Assembly (NCBI RefSeq): GCF_905475395.1
Contig: NC_058338.1
Span: forward strand, 46,597,935-46,661,934
Source: Chrysoperla carnea
Taxonomy: Eukaryota; Arthropoda; Insecta; Neuroptera; Chrysopidae
Length of the DNA stretch: 64,000 bases
Direction: 5' to 3'
Shown: piece by piece, positions 1 to 64,000 of the stretch
Layout: every line of letters begins with the position of its first letter
How positions within the stretch are numbered: the stretch's first letter is position 1
Notes under the pieces: generated by a model
The model's input: the letters and a program-made list of their open reading frames with translations, nothing else
Database searches by the model: none
What the model was told of the DNA's origin: nothing
Program-made: the position numbers and the translations under genes

Positions 1-180
1 ATCGGTCCAGCCGTCTAGGAGGAGTTCAATTACATACACACGCACACAAGAAATATATATATTAAGATATAATGGTTCTAGTCTTAAATCTATTTTGTAA
101 GAATGGGTAGGCAACAGCTACAACATAGCAGTATCTAAAACTGCATAGAATAAACACTATTAAATTAAAATTTTTGCTAC

Positions 181-971
181 CTGTTTTGATTTGTATTTAA
201 TCAAATCATATTTTTTCCGCAAATCAATGACTTTTAGATCAACAATTTCTTGTGCATGATCATAAGGTTTATCGGCAACTATTGGTGGTAAACTTCCAGA
301 TAATTTTTGTGGTAATTCCTTCAAATCAACTGTACCGCGCGCTTGTTTTAATTTACTTATTAATTCAGCAATTTCTCGTTTTAAACGTAATATTTTATCA
401 GCATTCGCTTTACGTTCAGCATCACATGATTCAAATAATGCTTTCCTTTGGCCCTCTAAAATTAGGAAAATTGATATTTTGTGCTTAGCTTAGCATAATA
501 GTTCTATAGTATATGTAATCAATTATTGGCTATTTTTTTATTTTATTCGTATGGAAATTTAAAATTTCAAGGTTATCAAAAAAAATTGAATATCAAATTA
601 ATAGAGGCTGATCATAAAAAACTCCATAGGGCAGGGTGTTGCACCTCTTCAAGAGGGCCAGAGACAGTTAGTTTTCCGCTTTCAAGAATTCTTCGAATTT
701 GATTTTTTATTTAATAAATTTTGATATTATAAATTTTTTCCTACTGTCCTGTCCCTCCCCCCCTGGCCAACTGACTGCGACACCTTTGATATAAACTAAA
801 TGAAAACAACTCAATTTTATCCAAATTTTTTGCAATGATTTTTTGTACAATTACCTACTTAATATTTTTTAATTTTCACTAACCTGATAATTGTATCTTT
901 TTCTTAATTTCAAATATTTGTTTATTTGTTTCTCTTAAGCCTTCATCAGAATTATCCTCCAAATTTTCCAT
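181..971 (-). CDS. ODAD3/CCDC151-like outer dynein arm docking protein, N-terminal two exons (partial)
   Basis: Two coding exons read on the minus strand. Exon 1 runs from the ATG at 971 down to 884 (29 codons plus one base) and ends at a GTTAGT donor. Exon 2 runs from 455 down to 181, with an ...TTTTAG acceptor and a CAG|GTAGC donor. The splice joins phase 1 to phase 1 and restores a GAG codon, giving ...KKKIQLSEGQRKALFES... and about 121 open residues. The sequence is charged, heptad-like and rich in Lys, Glu and Leu, as expected of a coiled coil. The 'KIQLxEGxRKAxxES' core resembles the N-terminal block of CCDC151/ODAD3, which in ciliates and animals helps anchor outer dynein arms to axonemal doublets; in insects this would mean sperm or sensory cilia. 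The gene continues beyond the left edge. The family call comes from remembered motif similarity; related docking proteins (CCDC63/CCDC114) are the main alternative. Confidence 0.72.
456..883 (-). other. Intron 1 of the ODAD3-like gene
   Basis: A 428-bp AT-rich intron bounded on the minus strand by a GTTAGT donor and a TTTTAG acceptor. The part near 630-780 is more GC-rich than the rest, with a C-rich run near 755-770. I see no further exon or recognisable element inside it. Confidence 0.65.
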
Positions 972-1290
972 TTTAAATTATGTCTTTGAAAATATAATAT
1001 ATTTCAAAAGAAGAAACTTATCCGTACCACCAACAATACACTTGTTATTGTTTTTCCTTAAATATCGATTTAATAAACCTATTGCTGTGTCAATAATGAA
1101 ATTTAGCGCAATCGTTTTAAGAATTTAAATTTTTTAATACTTTAAATCATGACCAAAATTTTACAATTATAAAATAAATTTTGTATCGATTAAATATAAT
1201 TTGGGTATCAAAACACGTGAAAACAATTATTAATATTCAGCTTTGAACGCGGCGTCACGTTTGATTATAAATGTAATAGGAAAGCTGATT

Positions 1291-1594
1291 ATAAGGTAGT
1301 ACGAGCACCAAGGTAAGTTTGAACTTGTGGTTAAAATTATTTGTACCTTATTGTCAACTTTGATGATGAATTTTGTAAGAACTTCATGAATGTAGACGAA
1401 AAATAAGAATAAAGTTTTTCGATATCTGCCTTGGTTTTCGAAACATCGAAAGCTAAATAATTAAACAAAATTTTCAAGTTTCGATATTTTGAAAATTACT
1501 CCAGATGTTGAAAAATTTTATTCTTACTTTTCGTCTTATATTGTCAAGTTATAACATAATTTAATTCCCACTACCGTGCTCATACATCCTTATT
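1291..1594. mobile_element. TA-flanked MITE with AGG...CCT ends
   Basis: The left end (aaggtagtacgagcacc) is an imperfect inverted match of the right end (ccgtgctcatacatcctt). A TA dinucleotide flanks both sides, as for Tc1/mariner-type target duplications. The interior is partly self-complementary: a 'gacgaaaaataagaat' block near 1395 recurs inverted near 1525. It has no coding capacity. A related, longer copy lies at 24,851-25,496. It sits about 0.3 kb upstream of the ODAD3-like start codon. Confidence 0.6.
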
Positions 1595-1599
1595 TAGTG

Positions 1600-2820
1600 G
1601 ATAAATCTATGAAAACATAACATTCATCTACTGTTTTCCTTTCAGACCAATGTTAAATATGCCTACTTTTGAAGTTATTTATTTATTAAAATAATCAGAC
1701 AAAATCTTGATATCCGTTTAGACTGGAAACCAATCGGAATCACACTAAATTCACATTTTTCTGCTTGTTTCCATATAAAATTATGTTATAATATAGTAAA
1801 AACAATTTTAGAGACAAACCATTTATCATGCACGTTATTTTTTCATTTTTCCGCGCGGTGGCGTTACTAAAGCGATATGTTGACGTCACAGGTGTTTGAA
1901 TTTACAGTTTAAGAAAATCTTTTTCAATTCTAAATTACATGAAAAACCAATTAAAAATTTTATTTAGTTTTTCAGCGATTTTCAAAAAATAAAACTATAA
2001 AACATGCGACTTCTCTATTATTATTTTTCGAGTTATATAACATATGCTACTATTGGAACACCAACATCCTAATTTATCCTGGATCAATCGTAGCTTCTAT
2101 TATATATTTTACCTGTGTTTTGTTTCAACTGCTAAAATCAAAACAAATATAAATAGTAATTATAATATTATGTCTTTTTATTTAAGGAAGTAATCTTTAT
2201 AAAGTTTATTTATTAATTAACGACCTTTTTATAAAAATATAATATACTTCGCGAAATGAAGTGGTGGCTTTTATTATTATTATCATTACTAGATACTATT
2301 ATTATATTGATATTAATAAAAAAAATGTATTCTGTGTGAACTAACACGCACCGGATTCTCCAACAGCGGTTATAATAATATTAAAAGAATCTTTTTTATA
2401 AATCGTATCCATATCTATCGTATTTAATATACTTTTAATAAATTAATACTACACATAAGTAGAACAAGTATTTCCGTTATTTCCGATTTATATAAATGTA
2501 TAAAAATGTTTATCAAAGTACACACTCGATCAATAAAGCTGAAAGATAGTTGAATCACGAAGATTTATAATAAATGCTATTTATTACCTTACTGAATAAA
2601 TAATAATAAATAAAAACAACTGAGTTAGTTGTGAAGTACTATTTACAGACATTGTCGATTACTATGCAATTGCTTATTTTTTTACGTCACTTAAGTAAAG
2701 AAAGGTAGTCACTCTTAAATAGCCACCAGATAGCCACCGTGTAAATAACACGACCATGGTGTCATACAGACATAACTGATATTCCCATATAATACATACT
2801 ATATAATGTTTCTAACATAA
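1600..2820. other. AT-rich intergenic DNA, nothing recognised
   Basis: Between the MITE and the first dispersed repeat copy. It is AT-rich and has short (taa)n/(tta)n runs near 2,270-2,330. No open frame, RNA gene or clear repeat boundary was seen. Confidence 0.5.
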
Positions 2821-2824
2821 TTTT

Positions 2825-3180
2825 CGCCCTCACGGGTAAACACTGATGTTTACGAAAAAATATTGTTGTTTATTTTTTTATAAGAAACACTTTTTACATT
2901 TAAACTTTTGTTCTATCTTTATCGGTTTACAAGATCCTACGAACTCAAGACCCAATTTATGTTGCTCATTTACGAAAAAAAAACCTACTTTTTAGATATT
3001 GAGCACGCCATAAAAATATCAGCTTGATAATTCTTTTCGTTTTAGAATTATCACAGACAGGCAGATAGACGGACAGACATACAACCGAAAATATACAATT
3101 TTAAGAACACCTATACCAAAATTTTGTTCGTAGCATCAGTATTTATAAGCGTTACCTACAAACTTGAGACTAAACTTAGA
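2825..3180 (-). repeat. Dispersed repeat family A, copy 1
   Basis: Shares ordered blocks with three other stretches in the window (3,577-3,863, 43,152-43,493, 55,533-55,801). These are 'cactgatgtttacg', an 'acttttgttctatct' block, 'ggtttacaagat', 'caagacccaatt', a GACGGACAGAC-type run, 'gcgttac' and 'gagactaaacttag'. Orientation is arbitrary; copies 1 and 3 face the same way and copies 2 and 4 are inverted. No terminal repeats or open frame are obvious. It is a non-autonomous dispersed element of unknown class. Confidence 0.65.
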
Positions 3181-3436
3181 AAGCAAAAGAGTAGTGAAAT
3201 TACTTATCAAATAAATTGTTATTTCACAACAAAAGTTTGATTTTTTTTACGATGTATGCAATAAAGAAAAATCTATTACAAAATTATTGCAACAGTTTGC
3301 TTAAAAATTACTAAAATTAATTCGTATTTTGAAAATAGATACTTATTTGGAAATATTTTTGTTACAAATAGTTAATTAATTTTCTAGCTTTTCTTACAGT
3401 GTGGTACGTTGTTTAAGTTAATATAAGTGATCATCA

Positions 3437-3509
3437 GCCGAAATAGCTCAGTTGGGAGAGCGTTAGACTGAAGATCTAAAGGTCCCTGGTTCGATCCCTG
3501 GTTTCGGCA
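3437..3509 (+). tRNA. tRNA-Phe (anticodon GAA)
   Basis: A 73-nt complete cloverleaf with no intron. The acceptor stem is GCCGAAA/TTTCGGC with discriminator A. The D arm is GCTC...GAGC. The anticodon arm is TTAGA-CTGAAGA-TCTAA with GAA at positions 34-36. The variable loop is AGGTC and the T loop is TTCGATC. The internal box A (TAGCTCAGTTGGGAGAGCG) and box B (GGTTCGATCCC) promoters are intact, and a run of eight T about 7 bp downstream would serve as the Pol III terminator. CCA is not encoded, as expected of a eukaryotic gene. Oddity: the T stem reads CCTGG/CCTGG, giving a central U-U mismatch where arthropod tRNA-Phe normally has a pair. The gene is probably functional, though it could be a slightly decayed copy. 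Confidence 0.95.
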
Positions 3510-3515
3510 GTTACT

Positions 3516-3523
3516 TTTTTTTA
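3516..3523 (+). terminator. Pol III oligo-T terminator of tRNA-Phe
   Basis: An eight-T run a few bases after the tRNA 3' end, the standard RNA polymerase III stop signal. Confidence 0.75.
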
Positions 3524-3576
3524 TATTTACGTACACTGTTTAATTCTCAAAAAATGGACTAATAGCTGTCTTTTTA

Positions 3577-3863
3577 TTCCATGTATATATAAAATACATC
3601 AAAGTATACTAAGTTTAGTCAAAAGATTGTAATGCTTAAAAATATTGATGGTACGAAAAAAAATTTGGTATAGGTTGTCATAAAATCGCCTAAATAGTAC
3701 ATTTCCGGTTGTCAGTCTGGATATCCGACCTTCTGTCAGTGGACACGATAATTCAAAAACGAAAAGAGATATCAAGCTGAAATTTATTGCGTGGTCGCGA
3801 CATAAAAAGTGAGGTGAGTTCGTAAATGACCAATCTAGGTCCAGGTCTTGGGTCCGTAGGACC
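3577..3863 (+). repeat. Dispersed repeat family A, copy 2 (inverted to copy 1)
   Basis: Starts with 'ccatgtatatata', continues through 'aagtatactaagtttagtc', a ccggttgtcagtctgg-like block and 'aaaacgaaaagagatatcaagct', and ends in 'ggtcttgggtccgtagg'. This is the reverse complement of the order in copy 1. With copy 1 it brackets the tRNA-Phe gene. Confidence 0.6.
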
Positions 3864-3869
3864 TGTAAG

Positions 3870-5450
3870 TCCGTTATGTGTGGTCGATTCTAACGTATAT
3901 AGGTGGGATCAGATCCTATATAGATGTTGGATTGAGGCAAAAGGTCCTTGCTTTAAGTTGGAATCAATGCTTAGGATAAATTTTTTTTATACATTTTTAA
4001 GCTTTATAAGCTTTTGATTAAATTTTATATAGGACAAGGTGTGAAAAGTGGAACATTGGGCATAGTGGAACAATCGTAAAATTTGTATCTTATTCAAAGA
4101 AAATTTCTGAAGGAATTACACAGAATTATTAAGTTAACATGACTCAATAATTCAATGTAATTCGTTTTGAAACTATTTTGGGTTCCGTATTGTACCGAGC
4201 CTCACCTGCTCTTAGTCCTGGTTTATTACATACCTAATTAATACACTTTGGGCGTTAAGTTGGAGGTAGTAGTTACATATTGTTTGAGATTGGTACAGTT
4301 TTTAAGACACTAGCGTATTTCAATAAATAATACTTTAATGAATGATATATTATGAGATTTTTAATAATATTTGTGTTATGTAAAAGTTTGGAAGTAATAA
4401 TTGAAGAATATTATCTCTCTCACGACAAGAATCATTTAAGATATTTTTACCCAAAATACATTCATAAATATGGGAAATTTTTTTATTCTAAACTTTAAAA
4501 TTTGAGGAAAAATTAAAAATTCGAGGTGGATCAATATAAACATAAACGTGCAATTGGTACTAAATATGGTGAGTTTGTAGGAAATTTTACATTTTTGTTA
4601 AATAAAGTTTTATGTTATCTAGCCGTCGCGTCAAGTTCATATATATTTTACTGAAGATATTGTTTTATACTAATTATATTAAAATACTTTTCAAATAAGC
4701 TCCAATAATTACATGCTTTAGATAATTTTCTTGGTTTTAGAAATCAGTGCTTTGGCCTGTTCATTTTCCATTATAGTATAATTTTCTTTATCTTGTAAAC
4801 CTTTAATTAAACAGTTAAAAAAAGATTTCCGACGTTGCCTATTAAAATTTTCTTTAAATATTGATTGGTAGATTTCGACAAAATTTGATTTAAATATTTC
4901 GATCCGGGTTATTTACAAGTTTAGACAAGAATTAAAAGCGTTTTTCTTATGTATTGTAACATCTAAAATTTAATGGTTGTGACTATGGTTTTAAATAATT
5001 TACTAAAGAAAATTCAAATGAGAGACATTTCCTATTAAAAAAAATCTAACAAATAATTGAAAAGATATTCAAATGATTGTTAATATAAACATTTATATTT
5101 TCTGCTAATATCAAAAATTGAATAAAAAATTACATTTGAATTCGTCCTCCGACCAACAAGCTACCAAGCTTAGTTGGCCCTAACACAGTCAGTAGTTATA
5201 ACTTAGCACAAGCACATCGTTCCAGTGAACCCCGTGCGTGTAAGTTCTGATTGGTTAAGCCATTAAACTGAGTAACTATACATTCCTTAAACATCGCGCA
5301 ATAATATAGTTCAATAAAACGTCTTTATATGAAGTTTATTAAATGAATTGAGAAAATTTTATAAAATAAAACTATTGATAAACACTGTTCTAATGATGTA
5401 AATGTATTAATTTTTAAGATTTAATTGATAAATGTTGAGTTTTTCATGTA
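3870..5450. other. AT-rich DNA, no gene recognised
   Basis: No convincing open frame or repeat boundary. A moderately GC-richer patch at 5,150-5,250 contains an inverted CCAAT-type motif (gattggtt, ~5,247). It could belong to the promoter region of the downstream plus-strand gene, but that is speculative. Confidence 0.4.
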
Positions 5451-5656
5451 TTTATAAGTGTAGTAATACTTTTAGAAGAGTCGGCCATATTTGTTAAAGA
5501 ACTACTTTCTTTTACCATTTGGACAAAGCATCTTCAGATGGTATTGTAGCCGCGAAGTGTAATATGTGTTGATTGAGTTTTTGTGTTTATTATATGTTGA
5601 CGTTGTGAAAATTCTTGTGAAAATAACAATAAATCTGTGTGAAAAACATCACAAAA

Positions 5657-5689
5657 ATGCTGTGTTTGTACAAATTTTTGAGTGTGTGA
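5657..5689 (+). CDS. Upstream ORF in the candidate 5' leader (10 codons)
   Basis: An ATG in an acceptable context (acaaaaATG) followed by nine codons and TGA. It lies 135 bp before the putative main start. If it is in the mature leader it would be a short uORF. No other sign of function. Confidence 0.25.
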   Translation: MLCLYKFLSV

Positions 5690-5800
5690 TCAATTTTCAA
5701 TCTTAATTTAAGTGAATTTGGTGTTGTTTTATTTGTATTTATTATTCTAAGTGTGTTGATTTTTTTTTTGATTTTTTGTATGTGTTTTTTACGTTAACCC

Positions 5801-5863
5801 ATGTGGGATGTTGTGGCGTTAAAATGTGGATTACAAACTTTGGACGAAATTGGATTACCATAA
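5801..5863 (+). CDS. Overlapping upstream ORF (20 codons)
   Basis: An ATG 23 nt before the putative main start opens a frame that runs through it in another register and stops at 5,861-5,863. A third ATG (5,808) opens a four-codon frame ending at 5,822. Scanning ribosomes would meet these first, so they could lower translation of the main frame, if transcription includes this leader. Confidence 0.25.
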   Translation: MWDVVALKCGLQTLDEIGLP

Positions 5864-5914
5864 CGTCAATACTATTACTTGTTTTTCTTGGATTTTCAGT
5901 TGATTTATCAACAG
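5824..5914 (+). CDS. Candidate first coding exon of a secreted or membrane protein (signal-peptide-like)
   Basis: The ATG opens 30 codons plus one base, ending at a consensus donor (ACAG|GTATGT). The peptide begins MWITNFGRNW, followed by a hydrophobic core (ITSILLLVFLGFSV) and then DLST. This is a classic signal-peptide shape: a basic N-region, about 14 hydrophobic residues and small or polar residues after them. The start was chosen because earlier ATGs open frames that stop at once. The exon ends in phase 1, and a phase-1 micro-exon candidate lies far downstream at 53,654. The product is not recognised. A very long first intron after a signal-peptide exon is common in insect cell-surface receptor genes, but that is analogy only. 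Confidence 0.55.
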
Positions 5915-5924
5915 GTATGTAATG

Positions 5925-7380
5925 TTTCTTATATTATTTTTAGAATATAGAATTCTTAACAAGTGGTTTGTGTGTTCTCTTCCAATCCAACTGTTGTATG
6001 TTTCATATTTATTTTTGTATCGGTAGTTCGTTATACTTTACTTGCGACTCCGTATGTGATTTTAAACTTATTTTAAGAAATTTCAACGGTAGATCGAACG
6101 CAGAAACAACGATTTTATATAGATAATTTTTTCCCCTTTTGGCTGAGAAATATTAGACCGGTCGAAAGTTTTTCTCAATTGTTGAGAACAATTTTTTAAT
6201 TAACCAAGCTTCTCTGAATAATTATCTTCAGCTAAAAATTAACGCCTATGCAAATTTAAATTTCTTACGGTATTGACAATTTTGGCCAATAAAAAAACTA
6301 TTTTTAAGTCGGTTTTCCCGTCCTATTTTGCCAATAATCCAAGGTTCAACAACATTTTGGTTAAAAAATAAAAAAAATTTTTGAGCGAAAACTGTTGTTC
6401 GATAATTCGTTTTCGTAGGACCTTTCGTTAATAAGGTAAAAGGTTTTGCATAACTTAGCTATGTACTTACTAGAAAATCGAATAAAATACTACATACCTT
6501 ATTGCATCTACAATGGGTCGGTTTTCGAGATACAAATAAAATTTTTATGGTATTATCGCACTGAAACATATTATGCTTTAAAGCGTTTTGAAATTCTTAT
6601 TTTCTCAGAAACTAATCCAAAAGCGTTTCCGATCTATAATTGTTAATTAATTTTTATTCTCTTGTTGCAAAAACTCAATTTTTTTTACCTCTTTCGCCTA
6701 CCGCAAAATAGAAAAAAAACTTCCCTCGTTGAAAAACAGCAGGGCGAATTTAGACGCTTGCTACAATTTTCGAGATAAATAAATATCAATATTTAATAAT
6801 TTAAGCGTTTTGAAGCTGTCGGTCGATTCTCTCAAAAATACTCCTCAATACTATCAAAAAAACTTATTCCCAATTTGCAACACAATTAACTTTTATAGAA
6901 AATTGTGTGCTGTGTCTTACGGCTCTTGTTTCGATGGAAAACTTGAAATGTTGAAAAATTTTAATTTGCATTTATTTACCCCTGGAAGGCGTCTATTCCA
7001 ACAGGCAGAAAATTCGATTATTCTCTTTTAGAAACAATATTGATTCCTTGGGCAAAAATCTAAATTGCTTATGTGAGAGTTGTCATAATATATTTTTGTA
7101 AGATCAATAACCGGCTAAAGACGGAACTATGCCTCCTTTTAAAGCTTAATGAAAACTACTACTTTCTTCTTTCAAATTTATCAAACTAATAAAAATTTCT
7201 AAGATACTTTAATAAAAAAAAGAAAACATACTAAAATTATTAAAATACTTCTTATAGTTCTTTAAGTTCTTACAGTCGGGATTTATTTATAGTTAGAAAA
7301 TGCTTTCGAGTTTCAAGAAAACTCATTTGTTTGTCATTAAACTTTGTATATCATGAAATTATCTTGAATTTATTCGTTGT
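5925..7380. other. AT-rich sequence, nothing recognised
   Basis: Short open frames near 6,446-6,646 and 6,810-7,031 have AT-driven composition (rich in I, Y, F, N and K), no domain and no splice context. I treat them as chance. Several 'ttttcgagat' motifs suggest decayed repeats without clear borders. Confidence 0.45.
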
Positions 7381-7384
7381 GTGC

Positions 7385-7795
7385 GTAGTCATGGTATAGG
7401 CAATAAAATCGAAGCCAGCGCTTCCAGTGAAAAATTTTGACGATAAAGGAGGCTGTTATGACTTATTTACAATTCTTTACATGTAAATGTTATAGAAATG
7501 TCAAATTAAAATTATTGAAAAACACTAATTAATTAAACTTAATACATTAAAAATTGTGAAAATAAGAAATTAAATTGCACAAGTATTATTTTTTAAATGT
7601 AAAATATCATAACGAACTGCATTTATTTAAATTTGTGAGACAATAATATTAAATTTTCAATGTGAGTCATAAATGCAATCCATACAATTATATATGCATC
7701 CATACAATTGTATAATGAAAGTAGTGTATCGTTATGGAAACGCCTCCAATAAAACTCGCGCACGGTGCGAATAGTCATAGTTCTTATCTCAATAT
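7385..7795 (-). repeat. Dispersed repeat family B, copy 1
   Basis: The reverse complement of blocks shared with 26,478-26,895 and 52,160-52,525: 'gtaacgatacactacttt', 'attgtatggattgcattta', 'cattgaaaatttaatatt', 'gtctcacaaat', 'ttctataacatt' and 'catgtaaagaattg', ending near 'cataacagcctcctttat' and 'gcgcttccagtg'. About 410 bp with no coding capacity. A minus-strand open frame over 7,623-7,940 is a by-product of the repeat. Confidence 0.65.
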
Positions 7796-8821
7796 TTTCA
7801 ATACAGTATCTTTTTCGTAATACCGTATTATATTTTAGAATTACGCCATTAATAATCGAAATGACAATGATATGACCAAAAAAATGAACATAATTTTCAC
7901 ACACAATAGAATCATTTTTCCTTACCATAACATGAATCATTTTATTACAAAAGGTTATTACATATATTTATAGAGAGTAGGTACACGTAAAGAAACACAC
8001 AACAGTGTCTTTGATTTAAGACCAAAATGGAATTATTGAATCAAGGATTTTTCACAGATACACATTTTTACACAACACTGTTAAAAATTATTGTCATTTG
8101 TTTGAAATATAATAAATAATACTATTTATTGTTGCAAGAACTTATCAACAATTTTATTGTTTATGAAAATTTTGCAATAAGAATGTTGTTTAGCAAATAA
8201 ATTAAGTTAATTTTCAATAGGGCTTTTCATTTACAAAATGATTCTTTTTTGTTTTGGACTGTTTTCAATCAAGTAAAGACATATCTTATATCTTCTAGCC
8301 TTGTTAAAAAGCGCTGCTTGAAAAATATAAAATATATTTAACTTTCTTAGGTTGAATAATTTTTTGACAACTGTCCGAAACAAAAGCAAATTGATGAAAA
8401 AGTCTATTATTTATTCATGGAAATGATTTTAGCCTCGTTAAACTGATTTTTTTCTCATTTGATTCTTCGGTAGCCAATTTCTTGTTTTATAATAATATTA
8501 TTAAATTTTGTCCTTAATCTTTCTTAAAAAAGTTTTGTTAATCTATAATAAATTAAGTATCTACTTACTAAAAATATTAAAAACTAACTAATGTGTCCAA
8601 TTGTTTTAATACCATATCTATTTTGATTAAGAAATATGGTTGCGGATAAAATGTTCGTTTCAATATATGGTATTTAAAAAGGATAATTTTTGTTTTTTAT
8701 TATTTCTCCGCTTTTAAACAGTTTAAAAAATTGTTATGGTAAAATATTGGATATTTTTTGCATATGATTGAACTAGAAATAATTTTTAGTACTAGAATAT
8801 ACTGTTAACTTGTTTTTGTTC

Positions 8822-9067
8822 TCACGGGCAAGCCGGTGTGTGGAAATTGACTGATTGGTCATTAGTCCGCGGGATCCTTTTTGTTAAATGATTAATACAT
8901 ACGTGAAACTTCACAAGTTGCTTCCTTTTGAAGAGTCTACCAAACTTTCTTTCTAAGATTTTTTTCGAAGTGCTGCGTTTTTGAATGAGCTTGATAACGG
9001 CATATTTATGGTAACGATATGAAAAAACGAAGGAAATTTGTCGGACACTATGACCACTTGATAACAT
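8822..9067 (-). pseudogene. Possible decayed Tc1-like transposase N-terminal fragment
   Basis: An 81-codon minus-strand frame contains SGHSVRQISFVFSYRYHKYA then VIKLIQKRSTSKK and a Lys/Arg-rich tract. This resembles the order of the helix-turn-helix DNA-binding region of Tc1/mariner transposases (G-x-S-x-R-x-I..., then a basic GRPR-like hinge). A degraded inverted copy of the same DNA lies at 9,160-9,320. No DDE catalytic domain is visible nearby. The similarity is from memory and weak, so this could be coincidence within a repeat. Confidence 0.35.
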
Positions 9068-9159
9068 TAATAATTATTAAACAATACGGCAAAGTAAATT
9101 TTGTATTGAAAAAACAAGAAAACTTATATGCCATGTTCGAGGTGATAGTAAAATTATTA

Positions 9160-9320
9160 ATTTTATCAAGTGCTCATAGTATCCGAAAAATTCGATGCTG
9201 CGTTTTTTCAGACCGATAGTTTAAATATGACGTTATCATGCTCATTCGAAAATGCAGTACTTTCAAAAAAAGTCGTAGATAGAAGCTGTGTAAATTAATC
9301 AAGCCTTCTTGAAAAAAATG
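9160..9320 (+). repeat. Inverted, degraded duplicate of the 8.9-9.07 kb fragment
   Basis: 'ttatcaagtgctcatagtatccg' to 'cattcgaaaatgcagtac' matches, in reverse complement, the segment around 8,960-9,065 with scattered mismatches. The plus-strand translation repeats LSSAHSIRKI, compared with LSSGHSVRQI on the other arm. The two halves form a head-to-head inverted pair around a ~100-bp centre. Confidence 0.5.
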
Positions 9321-9359
9321 CGCAAGAAATCTATTTAACGAACTTTTACAAAATCATTT

Positions 9360-9655
9360 AAAAACACGATTCTGTGTCCTATCCCATAGGAAACGTTTTT
9401 TCGGGATAAAAATTACCCTCTGTTTTTCTAAACTATCACTAACTATGCAAAAAAAATGTCGACTTTTGCTTTATTAAAAATTAAAACAAATCTATCCCAC
9501 GGGAACCATGCATTTAATCGGCATAAAAAGCGGATGTGCTATTCCAGACTATAATCTATCTCTGTACCAAATTTCATTCATATCCGTACAGCCGTTCTGG
9601 CGTGATTGAGTAACAAACATCCATCTATTCAAACTTTCACGATTATAATGTACCA
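9360..9655 (+). mobile_element. RTE-like LINE 3' tail fragment
   Basis: Contains the phrase typical of insect RTE-type LINE tails and derived repeats: 'atcccataggaaacg', 'attccagactataatc', 'ctgtaccaaatttcattc', 'tccgtacagccgttctgg', 'gtgattgagtaacaaac' and 'aactttcacgattataat'. No reverse transcriptase frame is present, so it is a 5'-truncated or decayed remnant. Shorter relatives occur at 28,400, 30,045 and 57,466. Confidence 0.55.
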
Positions 9656-10235
9656 AATTTACGATTAAAAATATCTTAAAATTGCTTAAATGACATTATT
9701 TTAATGAATCATCATAAATTTCGTTATCGATAAACATCATGGGCTCCAAATTCTTCACAATTTTAATAAAATCTATTTATTCAGCTTTAATTTTTATCTT
9801 TAGCCAAAATAATAATTCTTTGATTCTTCATATTTTGGTTATCAATCGATAGTCTTTATCGACATTTGATAATATTCATTTATAAATAGACAAAAAATTG
9901 TTCAAAATTAAGAAATGACGATTTAGAGTTTCAATGAAGTTTAATGATACGTTAAAACATGAGATCTGTCAAAAGTGGGGTAGTTACCTTGAATTTGTTT
10001 GTTGTGTGTATGTAAACCCCTCTAAAAATTGTATTGTAACACCCTAACCCCTCTTTTATGGTGCGTTTAAAAGCAGCTGTTTGAGTATGTTGTTTGTATG
10101 GATCAGTTGACATGTTTTTGTGGTACAATTTTCAATTGTTATAATTTCAAATTTTTGTAATGCGTATTTATTTCCGAAATTATTCTTGCAACAATTTAAT
10201 TGGAGAGAGTGTTCTTGAAAGAGATTATTTATAAC

Positions 10236-10723
10236 TAGTGTCCGACCGAAACTAAAATTACTTTCGAAACCAAATTTTCGGTATCTGTCTCAGTTTCGGC
10301 CGAAACCGAAACTAAAACTTTTTTTAGAAAGGTTAAAAATTGATTGTTTACTGAAATTTGGCTTATTTTTTACTCATATACAGACAGTTAACACAACAAG
10401 AAGATCACACACAATTAAATCCTAGCAATAGCAGGCAGTTGTTTCAATGTTTGAGTGGTTAAAATTAATAAAACCAAATCCAAGAACGTATACACCAAAC
10501 AACACATAAAATCACAACAAAGTTACACCGATCTGGCCGGCAAACTCAGCAGACACAAATTCAATAAAAGTTAGTCGAACGACGTGCGATAATTCACTAG
10601 CGCAGAGTTTCGGTGTGGTCGAAAGATCGGCAGATTATTTGCCAAAACCGATACTGATGCCGAAACTGTATTTTTTGGTCGAAACTGGTCGAAAACCGAA
10701 ACCGAACCTTCGGCCGGACACTA
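10236..10723. mobile_element. Non-autonomous hAT-like element (488 bp)
   Basis: The ends are inverted repeats: TAGTGTCCGACCGAAAC at the left and CGGCCGGACACTA at the right. Inside are repeated CCGAAACCGAAAC / GGTTTCGG motifs facing inward from both ends. The flanking octamers are TTTATAAC (10,228-10,235) and ATTATAAC (10,724-10,731), 7 of 8 identical, as for the 8-bp duplications made by hAT transposases. No transposase frame. The plus-strand open frame at 10,615-10,842 crosses the right end and is not a gene. Confidence 0.75.
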
Positions 10724-10731
10724 ATTATAAC

Positions 10732-13117
10732 ATTGTACTAAATCAATTTTTTTACGTATTTGTAATCATAGTTGATACTTTATTGGATCCTCATCCAAAT
10801 AGTCTCACCAGGACTTATTTGGATGATCCTAATATAGATTAAGGGGTCTATTACTAGTTGGGATATTAGGTGCTCTTTTCGTTCATTTTCACTTTTTAAT
10901 TAAAATCAAATTTTAAATTTTTTACTGTTTAATTGTAATTGAAACCAAATGGTGAAAATTAAAAAAAAAAAAATCATTAATTGATTTCTTAAGTTGTGTA
11001 GAAAGTTGTAAGTCGTTTTTCGTAGAATTACAACGGTCAACCTTTTTCCAAAATTGACAGGAAACAATATTTCTTATTGTAAGAAATGATTTTGAATTGA
11101 AAACGTAATTTTTTTTTGGAAGATCTCGGCAAGTAAATGCATCAAATTCAATTCCTGGATATTAATTTCATGAACTATCAATATCCTAATAAAAAATAAA
11201 TATAGTTTGTGTTCTAAAGTTTCTTATAAATAATTATTTCAGGATGCTACTTGATATTTTAATGCACGGATAAAGACCTGCATATGTTATTATTATTGTA
11301 ATATATTTCAATACCCTTCGCTTGCCTCATACTTGTACATTTTTTCCGTTAAAATAATAATTTGCGTTTTAAATTTAGGTTACAATATTCGTGACGTAAT
11401 TTTTTATTTTAGAAGGGTTGTTATTCTAAAAAACTATATATTCCATCTCTTAGTATTCCCTCCGTTCACCCCTTTTTTGTTATCCCTTTTTTGTTATTTT
11501 TATATATTATTGCACTATTATTTTTAAGTGATAATAACTTTTTTGTTTTATAAGTTATGGATAACACAAATGAAAATATGAAAATCAAAGAAAATAGGGA
11601 ATATTCATGTATTTTTTTAAATTTTTAATACATTGTTTACACCGTTATAACAAAGTAAAAAATATAAATACTGCTTAAAAATGATGCTGTATTTAATTGT
11701 AAAAAAATATTTAAAATACATTATAATTTATAGATATTTAAACGCAGTTTTTTGGCGCTCTCTGTTGATGACGTATAAGTACGTAATCTGTCAATTGGTG
11801 ACAGTTCAATGTATAATTTACACTTAAAACACAGAATTTACACACGTTATTATTAAATTTTCTAATAAAAAGCCGTAGAATAATAGAAATCAATATAATA
11901 CTTGGTAATATCATGCGAAATGTAAGTAATTAATACCATACTGTATGTCAAAAAATTTGCCAAGCCAGTACTCTGATGTCACGTCCGTATAAAAATTTGA
12001 ATTTCCGTTTTAGAAATTTTTAAATGCCCTCATTGAATTTGTACTTTTATTAATTAATTTTAAGTAATTAAAAAGATATTAATTACTAAAATAATGGTTT
12101 AGTTGAAATGTCCAGCCAATAAAGTTACGGAAGAAAAATAATTGAACCAAATTTAAATTTCATGAATATTCTCTATTCCAAAGGTTTCATTTACTACTTT
12201 GAAAGTCATCATAAACTTTACCGACGATTAATGGAGATTCTCTCAAAAAACTTTACACTAGTTTCATTATCTACGGTAAATCTAATTTTGAAATTAAATG
12301 ATTTTAAAAAATATGAGCAAGCAATTTTTTAAGGCAAAAAAGATCTATTATTAAACCTTCACTCAAACATATGTCAATGTTTGATTGTAAAATAATTATA
12401 TAGCTTTGGAGTGTGCTATTTTTTTTTTGAAACAAAAACCCCCCTGAAAAAGTTTTTAGGTAACAATAGGTATTCGTAAAGTTACTTTTTTAATAAAATC
12501 TCATAATCACTTTACCTAACTTATGAAATAAATGACCTTCTTGGGTCTGTTTTCATTTAAAAAAAAAATATTGTTGTGAGTTATAATGCGTCATATAGGT
12601 AGATTTAAAATTGATTGGTAAAGCCTACTAACCGATCACTTGCTGCATGTATTTTTACGAGAATCATTGTTCAATGGTCAAAAAAAATGCATTGACGAGA
12701 TTTTATTTTTGACATAATTAAATTGTAATTGAGCTAGCTCTTTAATTTTGTAATGAACAATATCAGTATTGTTTTTATTTTTTTCACAAAAACAATATTC
12801 TGCCCCATGCAAAGGCACAAATCAAGAAACACTTGAGCGTGAATAAACTGTAAACAAAGTGTCACGGAAATTGCCGAATATCCTGGAACCGTGAATAGTT
12901 AGGATCTTAGCTCAGGGAATTGCAGGCGTATTTAATTTATTTTTAATACTTGACTGAAATATATGCTAACAGGATTAGCAATTCATGAAAAGAAATAAGC
13001 TCGGCGGGTGTATATATCGACTTAACATTTATGTGAATGGCATTTAAACATTGAAGGATTGGTAAAGCTTAGTTTAGTCATTGCTAAAATCAAGAGTTAA
13101 AGTTTATTGTAAACCTA
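10732..13117. other. AT-rich sequence, nothing recognised
   Basis: No gene-like frame. The 64-codon frame at 11,333-11,527 is a hydrophobic AT-driven frame without splice context. A near-perfect 'tggatcctcatccaaatag / atttggatgatcct' inverted pair at 10,785-10,830 is a small hairpin. Confidence 0.4.
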
Positions 13118-13547
13118 CAGTATTGTAAAAAATTTTGGTTTATTGCACGATACATACATATAAACCAATATCAATCAATACTCTAATCAATACTCTCTGT
13201 TCACCAAGTGATGGATCTTCGATGAACTCATAATTAGATTAAAATTTTGCTTTTATATCATCGGCAACCTTATAGTATTATTATAAACTGCAAGATTGTC
13301 TAAATATTTTAGATAGTTTTTTTATCACACTCTCTAGATTTTTTTTTATATAGAAATATCCAATTGAAAAGGATAACCTATATGATTCATCATTTTTTCA
13401 GCCAACTTTGAAGGATAAAATAATAATAAAAAGCCCGATGACCTAGGAATTTTTGTGATTTTTGGAAACTTTGTTAATCAGAAAATGTATTTCTAATATT
13501 TTATTGAAATCCCTAGTATTATTCAATCCTTGCATATCTCCTTAATT
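13118..13547 (+). repeat. Dispersed repeat family C, copy 1
   Basis: Direct partner of 62,679-63,237. They share 'cagtattgtaaaaaa', 'tttggtttattgcac', 'gatacatacatataaacc', 'gatggatcttcgatgaactc', 'atatcatcg', 'actctctagattttt', 'atatccaattgaaaaggata', 'aaaagcccgatgacc' and 'ccctagtattattcaat'. No open frame or terminal inverted repeats. Class unknown. Confidence 0.75.
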
Positions 13548-15115
13548 AACAGTAATTATGTCATAAAATGGTGCAGTAAATCGCCTTTAAAATTTTTACC
13601 TTTTGTGTATTTAACTATTTAATTACTGATTATCCAAGTTTTGTAAATTCCTTAATATATTGCCATCGCGGAGCAACTACCTTAATTGACAAATTTTTAT
13701 TTTATCATCTTAAAAAATACCAAATAATGATCAAATTTATTTTTCTTTACTTAACATATTTTTGAAAAGTTAAAACAAATCTACCAATTCTGTACCTCTA
13801 AGTGAAATACATTGTAGTGTATAACGGTGTGGTCCCTATGGCTAATAATAATTATCTTAACATTTTTTTTTTCTTGACTCATAACAGAATACGCCAGGTA
13901 AATATTTTTTACCTGGGTTCGTCTTCATGAAAGAATATATATAATATTAAAAGTATTGCATATGGTTTGCTTTTTTGAAGGTACATCATTATCGTAAAAG
14001 TGAGATGGTAAAATATTTTAACTTATACACCCGCCCAATTCAGTCGGCTATATTTCAAAAGTAATTTATATATTAGCACAAGAGATTTTTTAAAAGCTAA
14101 CATGAAATGTTAAAAATAACAAAATTTACTTTTAGATAAAATATTTGGTTTCTGTTTTAGATATCTTATTCTCAATTATCTGGAAAGTGTTTCGATATTT
14201 AATAGTCTAGTCGCAGCAATACAGGTTCCCTTGTTTCTTTATGTCATGGGATACCGGGGACTTTTCCTTATGTCATGGCTTTTTGAACATTCAATAAATA
14301 ATCCCGTTGTTAAAACCTGTTCAAGTTAATTATTTATTATTCAATCATTTTTTTAACGTTGAATCGAATGCGACTAGTCTCGAGATCTCAAAATCATTTC
14401 ACATTGGAGACAGAGCAGATAATCCCAGAATGACAAAAATATTTCAGCGAACTCAGATTGATAACTGATATCATGAGGACTATGAAATCGAGACCAAGGT
14501 GTACTTTTCTCGATTAAATAAGTTTTCTCGAGAAGAGGTTTCTTTTGTTCTCCTCCCTCTTCGGCTCGCTGGATTGCAAGCATTTTATTATTAAATTACC
14601 CTTGCGGCCGTACATCCTTAACACAAACCAACTTTTGTTTTGTCTTTTATTTTAGTTTTTTATTACTTGAGCTATTCTTGTTGCGATTTATTATTGCTGC
14701 ATGGTTTTTGTTCTGGTAATCACCGTTGCGCGGAATGGCAAATAAGAATGCAGGATTGATGTTTCATTTTCCCAGTTTTCCCAAATAAGTCGTTTTTCTA
14801 AATTCCATTTACCCTCAATGTCAGTTCAAATTTTATCATATTTATAAACTATAATTCATATTTATAAACTACTCAAGAAAATAATTTATTATTAAAAAAA
14901 TTGATATTCACCGCTGATGACGTGATGTCCAGTTGAATAATTTCAACTAAAGATATTTAGTTACATTTTATCAATATTTATTATTTTTTGAGTGCATTAG
15001 ATAAAGATAAGATGAACGATCAAGTATATCCAACAAAGATAGTAATTTAATATGTATTTTTTCTGTTTGCATTACAAGATTTTTGTATTTTTTTTCTTCA
15101 TTTAGAAGTTGTCAA
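13548..15115. other. AT-rich sequence, nothing recognised
   Basis: A minus-strand 69-codon frame at 14,374-14,583 has a less AT-biased composition than its surroundings (many Glu, Ser and Arg). It has no recognised domain and no clear splice context, so I do not call it a gene. Confidence 0.35.
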
Positions 15116-15118
15116 TAC

Positions 15119-15786
15119 ATATTGGATGATTTTTTAAAAAAGTTTCCACCTTTTTATTTCGAAAACGGATTGTAAAATCGTAAAACGCAAAAACACGTTT
15201 CGGCTCATTTTTTGGGGGAATGAAAATATAGTAATATTTGTAACTGTACTCAATACTTATACATCGTATGTATACATATACAAATTTTACACACAGCTAC
15301 ATATTTATTAATACTTTTAACATCTACTGCAGATTGTTGTTTTTTAAGGAAAATAGCAACTTTTGTTTAAAAAATTTGTTCCTAGTCAGTTTTCGGTACC
15401 TACTTTAACGAATTTTTAAGATTAGAAACTGTAAGAATATCACAGAAAAAATATTATTTTGGGAATTTGATTGTTAAAAATGTTTTTGGTAGAAACTATT
15501 TAAAACTGAAATCAGATGCTACCAATAGAGGTCTAGAGAAATCTTTTCTAAAAGTTCCTTTTTTGCGGATAAAAATAAGAATCTTTTACAAAAAATATAG
15601 ACCTATGTTGTTTCATTTAAAAAAACTACCTTGACCTCTGTTTTACCTCCTGTAGCTGTCACCGTAAAAAAAAACTAAACATTATGTTTTTATTCTCCCT
15701 GAAGATGAAGCGATTTTTGTTTTTCCATTTTTTATTATCTATTCCGTTTACGAGATATAAAACTTTTTAAAAAATCATCCTGTATA
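15119..15786. mobile_element. TIR element with GGATGATTTTTTAAAAA ends
   Basis: The left end 'ttggatgattttttaaaa' followed by 'aagttt' is inverted at the right end as 'aaactttttaaaaaatcatc'. The inner part (aaaacggatt near 15,163) matches inverted 'attccgttta' near 15,750. About 0.67 kb with no transposase. Probably a non-autonomous Tc1/mariner-like element. Confidence 0.5.
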
Positions 15787-15910
15787 TTCAGATATCTTTG
15801 TGTATGCTTTTAATATTTAGACAGACGACTTTACATTCAATGTCACCGTATTTTATTTAAACATTGTAAGTAATTTAAGTTTAAATGATATGTGTACTTA
15901 GTACATATAA

Positions 15911-16043
15911 GGGATGGTTCTTTTTGTTTATACTTTTTACACTTGGTGTAAGTAGAAAAGAATAGTGATATTTAGTGTATTATGCAAGACTATCCTTGCC
16001 TACATACATTGAGTGTAAAAGATGTAAGCGAAAAGAACATCAC
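15911..16043. mobile_element. Short MITE (~133 bp)
   Basis: The left arm 'gggatggttctttttgttta' plus 'tactttttacact' is an imperfect inverted repeat of the right arm 'agtgtaaaagatgtaagcg' plus 'aaaagaacatcac'. The arms are about 35 bp around a ~65-bp centre. Non-coding. Confidence 0.5.
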
Positions 16044-16204
16044 AAAGACAGATTTTAAAAAATTATACATATTTCAATATATGGGATGTTCTATAAATTC
16101 GCTTCGAAAACCTAGCTTTGAAAATGCAAACAAAATTTTTGATTTTTTATAATAATCGAAAAAAACCTTTTTAATCTTATTGACATAAAACCATAATAAG
16201 CTAC

Positions 16205-16460
16205 TTTATTTATATATTTGTATGAATGCACATATAAGTCTATGTATTGCATGTATGCTTTACATTGAAAATTTAATACTATTTTCTAACAAATTTAAAT
16301 AAGTAATTATATGAATTTACATTAAAAAAATTTTTTTTAATGGTATTTCGTCTCTTATTTTCACAATTTCTTAATTAATTTTTATTTTTCAATAATTCTA
16401 ATTTGACATCTACTATACCATTTAGATGTAAACAAGAAATTGGTCATATTTTGAATAAAA
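16205..16460 (+). repeat. Dispersed repeat family B, diverged copy 2
   Basis: Shares 'ttacattgaaaatttaata', 'aacaaatttaaataa', 'cttattttcacaatttctta', 'tttttcaataattctaattt' and 'gacat' in the same order as the copies at 26.5 and 52.2 kb, with many substitutions. It looks older than those copies. Confidence 0.5.
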
Positions 16461-16464
16461 TGCA

Positions 16465-18498
16465 TGATTTATTGTAAATTTTTTAAGAGCGCTGCGATCG
16501 ATTTTGCTGTACCCTACATCTACGATGCTCTTTGCCATGCTCTCTGTATCCCATGCTCCCTGGAAATCATTCTCGAGAAAACTGATATATTCGAAAATTT
16601 TCGTAAACTAAAACATATGGCGGCCGACAGGCCACCATAATTGTGTCGGTTTTTTAAAAACTTATAATTTATTAAGCACTGACATTCAACAGTTTCTATG
16701 CAGAGTATTTGAACAATTAACTCAGCCAAAATGGCGGGCGTTAGCTATTGCAATAATAATAGAACAATAAAAATGAAAACTAGTTTGTTTAAAATTTGCT
16801 TATAAATCGTGTCTAATTATTTCCATGTAAGATAAATTCATTCTTAAAAATATCATACTTTTAATAATCCTTGTAATTTGTAATATTCACAGCCATTCAC
16901 AATCATTTCTAATTGATTAATGCAAAAACTAGGTAGTGAAACTAACTTATTCATCAACAAATATTTACCGGCCGTGTTTTTTATTTTGTTACAATATTTT
17001 ACAGTATCTACCAGAGACTGTTGAACCATGGATCACAATTTAGGTACATTTATAGTTTTTAGTATTCATTTTCAAGTATAATAACAGGAATAATTTTTCT
17101 GTATAGAAATCATTTCCATTATTCCTACCCACTATGGATTCTTTAGAAAATTTTATAATAAATTAAATATTAAATAACTATCGACAAAATATTTTTTTTA
17201 TATGTTATTGTTTAATTATGTGATCACATTGTCTCGCATCTCAGTGAATCCCAGATCACCCTGTTCGATTGTAAGTCGGGACATTCCCTTCAAGAAGTCT
17301 CTCACTGACTACTTCAGTCTTTAGGGAACACCACCATAGAAAATAATTTATTGAATCAAAAATACTACAACTAGTTTCTCTTGTAGACACATTCTTTTCT
17401 GATGTATTAATAGTTCACAACTACTTATTTCTTTGACTCAGAGTAGGCTATGCAGACCTATAGAAAAAGATAAAACATTTGCAACATTCAAATCCTATAT
17501 TTGTTGATCGTAGATATAATGCGTTGCTTTGATCCAAAAGATACGACGGTGCTTTTTTAAAAAACTTGTAAATATAATTAACTAGTAATAGTAAAAACTT
17601 TTTGAACCAAAAACTTCCCTTTCTATTTTACTTGAAGCACATGGACAATCATTTTGTTGTGTGCTTTCCCTTTGTTGAGTAATTTTATATAGTTGCTGTG
17701 TCATGAATAGCGATGTTTCAAGAAATCGAAGCGTATATTTACCAAGGTACAACACTTTACTCTATTCATTAAAGTAATATTTATTGAATTAAATAATTAA
17801 AGATAGATGCTAATTACTTTATTTGTGTAAAAACTAAGAGTATAGTGACGTGTAAACTGGGATTTTTCCCAGGTAAACTCGCAATTTTTATAACAATGTA
17901 TATTTAGTCCTATTTCGATCCAGACCAAATTTAATCTTGTTTATAACAATATGAAATCTGTATCTTAAACTTAAAATTCAATTTTATATCTTATCGAAAA
18001 TGATTTATTCAGATTTTTTAACGTGAATTCAGATATTCAACTTCGATAACGAACGAACAGAGACTTGTAAGTAAATAGGAGTGAATTTTGTATAACCTTC
18101 ACTGTATTAGTGTGTGTGTGTATGTAAGCAATGCACATTTTACTGTGTAAAATAAACTCGATTTGACTTAAGAATATAAATTATATTAAAGTATATAAAG
18201 TAGCTAAAACCATATATGTAGAATTATATTTATACCGGCTTAACTGGCTAACTATAACTTATAACCATATTCCATTTGGTTTTTAAGTAAAATAATGGTA
18301 ATATACACTCTACTCACTATTTCACTACTCATTGTGTGTGTGTATGAGTTAAGTAAATATGTCTTAAGAGCTAAGTTAGCTTATTATTAAACATAATATT
18401 ATTGTTTAAATACTTGTTTTAACTTAAAAAATATTTTTGTTTAAAATATAAAATGTTCTACGTCTGCCTGTTGGCTGTGGCTACTACAGCCATTAGCC
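16465..18498. other. AT-rich sequence with a possible diverged repeat
   Basis: The stretch at 17,634-17,760 (agcacatggacaatcatt ... accaaggtacaacact) is weakly similar to 19,136-19,270 (gcgcacatggataatcat ... accaaggtgcgacact), suggesting one more old dispersed family. The minus-strand frame at 16,520-16,729 shows no domain. No gene recognised. Confidence 0.4.
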
Positions 18499-18500
18499 AA

Positions 18501-18713
18501 TATAGAGTGTCTCTGAAAGGTTGGGACAATGATCTACCAATATCTTAAGCTTACTAAACTTGCGTATAAAATTATTCCTCGAGAGAGTTAATCCTTACCA
18601 AGTAAATTGAGCCACAGCCTGGATTGCTATTTAATTTCAAATTTTCTTGATTTCGATCACTCTGACTATATTTGTGGTATAGCATTGTCCTAACCTTTTA
18701 GGAACAACCTGTA
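18501..18713. mobile_element. MITE with TACAGG(G)TGTTCCT-type ends
   Basis: The left end 'gtgtctctgaaaggttggga' plus 'caatg' matches, inverted, the right end 'cattgtcctaacctttta' plus 'ggaacaacctgta', with a few mismatches. About 213 bp and non-coding. End-type resembles insect Tc1/mariner-derived MITEs. Confidence 0.55.
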
Positions 18714-19907
18714 TTTTAGTACATTTTTACTTCATTCAATAGGTATTGATAAAAAATATTAGCGAATGGTTGACCAAGAACGACTTTTGTTTGAAATATA
18801 TTTATAAAAAAATTATTTTTTTTATTTACTTAAAAATTAACTAACACCATTCATATTGTTTTACCATTCTTAAGAAAATATTTTTCAACTGCAAGATGAA
18901 CCTCAGTAATGCTAGTACAAGTTTAGTGAAATACCACGCTGCTTTTTTTATTACTTTACTTTCTTTTTTAAACTTTGAAATCATTCCATGAAATATACGG
19001 GCATTTCGTCTAAAACTAAGGGCTATACAGTCAACTCTCAAAAATACGGATATTTCCGTATGAATACGGACGTCTGGTGCATAATATAACAAAATTCTAA
19101 CTAATTATCAATTTTAACTTTTTTCACTTGAAAATAAGCGCACATGGATAATCATTATCTCAGTTGCTTAGTACTAACTTAACTTTGTATTCATATAGTT
19201 TCTGTCGTGTGGAGCAAAATCATTCAAAACTGAAAGATGATCCAAAATATTGCCACCAAGGTGCGACACTCTCCTAAGATTTAAATACTCCATGCTGAAG
19301 TTTTATCCAAGTAACAAAACTTTTCAAAACAAATCATGCATTTCTATATGAAATAAAACACACTAAAATGCATTCGTTTTTTTGGAGACAGTTGACAAAG
19401 CACACAGATTTTTGTTTGCATGATTGAATAAAATAATCATGATCGGAGATGCTCATCCAAAATAACAAAGTGTTATTTTAACCTTAAATTAAATATATAA
19501 AAAACAGTTTAATTAATTATATTTAAAAAAATTAATTTTATTGTTTTAACAAATCGGCATCATTTTAAAAACAAATAAATATACAATCTTGATTTTTGTG
19601 CAAATCCATTACAAATTTTATGTTTGTTATTACATGTAAGCACAGATTGAAATTGTTATAATAAATATTAAACGCATTTTAAGCATCACTGGTGTGAAAC
19701 GTAGCATTCACAGAGGAAAAACGTTTATTTAGTTTGTGTGGCTGGCTGCTTTGATGAGTGGTTTATTAAAAATGTGTGTTCATATAGCATGTTCGGGAAA
19801 TATTATGCAAAACTAATACTAACAAGTTAAATGCGACAAGTTGTGGATTTTAAAGAATCCACTAAATTAAATAGCTAGTATTTTTCCTTTATTTCTAGAA
19901 AGGACCT

Positions 19908-20490
19908 CGCAAGATTAGATAGGAAAATAGCTTTCTGTGAATCTTTTTCCAACCCACCCTAAATTTTCTTTGATCAAAAGCACTCACTCTTCAAGCTATG
20001 GGAGATAAAAACTACGAATATATTATAGTCTTAGTGTATGACTAGAAAAATGGTTTTCTGAGAAACTTATTCAAATCGCCCCCAAAATGTTCTTCGGTTT
20101 GACTCGATCAAAAGCTCTCACGACAACGAAATTTTTTAACCGGTAGTTTTCGAGTTAAGGGCCATTAGAGCTGCACATATATTATAGTCATCTAACCCGT
20201 AGGTCAAAAATTACTCGTTACAAATTACTCGTTACAAAGATTTTGTGGCTATCAGAGCTTTGATCGGAACGATTCGAAGAATATTTTGGGGACGGTTTGA
20301 AAATTTTCAAGAAAGTCATTTTCCTAGTCATATACTCAAATATAATATATTTATAGCTTTGACCGCCTGTAGCTTAAACTCGTAAAAAATTTGTTTGGCT
20401 CTGAAAGCTTTTGATCAGAATGATTTAAAGAACATTTGTGGGTAGGTTAGAAATGGTTTCACAGAAACAATTTTTATCTATTATCTTGCG
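19908..20490. repeat. 583-bp imperfect inverted repeat (foldback-like)
   Basis: Starts 'cgcaagattagata' and ends 'atctattatcttgcg'. Further inside, 'ttctgtgaatctttttcc' pairs with 'ggtttcacagaaac', 'ccaacccacc' with 'gtgggtaggtt', and 'tgatcaaaagc' with 'gcttttgatca'. Inner blocks repeat once more in each arm (gatcaaaagctctc / cagagctttgatc). So each arm holds two degenerate subunits. No target duplication is evident. Probably an old foldback MITE. Confidence 0.6.
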
Positions 20491-20494
20491 CATT

Positions 20495-23400
20495 TGTTAA
20501 AAAAAGGTTGTTTTCTTCTTTAATCTCTACTATCTTCTCTGTGAAACCATGGTTTAATCTGTTTAAAAGCAATGATTTTATAGACTTAGACAAATAGACA
20601 AATATTTCCGACTTGAATCAGTCTTTTATATTGATAAATTTGAAATCTGTAGTATTTTTTTTATTCCGTTTAAAAAATTCTGTATTTTCAGAGGTCGGTG
20701 GTAGTTCTCTATAATCCGAGAAATTCAAATACAAACTGACAAATATCAACTGTATTTTTTTTTTTAATATACAAATTACACTGTTAATAAGATATGTAAA
20801 CTATATTTTTTTTTAAATTATCAAATTTATTGCCATTAAAAATATCAAAATAATAAGTTCTTATTTATTTTTAAAAAATTTTAATTTATTAGTTGCTGAT
20901 TTAACTAAAAGTTGTTGTCTAAAAGATTATCAATTTTTTTTTAAGATAAAGATTAATTTTCATAATTTGTAATACTAGATACAATGATTTTTGTTTGACA
21001 TTTTAATAAATGTCGAAGATTACATTTTTTTTCAACTCAGTTATCTTAACATCCTGTATAAACGAAAGAAATTACAAATATATAAATTAATTAAAACACT
21101 TATTAATTACAAAATAGTTACACATGTAATTTTATTGTCTGTTAACACAATATTAAAATTAATATAAATTAATTATAAATTTTATGCTATAAAATTATAT
21201 TAATTGAGATCTTTTTAAACTTGAAGATTATATAAATGCTAAAGATGAGACTGCTATGCTAAGGAACGTTTTTGGTTTAAATTTTGTGTTAGGCGTTCTG
21301 TATGCTGGCGTTGCCAACCACCAATTGAATGACTCAGGAGGGAACCTTTTAAGCCTGTGAATTAAAAATTTCCATTCCTTTGTTTTGAATAGTGGGTGGC
21401 CCTTTATCAACAATATTTTTTGTTAAAAAACGGAAGTTTAAAAAAAAATGTCTCATTAATATTGAAATCGATTTATCGGAAACTACCGTTTCATTGACTT
21501 CGTCTATACAAGATTATTATAAAATATATCTAGCAAACAAGAATACTTGAGCTTAAGTTATCATGAACACTTTATCTATTCTTGTTTAGTTTATCTACTC
21601 CATCCACTTGAACACAGAGTTAGAGTAGTGAACTGTTAGTGAACACCTAGGTAGATCGTAGATGGTAAGGTATATGGTTGGTATACCGTCCATACGATGA
21701 AGATCATCTAATAGTATAACATATAACAAATCGGCAATCATTCGTTGTTCGTACTACTCAAGAGACTATCAGATTCTCAGGCTTTCTCTTTAATACTTGG
21801 TGTAGATACCAACTTACCAAGAGTCTTCTTGCATTATTATAAAGGTAACCCACCATCGTATCGTCATCATCAAGATGAACAAACCACACCATACGAAGAA
21901 GTCAATACAGACCATCCACACATACACTCACATGTTTCTTATTGTATAAAGTTGTCGCGGCCATGAGGCATGTTTACAGGGAATGTAGTCGAGACTTAAT
22001 AAAAAAGCTAAATTGTCTCAAGAGTAACTTACTTTTTGATCCTTCGAACCGAATATTAAAAATAAAAGTATGAATAAATTACTTTGGTAATTTAAAAAAA
22101 TTTGTATTAGTACAATTTCCTAAAAACAAAAATTTATTAAAATTTTGTTTGATATAGTATTTTGTTTCAAAAAAATGTCGCATGACAAGGCTATTTTTGG
22201 TTCAAATATTTGATCGGAATCGGTTTAAATTTAAAATTACATTCTGTTTGAAATTCATTGTTGAAAGTAGGTAATATGAAACATATTTTTGTTTACGATT
22301 TCAACATCCTTGAAATTCATAAAGTTTGAAGGAAATATTGTCCCGAGGAATCGAGTTATGTAAGTTGAATTTCAATTTTTCTTAGAAAACAGAAGTTAAA
22401 AAAATTGTACTCAATATTAATTACTGAGGCTGTTAAAATTCGAGTAGATCTATGTTATGTGTTATACGTTATATGTCACGACGTCAGTATGAGCTAACAA
22501 ATATTTCTAAGCGGTAGGGGTTTCCATTTTGCACAGTTGTAGTAAGAGAGTTAGTCTTAGCGTAAAAATTTTGGATTTTTATACCGTTTCACAAAGATCT
22601 TATCTTTTCATTGTAAACATGACTTTATCCTACTCCGAGCTCTGTACTGAATAAAGTCGATGGTGGCTATTTCTGTTGAATGTTTCTACACAAGTATAAC
22701 AAACACAACAGACAGACACAATATTGTGTTGTTTGTTGCCACACTTTGCAACATATATTGCCTTTTTATATATCATTCGTTGTTCGTTCTATGTTTGTTT
22801 GGGTTGTGTTGTATGTATATGTATATATGTATGTATGTACGTTTTACGTTGTTGCCATTATTGTTTATTTTATAAACATTTTTCAAAAAAAAACTTATAT
22901 CTCTACAATCATAATGTAGTTTTTTAACTAATACACATAATTCATATATCTCTCAATAGTTTGACATCTCTACTGAACAGAATGTACTGATTCAATCAAC
23001 GCTCATGAAAAATAACTGTTTAATGTTTATATGCGATTTATTTGAAATTAAATTGTATGGAAAATAAATCAAAATCAATTTTATTGATTTGAAAAATATT
23101 TTGAAAAAAAAAAAAAATTGAACAATACGCTTTTCATACATTTGTTATCTCTTAAAAAGTAAAATCCTTTAATAATTGTGACTGCTGCTGGATTCGAGCT
23201 AAGTAATCACTAAAATAACAAAATACATACTCACTCTACATTCAAGAAATGACCACAATATAACTAGATTTTGCTATGACTAGAAGTAAGTTTAAATTTG
23301 TTAATCTAAAAATATCGTTAACAGAGAGTGTAGTTAGAGAATAAATATACGGTATCCATGCAGTTTTTACTTTTAGAGTTTTTACACTTTTCAATCTGTT

Positions 23401-24850
23401 TACGAAATCAATAAAAGTTTTTATTGCTTAGAATGTTTCTTTTGGTATTTTTCAAAAGTGATAAAATACCACTTAAAAGGATTCTAGTAACGAGTAATCT
23501 CAATGAAAGAAGTTTTACCTCCGTTCTTCATGACAATCAAACAGAGACCCCCCGCATTATTTTGTATATCCATCCTTTACTTGTAAAAAGTATCTAACTT
23601 TGATAATGTGATAATTTTTGATAATTCATCTGGAGCTGACTGTGTCAGAGTGCTCAACGCGTCCAAAACGGTTAACACTTCAAAAATGTTTATGCATTCA
23701 ACCACAATTTAATCAATTAACCGCCGTTACCTAATTAAACAATTAACCGTTAATTATAATTGACAAACTATCTCTATCCCTATTTGAACACATAACGCCT
23801 TAGATTCGAGCGTCAAGAATTTGAATGCTTTTTAACGCTCTTGGTGAATTGGCTGGTTAATAACAGTTAAGCACTTAACAGTAGCACTTATAGTGAGTAA
23901 AATTTCATTAGCAATTTTATTACTTCGGAATTTCATTTAATCATATGCATAAAAGTGGTATTACAGCATACTTTACTACAAACCACTACAATACACGAAC
24001 AGAAACACAACATATCTCTTTCTGCGTCTTTCATAATAATTATTATGATTATTCAACAATATTATAATAAAAATACATATAAATATTAATTATTATTTAT
24101 TCTGACCAATTACTGAGTGTAGATAGATGATCATGCTTGTGCAAAAAATATTTCTTGAGATATTTTTTTCTGTTCAAAATATTTTTAATTGTAATTAAAT
24201 GTAAATTGATTAATTAAATATAATAATTCTCTCATACCTAATTAATAAATGTGTGGGTATTCACTGTGTATCTAAGTCTTATGAATAATAATTTTTTTTT
24301 TTAGTATTATGTTCACATGAAGATCATTTTGTGAAAATTTTTTATTTATATTCTCGTTTTTTAGTTTTTATTTTGTTGTAACAATAATCTGTCTTGCGTG
24401 TTGAAAATGATTTTTTTATATTTTATAATTTTATTGTGATGTAACTTTATATGTTTTGCTTGTCGGGAAAAAAAATGATTGCCGTGTTCTAAATTTATTG
24501 AAAAATTTATATTTTGTGTTTGATTTAGTTTGAAATTCCGAGACGCTTAAGGGGCCTGTTGAAAAATACTGTAAAAATACTTCGGATATGGAATCACACC
24601 AAACTTTTAAAAGGTATTACCTGAAATCACCATTGGTTTTACAGCTGACATATATTTAAAAAAAAATTTCTTAGATAAGTCCCATTACTATAAATGGTTT
24701 AATTTTTTTTAAAGGCTATTTGGAACAATTATTATTAGAAAATAGTTTCGTAAATAGTTTTGCTCTAAATGGAATTTTAGAAGATAAGTTTTTAAAAAAA
24801 GGATCGGGCCCTTTCGTCTAGCCTTAAAAATTTTCTTTATTTCCTCATTT
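20495..24850. other. Mostly AT-rich, with a GC-richer island at 21.59-21.97 kb
   Basis: Homopolymer-rich DNA. The 21,590-21,970 stretch is less AT-rich and contains a 73-codon plus-strand frame (21,745-21,966) with many His, Pro, Thr, Asp and Glu, and a GGTAACC motif in the middle. I cannot assign it. Three overlapping Cys/Tyr/Val-rich frames at 22,660-22,927 come from a (TG/TA)-rich simple-sequence tract (about 22,795-22,855). No gene supported. Confidence 0.35.
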
Positions 24851-25496
24851 AAGGATGTATGAGAATGACAACAAAGTTTGATTTAGGCTCAAAATTTTTT
24901 TATAGGTAGTCTTTTACTCAAAGAATATGTGGTTAAAATTTCAGCATAGATATCCAAACAAATTTTAAGAAAAAAGTCATTAAAAAACAATATAAAAAAC
25001 ATTATGGAAGAATCTCAAAAAACGACATATTTTGAAAGTTTTTGATAATTTTCACTTGGAATGAATGAAAACAAATTTAAAAAAAAACTTTTTAATAGAA
25101 AGTAAACATATAGCAATGGCATAGAAAAGAAAAAAAACCAAGTGTCTCCATCCATATAAGGGATCTAAGAGCAGGGTAGATTTAGGGTTGAAATTGTTTT
25201 TATCTTATTTTCAAATTTGATGATGAATTTTGTTATAACTGCATGAATGTAGACGAAAAAAAAAAGAAGAAATTTTTTCGATAAGTGCCTTGGTTTTTGA
25301 AATATCGAAAGCTGAATACAAAACTGCTGAACAAAATTTTTCATGTTCAATATTTTGAAAATTACGCCAGATATCGATAAATATTATTCTTACGTTTCGT
25401 CTTATATCGTCAAGTTATAATATAATTTATCATTAAAATTGAAAATATATATTTTCTAAATTTGTGCCCCCACTGCCGTGCTTATACATCCTTAAG
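24851..25496. mobile_element. Longer relative of the 1.29-kb MITE
   Basis: Begins TTAAGGATGTATGAG and ends CATACATCCTTAA-like (gcttatacatccttaa), with TA/TTAA at both sides. The right half (25,160-25,496) matches the 1,300-1,594 element: 'ttgatgatgaattttgt', 'gcatgaatgtagacgaaaaa', 'gccttggtttttgaaat', 'atcgaaagct', 'cttacgtttcgtcttata' and 'tcgtcaagttata'. The left half is extra. A nested insertion, or two fused copies, would explain a second end-like motif (aagggatctaagagcag) at about 25,157. Confidence 0.55.
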
Positions 25497-26477
25497 AATT
25501 ATTTAATTTTCATTCAATTCAAATGTCTCTTGTTAACTAGTCGCTTGTTAACTCTTTAAGAAAGATGTCCTCCTAATTAAATTGTCAATAGGCGAACTAT
25601 AACCCAACTTAAAAATCTTCGAGAATTCATATCAGAAATTTCTAACGGAGAAAAGGCGTCTTTATTTGTGGAGGTCCTAATGAAAATCCAGTAAAATTTT
25701 TTATCGTTTTAAGATACTTATTAACAAATGTTTACTTAATGTTAATACAACAGTTTAATACCACCTTCGGTCAATAATTTTCATTGGAATTAAAAGTATT
25801 TCCCCTTGGAGAAAATACAAATAGAATTTCCATCTGTAGTTTTAATTGAATATTGCCTCTTGGTAAAAAAAAAAGTGGATATGTTAAAAACCTATAAATT
25901 AGTAGGTAATTTATAATGAATTTAACTCGCGAAGAAGAGTTAATTATAATTAATGTTAATTACAGTATTTAATATGAGTGAATTTTTTTTCTTATTCTTT
26001 ATTTAAAAGTTAGTTATGTTTTTTAATTGTAAGTGTAATGTATTTAGTCATATTTTCCTCAAAAATATAGACTTATGCACTGTATCGAAGGTTAACGGAT
26101 AGGAGTGGGATGTCATAAATCCGTTGGATAAACCCCAGAAGACAGTTTACGTAATTTCACTCGTTTCCAATGATCAATTTTTGTTTAAATGAGCTGAAAT
26201 TTGGTATGCTCGGTTGGTTACTAAACGGATCGATGTTACACAGGGAGAGGAAGCTGATTTAATCAATTCGGGGTTTTTGCGATGTTTGATGCCTACCCAC
26301 CCTTGTTCTTCTTATTTATGTTGAAATACAATGATTTTAGAACAGCACAAATTGAGCAGTTGGTCAAAATCGATATATATTTTTAGTCAGTATTCCAGCT
26401 CCCTTTTCCTCTTTTTATGCTGAAATAGTATTTTTCGCGATTTTTACAGCGTTGAATATACGGCCTACGTTCAAAAT

Positions 26478-26895
26478 GAGCTATTCGCATCGTGCGTGAG
26501 TTTTATTTTAGGCGTTTCCATGGTAACGATACACTACTTTAATTATAGAATTGTATGGATGCATATAAAATTGTATGGATTGCATTTATGACTTACATTG
26601 AAAATTTAATATTATTGTCTCACAAATAATTAAATTTAAAAATAAATAATTATGATAATTTACATTTGAAAAATAATATTTGTGCAATTTGATTTCTTAT
26701 TTTCACAATTTTTAATACATTAAGTTTAATTAATTAATGTTTTTCAATAATTTTAATTTGACATTTTCTATAACATTAACATGTAAAGAATTGCAAATTA
26801 GTCATAACAACCTCCTTTATCGCCAAAATTTTTCACTGGAAGCGCTGGCATCGATTTTATTGTCTCTACCATGACTGTGCACACAACGAATAGAA
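26478..26895 (+). repeat. Dispersed repeat family B, copy 3
   Basis: Runs from 'attcgcatcgtgcgtgag' through 'gtttccatggtaacgatac' to 'ccatgactgtgcacacaac'. It is the best-preserved copy together with 52,160-52,525. No open frame. Confidence 0.7.
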
Positions 26896-26899
26896 TTGA

Positions 26900-28399
26900 A
26901 GATCTATTTAAAGATTGAATAAGTGTTAAGAATTAATTTGGAATTGTCAACTTTCTAGCCTCACTCTTTTTGTATATTATTATATTTTATGTTTTCAAAA
27001 ACTGGAAAAAATGGGAAATATCAGTTCAGTAAAATGCATCTTTTAATCATCTAATTATTAAATTAAGGGAAAATATGACTTCAGTGATGGAGTTCTGGTA
27101 CTCAAAAGTTTTTTTTTCTTCACATAGGTAACATAATACATAGGTACTAAAATACGTATTAAATATACAAACTATACTGTAAACAATTTCCAACACTCTC
27201 AAATGGCTTATCTTAAAAATTATTATAGGTACCATGTCGTATTTTTAATTAAATATAAAAGAATAATTAAACATATATCCGTATATTTATATTTCATAAA
27301 CTATCATTTACATTATTTTTTAAAAGAATTTGATGCGGTTAAGTGTGTATTTACTTATAGGGTTCGTTTAACCTGTCGAATTTAGGTACTTGTAAAATAA
27401 GTTATATTCAGAAAAAAGTAACAAAAGTTAGCGGTGTATAAGAGCTGAATAATAGTAAACTGAAGCTTGATCTTGGTTTTCGAGGTCATTCAGAAATCAA
27501 TTTTTTAACTGATAAAAGATAGAAAGATAGTTAAAATTAGAAGTAATATAAAAAAAAAAAAAAACAAACAAGAAGGTATTTACTTGGAATATTTTATTTT
27601 TATAAGGCGAATAAAATCTGATAACGATAAAACAGTTTGTTGCAGCAATAATCGTTTTTAAAAAAGTTTTTGTTAACCGAATAGTTTAGACAGTAATTGA
27701 TAACAAAAATCTGGCTTTTTGTCCGTTTCTTTATTAAATTTGAACAAAAATGGTCTAAATAGATAAAACAAATCACTTTTATTGGAGTTATTGGAAATAT
27801 TTTTTTCGAAGAGTGCCTACATTTCGCAGAAACAATTATACGAAATAACAATTTTTATACGAAAAACTAATTTTGGGTAAAACTTTTCAGTTTGTTTTTG
27901 CCTAAACTGTACGATTTGGACAAAAATGTTTCCCACAGAAAATATTTAATCAATAACAACTTTCTAATTTAAAGTGGTCATCTATCGATTACCAGTTATA
28001 GAGTAGAGTAAGCTTTTCACCGCTGAATCTAAAACTTTGAAATTATGCACAAATGTTTCTTAAATGATGTAAGATTGCACTAAGAAAGGATTATTTTGGA
28101 AATTCATCCTCTATAAAGAGTTCAAATGAGGGTTCAAGGTTTGAATGGAACTTGGTCAATTTTAAAGTTAAAAATGTAAAACATGATATATGAGCTCATG
28201 GTCCAAGGCAAAAGTTTTTTGTTTGTCCATTCTCAAAAAAAATTCCTTCTTCAAGGGGTTAAAAATAGACGATAAAAGTTTATATGAAATTTGGTTAGTT
28301 TTGAAGTTAGAAATGTAAAAATTGATATATGTGCTCATGGTTTGAGACAACAGTAAAATTAGGATGGAAATTTTAAATGAAATATGGGCATTTTTTAAG
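26900..28399. other. AT-rich sequence with a short degenerate duplication
   Basis: At about 28,140-28,370 two similar blocks follow each other ('aacttggtcaattttaaagtt ... tatgagctcatggt' and 'aatttggttagttttgaagtt ... tatgtgctcatggt'). They sit just upstream of the LINE-like tail at 28.4 kb and are probably part of that element's degenerate 3' region. No gene recognised. Confidence 0.4.
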
Positions 28400-28510
28400 T
28401 ACTGTACCCAGCGAAGCGGGTGTGTGTCAAATTTCATCGAAATCCGTTCAGCCGTTTTTGTATGAGTAACAAAACAATAAACAAACTTTCATATTAATAT
28501 AATTACGAAC
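28400..28510 (+). mobile_element. RTE-like LINE tail remnant
   Basis: 'cccagcgaagcgggtgtg', 'tcaaatttcatcgaaatccg' and 'ttcagccgtttttgtatgag' then 'taacaaa' match the phrase seen at 9,560-9,650 and 57,466-57,950. Only the tail is present. Confidence 0.5.
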
Positions 28511-28514
28511 ATAT

Positions 28515-30044
28515 AATTTGAAGTTTTATAAGTTTAATTTACCATGTTCGGATAAGATTGTAGGTACGGAATCATTAATTTTAGATATAAAAAAAAACCA
28601 ACTCACTAACATTAAATACGCTATTAATTATTTGACAATTTAATTTCTAATTATGAGATGTAATTATTCTTTGTATTTACACTTTTTACTATACCCCGTT
28701 CTTCTCTTCACCCGTGTGCCGTAAGTGTATAATATATATTTAAATAATAATAAAAAAAATTTCTTACGTTCAACAACAAATACATTCTTTCTTCGTTGGT
28801 CTTCTTCGGTTTAAAAAAAAGTTCATTATTATAATATTTCATTCTTTTTCAATACAACCGTCCATTGTCTGTCACTCAAAATATTCATAGGAAAGAAAAA
28901 AAAATGTGTGTACAGATATTTACAAGACAATAATAACAAAATTAGTTGTTGATATTTTAAAATACATCCATAAATTTACTTCTATTAATAAATTATGACT
29001 TCAGGCTTTATTATTACCTATCCTAAATGTTCTGTGGATTGGATGTTCTTAATTATGATAGAAATTGTAACTCGAAGTTTCTGTTTCTGTTTCTCGCAAG
29101 TTGTGAAAATAAATTTGTAAAATTAATTTTCTCAAAAAATCAATTTTCTTTATAATTGAAATAAAATAAATAATAAATCAAAAACCGAAATGTGTTAAAT
29201 AAAATCTGAAAAAAAAGAAGCAAGTCCACAGTATTTTATATAACGAATTTTTGTATATATTTTTGTAATCTCTTTTCAATTTCATTTCTTTTGATACCCT
29301 ATTCCATAAGTTTTGCTAATTTCTTTTTATAAACGTATTACTATTTCGCTCCAAAAATCCGCCATATTTTTCCCAAACACCTATTTAAAGACACTTGCAT
29401 TATAAAATCGAATATAACGATACCTTATCTGTCGAAATCTTTTGAGCCATTAAAAAGATAAATATACATACTTACATGAAAGATACGCCACTGAAAAGTA
29501 CTTTTTAGAATTTTTGAATTTAATTCGTTTAGATTCTATAACTTTTGCTTATTGAGTTTGAAAAGGAAATGAGTGCATTTGAGTAGTTGTGGTGGTTATA
29601 ATGTTAGTGTGTACAGTGTAGGTACTCATATATTAGAACGAACTATAAAAAACTACTAAAGATATCGAAATGTAATGGTAATTGTGATTTTGTATTATTT
29701 ACACAAAATTTGCGTTCGATAATACACAACATTAAATACATCTGTAAATAATTGAGTTAAAGGAATGGAAACATTTTCAAAACTATCTCTTGGTTAAGAA
29801 TTTCACGCCATTTTCGTTAATTTCAAATTTTCAATCAATATATTACTCATCTTCACCTATCCCATTTAAAAAGCCGCCCTTTTATGTCAGGCAGTAACGT
29901 ACTTCCCATACCAATTATTATAATTTTATGGTTCAACCAGTATCTGGCTTATAAATAATTATTTTCTCCTTTAAAACATGATTTTATAACAATCTTGCTT
30001 CTTATTTTAACTTTGCGCTTTGATCTTTAATGAATAATTTCATC
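28515..30044. other. AT-rich sequence, nothing recognised
   Basis: Homopolymer runs and short imperfect repeats only. No open frame of note. Confidence 0.4.
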
Positions 30045-30195
30045 AAAATCCTACTAATATTATAAATATTTGTATGTTTTCATGTTTGTTACTTAATCAC
30101 CCAAAAACGGCTAAATGTATTTGGAGGAAATTAAAATTCATGAAATTGTAAACAAAATTGAGGATAAGCGAGGGCAAACGAAGTAAATACTAAAA
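30045..30195 (-). mobile_element. RTE-like LINE tail remnant, inverted
   Basis: 'atcctactaatattataaat' followed by 'gtttgttacttaatcaccc' and 'aaaaacggctaaat' is the reverse complement of the LINE tail motif. The 'gaggataagcgagggcaaac' at the far side also occurs as 'ggggataagcgagagcaa' at 57,858. A short fragment. Confidence 0.5.
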
Positions 30196-30999
30196 CGCGG
30201 TAGTCTTAGTTTTTAAAGTTAAATTACATTTTTCGCGATTTTCGATTGAAGCCCGTGCGTGTGATGAGATAATTATGGAAGTACAAAATGTTATTAACTT
30301 TCTTTGTAAAATACTTGGATTATAATGGACATTACAACAATAATAATACAATTTGAAGTACATTTACTTCTTACTCTACTACATTACCACAAGTATTAAA
30401 AATGATGAGACATTTAATATTCATTCTCTGTTCTGTATGCATGATATTTGTATTGTTAATGTAATAATGATTAATTAATGCGATGCTGAGACTGAGACCT
30501 CACTCACACTAACACAACTAATATAAAAATAAATATATATTTAGTGTCTCAGTTGTTCATCAATCGATTCGATCGATTGCTATTGCTATTGCGCTTGGTG
30601 TGATTGACTGATAGATAGATAATAGATGTGTTATTCAACATTATTACAACAAGAAAAAAGAAGCGAATTTTTTGTTTGTTAACTTTTCAATCTCACCTTA
30701 TTAATTAAATTTCTGGTATGTTCATTTATCATTCGATACAAACATAATAGAAACATAAAAGGAGGATAATAAGTTGTTTATGTTCAAAATAAAATTCAAG
30801 TTTGAAAATGGAAATAAAACTGAAGCGCCTCTAATACCGTTAATTTTTTTTTACTTGGATATGAAATGTGAATTTTTTTCCTGTCATACATACTCCAAGT
30901 TTTTCTAACTTTAAAATATAAAAATGAACGGTGTAATTTTAATCACCTTTTTTTTTAATGAAAAAATTTAATCGAAAATGCATGGAAGTGAGATGATCA

Positions 31000-31880
31000 A
31001 TTCTTTTATTGTTCGCAATTCCATTGAGGTTGGTGCCATTGAATCGATTTCTAACTAAAAATGCGATTTCCTTAAAGGTAATCGAGCCAACTTTGGCCTC
31101 GTCCAGTCTTTATACAAGCAGCATCGAATTATAACAGCGTTTTCACCATTGTACACGTCATTTTGATATCATCGCGTATCAACGTATTTTCCACAGGCAG
31201 AGTTTCAGCAAGAATGTGTGTTTACTGTAATTTCATTGCCGTACTATCTCGGCAATTCTTTCTACTACCAACACAATGAAAATCATAAATATGAATTAAC
31301 AACGTACTTGATTCATTAGCCTTGCCTAGGCCCAGGATTGTGCGAAGGTTGGCAAACCATAACTTGATTTAATAGCTTTGGCCAAAGTATTGAAATTATT
31401 AGCTTTAATCAAGGCTAACCAACTTTCGAATTGTAAATCTTTAAGTTGGACAATTTAATTTGTTAGTTTTGGGCAAGACTCGGGCAAAGAAAATCAAGAT
31501 TTCATTTATTAGCCCCGAACAAGAATAGAGTAAAAAGGTTGCAAATTAAGCCTATTATGCCTAACGCTGATTCAACTTCGATTTCGTCAAGTTTTTGTAT
31601 ATTTTACTTGAGTTGCAGCCGCTTTTAAAAGGTAATTGCTCACAAGAAAATTATTGATAATAATATTCCTTTCATAATAAGGTCTTATTTATAACCTGAC
31701 TGCGCCAGGTGGATGGTTTTCCGAATTAAGGTACTTTCTTTTTCTGTAGCGGCTTGAATTTTAGCTTTAGAGATGCCGTTATAAACTGGTTATATACAAA
31801 TTTTAAAAATTACCCTACTGCGCCCGAAGAAGGGTATAATTGAATAGGTATTTGAAAATTTTGTCTAAAAAATGTAAAAT
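31000..31880. other. GC-richer non-coding island, possibly a decayed transposon
   Basis: Clearly less AT-rich than its surroundings, yet no open frame longer than about 40 codons on either strand was seen. Between 31,310 and 31,520 a 'ttagc(c/t)tt ... caagg/gcaa' motif recurs about five times at irregular spacing. Two 'tgcgcc' motifs (~31,700 and 31,818) lie near its end. I suspect an old transposable element but cannot identify one. Confidence 0.3.
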
Positions 31881-31884
31881 AATA

Positions 31885-34700
31885 ATTTTAAAAAACAAAA
31901 GACCTAACTAAGTTAAATACAAAGGGAAAAGAAATAGTTCAGCAGTTTACATAGCGATCTAAGTATTCAGGACCCATTAAAAATCTAGACCTACTCAAAT
32001 CTTTGTAAACTACTGGACTTGTTTTTTCCTCTTCAGCTTTTATTTAACGCAGTCTGGCTTTTTTACTTTGAAAATTTATTTTGTCGGTTATATTTCTTCA
32101 AATAATTTTATTAAGCTAAGAGTTTATACCTCCTGGATAGGCAAAACTAATCTATGAAATTTTCTTTTACTAAAAGTATCTAAAAAGTATCTAAAAATGA
32201 ATTTTATAAAATTGAGTAAAAAAACAATGAGTAAAAAAATTAATATTACAGTACTTTTAAAATATATTAATAATTTTAGAGTTGTAACGTATGCCGCTAT
32301 GGGTTAGGTTGGTGTGTGGTAATTATAATTATTGGCTTTGACCTTAAAGAAATAAAAACTACGTCGGAGCATATTACACATATAATTGCAATTTAATTAA
32401 TACTTCCTCATAAAATAATAGAACACATATAGAAAGTAATAATATTCAATAAAAAATTATGCTTTTAAAAAGTGTTCATGGGAAATGCACGTTCATTTCA
32501 AACCTCAATTGTTTTACATGTGAGTTTAAGGAAGTACGAGCAGGGTAGCAACTTTCTGTGAAAGACTTAATTGTTTTTTATATGTGGTTTAGATACATTT
32601 CAATGACTTTTGAGAATTTGAGGAATTTTGGCTCTTATTTGGCTGTAGAAAATAAAAAAATAACTATCTAATTAAAAGTTAAGACCTAAATAAAGAAATT
32701 TAAAAAATCAATAAAATCCGCTCTGATTAAATTTTGTAAATTTGCTAAATGCTGTACAGCTCAAGCGCAATGCTAAGGTAAACAACGTTCCATTGGGACT
32801 GGATAAATGGAAGAAAAATTTATAAACGTTAATAAACTTCGACTGATGTAGTTTATGGAGATAAAAGGTTTTTTTACACCGCTTTCAAAATCGCACACTT
32901 CTCTGCCCTATCGTGTATATGCAACTTTATATATTTTTAAATAAAAAAATTTATTAACCCTTAAAAAATTACAAAAGTCTAGAAATAAATTTTTAATATC
33001 TAAAACAAGTATTTTTAAGCAAGAATGAACTCAACAATAACAAATCAAACAAATATTCTTGCGTTCAGGCGGCTATAACATATACACATTTGTTAATATA
33101 TTTTATATTATATATAAAATGTAAATTATATTATGAAAAATTTGTTCTAACGTAATTTTATCTTATAAAATAAATTTTAATAAAAATTTTAACAGAAAAA
33201 AAAATTGTTATATATATTTTATATAATTGAAATTGTTACCACATCCTGCATATTTATTTCGAATAAAATAAAAACATTAAAAAATAAATATAAATAAATA
33301 AATAATAATAATAATAATAAAATATAAGTAAATACTATTTTTAAAAGTTAAGTCCAAATGGAATAATAATAGGACATTATATGAGTCTCAGTTTTAATGG
33401 TTCCCAGGAACTCTTTTTCTGCACTCCAAAAAATTTGTTGTTCTTTTGCATTAAGAAAAAATTCTTAGTGCAGGAGCAGCGTTAGCTAAGCGAATTCTCT
33501 CAGAGATTGAAAAAAAAAATTTTTCAATTTTTCAATAATTTTTATTTCGAAAACTAACCGTCTAGAGAAAAAATCACAAGGGTACTTTTTTGCTTAAAAC
33601 TGATTAAAAAACGCCAAAATATTTTTTATTTTTAAAAAATTCAAAATTTTGTTCTTTGCAGATCCTCCCACCTCTTGTTTATCAGTCGAATTTTGTCATT
33701 AACCAACTTGACCTTTCAAATACCAAAACATCTTCTTGATACCAAATTTTATTCAATTCGAATTTAAATTGCGACCGCTATAGAGTTTACAGACACATTA
33801 TCGTATCGATTATCATTTTTGACATCTAGTAGGTGAGATTGATCTGAAGAAATTTTTCCAAAATTCCACCATCAGTACAAAAGCAATTGCTCCATTTCCT
33901 TCGGCAATTCGCTAAAAAATTCTTATTAAAACAAGTGTAAAAAATTTACTTACTTTAAGTCCATGTGGAGCTATCCCCCACACACCTATTTTTTTAAAAT
34001 TTCTCGCACTAAACTCTTTACATTATTTTTTTACAGAATGCAGGAAACTGTAACGCCTTAGACTTAGCAGGATAAAAATTCCAAGAAATGTACTATAACT
34101 TCAATTGCAAATTTGTTAACATAAACTAATAAAAGTTATATATCAATAATATTTATAATTTTTATAAATAAATATTGATTTATTAATGACAATAAATACA
34201 CAAATAAAAGCAAAACTTAAGAAAAATATGATAAAAAACATCTAGATAGCAAAAAATAAATAAGATAACAACCAATTTTCAACAAAATTGTGAGAAAATT
34301 TTCGTTTTGTAAAAATAATTCTCATATTTATGTTTGAAATATAATTAATTATTAGATTACTTGAGAAAATATTAATTATAAAATATTAAAAAATTATATA
34401 CACACACAGTTATTATTAATATTTTGTATTATTAATTAATTAATAATAATATGGAAAAAAATTTGTTTACAAATTTTATTGTTTAAGTATAATTTTTTAC
34501 CTGTGTAGAGAAATATACTCTTTGACTTCAAATTAAATTGACTTCAATCAGTGAATGTTTTTAACTGGAAGTATTTTGTTATTTGATGTCTTCTTTCCAT
34601 GATTTCAAAGTGGTACCGTAGAAAATGATTAAAAAAATGGAGCTTAATTTACAATAAAATTAAGCGATTATTTTCAAAATTAATTGTTTTAATACTCTAT
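31885..34700. other. AT-rich sequence with simple repeats
   Basis: Contains a lone MITE-type left end at about 32,527 (taaggaagtacgagcaggg) without a visible partner. There is a mixed (aataaata)n/(aataat)n simple repeat at about 33,270-33,325. No gene recognised. Confidence 0.4.
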
Positions 34701-34968
34701 ATCCAGGCATGGGCGAGTTATTTTAAGTCAGAGTCACAATTATTATAACTTTATTGTGTGTTATAAACTTTATTGTATGTCTCTTTATTCAAGTCCGCAT
34801 TGCTCATAGAGACGGGTATACGACTCTTATACTTATCTCAGTTTCTCGAATAGTAATGAGATAGGTAGAAAAAAAAAGTTGTCTCTCTGTCTTACTCGTA
34901 TTTTAGGTTGTCACTGTCTTACTCGTATTTTAAGTTAGAAGTCTTAGGGACTTCTCTGAGCCACATTT

Positions 34969-34977
34969 GCCCATGCG
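34969..34977. repeat. Left 9-bp target-site duplication of the foldback element
   Basis: GCCCATGCG immediately before the left terminus (ATGAAGCTGAAG). It is identical to 51,159-51,167. Confidence 0.85.
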
Positions 34978-35414
34978 ATGAAGCTGAAGTTGGCCGCTAA
35001 AAAATACCCACCAAAAAAAAATAGTCGAGAAAATAAAGGATAAAAAAAAAACATTATTTGTGACTTAGAATGGAATAATTTAGAACGTTATATTATATGA
35101 TCAACTCCCAGTATCATTAAGCTACCCATAAAAAGTGAAATTAATAAGAAAATCTTGGGAAAATCATCCTCTTTGTATTATTATGACCAACAAATTTATT
35201 TTGCTTACGCTAGTTTTAAGCAACGTTTAACAATGAGTAATGAAAATAAGATATTCAACAAAAAAAATATGGAAAATTTCGGAAAATATGTAAGAAAATT
35301 TTCTTATGAAAAACATTTTTTTTTGCAAAATTTTCTTGAATTTTGAAAGACATGCTAATGTGTGTGAGTACAAATTTTTTGTGTTTGCGAATTTTCTGAG
35401 TGTTTTTTTTACGT
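34978..35414 (+). repeat. Foldback outer domain, left arm
   Basis: Non-tandem terminal domain, nearly identical in reverse complement to 50,721-51,158. It differs by only a few substitutions (for example aatgaaaataag at the left against the complement of aataaaaataag at the right). Confidence 0.85.
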
Positions 35415-38400
35415 TGCGGGTGTTTTATGGAAAATTGACAATAACTTTTTTCAGCAAAATAAAATTTTTTTTTAAGGTAATTTTTTGGAATAACGAATCT
35501 ATTTCGAAACTATCTATCATCATTAGAAAAGCGTTTGAAAATTATTTTGTGAATTTTAGTTGAATTTTAAAATGGATATTTTTCTTATAGAATAGTCATG
35601 TTTTTTGAAAAACGTCATAATTTTCTTTAGCAAAATAAGTTTTTCGTTTAATAAAATTTTCTCGATAAATGAAAGGCTATTGAAACATTTAAGCATTATT
35701 AGATGACTGTTTGAAAACCATACCATATCTTAAATGAAAGTATAATATGAACATTGTTAAAAAATTAGCGGGTGTTTTTTGGAAAAGTGACAATAACTTT
35801 TTTCAGCAAAATAAAATTTTTTTTTAAGGTAATTTTTTGGAATAACGAATCTATTTCGAAACTATCTATCATCATTAGAAAAGCGTTTGAAAATTATTTT
35901 GTGAATTTTAGTTGAATTTTAAAATGGATATTTTTCTTATAGAATAGTCATGTTTTTTGAAAAACGTCATAATTTTCTTTAGCAAAATAAGTTTTTCGTT
36001 TAATAAAATTTTCTCGATAAATGAAAGGCTATTGAAACATTTAAGCATTATTAGATGACTGTTTGAAAACCATACCATATCTTAAATGAAAGTATAATAT
36101 GAACATTGTTAAAAAATTAGCGGGTGTTTTTTGGAAAAGTGACAATAACTTTTTTCAGCAAAATAAAATTTTTTTTTAAGGTAATTTTTTGGAATAACGA
36201 ATCTATTTCGAAACTATCTATCATCATTAGAAAAGCGTTTGAAAATTATTTTGTGAATTTTAGTTGAATTTTAAAATGGATATTTTTCTTATAGAATAGT
36301 CATGTTTTTTGAAAAACGTCATAATTTTCTTTAGCAAAATAAGTTTTTCGTTTAATAAAATTTTCTCGATAAATGAAAGGCTATTGAAACATTTAAGCAT
36401 TATTAGATGACTGTTTGAAAACCATACCATATCTTAAATGAAAGTATAATATGAACATTGTTAAAAAATTAGCGGGTGTTTTTTGGAAAAGTGACAATAA
36501 CTTTTTTCAGCAAAATAAAATTTTTTTTTAAGGTAATTTTTTGGAATAACGAATCTATTTCGAAACTATCTATCATCATTAGAAAAGCGTTTGAAAATTA
36601 TTTTGTGAATTTTAGTTGAATTTTAAAATGGATATTTTTCTTATAGAATAGTCATGTTTTTTGAAAAACGTCATAATTTTCTTTAGCAAAATAAGTTTTT
36701 CGTTTAATAAAATTTTCTCGATAAATGAAAGGCTATTGAAACATTTAAGCATTATTAGATGACTGTTTGAAAACCATACCATATCTTAAATGAAAGTATA
36801 ATATGAACATTGTTAAAAAATTAGCGGGTGTTTTTTGGAAAAGTGACAATAACTTTTTTCAGCAAAATAAAATTTTTTTTTAAGGTAATTTTTTGGAATA
36901 ACGAATCTATTTCGAAACTATCTATCATCATTAGAAAAGCGTTTGAAAATTATTTTGTGAATTTTAGTTGAATTTTAAAATGGATATTTTTCTTATAGAA
37001 TAGTCATGTTTTTTGAAAAACGTCATAATTTTCTTTAGCAAAATAAGTTTTTCGTTTAATAAAATTTTCTCGATAAATGAAAGGCTATTGAAACATTTAA
37101 GCATTATTAGATGACTGTTTGAAAACCATACCATATCTTAAATGAAAGTATAATATGAACATTGTTAAAAAATTAGCGGGTGTTTTTTGGAAAAGTGACA
37201 ATAACTTTTTTCAGCAAAATAAAATTTTTTTTTAAGGTAATTTTTTGGAATAACGAATCTATTTCGAAACTATCTATCATCATTAGAAAAGCGTTTGAAA
37301 ATTATTTTGTGAATTTTAGTTGAATTTTAAAATGGATATTTTTCTTATAGAATAGTCATGTTTTTTGAAAAACGTCATAATTTTCTTTAGCAAAATAAGT
37401 TTTTCGTTTAATAAAATTTTCTCGATAAATGAAAGGCTATTGAAACATTTAAGCATTATTAGATGACTGTTTGAAAACCATACCATATCTTAAATGAAAG
37501 TATAATATGAACATTGTTAAAAAATTAGCGGGTGTTTTTTGGAAAAGTGACAATAACTTTTTTCAGCAAAATAAAATTTTTTTTTAAGGTAATTTTTTGG
37601 AATAACGAATCTATTTCGAAACTATCTATCATCATTAGAAAAGCGTTTGAAAATTATTTTGTGAATTTTAGTTGAATTTTAAAATGGATATTTTTCTTAT
37701 AGAATAGTCATGTTTTTTGAAAAACGTCATAATTTTCTTTAGCAAAATAAGTTTTTCGTTTAATAAAATTTTCTCGATAAATGAAAGGCTATTGAAACAT
37801 TTAAGCATTATTAGATGACTGTTTGAAAACCATACCATATCTTAAATGAAAGTATAATATGAACATTGTTAAAAAATTAGCGGGTGTTTTTTGGAAAAGT
37901 GACAATAACTTTTTTCAGCAAAATAAAATTTTTTTTTAAGGTAATTTTTTGGAATAACGAATCTATTTCGAAACTATCTATCATCATTAGAAAAGCGTTT
38001 GAAAATTATTTTGTGAATTTTAGTTGAATTTTAAAATGGATATTTTTCTTATAGAATAGTCATGTTTTTTGAAAAACGTCATAATTTTCTTTAGCAAAAT
38101 AAGTTTTTCGTTTAATAAAATTTTCTCGATAAATGAAAGGCTATTGAAACATTTAAGCATTATTAGATGACTGTTTGAAAACCATACCATATCTTAAATG
38201 AAAGTATAATATGAACATTGTTAAAAAATTAGCGGGTGTTTTTTGGAAAAGTGACAATAACTTTTTTCAGCAAAATAAAATTTTTTTTTAAGGTAATTTT
38301 TTGGAATAACGAATCTATTTCGAAACTATCTATCATCATTAGAAAAGCGTTTGAAAATTATTTTGTGAATTTTAGTTGAATTTTAAAATGGATATTTTTC

Positions 38401-41400
38401 TTATAGAATAGTCATGTTTTTTGAAAAACGTCATAATTTTCTTTAGCAAAATAAGTTTTTCGTTTAATAAAATTTTCTCGATAAATGAAAGGCTATTGAA
38501 ACATTTAAGCATTATTAGATGACTGTTTGAAAACCATACCATATCTTAAATGAAAGTATAATATGAACATTGTTAAAAAATTAGCGGGTGTTTTTTGGAA
38601 AAGTGACAATAACTTTTTTCAGCAAAATAAAATTTTTTTTTAAGGTAATTTTTTGGAATAACGAATCTATTTCGAAACTATCTATCATCATTAGAAAAGC
38701 GTTTGAAAATTATTTTGTGAATTTTAGTTGAATTTTAAAATGGATATTTTTCTTATAGAATAGTCATGTTTTTTGAAAAACGTCATAATTTTCTTTAGCA
38801 AAATAAGTTTTTCGTTTAATAAAATTTTCTCGATAAATGAAAGGCTATTGAAACATTTAAGCATTATTAGATGACTGTTTGAAAACCATACCATATCTTA
38901 AATGAAAGTATAATATGAACATTGTTAAAAAATTAGCGGGTGTTTTTTGGAAAAGTGACAATAACTTTTTTCAGCAAAATAAAATTTTTTTTTAAGGTAA
39001 TTTTTTGGAATAACGAATCTATTTCGAAACTATCTATCATCATTAGAAAAGCGTTTGAAAATTATTTTGTGAATTTTAGTTGAATTTTAAAATGGATATT
39101 TTTCTTATAGAATAGTCATGTTTTTTGAAAAACGTCATAATTTTCTTTAGCAAAATAAGTTTTTCGTTTAATAAAATTTTCTCGATAAATGAAAGGCTAT
39201 TGAAACATTTAAGCATTATTAGATGACTGTTTGAAAACCATACCATATCTTAAATGAAAGTATAATATGAACATTGTTAAAAAATTAGCGGGTGTTTTTT
39301 GGAAAAGTGACAATAACTTTTTTCAGCAAAATAAAATTTTTTTTTAAGGTAATTTTTTGGAATAACGAATCTATTTCGAAACTATCTATCATCATTAGAA
39401 AAGCGTTTGAAAATTATTTTGTGAATTTTAGTTGAATTTTAAAATGGATATTTTTCTTATAGAATAGTCATGTTTTTTGAAAAACGTCATAATTTTCTTT
39501 AGCAAAATAAGTTTTTCGTTTAATAAAATTTTCTCGATAAATGAAAGGCTATTGAAACATTTAAGCATTATTAGATGACTGTTTGAAAACCATACCATAT
39601 CTTAAATGAAAGTATAATATGAACATTGTTAAAAAATTAGCGGGTGTTTTTTGGAAAAGTGACAATAACTTTTTTCAGCAAAATAAAATTTTTTTTTAAG
39701 GTAATTTTTTGGAATAACGAATCTATTTCGAAACTATCTATCATCATTAGAAAAGCGTTTGAAAATTATTTTGTGAATTTTAGTTGAATTTTAAAATGGA
39801 TATTTTTCTTATAGAATAGTCATGTTTTTTGAAAAACGTCATAATTTTCTTTAGCAAAATAAGTTTTTCGTTTAATAAAATTTTCTCGATAAATGAAAGG
39901 CTATTGAAACATTTAAGCATTATTAGATGACTGTTTGAAAACCATACCATATCTTAAATGAAAGTATAATATGAACATTGTTAAAAAATTAGCGGGTGTT
40001 TTTTGGAAAAGTGACAATAACTTTTTTCAGCAAAATAAAATTTTTTTTTAAGGTAATTTTTTGGAATAACGAATCTATTTCGAAACTATCTATCATCATT
40101 AGAAAAGCGTTTGAAAATTATTTTGTGAATTTTAGTTGAATTTTAAAATGGATATTTTTCTTATAGAATAGTCATGTTTTTTGAAAAACGTCATAATTTT
40201 CTTTAGCAAAATAAGTTTTTCGTTTAATAAAATTTTCTCGATAAATGAAAGGCTATTGAAACATTTAAGCATTATTAGATGACTGTTTGAAAACCATACC
40301 ATATCTTAAATGAAAGTATAATATGAACATTGTTAAAAAATTAGCGGGTGTTTTTTGGAAAAGTGACAATAACTTTTTTCAGCAAAATAAAATTTTTTTT
40401 TAAGGTAATTTTTTGGAATAACGAATCTATTTCGAAACTATCTATCATCATTAGAAAAGCGTTTGAAAATTATTTTGTGAATTTTAGTTGAATTTTAAAA
40501 TGGATATTTTTCTTATAGAATAGTCATGTTTTTTGAAAAACGTCATAATTTTCTTTAGCAAAATAAGTTTTTCGTTTAATAAAATTTTCTCGATAAATGA
40601 AAGGCTATTGAAACATTTAAGCATTATTAGATGACTGTTTGAAAACCATACCATATCTTAAATGAAAGTATAATATGAACATTGTTAAAAAATTAGCGGG
40701 TGTTTTTTGGAAAAGTGACAATAATTTTTTTTTAAGGTAATTTTTTGGAATAACGAATCTATTTCGAAACTATCTATCATCATTAGAAAAGCGTTTGAAA
40801 ATTATTTTGTGAATTTTAGTTGAATTTTAAAATGGATATTTTTCTTATAGAATAGTCATGTTTTTTGAAAAACGTCATAATTTTCTTTAGCAAAATAAGT
40901 TTTTCGTTTAATAAAATTTTCTCGATAAATGAAAGGCTATTGAAACATTTAAGCATTATTAGATGACTGTTTGAAAACCATACCATATCTTAAATGAAAG
41001 TATAATATGAACATTGTTAAAAAATTAGCGGGTGTTTTTTGGAAAAGTGACAATAATTTTTTTTTAAGGTAATTTTTTGGAATAACGAATCTATTTCGAA
41101 ACTATCTATCATCATTAGAAAAGCGTTTGAAAATTATTTTGTGAATTTTAGTTGAATTTTAAAATGGATATTTTTCTTATAGAATAGTCATGTTTTTTGA
41201 AAAACGTCATAATTTTCTTTAGCAAAATAAGTTTTTCGTTTAATAAAATTTTCTCGATAAATGAAAGGCTATTGAAACATTTAAGCATTATTAGATGACT
41301 GTTTGAAAACCATACCATATCTTAAATGAAAGTATAATATGAACATTGTTAAAAAATTAGCGGGTGTTTTTTGGAAAAGTGACAATAACTTTTTTCAGCA

Positions 41401-41739
41401 AAATAAAATTTTTTTTTAAGGTAATTTTTTGGAATAACGAATCTATTTCGAAACTATCTATCATCATTAGATAAGCGTTTGAAAATTATTTTGTGAATTT
41501 TAGTTGAATTTTAAAATGGATATTTATCTTATAGAATAGTCATGTTTTTTGAAAAACGTCATAATTTTCTTTAGCAAAATAAGTTTTTCGTTTAGTAAAA
41601 TTTTCTCGATAAATGAAAGGCTATTGAAACATTTAAGCATTATTAGAATAGTGTTTGAAAATTAATTTCAATGATTCCAATATCTTAAATGAAAGTATAA
41701 TATGAACATTGTTAAAAAATTAGCGGGTGTTTTTTGGAA
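35415..41739 (+). repeat. 352-bp tandem array, left arm (18 units)
   Basis: Unit starts, taken at the motif gcgggtgtttttt, fall at 35,415, 35,767, 36,119, 36,471 and so on every 352 bp to 40,695. Two 332-bp units follow (both lack the same 20 bp after 'gacaataa'), then a 363-bp edge variant from 41,359, then a partial unit. Units 2-15 look identical by eye. Each unit is an old dimer: its first half ('tttttggaaaagtgacaata...') and second half ('tttttgaaaaacgtcataat...') align with each other over about 174 bp. No open frame runs through the unit. Confidence 0.93.
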
Positions 41740-42825
41740 ATTTCCACTTCGAAAAATGAATAATGTATACTTTGTATAATTAATTAAAAAATTTTTTTCA
41801 ATTGTCGCGCTAATTTTGCACGTTACGATAAAATTAGTTATAAAAACAAATATCTTGGAGTAATTCAATGGTCTGGTACTGTACCTGGTACCTAACATTT
41901 TTTTGTAACGTACTCCTACACACGCACTACATATTTATTTATTATATTTTTGTTTTGTTTCAATGTTCAATAAAATGGGCCAAGAGCGTTTTCTTGGTGT
42001 GAGAACTTCGCCATAAATTAATCTATCAATAAGTTGTTCTTGAAAAAAATCTACAGCATAGTTTTTTAAGTTATGATGTTGTAACATGATAACTACACAA
42101 CTAGATCGTGTTTTGTTAATAGAAATTGCATTTATATGTTACCTTTGATTCCATTAATCCTTAATTGCACTAAAAATATCAATTTAATCACGATTTCGAA
42201 ATATTAATGCACTTTTACTTACACATCTTTCACTCTTCAATATTTTTTATCTCACATGAACTTCACAGAAATTGAAATTTCAACACTATAGATATTTAAT
42301 TTTTGCACTTTTAAAACTAAGGTATACAAACACATTAGAACAATTAACAAACTGGTAAATTTAAACAACAATATAAGCAAGAGATTTAAACGATTAAATT
42401 TTATAATTGTTATTTTCAACAACAAAACTTATGTTAACATTTTTTTACATGTATAATTCACCAACTTAAATTTAACATCATAATTCATAATTGGAAATAT
42501 ATTTTTTTTAATAAATACACATCAAATATAATTTTATTTATAAATAGTGTTTTTGAAACTATACCCTTCGATATTTTGTATGTGCGCATGCATATGACTT
42601 GTTTTAACAAAGTACATTTGTTTGGTGTGAAATAGTAATAAATATTTTTTTTAAAATATGCATTACCATAGACATGAAAAAATAATTTTTTTCTGGATTG
42701 GAATGGAAGAATTTTATTAAAATCTTTTAATATAAAAATATAAGTCCAAGAAAATTGTCAAATGTTTGTAGTTTCTTGAAATTACAAGATCAGCCATTTA
42801 TAAACGTACAGTCATGTTTTTCACT
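41740..42825 (+). repeat. Foldback inner domain, left arm
   Basis: Non-tandem segment from 'tccacttcgaaaaatgaa' to 'cgtacagtcatgtttttcact'. It pairs with 44,201-45,280 in reverse complement, with more mismatches and small indels than the outer domains. A minus-strand frame at 41,668-41,898 is a chance product. Confidence 0.8.
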
Positions 42826-44200
42826 GTAAATGAAAATTTTCGGAAATTGTATTATCGCCTAAAAAATTATACATATATTTTTCAATATTTATATGCAATA
42901 CAATCGCACTTATGTGTCACTATTAATAAAAAAATTTTAACAAAAAAAAATCCGACATCAAAAATTTCAAAACAAATTAATATGCACTCTAGTGAAAAGT
43001 ACAACAAGTGAAAACAAACAATTGACTGAGTTAATTGTTTAAATACCATGCATAGTCAGTGTTGATTTCTTTATCACATAACACATACAAACATGTGACA
43101 CATACATAACTGATAATCAAGTATAGTACATATTATAAAATTTCCGCCTAATTGGCGCCTTCACGGATAAACAGTAATGTTTACGAAAAAATGTTTCAGA
43201 CAAAAGTTGTTTAATTTTTGATAAGGAACATTTTTTACACTTAAACTTTTGTTCTATCTCTAGCGGTTTACAAGATGGGTCCTACGGACCCAAGACCCAA
43301 TTGACCGATCGTGTCCACAGACGGACGGCCGGTCGGACGGACGGACGGACGGACAACCGGAAATGGACTAATTAGGTGGTTTTATGAACACCTAGGACAA
43401 AATTTTTTTTCTAGCACCATTATTTTTAAGCGTTACAAACTTGGGGCTAAACTTAATATACTATGCCTATTTCATATATACATGGTATAAAAATAACGAT
43501 TATGTAATTATTGTTTTTTGAGAGTCGGTGCATGTCAAGGAAACAACTGTCACAGAACAACAAAATAGTTTGCTACATTAACTTGGCTGACACCGGCTCC
43601 AAAAATAACATAATTGTAACTACATTATGTTACCGTTTTCTATTTTTAGTTTTAGTGCATATTAATTTGTTTTGAAATTTTGTGAGTTTTGTTAATCTGA
43701 AGTACCACCACGAATTGATTTGTCATTTACAAAGAGTCATCGAAATCCGTTGGAGTGACATTGAGTAATTAGTGCATTGGTGTCGCACATACTTAATACA
43801 AATTTAACACTTCTATGATTTTCTCATGCATTCCATTACCAGAATTGGGCCAACTTGAAATGGGAAGAGAAGCACCAGCTTTTAAAAAGAAAAAGTTCAA
43901 AAATAAAAAAAATAATACAGTCGAATTGAGCACATCCTACTTTTTTGTTTGACGTCGGTTAAAAATCAGGGTCTACCGGATTGTTGGAATGTTCGGAGGA
44001 CAGAATTGTATAGAATTACGCATAATAGTTATCGTGAGTGAAACGAAAATAATCTTTTTGGATAAAGAAAATCATCACTGGTCGTTACTGTGATTTTTAA
44101 TAATGTCAGATTAGTAATATTGTATTGTATAGGAATATTGAAAATATAAGTACCTACAAATTTTCAGGTGTTGTAATAAAACAGATTCCGAAAATGAGAG
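42826..44200. other. Central loop of the foldback element
   Basis: 1,375 bp of sequence not shared between the arms. It contains a family A dispersed repeat (43,152-43,493) and a small imperfect inverted repeat at 43,500-43,620 (gagtcggtg ... caccggctcc). The rest is AT-rich with no transposase-like frame. The 65-codon frame at 42,814-43,011 straddles the arm boundary and is not convincing. Confidence 0.7.
43152..43493 (-). repeat. Dispersed repeat family A, copy 3 (inside the foldback loop)
   Basis: Same block order as 2,825-3,180: 'cttcacggataaacag', 'tgtttacgaaaaaat', 'acttttgttctatctc', 'gcggtttacaagat', 'cccaagacccaatt', (GGAC)n at 43,330-43,352, 'aagcgttacaaacttgg' and 'ggctaaactta', ending in 'catggtataaaaa'. 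Its presence in the loop means it either inserted after the foldback formed or was captured. Confidence 0.7.
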
Positions 44201-45280
44201 AGTGAAAAACATGACTGTACGTTGAGGCTGATCTTGTAATTTCAAGAAACTACAAACATTTGAAAATTTTCCTGGACTTTATTTTAAAAGATTTTAATAA
44301 AATTCTTCTATTACAATCCAGAAAAAAAAAATTATCTTTTCATGTCTATGGTATTGTATATTTTAAAAAAAATATTACTACTATACATTAACACCAAAAA
44401 AGTGTACTTTGGTTAAGAAAGTCATATACATGCGCACTTTTATCATACAAAATATCGAAGGGTATATTTTCAAAAACACTATTTATAAATAAAATTATAT
44501 TTGATGTGTATTTATTAAAAAAATATATTTCCAATTATGAATTATGATGTTAAATTTAAGTTGGTGAATTATACATGTAAAAAAATGTTAACATAAGTTT
44601 TGTTGTTGAAAATAACAATTATAAAATTTAATCGTTTAAATCTCTTGCTTATATTGTTGTTTAAATTTACCAGTTTGTTAATTGTTCTAATGTGTTTGTA
44701 TACCTTAGTTTTAAAAGTGCAAAAATTAAATATCTATAGTGTTGAAATTTCAATTTCTGTGAAGTTCATGTGAGATAAAAAATATTGAAGAGTGAAAGAT
44801 GTGTAAGTAAAAGTGCATTAATATTTCGAAATCGTGATTAAATTGATATTTTTAGTGCAATTAAGGATTAATGGAATCAAAGGTAACATATAAATGCAAT
44901 TTCTATTAACAAAAACAAGACCCAGTTATGTGGTTATCATGTTACACATCATAACTTAAAAAACTATGCTGCAGATTTTTTTTCAAGAACAACTTATTGA
45001 TAGATTAATTTATGGCGAAGTTTAATTTATACCGAGAAAAAGCTCTTGGCCCATTTTATTGAACATAGAAACAAAACTTATAAATATGTAGTGCGTGTGT
45101 ATGAGTACATTACAAAAAAATTTTTTGTACCAAGTACAGTACGAGACCATTAAATTACTCCAAGCATATTTGTTTTTATTTCTTATTTTATCGTAACGTG
45201 CAAAATTAGCGCGACAATTGAACAATTTTTTTAAAATTAATTATACAAAGTATACATATTTTATTTTTCGAAGTGGCTTG
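44201..45280 (-). repeat. Foldback inner domain, right arm
   Basis: Reverse-complement partner of 41,740-42,825. Examples are 'ggctgatcttgtaatttcaa' against 'ttgaaattacaagatcagcc', and 'aagtggctt' against the left 'tccacttcg'. The frame at 45,022-45,225 on the minus strand is the mirror of non-coding left-arm DNA. Confidence 0.8.
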
Positions 45281-48200
45281 AGGAAGTCTCCGTTTGATAA
45301 TTTTACAAAATAAAAAGATAACTTTAATTAAAAACCCCTCAAAAGTTAGCAAACAATGACTAATTCTAGACAGAATGTTTCGAAATGCATTTGTTATTCC
45401 AAAAAATTATCTTAAAAAAAAATTTTATTTTGCAGAAAAAAATTATTGCCAATTTTCCAAAAAACACCCGCTAATTTTTTAACAATGTTCATATTATACT
45501 TTCATTTAAGATATTGGAATCATTGAAATTAATTTTCAAACACTATTCTAATAATGCTTAAATGTTTCAATTGCCTTTCATTTATCGAGAAAATTTTATT
45601 AAACGAAAAACTTATTTTTCTAAAGAAAATTATGACGTTTTTCAAAAAACATGACTATTCTATAAGATAAATACCCATTTTAAAATTCAACTAAAATTCA
45701 CAAAATAATTTTCAAACGCTTATCTAATGATGATAGATAGTTTCGAAATAGATTCGTTATTCCAAAAAATTACCTTAAAAAAAAATTTTATTTTGCTGAA
45801 AAAAGTTATTGTCACTTTTCCAAAAAACACCCGCTAATTTTTTAACAATGTTCATATTATACTTTCATTTAAGATATGGTATGGTTTTCAAACAGTCATC
45901 TAATAATGCTTAAATGTTTCAATAGCCTTTCATTTATCGAGAAAATTTTATTAAACGAAAAACTTATTTTGCTAAAGAAAATTATGACGTTTTTCAAAAA
46001 ACATGACTATTCTATAAGAAAAATATCCATTTTAAAATTCAACTAAAATTCACAAAATAATTTTCAAACGCTTTTCTAATGATGATAGATAGTTTCGAAA
46101 TAGATTCGTTATTCCAAAAAATTACGTTAAAAAAAAATTTTATTTTGCTGAAAAAAGTTATTGTCACTTTTCCAAAAAACACCCGCTAATTTTTTAACAA
46201 TGTTCATATTATACTTTCATTTAAGATATGGTATGGTTTTCAAACAGTCATCTAATAATGCTTAAATGTTTCAATAGACTTTCATTTATCGAGAAAATTT
46301 TATTAAACGAAAAACTTATTTTGCTAAAGAAAATTATGACGTTTTTCAAAAAACATGACTATTCTATAAGAAAAATATCCATTTTAAAATTCAACTAAAA
46401 TTCACAAAATAATTTTCAAACGCTTTTCTAATGATGATAGATAGTTTCGAAATAGATTCGTTATTCCAAAAAATTACCTTAAAAAAAAATTATATTTTGC
46501 TGAAAAAAGTTATTGTCACTTTTCCAAAAAACACCCGCTAATTTTTTAACAATGTTCATATTATACTTTCTTTAAGATATGGTATGGTTTTCAAACAGTC
46601 ATCTAATAATGCTTAAATGTTTCAATAGCCTTTCATTTATCGAGAAAATTTTATTAAACGAAAAACTTATTTTGCTAAAGAAAATTATGACGTTTTTCAA
46701 AAAACATGACTATTCTATAAGAAAAATATCCATTTTAAAATTCAACTAAAATTCACAAAATAATTTTCAAACGCTTTTCTAATGATGATAGATAGTTTCG
46801 AAATAGATTCGTTATTCCAAAAAATTACCTTAAAAAAAAATTTTATTTTGCTGAAAAAAGTTATTGTCACTTTTCCAAAAAACACCCGCTAATTTTTTAA
46901 CAATGTTCATATTATACTTTCATTTAAGATATGGTATGGTTTTCAAACAGTCATCTAATAATGCTTAAATGTTTCAATAGCCTTTCATTTATCGAGAAAA
47001 TTTTATTAAACGAAAAACTTATTTTGCTAAAGAAAATTATGACGTTTTTCAAAAAACATGACTATTCTATAAGATAAATATCCATTTTAAAATTCAACTA
47101 AAATTCACAAAATAATTTTCAAACGCTTTTCTAATGATGATAGATAGTTTCGAAATAGATTCGTTATTCCAAAAAATTACCTTAAAAAAAAATTTTATTT
47201 TGCTGAAAAAAGTTATTGTCACTTTTCCAAAAAACACCCGCTAATTTTTTAACAATGTTCATATTATACTTTCATTTAAGATATGGTATGGTTTTCAAAC
47301 AGTCATCTAATAATGCTTAAATGTTTCAATAGCCTTTCATTTATCGAGAAAATTTTATTAAACGAAAAACTTATTTTGCTAAAGAAAATTATGACGTTTT
47401 TCAAAAAACATGACTATTCTATAAGAAAAATATCCATTTTAAAATTCAACTAAAATTCACAAAATAATTTTCAAACGCTTTTCTAATGATGATAGATAGT
47501 TTCGAAATAGATTCGTTATTCCAAAAAATTACCTTAAAAAAAAATTTTATTTTGCTGAAAAAAGTTATTGTCACTTTTCCAAAAAACACCCGCTAATTTT
47601 TTAACAATGTTCATATTATACTTTCATTTAAGATATGGTATGGTTTTCAAACAGTCATCTAATAATGCTTAAATGTTTCAATAGCCTTTCATTTATCGAG
47701 AAAATTTTATTAAACGAAAAACTTATTTTGCTAAAGAAAATTATGACGTTTTTCAAAAAACATGACTATTCTATAAGATAAATATCCATTTTAAAATTCA
47801 ACTAAAATTCACAAAATAATTTTCAAACGCTTATCTAATGATGATAGATAGTTTCGAAATAGATTCGTTATTCCAAAAAATTACCTTAAAAAAAAATTTT
47901 ATTTTGCTGAAAAAAATTATTGTCAATTTTCGAAAAACACCCGCTAATTTTTTAACAATGTACTTATATTAGATAGGGTAATCATTGAAAATAGTAGCCA
48001 AACGGTGACCAATTCTACCGAAATTGTTTCAATAGCCTTTCATTTATCAAGAAAATTTGCTTAAAAGAAAAAGTTATTTTGCTAAAGAAAATTATGACGT
48101 TTTCCAAACATGACTATTCTATAAGATAAATACCCATTTTAAAATTCAACTAAAATTCACTATATAGTTTTCAAACACTGATCTAATGGTGCTTAAATGT

Positions 48201-50720
48201 TTCAATAGCCTTTCATTTATCGAGAAAATTTGCTTAAAAGAAAAAGTTATTTTGCTAAAGAAAATTATGACGTTTTCCAAACATGACTATTCTATAAGAT
48301 AAATACCCATTTTAAAATTCAACTAAAATTCACTATATAGTTTTCAAACAGTGACCTAATGATGATAGATAGTTTCGAAATGCATTCGTTATTCCAAAAA
48401 ATTACCTTAAAAAAAAATTTTATTTTGCTGTAAAAAATTATTGTCAATTTTCGAAAAACACCCGCTAATTTTTTAACAATGTACTTATATTAGATAGGGT
48501 AATCATTGAAAATAGTAGCCAAACGGTGACCAATTCTACCGAAATTGTTTCAATAGCCTTTCATTTATCAAGAAAATTTGCTTAAAAGAAAAAGTTATTT
48601 TGCTAAAGAAAATTATGACGTTTTCCAAACATGACTATTCTATAAGATAAATACCCATTTTAAAATTCAACTAAAATTCACTATATAGTTTTCAAACACT
48701 GATCTAATGGTGCTTAAATGTTTCAATAGCCTTTCATTTATCAAGAAAATTTGCTTAAAAGAAAAAGTTATTTTGCTAAAGAAAATTATGACGTTTTCCA
48801 AACATGACTATTCTATAAGATAAATACCCATTTTAAAATTCAACTAAAATTCACTATATAGTTTTCAAACACTGATCTAATGGTGCTTAAATGTTTCAAT
48901 AGCCTTTCATTTATCGAGAAAATTTGCTTAAAAGAAAAAGTTATTTTGCTAAAGAAAATTATGACGTTTTCCAAACATGGCTATTCTATAAGATAAATAC
49001 CCATTTTAAAATTCAACTAAAATTCACTATATAGTTTTCAAACACTGATCTAATGGTGCTTAAATGTTTCAATAGCCTTTCATTTATCAAGAAAATTTGC
49101 TTAAAAGAAAAAGTTATTTTGCTAAAGAAAATTATGACGTTTTCCAAACATGACTATTCTATAAGATAAATACCCATTTTAAAATTCAACTAAAATTCAC
49201 TATATAGTTTTCAAACACTGATCTAATGGTGCTTAAATGTTTCAATAGCCTTTCATTTATCGAGAAAATTTGCTTAAAAGAAAAAGTTATTTTGCTAAAG
49301 AAAATTATGACGTTTTCCAAACATGACTATTCTATAAGATAAATACCCATTTTAAAATTCAACTAAAATTCACTATATAGTTTTCAAACAGTGACCTAAT
49401 GATGATAGATAGTTTCGAAATGCATTCGTTATTCCAAAAAATTACCTTAAAAAAAAATTTTATTTTGCTGAAAAAAATTATTGTCAATTTTCGAAAAACA
49501 CCCGCTAATTTTTTAACAATGTACTTATATTAGATAGGGTAATCATTGAAAATAGTAGCCAAACGGTGACCAATTCTACCGAAATTGTTTCAATAGCCTT
49601 TCATTTATCAAGAAAATTTGCTTAAAAGAAAAAGTTATTTTGCTAAAGAAAATTATGACGTTTTCCAAACATGACTATTCTATAAGATAAATACCCATTT
49701 TAAAATTCAACTAAAATTCACTATATAGTTTTCAAACACTGATCTAATGGTGCTTAATTGTTTCAATAGCCTTTCATTTATCGAGAAAATTTGCTTAAAA
49801 GAAAAAGTTATTTTGCTAAAGAAAATTATGACGTTTTCCAAACATGACTATTCTATAAGTTAAATACCCATTTTAAAATTCAACTAAAATTCACTATATA
49901 GTTTTCAAACACTGATCTAATGATGCTTAAATGTTTCAATAGCCTTTCATTTATCGAGAAAATTTGCTTAAAAGAAAAAGTTATTTTGCTAAAGAAAATT
50001 ATGACGTTTTCCAAACATGACTATTCTATAAGATAAATACCCATTTTAAAATTCAACTAAAATTCACTATATAGTTTTCAAACACTGATCTAATGGTGCT
50101 TAATTGTTTCAATAGCCTTTCATTTATCGAGATAATTTGCTTAAAAGAAAAAGTTATTTTGCTAAAGAAAATTATGACGTTTTCCAAACATGACTATTCT
50201 ATAAGTTAAATACCCATTTTAAAATTCAACTAAAATTCACTATATAGTTTTCAAACACTGATCTAATGATGCTTAAATGTTTCAATAGCCTTTCATTTAT
50301 CGAGAAAATTTGCTTAAAAGAAAAAGTTATTTTGCTAAAGAAAATTATGACGTTTTCCAAACATGACTATTCTATAAGATAAATACCCATTTTAAAATTC
50401 AACTAAAATTCACTATATAGTTTTCAAACACTGATCTAATGGTGCTTAATTGTTTCAATAGCCTTTCATTTATCGAGAAAATTTGCTTAAAAGAAAAAGT
50501 TATTTTGCTAAAGAAAATTATGACGTTTTCCAAACATGACTATTCTATAAGATAAATACCCATTTTAAAATTCAACTAAAATTCACTATATAGTTTTCAA
50601 ACAGTGACCTAATGATGATAGATAGTTTCGAAATGCATTCGTTATTCCAAAAAATTACCTTAAAAAAAAATTTTATTTTGCAGAAAAAAGTTATCAGTCA
50701 ATTTTCCAAAAAACACCCGC
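45281..50720 (-). repeat. Tandem array of the right arm: 2-, 3-, 6- and 7-monomer periods of ~174 bp
   Basis: The motif cccgctaatttttt marks unit edges at 45,469, 45,832, 46,184, 46,536, 46,887, 47,239, 47,591, 47,942, 48,463, 49,503 and 50,718. The spacings are 363, 352, 352, 351, 352, 352, 351, 521, 1,040 and 1,215 bp. All are close to whole multiples of about 174 bp (2, 3, 6 and 7 monomers). In the outer part, monomers recur exactly every 173 bp, for example 'tgtttcaatagcctttcat' at 48,720, 48,893, 49,066 and 49,239. A diverged partial unit (about 45,350-45,468) sits at the inner edge. The 363-bp edge variant matches the innermost unit of the left arm. Confidence 0.9.
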
Positions 50721-51158
50721 AACGTAAAAAAAACACTCAGAAAATTCGCGAACACAAAAAATTTGTACTCACGCACATTACCATGTCTTTCAAAATTCAA
50801 GAAAATTTTCCAAAAAAAAATTTTTTTCATAAGAAAATTTTCTTACATATTTTCCGAAATTTTCCATATTTTTTTTGTTGAATATCTTATTTTTATTACT
50901 CATTGTTAAACGTTGCTTAAAACTAGCGTAAGCAAAATAAATTTGTTGGTCATAATAATACAAAGAGGATGATTTTCCCAAGATTTTCTTATTAATTTCA
51001 CTTTTTATGGGTAGCTTAATGATACTGGGAGTTGATCTTATAATATAGCGTTCTAAATTATTCCATTCTAAGTCACAAATAATGTTTTTTTTTTATCCTT
51101 TATTTTCTCGACTATTTTTTTTTGGTGGGTATTTTTTAGCGGCCAACTTCAGCTTCAT
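50721..51158 (-). repeat. Foldback outer domain, right arm
   Basis: Mirror of 34,978-35,414, ending in ...GCGGCCAACTTCAGCTTCAT. The 89-codon plus-strand frame at 50,612-50,881 spans the array/outer-domain border and is a Lys-rich by-product. Confidence 0.85.
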
Positions 51159-51167
51159 GCCCATGCG
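51159..51167. repeat. Right 9-bp target-site duplication of the foldback element
   Basis: GCCCATGCG immediately after the right terminus, identical to 34,969-34,977. Confidence 0.85.
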
Positions 51168-51169
51168 TG

Positions 51170-52155
51170 CTTTAAATACATAGATATTCAAATATAAAGT
51201 TTCAATTATAATTTAATTTTTTTAAAATCTGGTCAATACACAAATTCTGTATGGCTACGTATTTTATTTTAAAAGGACCCCGTATTAATCTTATAGAAAT
51301 TTTCTCATATTGTGTTGTTGGATCACCGTGTCCGTTGACTTTTAATCAGGATACCAAGATCTACATAATCATGCAATATGATCTTTGATCCAATACCTAA
51401 TTCTCATAAAATTGAAGCAAGGTCCTCTGGGAATCTTAATAAATGTAAAAATTTATTGAAAATCCATAATCGAATTTTCAGATGAAAGACATGATCATTG
51501 TATTAGTGCAAACTCCAATTTCCTTTTTTAGCTCAAGAACATTTTTATAAATTTCAACTGGTAGATGAATCACGCTGTATATATAAAGAAAAAGAATCTT
51601 AATTACTACTTTTCTTAATTATTGTTTATAATTATCATATTCTATTATTACTAAGAGTTATTAAGAGGCTATTTTTATTAACAATTGAAAAAAATTATGA
51701 TTATTATAAAAATATGTAAACAAAAATTTTAATGTAAAAGTTCACATCGCACAGACTTATAAAGAAAACAAATTAAAAAATTAAATTCACTTTTGCTTTC
51801 TCAGACCATACGTGTAAATTTTGATGAGAAAGTATGTTCTTTCATAATATTGTTATAAAAACTTTCGAACAGCGATTTTCGTTACCCAATATAATTTTAA
51901 CTTTAATTTGCAAACAATAAAATATATGATCTTCATTATTTCCAATAAATTGATAACGTCAAGGAAATTCATTACTAAATGTTTTTTAATCTCATCAAAC
52001 AGGAAGTTAATGATATGATGAGAGTGCAAATAAATGCGTGACATACAAGTGTTTCTTCATCGATACAAATACATCAAACAAAAAATACTTTGAATTCTAA
52101 ATATTTTTCGACCTAGTCTTTCAGCCTTAATGAAAAACTCACTATATTTTCGTCA
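51170..52155. other. AT-rich sequence, nothing recognised
   Basis: The minus-strand 63-codon frame at 51,853-52,044 has no recognisable domain or splice context. Confidence 0.4.
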
Positions 52156-52159
52156 TAAA

Positions 52160-52525
52160 TAGTAAGAGATACTCGCACCATGTGTGAGTTTTTTTGGAGA
52201 CGTTTCTATGGTAACGATACACTACTTTAATTATAGAATTGTATAGATGCATATATAATTGTATGGATTGCATTTATGACTTACATTGAAAATTTAATAT
52301 TGTTGTCTCACAAATTTAAATAAATAATTATGATAATTTACATTTGAAAAATAATATTTGTGCGATTTGATTTCTTATTTTCACATTTTTTAATGCATAA
52401 TTTAAGTTTAATTAAATAATGTTTTTCAATAATTTCAATTTGACATTTTCTATAACATTAACATGTAAAGAATTGCAAATTAGACATAACAGCCTCCTTT
52501 ACCATGACTACGCACACAACGAATA
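52160..52525 (+). repeat. Dispersed repeat family B, copy 4
   Basis: Matches 26,478-26,895 almost block for block: 'ggtaacgatacactacttta', 'attgtatggattgcattta', 'tctataacattaacatgtaa' and 'cgcacacaacgaata'. A short part near the 3' end (the gcgcttccagtg block) is missing. Confidence 0.7.
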
Positions 52526-53653
52526 AGATCACTTTAAGTTATAAAGTTATTCCTTTTTAAAAAGACAACATATTTCGTTCGAAGCAAATTATTTTAATTA
52601 AATGGCTTTTCGAGAAAATATTTTATTATAAAAACATGGTTTCTAGCAAAAGTTATAAAAATTTTTTTTTCCAAATTTGAATGAAAAAAGGCACACAAAA
52701 CTTCCTAAGTAGTTTAAGCTAATGCACAACTCTTAGCATCAGGAAAGATTACTGGTACATTTACAGATCTTCTGTTTCAAATATGCATTTTATCTTGAAC
52801 GTAACATTTTTTTGTGTGAATTTTCGAACCAAACTGATCCTCTTAATATCTGAAAAAAAATTGTTGGTAAAAGGAATATTCAAAATAATATTTAGAGGAC
52901 TATTTGATAAAAAGGGATTGCACGGGGCATGCTAAAAAAATGAATACACATGATTCATCATAAAATATAATAGAAAGTACTACACTTGCCGTTAAAAAAC
53001 AAATCATATACAAATAAAAAAAATTAAGCTCTTCAAAAATACACACAAATTGATACAATTGTTCAATATTTTTTGAATAGATTTAAATTAACAACAAGGC
53101 AACGTAACAGGGCCATAATATATTCTCTAAAATAGTTTTTTTTTTTTTTTGTGGTAATACAAAACAAACCCAACCCTTAATTTTCTATAGTCGTTTAGTT
53201 TTTTTAACAGATGGATTTATTTTTTGTAGGTAATTGTTTGATAGAACTAAAATTTACTGTCCATGAATTGTTGTATTTTGATCGTCCGTACCTATAAATG
53301 TATATGTTTTATTTTATAAGTTGGGTGTGTTCGTATATGAATGACAGTTACATTGAATGTGGATTATTTATAAGGGGTTTCAATTTATAAATTGTTTCCT
53401 TAATCGGTTAAGCTGAAAGATTGAATATACATTTGGTACATTTGTGCGGTGTAATTAAAATTTTCGATGTTTTATTGTTGTAGGCCTACGAAATGCGTAT
53501 TATAAAACCTATTCGAAAACTGAAAATCAGAGTTAATTCGTCTTTTGACATTTTTCTATAAAAATACACGAACCACCTTAACAAAAATTAATAAAATAAA
53601 AATAAGTATTAAATTAAAATAAATAATATATTAATTAATTTTTTTTGTTCCAG

Positions 53654-53698
53654 GTAAATACCAAAAATATTTCAAAGGATTTCTTTTCCAACGTACAG
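53654..53698 (+). CDS. Candidate 45-nt micro-exon, exon 2 of the signal-peptide gene
   Basis: A pyrimidine-rich TTTTTTTTGTTCCAG acceptor precedes it and an ACAG|GTAAAT donor follows. The length is 15 codons and, entered in phase 1 from the exon at 5,824-5,914, it stays open and leaves in phase 1. The joined product adds GKYQKYFKGFLFQRT directly after ...SVDLST, where a mature chain would begin. Strength: two good splice sites and a matching phase. Weakness: 45 nt is short enough for chance, and no following exon was found in the remaining 10 kb. Confidence 0.38.
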
Positions 53699-53699
53699 G

Positions 53700-55530
53700 T
53701 AAATTAACATTTACTCAACTATTCGGAAATTTCAAAAAAAAATCTCCAAAACGGGCTTTGTTCTTGTTTTCTCATTCTTGACAATAGGGTTTTCTTCTAT
53801 ATTTGAAAAAGTACTTCAAAATGTTGATTTTGCTAATAAAAAGCCACCAAAAGTTTATTTCGGAAAAATACACACATTTTCTTGCCAAAAACTTAAATTA
53901 AATTTTAAACCTTTTTTAAACTGTCAAAAACGCGGGCATCCAATTTGGTGACGTAATATCGGTATCATTATACGAAATAACACAGATAAGCTTGACAGAT
54001 ATATTCAAAGACAACTAATTATAATAAATATAAATATTGATTATCTATGGATATATTATACCTAGATGTCTACACTGAACTAACTGATGGTCTATGGTTC
54101 ATACCGATATGACATCACATCAGGGCTTGTCCGCGTTTTAGGTCACGTGATATACAGTTTAAAAATTACGATTTTTAATTTAAAAAAAAAAAGTGCTTTT
54201 ATGAGTCGAAATCAGAATATTTAAGTATATTTTTACATAAATTTTAACTTTTTTCAAGTTTTATAATTTATTTTTCACTACCGAAAGTACCCTATAGTTT
54301 CAAATTCCAATATGAATTATTGTATACTCGTATCATTTTCAAAGTGCAAAAATGGATGCTTAAATAAATGAACCAAATATAATTTAAAGTAAGAAAATTT
54401 TTGTGGATATCACATTCGCTATATCACTATCGGTGTGGACGCCATTCTGTATACTGTATTGAGAGAATAAATAGCATAATACTGCATTGACTCGCCTGAA
54501 GAAAATAAGAGTACTGTAGTTCAAATAAAAATTTACATCCCATATTATAATAATTTCGTTCTCATAAACTTAAAATGTATCTCTCTCACAATTGCATATA
54601 ATATTTACATTAAAAACAAAGATAGATGTATAATAATTGTATTTAAACTTTATGATAACATAACATTGTAAATTGTAACAAAGTTTACTCACTGGTTCAT
54701 ACCTCAGACCTCGGTATATGCAAGTAATGTAGTTAATGCATTATTACTACATTTTTATCGTAATATATGTGATATCGAAATATGTTGTACCCAACAAACT
54801 AACTCACTGTGATGATGCCTCTGTGACTATAATGTTCACAGTTGGTTTATTGTTATCTTTTTTCCTCACTAGTTTCATTAGTTAAGTTTTGCTCTGTTGT
54901 TATTGTAAGTATAGCTGAATCAACGGTAAATAAAACACGGAAGGGGGACGACGACGACATGTTCATTTTTTTTCGTTTGTTGAGTTGAGTGACGGTTTAT
55001 CATTTACCATCAAAATATGTTGTTATTATTTATTTATTTATTTATTATTTATATGCTTTTTTTATTAACTCCTCAAAACACGATGTAGTACATTTCATGT
55101 AATGTCGGTTTTTTTTAACCAGGGTTCTGAAGGTATTTTAACCATATTCGATGTACCCAAAAAAATTTCGAAAATTGTATTTAGTCACGAATACAAACTA
55201 ACAAATTAAATATCAAGGATTAAAAAATTTTAAATTTTTGATTCGTTGTTCGCGTAAAGACTAATTCATCCTAAATTCTGTTAAATTAACGTTCTGAATT
55301 GTTTAATACCTGTTTATAAACAACTCAACTCGAATTCTTTCGATTATCGTTAATTTTTCTGATACTAGCTTTCCAACCCAATCGCGTTTCCTCGTTTTTA
55401 AATAATTATGTGTGGTGAAATTACTTCTAGAGCCGATTAATTACTTTTAAGACCTCAGAAAGAACTCAGAGCCTGCGTAGTATTTGAAAATTATATTTTT
55501 TGAAATTTCGAAAGAGAATTTTGCTATAAT
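53700..55530. other. AT-rich sequence, nothing recognised
   Basis: A (tta/ttta)n simple repeat lies at about 55,020-55,050. A slightly GC-richer patch at 54,690-54,960 (ctcagacctcgg ... acgacgacgacatg) has no open frame. No exon is supported. Confidence 0.4.
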
Positions 55531-55532
55531 AT

Positions 55533-55801
55533 TTTTATACCTTGTATGTATGAAAGATATCAAAGTATATTAAATCTTAACTTTGTAACGCTTAGAAAAA
55601 TACTGATGCTACAAACAAGATGCGATAAATGTCCATAAAATCACAGTAGTCCATGTCCATCTGCCAAATCACTTAGGTAGTCTGTCCACCCGATAACTCA
55701 AGAACAAAAAGAGATCGAGATGCAATTTTTATAGCATGCTGTGCATCAAAAAAGTGACTTTGAATTCGTAAACGAGCAATATAGGTCAATTGGGTCATAT
55801 T
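55533..55801 (+). repeat. Dispersed repeat family A, copy 4
   Basis: 'ttttataccttgtatgtatg', 'aaagatatcaaagtatatt', 'tttgtaacgcttagaaaaat', 'actgatgctac', 'acccgataactcaagaacaa' with 'aaagagatcgag', and 'caattgggtcat' follow the order of 3,577-3,863. Confidence 0.65.
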
Positions 55802-56729
55802 TTAAACTGTAACAGATAGAATAAACGTTTTAATGTAAAAAAAATGGAGATAGAAGATTGACATGTTTTTGTTTTTAAATAAAATGGAAGATATGATATT
55901 TATTGTTTATAAAGGGTATTCAACAACTATAAGTAAATTATTTATTTTCACTTGTTTAAAAATTAACTTTGGATATCTCTACGGAATCCTTATTGAAATT
56001 GTGACGCCACAATAAATAAACTCGAAACAAACCATTTTTTAGTTAAGTATTTTGTCTGAGTGTCTGTCCGTTGATATATTTTGATTATTTCACCAATAAA
56101 AAAAATTTATGCTTACTTTTGATTGTTTTATTGTTTTACATCTCTGATAAATATTTTTTTTTTTTATTTCGGTTTATATTCGATAAAATCAACTTGAACA
56201 ACCAGTGAAATATAAATGTATAAAAGGACCTCACACAAATCGATCCGTTTTACAAATTTCATTGAAGAGAATTGAATTAATTAAAGTCTCTCTGTAAAAT
56301 TAATAATTAATAACTGATTATTATTAATTAAATTCATATTTTTTGAAATAAGTGGGACAACAATTATTACAAAATAAAAAACATTCTTTAATTGTTATTA
56401 AAAAATTTTTCTTTTCATTAAATTGACCAACTTGTTTAACCGTTAACAATGTAATTTTTAAGAAGCGTATCAAGTCAATTTTCATTTAGCAAATTCTTTT
56501 CTCATTGTATTTACTCGTGTAATTGCTCTTTGCGTGCCAAATACCAAAAAATTTCGAAAAATTTTAATGCGTCTGTGGGAACTTGAATTTTAAAATATTT
56601 TCACATGAAAAATCGACAGTTCATAATAGTGAGGCGATTATGATACAAGTAATACCTTAAGCCCTTGAAAAGATTTGTATTGAAAAGTTTAGCTTTTAAA
56701 AGCAGAGTAAAGTAATAAAATAAAATAAC

Positions 56730-57056
56730 TTAAGGTAGTACTATCGGTAATAGACTTTGCATTCAGAATTTAATGAAACTTGGCATAGTTGTCCATTATT
56801 ATATCATAATTAACCAGTTAAATTTTTAGGGGACTTTCAGAGAACTTAAAAAAAGATATTTTCAATATATTTTAACATTGATCGTTATGGGAAATCGCAG
56901 ATTTTATTTTATTTCACAAAACTGGACGTTCACATTTTCAGTTCTCTGAAGGCCCCCTAAAAATTTAACTGGTTAATTATGATATAATAATGGACAGCTA
57001 TGTTAAGTTTCAATAAATTCTAAATGCAAAGTCTATAACCGATAGTACTACCTTAA
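56730..57056. mobile_element. Foldback MITE, 327 bp
   Basis: Starts TTAAGGTAGTACTATCGGT and ends ACCGATAGTACTACCTTAA. Arms of about 115-120 bp are near-perfect inverted repeats with roughly ten mismatches, around a ~90-bp centre. TA (or TTAA) flanks both sides. It shares the AGG...CCT ends with the elements at 1,291 and 24,851 but not their interior. High arm identity suggests recent activity. Confidence 0.85.
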
Positions 57057-57465
57057 GCAAAAACAAAGATCGAATTTTGTTTTAAATTGGTCTTTACAAT
57101 CTGAGAAAAATGTATTTCCTGGTATCTTTTATAAGTATTAGATGTCACAGACTAATATATATTTTATGCTAAGTAGGCGATGATTCACTATCAGAAAATT
57201 AAATTTTATTTTAAGAGTATGCAAATAACTACGGCTTTTTCACAATGAATTATATATGTATACTATAAATTATCGAATTAAACTTATTTAAATAGTATAA
57301 TACTTACCGAATCTATTTGTCCTAAACAGGAAGTTTCTAGTTAAACAAGGACATAATATTAAATCACGAGCAAATGCATAAAAGAGTTTGTAAAAATTTG
57401 AGATGAAATTTTTTTCTTAATTTACCGTTTAATGGGAGATGTTATGATTAATTTTCAATTCCTAT

Positions 57466-57950
57466 ATATTATAAATGCGAAAGTAAGCATGTTTGTTTGT
57501 TTGTTACGCTTTCACGCTGAAACTAGCTAATGGTTTTAATGAAACTGTACAGCAATATAGCTCATACTTCAGAATAACACATGAGGTATAATTAACAAAG
57601 ATATATTATTAAACAAATTTTTTTTAAATTAATTCAATTTGACATTACCATAAATTACAGATTTCTGTAAAAGTAGTCATTTGATATTACCATAAATTAC
57701 AAATTTCTGTAAAAATAGTCAATATAAAATATTTCGTCATCTTTTCTGATATACTCAATGAATAATTACGACTATTATACATTTAAAAAAAAAATAAAAC
57801 AATACATATATTTTACCTGTGTAAAACAATCCTTATCATTATTTCGAGTGTTATAGAAAGGGGATAAGCGAGAGCAATCTTTATCAATTTTTACTTTTAA
57901 ACCCAGCGAAGTGGGTGGGTATCACTCTAGTTCCTTACATAAAAACTAAA
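57466..57950 (-). mobile_element. RTE-like LINE tail or derived repeat, inverted
   Basis: 'atattataaatgcgaaagta' then 'catgtttgtttgtttgttac' and 'gctttcacgctgaaac' at the left, 'gataagcgagagcaa' near 57,861 and 'acccagcgaagtgggtggg' near 57,901. These are hallmark phrases of a repeat family widespread in insects, associated with RTE-type LINE tails. Two copies of 'catt(a)ccataaattaca' at 57,645 and 57,686 form a small internal duplication. No reverse transcriptase frame. Confidence 0.5.
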
Positions 57951-60600
57951 GTAAAGTTAATGGTATACAAATTGTAATAGACGAAATATTCTTCATTTCT
58001 GTAAAGTTCAACTTTCTATTATTAGCTTAATTACCAAAGTAGTTAATAATTATTGCTTGATGGAATATCTACTCTTGATGTAAATTCAGTCCAGATCAGA
58101 ATCTAGTTTCATTCTACTATTTTCAAACTCCTAAAATCGGAGCTTCCATGTGTTTCGAATGCTCATTACAAATAAACAAGTTTGTCTACGAACAAAAATA
58201 CATTAGATTAGTGTTTGGTAATGGGTTTTAGAAACATATATTGTGTCATCTCTAATCCAATACAGTTGTTAGAATTAGAACCAGTAAATATATATATGTA
58301 AAAACTAGACTCATATATTAAATTCATTCATTCATAGTTAAAGAGAGAGATAGACAAATAAAAACTGTGAGAGTGAGATGAAACAACACAGCTGCAAATA
58401 AAATAATTATGAACGTCATATCCGGCGTAAACACTTGATGTTAATGATAATACTTGAAAATAATAATGACATATCATGATCAACTCTTAACTACAATATT
58501 TCATGTGATTTTATTATTAATTTTATATTTTAAATAATTATTTTGGTGATGTCCTTGGTTTTATTTCTTTTATTTATTAAGTTTTAATTTTTGGGTGCTT
58601 GCCTCTCCTCATTATGGAAGAGAAGTAGTGTGGGAAAACTTGAATTGTGTAAATGTAATTCATTTAATATAATTTCTAATATCCGTGATTATTTTTTACT
58701 ATCACGATATCGATCCGTTTATTGATTACATAAGCATACCTAACTGAAATTTTTTTTGATTTAATTTTTCTTTGATAAAATGGGTCAAATGTAAAATTGT
58801 GTCTGTTTTTACCGTCTATTATCTTACAATAAGAAATGAATTGTCGTTATTTGTATACCTCTATTAAAAAAAAACCACGCAATTAATCCACTTAAATTCG
58901 GTATCATTTTCCAGATAATTTTTTTAATGGAGGAAATATAGTTTGAATTGATTTGGTATCGAATTTACTATTTTTATTGAATTATCAAATTTTCATAAAA
59001 AGCCAATACAATTTTAACCAGATCGATTACCTGGAAAAAAGACGTTGCGTAAATTCGTAATTGTGGAAATTCTCCATTAGTTTTGTAATAATTATTCAAA
59101 ACAGTTCATTCTTCAACAAGAGAATAACATTTTTACATTTGAAACCTTGAAAAAAAATCTTGAAGTATACTTTTGATTTTAAAGATCATAAAATTTTTGG
59201 TTACAAAATGGTTGGTTTCGATCAAATGACCTTGTCTTATGAAATCATAAATTAACATAACAAAAATTATTGATCAGGTCAATTAAAATTGTATAAAAGG
59301 AATGCGTTCTTTAAGGACACTTATCAATATTTGAATACTTCAATTCTATTACATTAACGGTATTGAGACGCAATCAAATAGGTCAAAAAACTTGTCAAAG
59401 TTACATTTTAAGTTTGTTGAAACATTTCTTCAAACAAATTGAAATAATTTAATTCATTTTTTTTGTGATTGTGTAAAACAGAAATAAACTTCTGGTAGAT
59501 CGTTAATTGGATAAAGATAAAAAACATACAATCGTTCTGACTAATTAAGTAATTTTTAATCAACACTTTTTTTTTTTTTGAAAATAAAAACAAATAAATC
59601 GACCTTTTTTTATAATGGTGATCAATATTTGGTATATGGTGTTTGAATTTAAATTTAATTCGTCTTCCGATATGTCAGATTGTTTTAGATAACATAGACG
59701 AAACATATTTTATTTAACTAATTATAACACATTTCTTGTTTGTTTTATGGATAACAGATCTTTTATCCAGATCCAATATTATACAGTTAGTTTTTTTATG
59801 TTTCCTGTTAATTGGATAATCATTCTGAAATTTTTAATATTCCGTAACAATTGATGACTGGAAGTTGCAATCAGCCAACTGGCGTTAATAATTCGTACTA
59901 ATTAAAACAGGAAGTGAGCACGTTGTCAATACGTCCAATTTGAACTACCAGATGGCAATATTTATACTTGCCATTTTTAAAGGCCAATCAAGATAGTATC
60001 GGGAGCCGTGGAATGCTTTTGAAAAAATTTGGAAATGTTTGGAAATTTTGAGACTTTGGTATGTTTGATAAAAGTACTAAAGGAAATTTTAACTTTGATT
60101 AAAAAACAAGTATAGAATTATTTTATTCTTTCAAAACGGTCGAAATCTACTGAAGTTATCGAGATATGTACTTTAACCTCTATCCAATGACGCTTTTAAG
60201 CTATGTACATCGAATCACGGTACACCCTAAATATCTCTGTGAAAAGATATTTATTAAGTAAAAATATTTTAATAATTCCAGCAATAATATTGAAACAATT
60301 GAATTTTAAGTTGGGTTACACATTCAAAATGACTAAAATATTTTTTAAATGAATTTCTTAGATAATGTAATATAATAAAAACACTTCTAATTCTAAATTC
60401 TAAAAATCATCTTGTGAGGTATTTTGAAAAGTATTTGGTTTTCTTTCTATCGTTTGACAAATTATAATATTTATTATCAATTTATCAATTATTATTATAC
60501 AGTTAAAATTCAAAATAAATAAGGTAATTTAAGACGTACAATGATAATTGATATAATATATAATTTATTCAATAATATTAATTATAATTAATAAATAATA
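57951..60600. other. AT-rich sequence, nothing recognised
   Basis: The 61-codon minus-strand frame at 59,408-59,593 is a Lys/Asn/Ile-rich chance frame. No element borders were detected. Confidence 0.4.
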
Positions 60601-61158
60601 TATACCGGGTGACAAGTTTTTGACACCCCACCCACTTTCTTTTCTTTAGTACGAAATTTTGAAAAAATAAACTATACTAATTTAATCAATTTTAAGCTAG
60701 TTTAACAGCATCCAATTTTCGATTTATAAAAAAACCACTATTTATTTGCAGATTTAAAAAAAAATTGAACTCTCGTAAACAACAATAATTTGTTTCCAAA
60801 ATCCCTTATGTTTTTCGAAAGTAATGGAACTTTTAAATGTGATTACAAAATAAATATTTGAAATAGCTCGATATGATACCAAAACTACCGTTTTTGTTCT
60901 TAAGAATCTGTTCAAATTGAGATCCATCTGTTCAAGCTTGAGACCACTCACGCTTAGGCAATTTTTGAGGTCTGTAGATTTGAAATCCCACTCTAAATTT
61001 GAAACATTGTCTCAAATATTTTCGACACTCATTTGTTTTTTTGGACCGTCCTTCGAATAAACTAGATAAAAAATAAATACGTTTTTTATATTATTTCAAA
61101 ATTTTGCATTCTTAGAAAAAAAGGGGAATGGAGCGTTTAAAACTGATCACCTGGTATA
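60601..61158. mobile_element. TIR element with TATACCgGGTGA ends (558 bp)
   Basis: The left end TATACCGGGTGACAAG is an imperfect inverted repeat of the right end CTGATCACCTGGTATA. TA flanks are compatible with a Tc1/mariner-like duplication. The 65-codon minus-strand frame inside it (60,754-60,951) shows no transposase motif. Non-autonomous. Confidence 0.55.
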
Positions 61159-61621
61159 AATAAACATAAAGGCACATACTTGGTCACAATATTCATTTAA
61201 AATCGTCATGTTATTTGAGTACTTACATTTCTTATGTAATTTGATATTTATATTAAATATTACTTTTATTTTATTTTAATTCAAACTTGATTATATTGAT
61301 TATAAAATAATTTTTTTAATATAATATACTGGTCAAGTGTGTGTTACTGATATGGACAAAACAAACAAATGTTGAGGGCTTCATCTCGAAAACTATGACT
61401 CGGACTCACTGCATTTTTCATTCAACTTTCTGATAGAAAGTTATTATTTTCATCATCGAACCCAACTTCATAATATATTTACGTTTTGAGATGTCTTTAA
61501 TGATGCTGTCACACGTATTGCTACGACCATTATATTTCTATAATTCGACAATTTGAACTTGTTGACTAGACTATGTGTATATAACTATTCATCACCAACT
61601 CATCTCATGAAATATATATAC

Positions 61622-62177
61622 TACACTGAAAAAAAATTTTTTAACACAAACCGATATGAGGTTGTCCCAACCTCAACGCGAGATCATATATGGCGAACGG
61701 TACCACGAATGTGATACAACTTCCAAATATTGTTTTGAAAATTATATAAAAATGATCAATATGTTTATTTAAAATTCTCTGTTAACTGGTAACAACAATC
61801 TTCATGAAGTTGTCTTAATTACACATGGACTAGACATGTTTTAATGCGATCATAATAATCAAATGCTCTAATGTAAACGCAAAGAAATTTTCTTTTAATT
61901 CATCGATTCGCTTTATTTACACGATCATATATTCCAACTAAGTACAATTTTATTTTCCATCAATAATATGCATGACTTTAAACTAAAATCATTCTCTTTC
62001 ATAGAAGTTATGACTTTTTTTATTAATTTCAGTGATTTTGTATCAATGAATTCATATATTAAATTCAACTTGTTCAAATCGTTAGGCACTTGTTTGAAAG
62101 TATTTTTACTTTATTTCAATATGAAACAGACAACAATTCGGAATGAGGTTATCATTATTTAATTTTTTTTCAGTGTA
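61622..62177. mobile_element. TIR element with TACACTGAAAAAAAATT ends (556 bp)
   Basis: The left terminus 'tacactgaaaaaaaatttt' and right terminus 'aattttttttcagtgta' are inverted repeats. Further in, 'gatatgaggttgtc' corresponds imperfectly to inverted 'gaatgaggttatc'. TA at each outer edge suggests a TA duplication. The 64-codon frame at 61,968-62,162 lies inside and is not a recognised transposase. Confidence 0.65.
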
Positions 62178-62678
62178 GAATCTGGTGTTTCAGTGTTTTT
62201 AGCATATTCAGAATTCAAATAGAAATAATAACATAGTGGAGTCTGAAAGTGGAATTTATTGAAGTAATTGATATCAATTAACCTTTCATAAAATATTTTA
62301 AACATTCCATATACATTACAATAATCTACAATAATAATTTTCAATCTTATTATCAGAACATAGTAAGTTCTAATTTTAAATATCTCTTAATTAATTAATA
62401 CATTAAATATTGCATTGCGCAATCGTAAAACTTTTAATAAGTCATAATATTATTTTTAATTACATAATTTAAGTGCCATCAATAGTATAATGCAGGCAAA
62501 CAGTATGCAAATTTTAAATGAATAGAAAATTGTAAAATTTTCTGAAATATACGTATAATTATCGAAGTTACTTTTAAGAAATATTGATTTATGTTGCCCG
62601 TTTAGTTCCATGTATAACTGTGGTTTTCGTAACTTTTTAAATACAAAATTCAACGAAGTTAAGGTGTTTGTTTTCCTT

Positions 62679-63237
62679 CAGTATTGTAAAAAAGTTTTGG
62701 TTTATTGCACGGTACATACATATAAACCAATTACATGCTTTGTAGTCAATTAATTTGTTATTTTTAGCTTTACAATATCACGCAACTACAAAAATATATT
62801 ATATATTGTATGCAAGTGATGCTTATAAATTTAATAATATAGATAGCTCTCTTCAATCATCAATACTCTAATTATAGTCGTCTCTGTTCATCAAATGGTG
62901 GATCTTCGATGAACTCATAATTAAATTAAAATTTTGTTTTTATATCATCGACAACCTTATATTTTTATGGTATAATTATAAACTACAAGAATGTCTAAAT
63001 ATTTTAGATAGTTTTTTATCACACTCTCTAGATTTTTTGATATAGAAATATCCAATTGAAAAGGATAACCTATACGATTCATCATTTTTGCAGCCAACTT
63101 TGAACGATAAAATATTAATAAAAAGCCCGATGACCAAAAATTTTTTGAGATTTTTGGAAAGCTGTAACCAAAAAATGTATTTATAAAGTTTTATTGAAAT
63201 CCCTAGTATTATTCAATTCTTGCATATCTCCTTAATT
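62679..63237 (+). repeat. Dispersed repeat family C, copy 2
   Basis: Same blocks and order as 13,118-13,547 but about 130 bp longer. The extra part is at about 62,732-62,860, after 'acatacatataaaccaat'. The last ~350 bp are close to identical apart from scattered changes, so the two copies come from one dispersed element. Confidence 0.75.
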
Positions 63238-64000
63238 CGATAATAGTATATTTTTTCTTCCTTAAATTATTTCATTAAAACTTGAAAAATGAAAATAATA
63301 ATAATTGTGTTTCCTACGAAATATTAGATAAAGTTTTGACATTAATGTCTAACATCTATATTTCTCACAATGGAAAGTATTAAAAAAAATATTTTTTTTT
63401 TGTATAAACACAAAGTGAAAAATTCAACAATCACAAATATTTAAAAAAAGTTATTAGTATGTCATATGCTTATAATTTTTTTTTTTTTTTTTTTTTTTGC
63501 GTCATGATATAAAAATTTCAATTAATAAAAAAAATTAAAAGTTATTTTTATAAAAAAAAGTTTTTAATATATTATTTATAATATTAAAAAAATAATAAAA
63601 TTGAATGAAATGCGATATTTTCATTTACTTGTGTGTGTGTTTTTGTATAAAAAACATAATATTGATTTCTTTTTTTTTTACATTAAATTGTAAAAAAAAA
63701 TAATTTATCTCGTTTGATTTCATTCATTATTATTACTTTATTTTTATTTAAAACCGGTTTCTTATTACTAAAAATCATATTTTGTTTCAAATATTACACA
63801 TGTACTGCATTACTCAGTTGTTGTTTGGTGTCTCAGATCTCTCAGTCTTAGCTGCCACGAACAACTTTGTGTTTATTGCGTTTGTACGTTGTGTGTTGTT
63901 TTGCCCTGCTTTAATCAAATATTCATCTTTGTATTATGGTATACATTAACCTCTATGTAGAAGCAGTAAGCAATCCTTTTCATTAAAATTTGTTTTTCAC
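63238..64000. other. AT-rich end of the window
   Basis: Long homopolymers, including a ~20-T run at 63,479-63,498. The last 200 bp (63,800-64,000) are somewhat less AT-rich and GT-rich, but show no open frame or splice pattern I can support. Confidence 0.4.

Follow-up and report, generated by a model that had tools for sequence, protein, structure and literature searches.

Several transposons that join inverted ends with tandem repeats are already on record. Tetris of Drosophila virilis has an outer flanking domain, tandem repeats of ~220 bp in both inverted arms, an inner domain and a non-coding middle; it makes 8–10-bp duplications, no autonomous copy of it was found, and its authors tied it to the Mutator superfamily (PMC4079207). 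Rehavkus-1_TC of Tribolium castaneum spans 9.5 kb, and each of its inverted termini contains a 164-bp satellite, TCsat23, mostly as 5 and 8 monomers (PMC10218199). The Rehavkus group combines 9-bp duplications with a minisatellite, and MULE target duplications measure 8–11 bp (PMC6446971). Muta1, an active mosquito MULE of 3.2 kb that encodes its own transposase, generates duplications of 8 or 9 bp; its complex ends of 145 bp contain subterminal tandem repeats of 12 bp (PMC5225508). A survey of arthropod MULEs states end lengths of 13–1193 bp in the text, and a table in it lists ends as long as 1527 bp (PMC13359780). The Drosophila foldback element FB4, with ends of ~700 bp and 9- to 10-bp duplications, was described in 2021 as non-autonomous, its transposase being unknown (PMC8277862). 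In Tm1 (Meloidogyne) and Galileo (Drosophila), inverted ends likewise contain tandem repeats, whose number can differ between ends; Tm1 has repeats of ~14 bp and a Phantom-type transposase, and Galileo, with its P-type transposase, makes duplications of 7 bp and has ends of up to about 1.26 kb.

The window analysed here, a 64,000-nucleotide stretch of the Chrysoperla carnea genome, contains at 34978–51158 an element of foldback build, whose inverted ends are followed in each arm by a tandem array and an inner stem, with a loop between the arms. The first-pass annotation had proposed a foldback transposon with mirror-image termini and an exact 9-bp duplication at this position, and its ends, coordinates and both copies of GCCCATGCG proved exact. 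The duplication lies at 34969–34977 and 51159–51167 (both on the + strand); these are the only + strand occurrences of GCCCATGCG in the window, the other strand has none, and two random 9-mers with this base composition would match with a chance of 2.3e-5. The outer terminal inverted repeats, each of 438 bp, occupy 34978–35415 (+, starting ATGAAGCTGAAGTTGGCCGC) and 50721–51158 (−) and agree at 430 of 438 positions. At several of the 8 mismatched sites the left end carries alleles that recur in older or unpaired copies of the family, and the right end shows 0 mismatches to the ends of two other elements, E06 and E07.

Inward of these ends, the left arm holds an array of 18 A + B dimers with a 352-bp unit (35416–41740, +), in which A monomers measure 178 bp (two of them 158 bp) and B monomers 174 bp (the innermost 185 bp), with two units toward the inner end measuring 332 bp. 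Over 5289 bp (35436–40724, +; 15.0 copies) this repeat is exactly periodic, with 0 mismatches at lag 352. The right array (45377–50720, −) comprises 10 A and 20 B monomers, the innermost B again of 185 bp, in the order A B6 A B5 A B2 and then (AB)7 from the tip inward; it is an imperfect mirror of the left, since the order differs, and its 13 outer B monomers are 20–23% divergent from left B. The subrepeats of Drosophila FB elements are short. The 352-bp unit, initially taken as the element's repeat, holds for the window copy; across the family the repeating unit is a monomer of ~174 bp, and among nine elements decomposed a long 352-bp dimer array occurs in the window copy only.

The arms are joined through an inner stem (41744–42825, +; 44201–45276, −) with 1011 matches, 42 mismatches and 52 gap positions. 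Patchy pairing at 77% identity runs on into the loop (42714–42929 with 44094–44300; 42961–43017 with 43625–43681), forming an inward continuation of lower likeness (42826–42929, +, with 44094–44200, −) and a short paired patch (42961–43017, +, with 43625–43681, −). A 1.4-kb loop, as first described, is present, but it is partly paired, and its unpaired parts are only the loop centre of 607 bp (43018–43624) and a second stretch of 412 bp (43682–44093). About two-thirds of the loop centre consists of interspersed-repeat pieces (43094–43495, +), with relatives at window positions 2760–2957, 3099–3178 and 3571–3717 and in the right flank; Pfam in six frames of the loop centre gave no family above cut-off.

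Across the C. carnea genome assembly, built from HiFi reads with hifiasm, the terminal 26 bases recur at 39 sites with at most 2 mismatches (control pattern, 0), confirming the same termini in other copies. These sites yield 13 facing pairs of ends with spans of about 9–23 kb, and 14 of the 39 ends are without a partner. The expectation of 9-bp duplications throughout was borne out in part: four pairs have 9 bp, five have exactly 8 bp, one has 8 bp with one mismatch, and three have none. Nine of the 13 pairs have an exact duplication, against 0 exact matches of 7–11 bp when left and right flanks were combined into 156 mismatched pairs, and the flanks of dispersed copies are unlike each other beyond the element. 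The common arm plan is a ~438-bp end followed by an array of ~174-bp monomers (8–59 per arm), and 7 of the nine decomposed elements also have an inner stem; the longest arm, including its 438-bp end, reaches 10.8 kb. With its long inverted arms, internal tandem repeats, flanking domains and dispersed copies, this is by structure a foldback-type DNA transposon. Some copies are very young, as the centres of E02, E04 and E05 lie 2–6 substitutions apart and those of E06 and E07 differ by 1 substitution in about 3.4 kb, and ends are near-identical among the young copies. Exact word searches with the end and unit returned 0 matches in viral and prokaryote contigs, collections without insects that have no bearing on the family's spread among them.

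We interpret these copies as non-autonomous foldback DNA transposons belonging to a recently active family that is mobilized in trans by a MULE-type transposase and whose arms are rewritten in repair, a reading to which we assign a probability of roughly two in three. A transposase encoded elsewhere would excise the element at its ends and reinsert it by cut-and-paste with an 8- or 9-bp stagger; less surely, the gap left by excision or breakage might then be filled with either a sister copy or the opposite arm as template. Such filling would rewrite the arms from the tip inward, keeping many sister ends alike and leaving inner stem and loop untouched, and out-of-register pairing between repair strands would change array length. 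We favor a MULE-type enzyme because the duplication size fits MULE-type transposases (Muta1, 8 or 9 bp), with 10 of the 13 pairs, one with a mismatch, inside the MULE range at 8 or 9 bp. The 9- to 10-bp size of FB is found in 4 of 13 pairs (9 bp), the others having 8 bp or none, and the 7-bp size of Galileo and P in 0 of 13. The ends of FB4 and of the lacewing family share GAAGyTGG at positions 9–16, a likeness noticed before testing and equalled in 0.4% of shuffles; over 20 bases their 9 matches are ordinary (6% of shuffles). This octamer is the single sequence link to FB4, and the analysis gave no support for placing the element in the FB family. Against this preferred reading we count the three pairs without a duplication and the failure to find a transposase with these ends.

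Arm rewriting draws on the comparison of sister arms, whose ends agree fully in 8 of the 13 pairs and differ in five: the window copy by its 8 mismatches, E09 by 4 in 440, and the older E10, E11 and E12 by 9, 19 and 19, all three with gaps. In its favor we count the end variants of E03, found on both its arms and absent from the other elements in the decomposed set of nine, and the private monomers present on both arms of E04 (A38) and E08 (A47, B34). The longest exact tip match is with the sister arm in 7 of 9 elements, two of these wins being slim (E01, 110 vs 90 bp; E06, 881 vs 856), and random pairing within subfamilies, whose assignment is our own and is based on centres and monomers, attains the observed total in 0.9% of trials. 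Sister arms also match in register over about 3–4 kb in E03, E04 and E07, inner stems differ at 36–42 positions in 7 of 7 elements, and ends are closer than centres predict: the centres of E02, E06 and E08 are ~2% apart, while their ends differ at 0 or 1 of 438 positions, where 8–10 differences are expected. Counted against rewriting are the five pairs of differing sister ends and the arms of different elements of the same subfamily, which are also in register, over 0.5–2.5 kb.

Recent common ancestry, together with selection on transposase binding sites, could account for the likeness of ends with no exchange between the arms of an element, an explanation that we consider a substantial possibility, albeit short of even odds. 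One end type is common to E02, E03b, E04, E05 and E08, so sister identity in these five elements is not independent evidence, and same-subfamily arms of different copies stay in register nearly as far as sisters do. Each E09 arm lies 2 differences from the common end type, as if the two had mutated apart, a pattern that carries no sign of exchange and speaks against it. Ancestry and selection do not readily explain why the variants of E03 and the private monomers of E04 and E08 sit on both of their own arms, or why the sister arm so often gives the longest tip match. A bolder form of the arm-rewriting reading, which we advance tentatively and with the odds leaning against it, is a self-rewriting transposon: each arm would be the repair template of the other, new end variants would take over both arms, and the satellite between end and stem would grow, shrink and spread every time the element moves. 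The window copy, in which an old-type end faces a modern-type one, would have been caught half-way.

A search of the genome with the PF10551 profile gave 14 hits (35 candidates, 35 scored), 11 of them bacterial-looking by eye and located at C1:138.28-139.40 Mb; the 3 eukaryotic-looking hits do not carry the family's termini. In the longest frame, of 736 aa, a ZSWIM RNaseH-like domain scores above cut-off, and a whole-frame scan places MULE and FAR1 matches slightly below theirs. We rejected this frame as the partner transposase, as the 2.8-kb element that contains it has other termini, though it may act in trans on unlike ends. The scanned parts of E10 and E12 yielded no transposase. The long open frames of E10 were discarded as candidates: they encode a reverse transcriptase (RVT_1, E 1e-15), and next to it lies a frame that we take to be GIY-YIG-like, where Pfam has no match, and we read them as a probable nested Penelope-like retroelement. 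Six of the 14 unpaired ends, followed inward over 3–8 kb, lead into fragments of array or end, interspersed repeats and unrelated sequence, with no transposase-like frame by eye; Pfam on one of the six, in three forward frames plus one open frame, added no transposase. A frame running through the end itself is open for about 100–142 codons in some copies, a length of 100 being reached by 7.5% of simulated sequences. We rejected it as coding, since its substitutions are even across codon positions (35/33/31), its synonymous share is at chance level (15/99 vs 17% expected), and its protein has no match in a large protein database at E 0.001 (21 candidates). The autonomous copy with a MULE transposase that the first-pass annotation proposed to look for was not found among the PF10551 hits, the window copy and the scanned interiors; the annotation's suggestion of MULE kinship is supported by the 8- or 9-bp duplications, which fit such transposases, with no MULE transposase bearing these ends recovered.

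Duplications of 8 bp are made by other superfamilies too. The same foldback family could be moved by an enzyme of another superfamily (hAT, P/Galileo-like or Merlin) making 8-bp or 8–9-bp duplications, which we regard as unlikely. Foldback builds do arise in different superfamilies, Galileo with its P-type transposase among them, 5 of the 13 pairs have duplications of exactly 8 bp, and the PF10551 search yielded no MULE transposase with the family's ends; the 9 bp of 4 pairs, however, gives the mixed 8/9-bp pattern described for Muta1, and the 7-bp duplications described for Galileo argue against a P/Galileo-like mover. We think it highly improbable that the arms were made alike by replication of a single strand folded into a hairpin, one arm priming and templating the other: identical sister ends in 8 of 13 pairs and arms in register for 3.5–4 kb in E03 and E07 would suit it, but copying of a whole arm implies identical inner stems, whereas all 7 elements with inner stems show 36–42 differing positions, and the target duplications point to staggered-cut insertion. 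An assembly product or a local inverted satellite duplication is scarcely credible, for although long palindromes and exact tandem arrays are generally hard to assemble and array length is error-prone, the assembly derives from HiFi reads and hifiasm, the flanks differ, the window-copy arms differ in order and sequence, and the duplications matching in 10 of 13 dispersed pairs, one with a mismatch, refute this reading as regards the element's existence.

The preferred reading, a trans-mobilized foldback family with rewritten arms, gives these copies a wider use. Many young copies with different arm lengths within one HiFi assembly make the upkeep of foldback arms testable, and with it the origin of satellites inside transposons; the many intact ends of so young a family also make it a good hunting ground for a missing transposase of the kind reported for FB4. 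Long inverted arms may be hotspots of rearrangement, and Galileo is described as having caused chromosomal inversions in Drosophila.

Set beside the known systems by description, the lacewing family shares its arm plan with Tetris and differs in host order and in its unit of ~174 bp. Its architecture is also like that of Rehavkus, with the differences that lacewing arms carry 8–59 monomers, that duplications are of 8 as well as 9 bp, and that no transposase was seen in the lacewing copies. Mixed 8/9-bp duplications and subterminal tandem repeats are common to Muta1 and the lacewing family. The initial suggestion that the element might be new holds insofar as no description of the family in lacewings appeared among the literature matches listed, a search that lay outside subscription papers and repeat libraries; the kind itself is already known, as Tetris, Tm1, Galileo and Rehavkus-1_TC all join inverted ends with tandem repeats. 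The 10.8-kb arms are several times the longest inverted ends in the descriptions compared (about 1.5 kb or less), and we regard the lacewing family as new, an extreme version of a transposon type already known.

The copy of the foldback element in the window (E01) spans 34978-51158 and is bounded by inverted ends of 438 bp, whose first bases are exactly ATGAAGCTGAAGTTGGCCGC, with the target duplication GCCCATGCG present on either flank. From each tip inwards, the end is followed by a tandem array, an inner stem and the loop. Compared arm against arm, the stem shows 1011 matches, 42 mismatches and 52 gap positions. The first-pass annotation had described a 1.4-kb loop, but patchy pairing (77%) extends further in than that, and what stays unpaired is a central stretch of 607 bp and another of 412 bp on the right. 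About two thirds of the loop centre consists of interspersed-repeat pieces with relatives at other sites in the window: members of this family lie at 2760-3717, at 43094-43495 within the loop—where the piece contains a GACG microsatellite—and in the right flank near 55530-55615. The window also carries a tRNA-Phe (GAA) gene at 3437-3509 (plus strand) and an open frame at 163-489 (minus strand) without a Pfam match, which we take to resemble a coiled-coil exon of an axonemal docking protein. No frame of at least 120 codons from stop to stop was found among those closed within the window, and no Pfam match exceeded the cut-off in the E01 centre (six frames) or end (four of six frames).

Genome searches placed the window at G000:C2:46597935-46661934 on chromosome 2 of the assembly, which was built with hifiasm from HiFi reads as described in PMC10116181. 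Searching the outer end genome-wide, the check proposed by the first-pass annotation, recovered 40 matches (of 45 candidates, 40 were scored); with the initial 26 bases alone there were 39 matches at up to 2 mismatches, against 0 for a control pattern. Facing ends form 13 pairs of 8.9 to 23.3 kb (three on chromosome 1, six on chromosome 2, one on chromosome 5 and three on chromosome 6), designated E01-E12 plus E03b; sequence was taken at full length for ten of these and also for E12, and at the ends only for E09 and E11. The order end-array-stem-loop-stem-array-end is common to seven elements (E01, E02 and E04-E08), neither E03 nor E03b has a labelled stem or loop, and E10 and E12 have short arrays with several kb of other DNA within. 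E03b, which has no target duplication, is lodged within the array of E03, a copy of the same family (C2:43092871-43113724).

A 9-bp duplication flanks four of the 13 pairs (E01, E03, E09 and E10, the last with an eroded right end whose edge was placed by eye), and an exact 8-bp duplication flanks five (E04, E05, E07, E08 and E12), that of E07 being A-rich and thus weaker evidence. E11 has an 8-bp duplication with one mismatch, and E02, E03b and E06 have none; no exact 7-11-bp match occurs among 156 other combinations of left and right flanks. The insertion stagger of the family is therefore 8 or 9 bp: the 9-bp duplication noted initially is exact in E01, but does not hold as a constant across copies. 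Together with the dispersed copies, the matching duplications show insertion by a staggered cut.

The 352-bp unit reported earlier is a dimer of monomer A (178 bp) and a related monomer B (174 bp), 82% alike as measured in a sister copy. The left arm of E01 comprises 18 dimers, with exact periodicity over 5289 bp, and the right arm 10 A and 20 B monomers with B runs at the tip; its 13 outer B monomers differ by 20-23% from left-arm B, and most of its inner units are identical to, or at most 1% different from, left-arm units. Since the same B monomer, 11 bp longer than the others, closes both arrays inwards, the sequences suggest that both arms descend from one arm. Decomposition by anchor words of 18 arms from nine elements, a set without E10 and E12, yielded 677 monomers, 8 to 59 per arm, which fall into 47 different A and 72 different B sequences. 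Among these nine, a long array of 352-bp dimers appeared in E01 alone; in the others most A monomers are followed by B runs, with short A-B stretches close to the inner end.

Between four groups (E01; E02/E04/E05; E06/E07; E08) the centres differ by 40-76 substitutions. Within groups, they differ over about 3.4 kb by 2-6 substitutions among E02, E04 and E05 and by one between E06 and E07, so some copies are very recent. Despite their near-identical centres, E02, E04 and E05 have arms of 5.1 to 10.8 kb; array length thus changes fast, if the assembly is right.

Several observations count for upkeep of likeness between sister arms. Sister ends are identical in eight of 13 pairs (E02, E03, E03b and E04-E08), and comparing E02, E06 and E08 with one another shows at most one difference in the ends, against 8-10 predicted from a centre difference of about 2%. 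Each of the seven elements with inner stems has 36-42 differences between its two stem arms. The longest exact match from the tip inwards is the sister arm in seven of nine elements. E02 and E03b depart from this pattern; both belong to the three elements without a target duplication, as would be expected of recombinants. Among the nine decomposed elements, end variants confined to E03 and monomers private to E04 and to E08 occur on both arms of their element. Against upkeep, sister ends differ in five of 13 pairs: E01 by 8 mismatches, E09 at 4 of 440 positions (each arm 2 changes off the common type), and E10, E11 and E12, which are older, by 9, 19 and 19 mismatches plus gaps. Moreover, one end type is common to five of the eight identical pairs, which are therefore not independent counts; arms of different copies of a subfamily are also in register over 0.5-2.5 kb; two of the seven tip matches are slim (E01, 110 versus 90 bp; E06, 881 versus 856); and permutation within the subfamilies we assigned gives 0.9%. 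The right end of E01 is of the modern type; at the 8 differing sites of its left end, four alleles recur in an unpaired end on chromosome 1, four in E10, three in E11 and three in an unpaired end on chromosome 3.

We infer that a MULE-type enzyme would move the family in trans, because the mosquito MULE Muta1 is likewise described as making mixed 8/9-bp duplications in a yeast assay and as carrying tandem repeats in its ends (PMC5225508). Galileo is described as having extra transposase binding sites within the tandem repeats of its ends, and by analogy arrays of this sort may be under selection for transposase binding. With less certainty, sequence might be copied from arm to arm when excision gaps are repaired, giving like ends and changing arrays. 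No transposase with the family's ends was found among the PF10551 hits, three of them eukaryotic-looking and all three without these ends, or in the scanned interiors, where no transposase domain appeared in E12 1900-6800 (six frames) or in E10 740-4050 (six frames) and 5780-7600 (minus strand). A nested Penelope-like retroelement lies inside E10 (L028:4054-5779), with a reverse transcriptase frame by Pfam and a presumably GIY-YIG-like part. A separate 2.8-kb MULE-like element, apparently recent, occurs at two sites 98.9% alike (L045/L059, C1:139.76 Mb; L046/L060, C5:73.20 Mb); it has inverted ends made of short tandem repeats and a 736-aa frame with a ZSWIM RNaseH-like domain and MULE and FAR1 matches near the cut-off. 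At C1:138.28-139.40 Mb (loci L047-L055, L057 and L058), MULE-domain hits resemble, by eye, bacterial IS256-type transposases, with ankyrin-repeat and IS66-like frames as neighbours, as if endosymbiont DNA near the end of chromosome 1 had been integrated or misplaced in scaffolding.

Published descriptions of Tetris, Tm1, Galileo, FB4 and Rehavkus-1_TC show that long inverted ends recur among transposons, with internal repeats in most of these five. The lacewing family is close in plan to Tetris (PMC4079207) and Rehavkus-1_TC (PMC10218199) as described there, but its arms are several times as long as the inverted ends for which the published descriptions consulted state a length.
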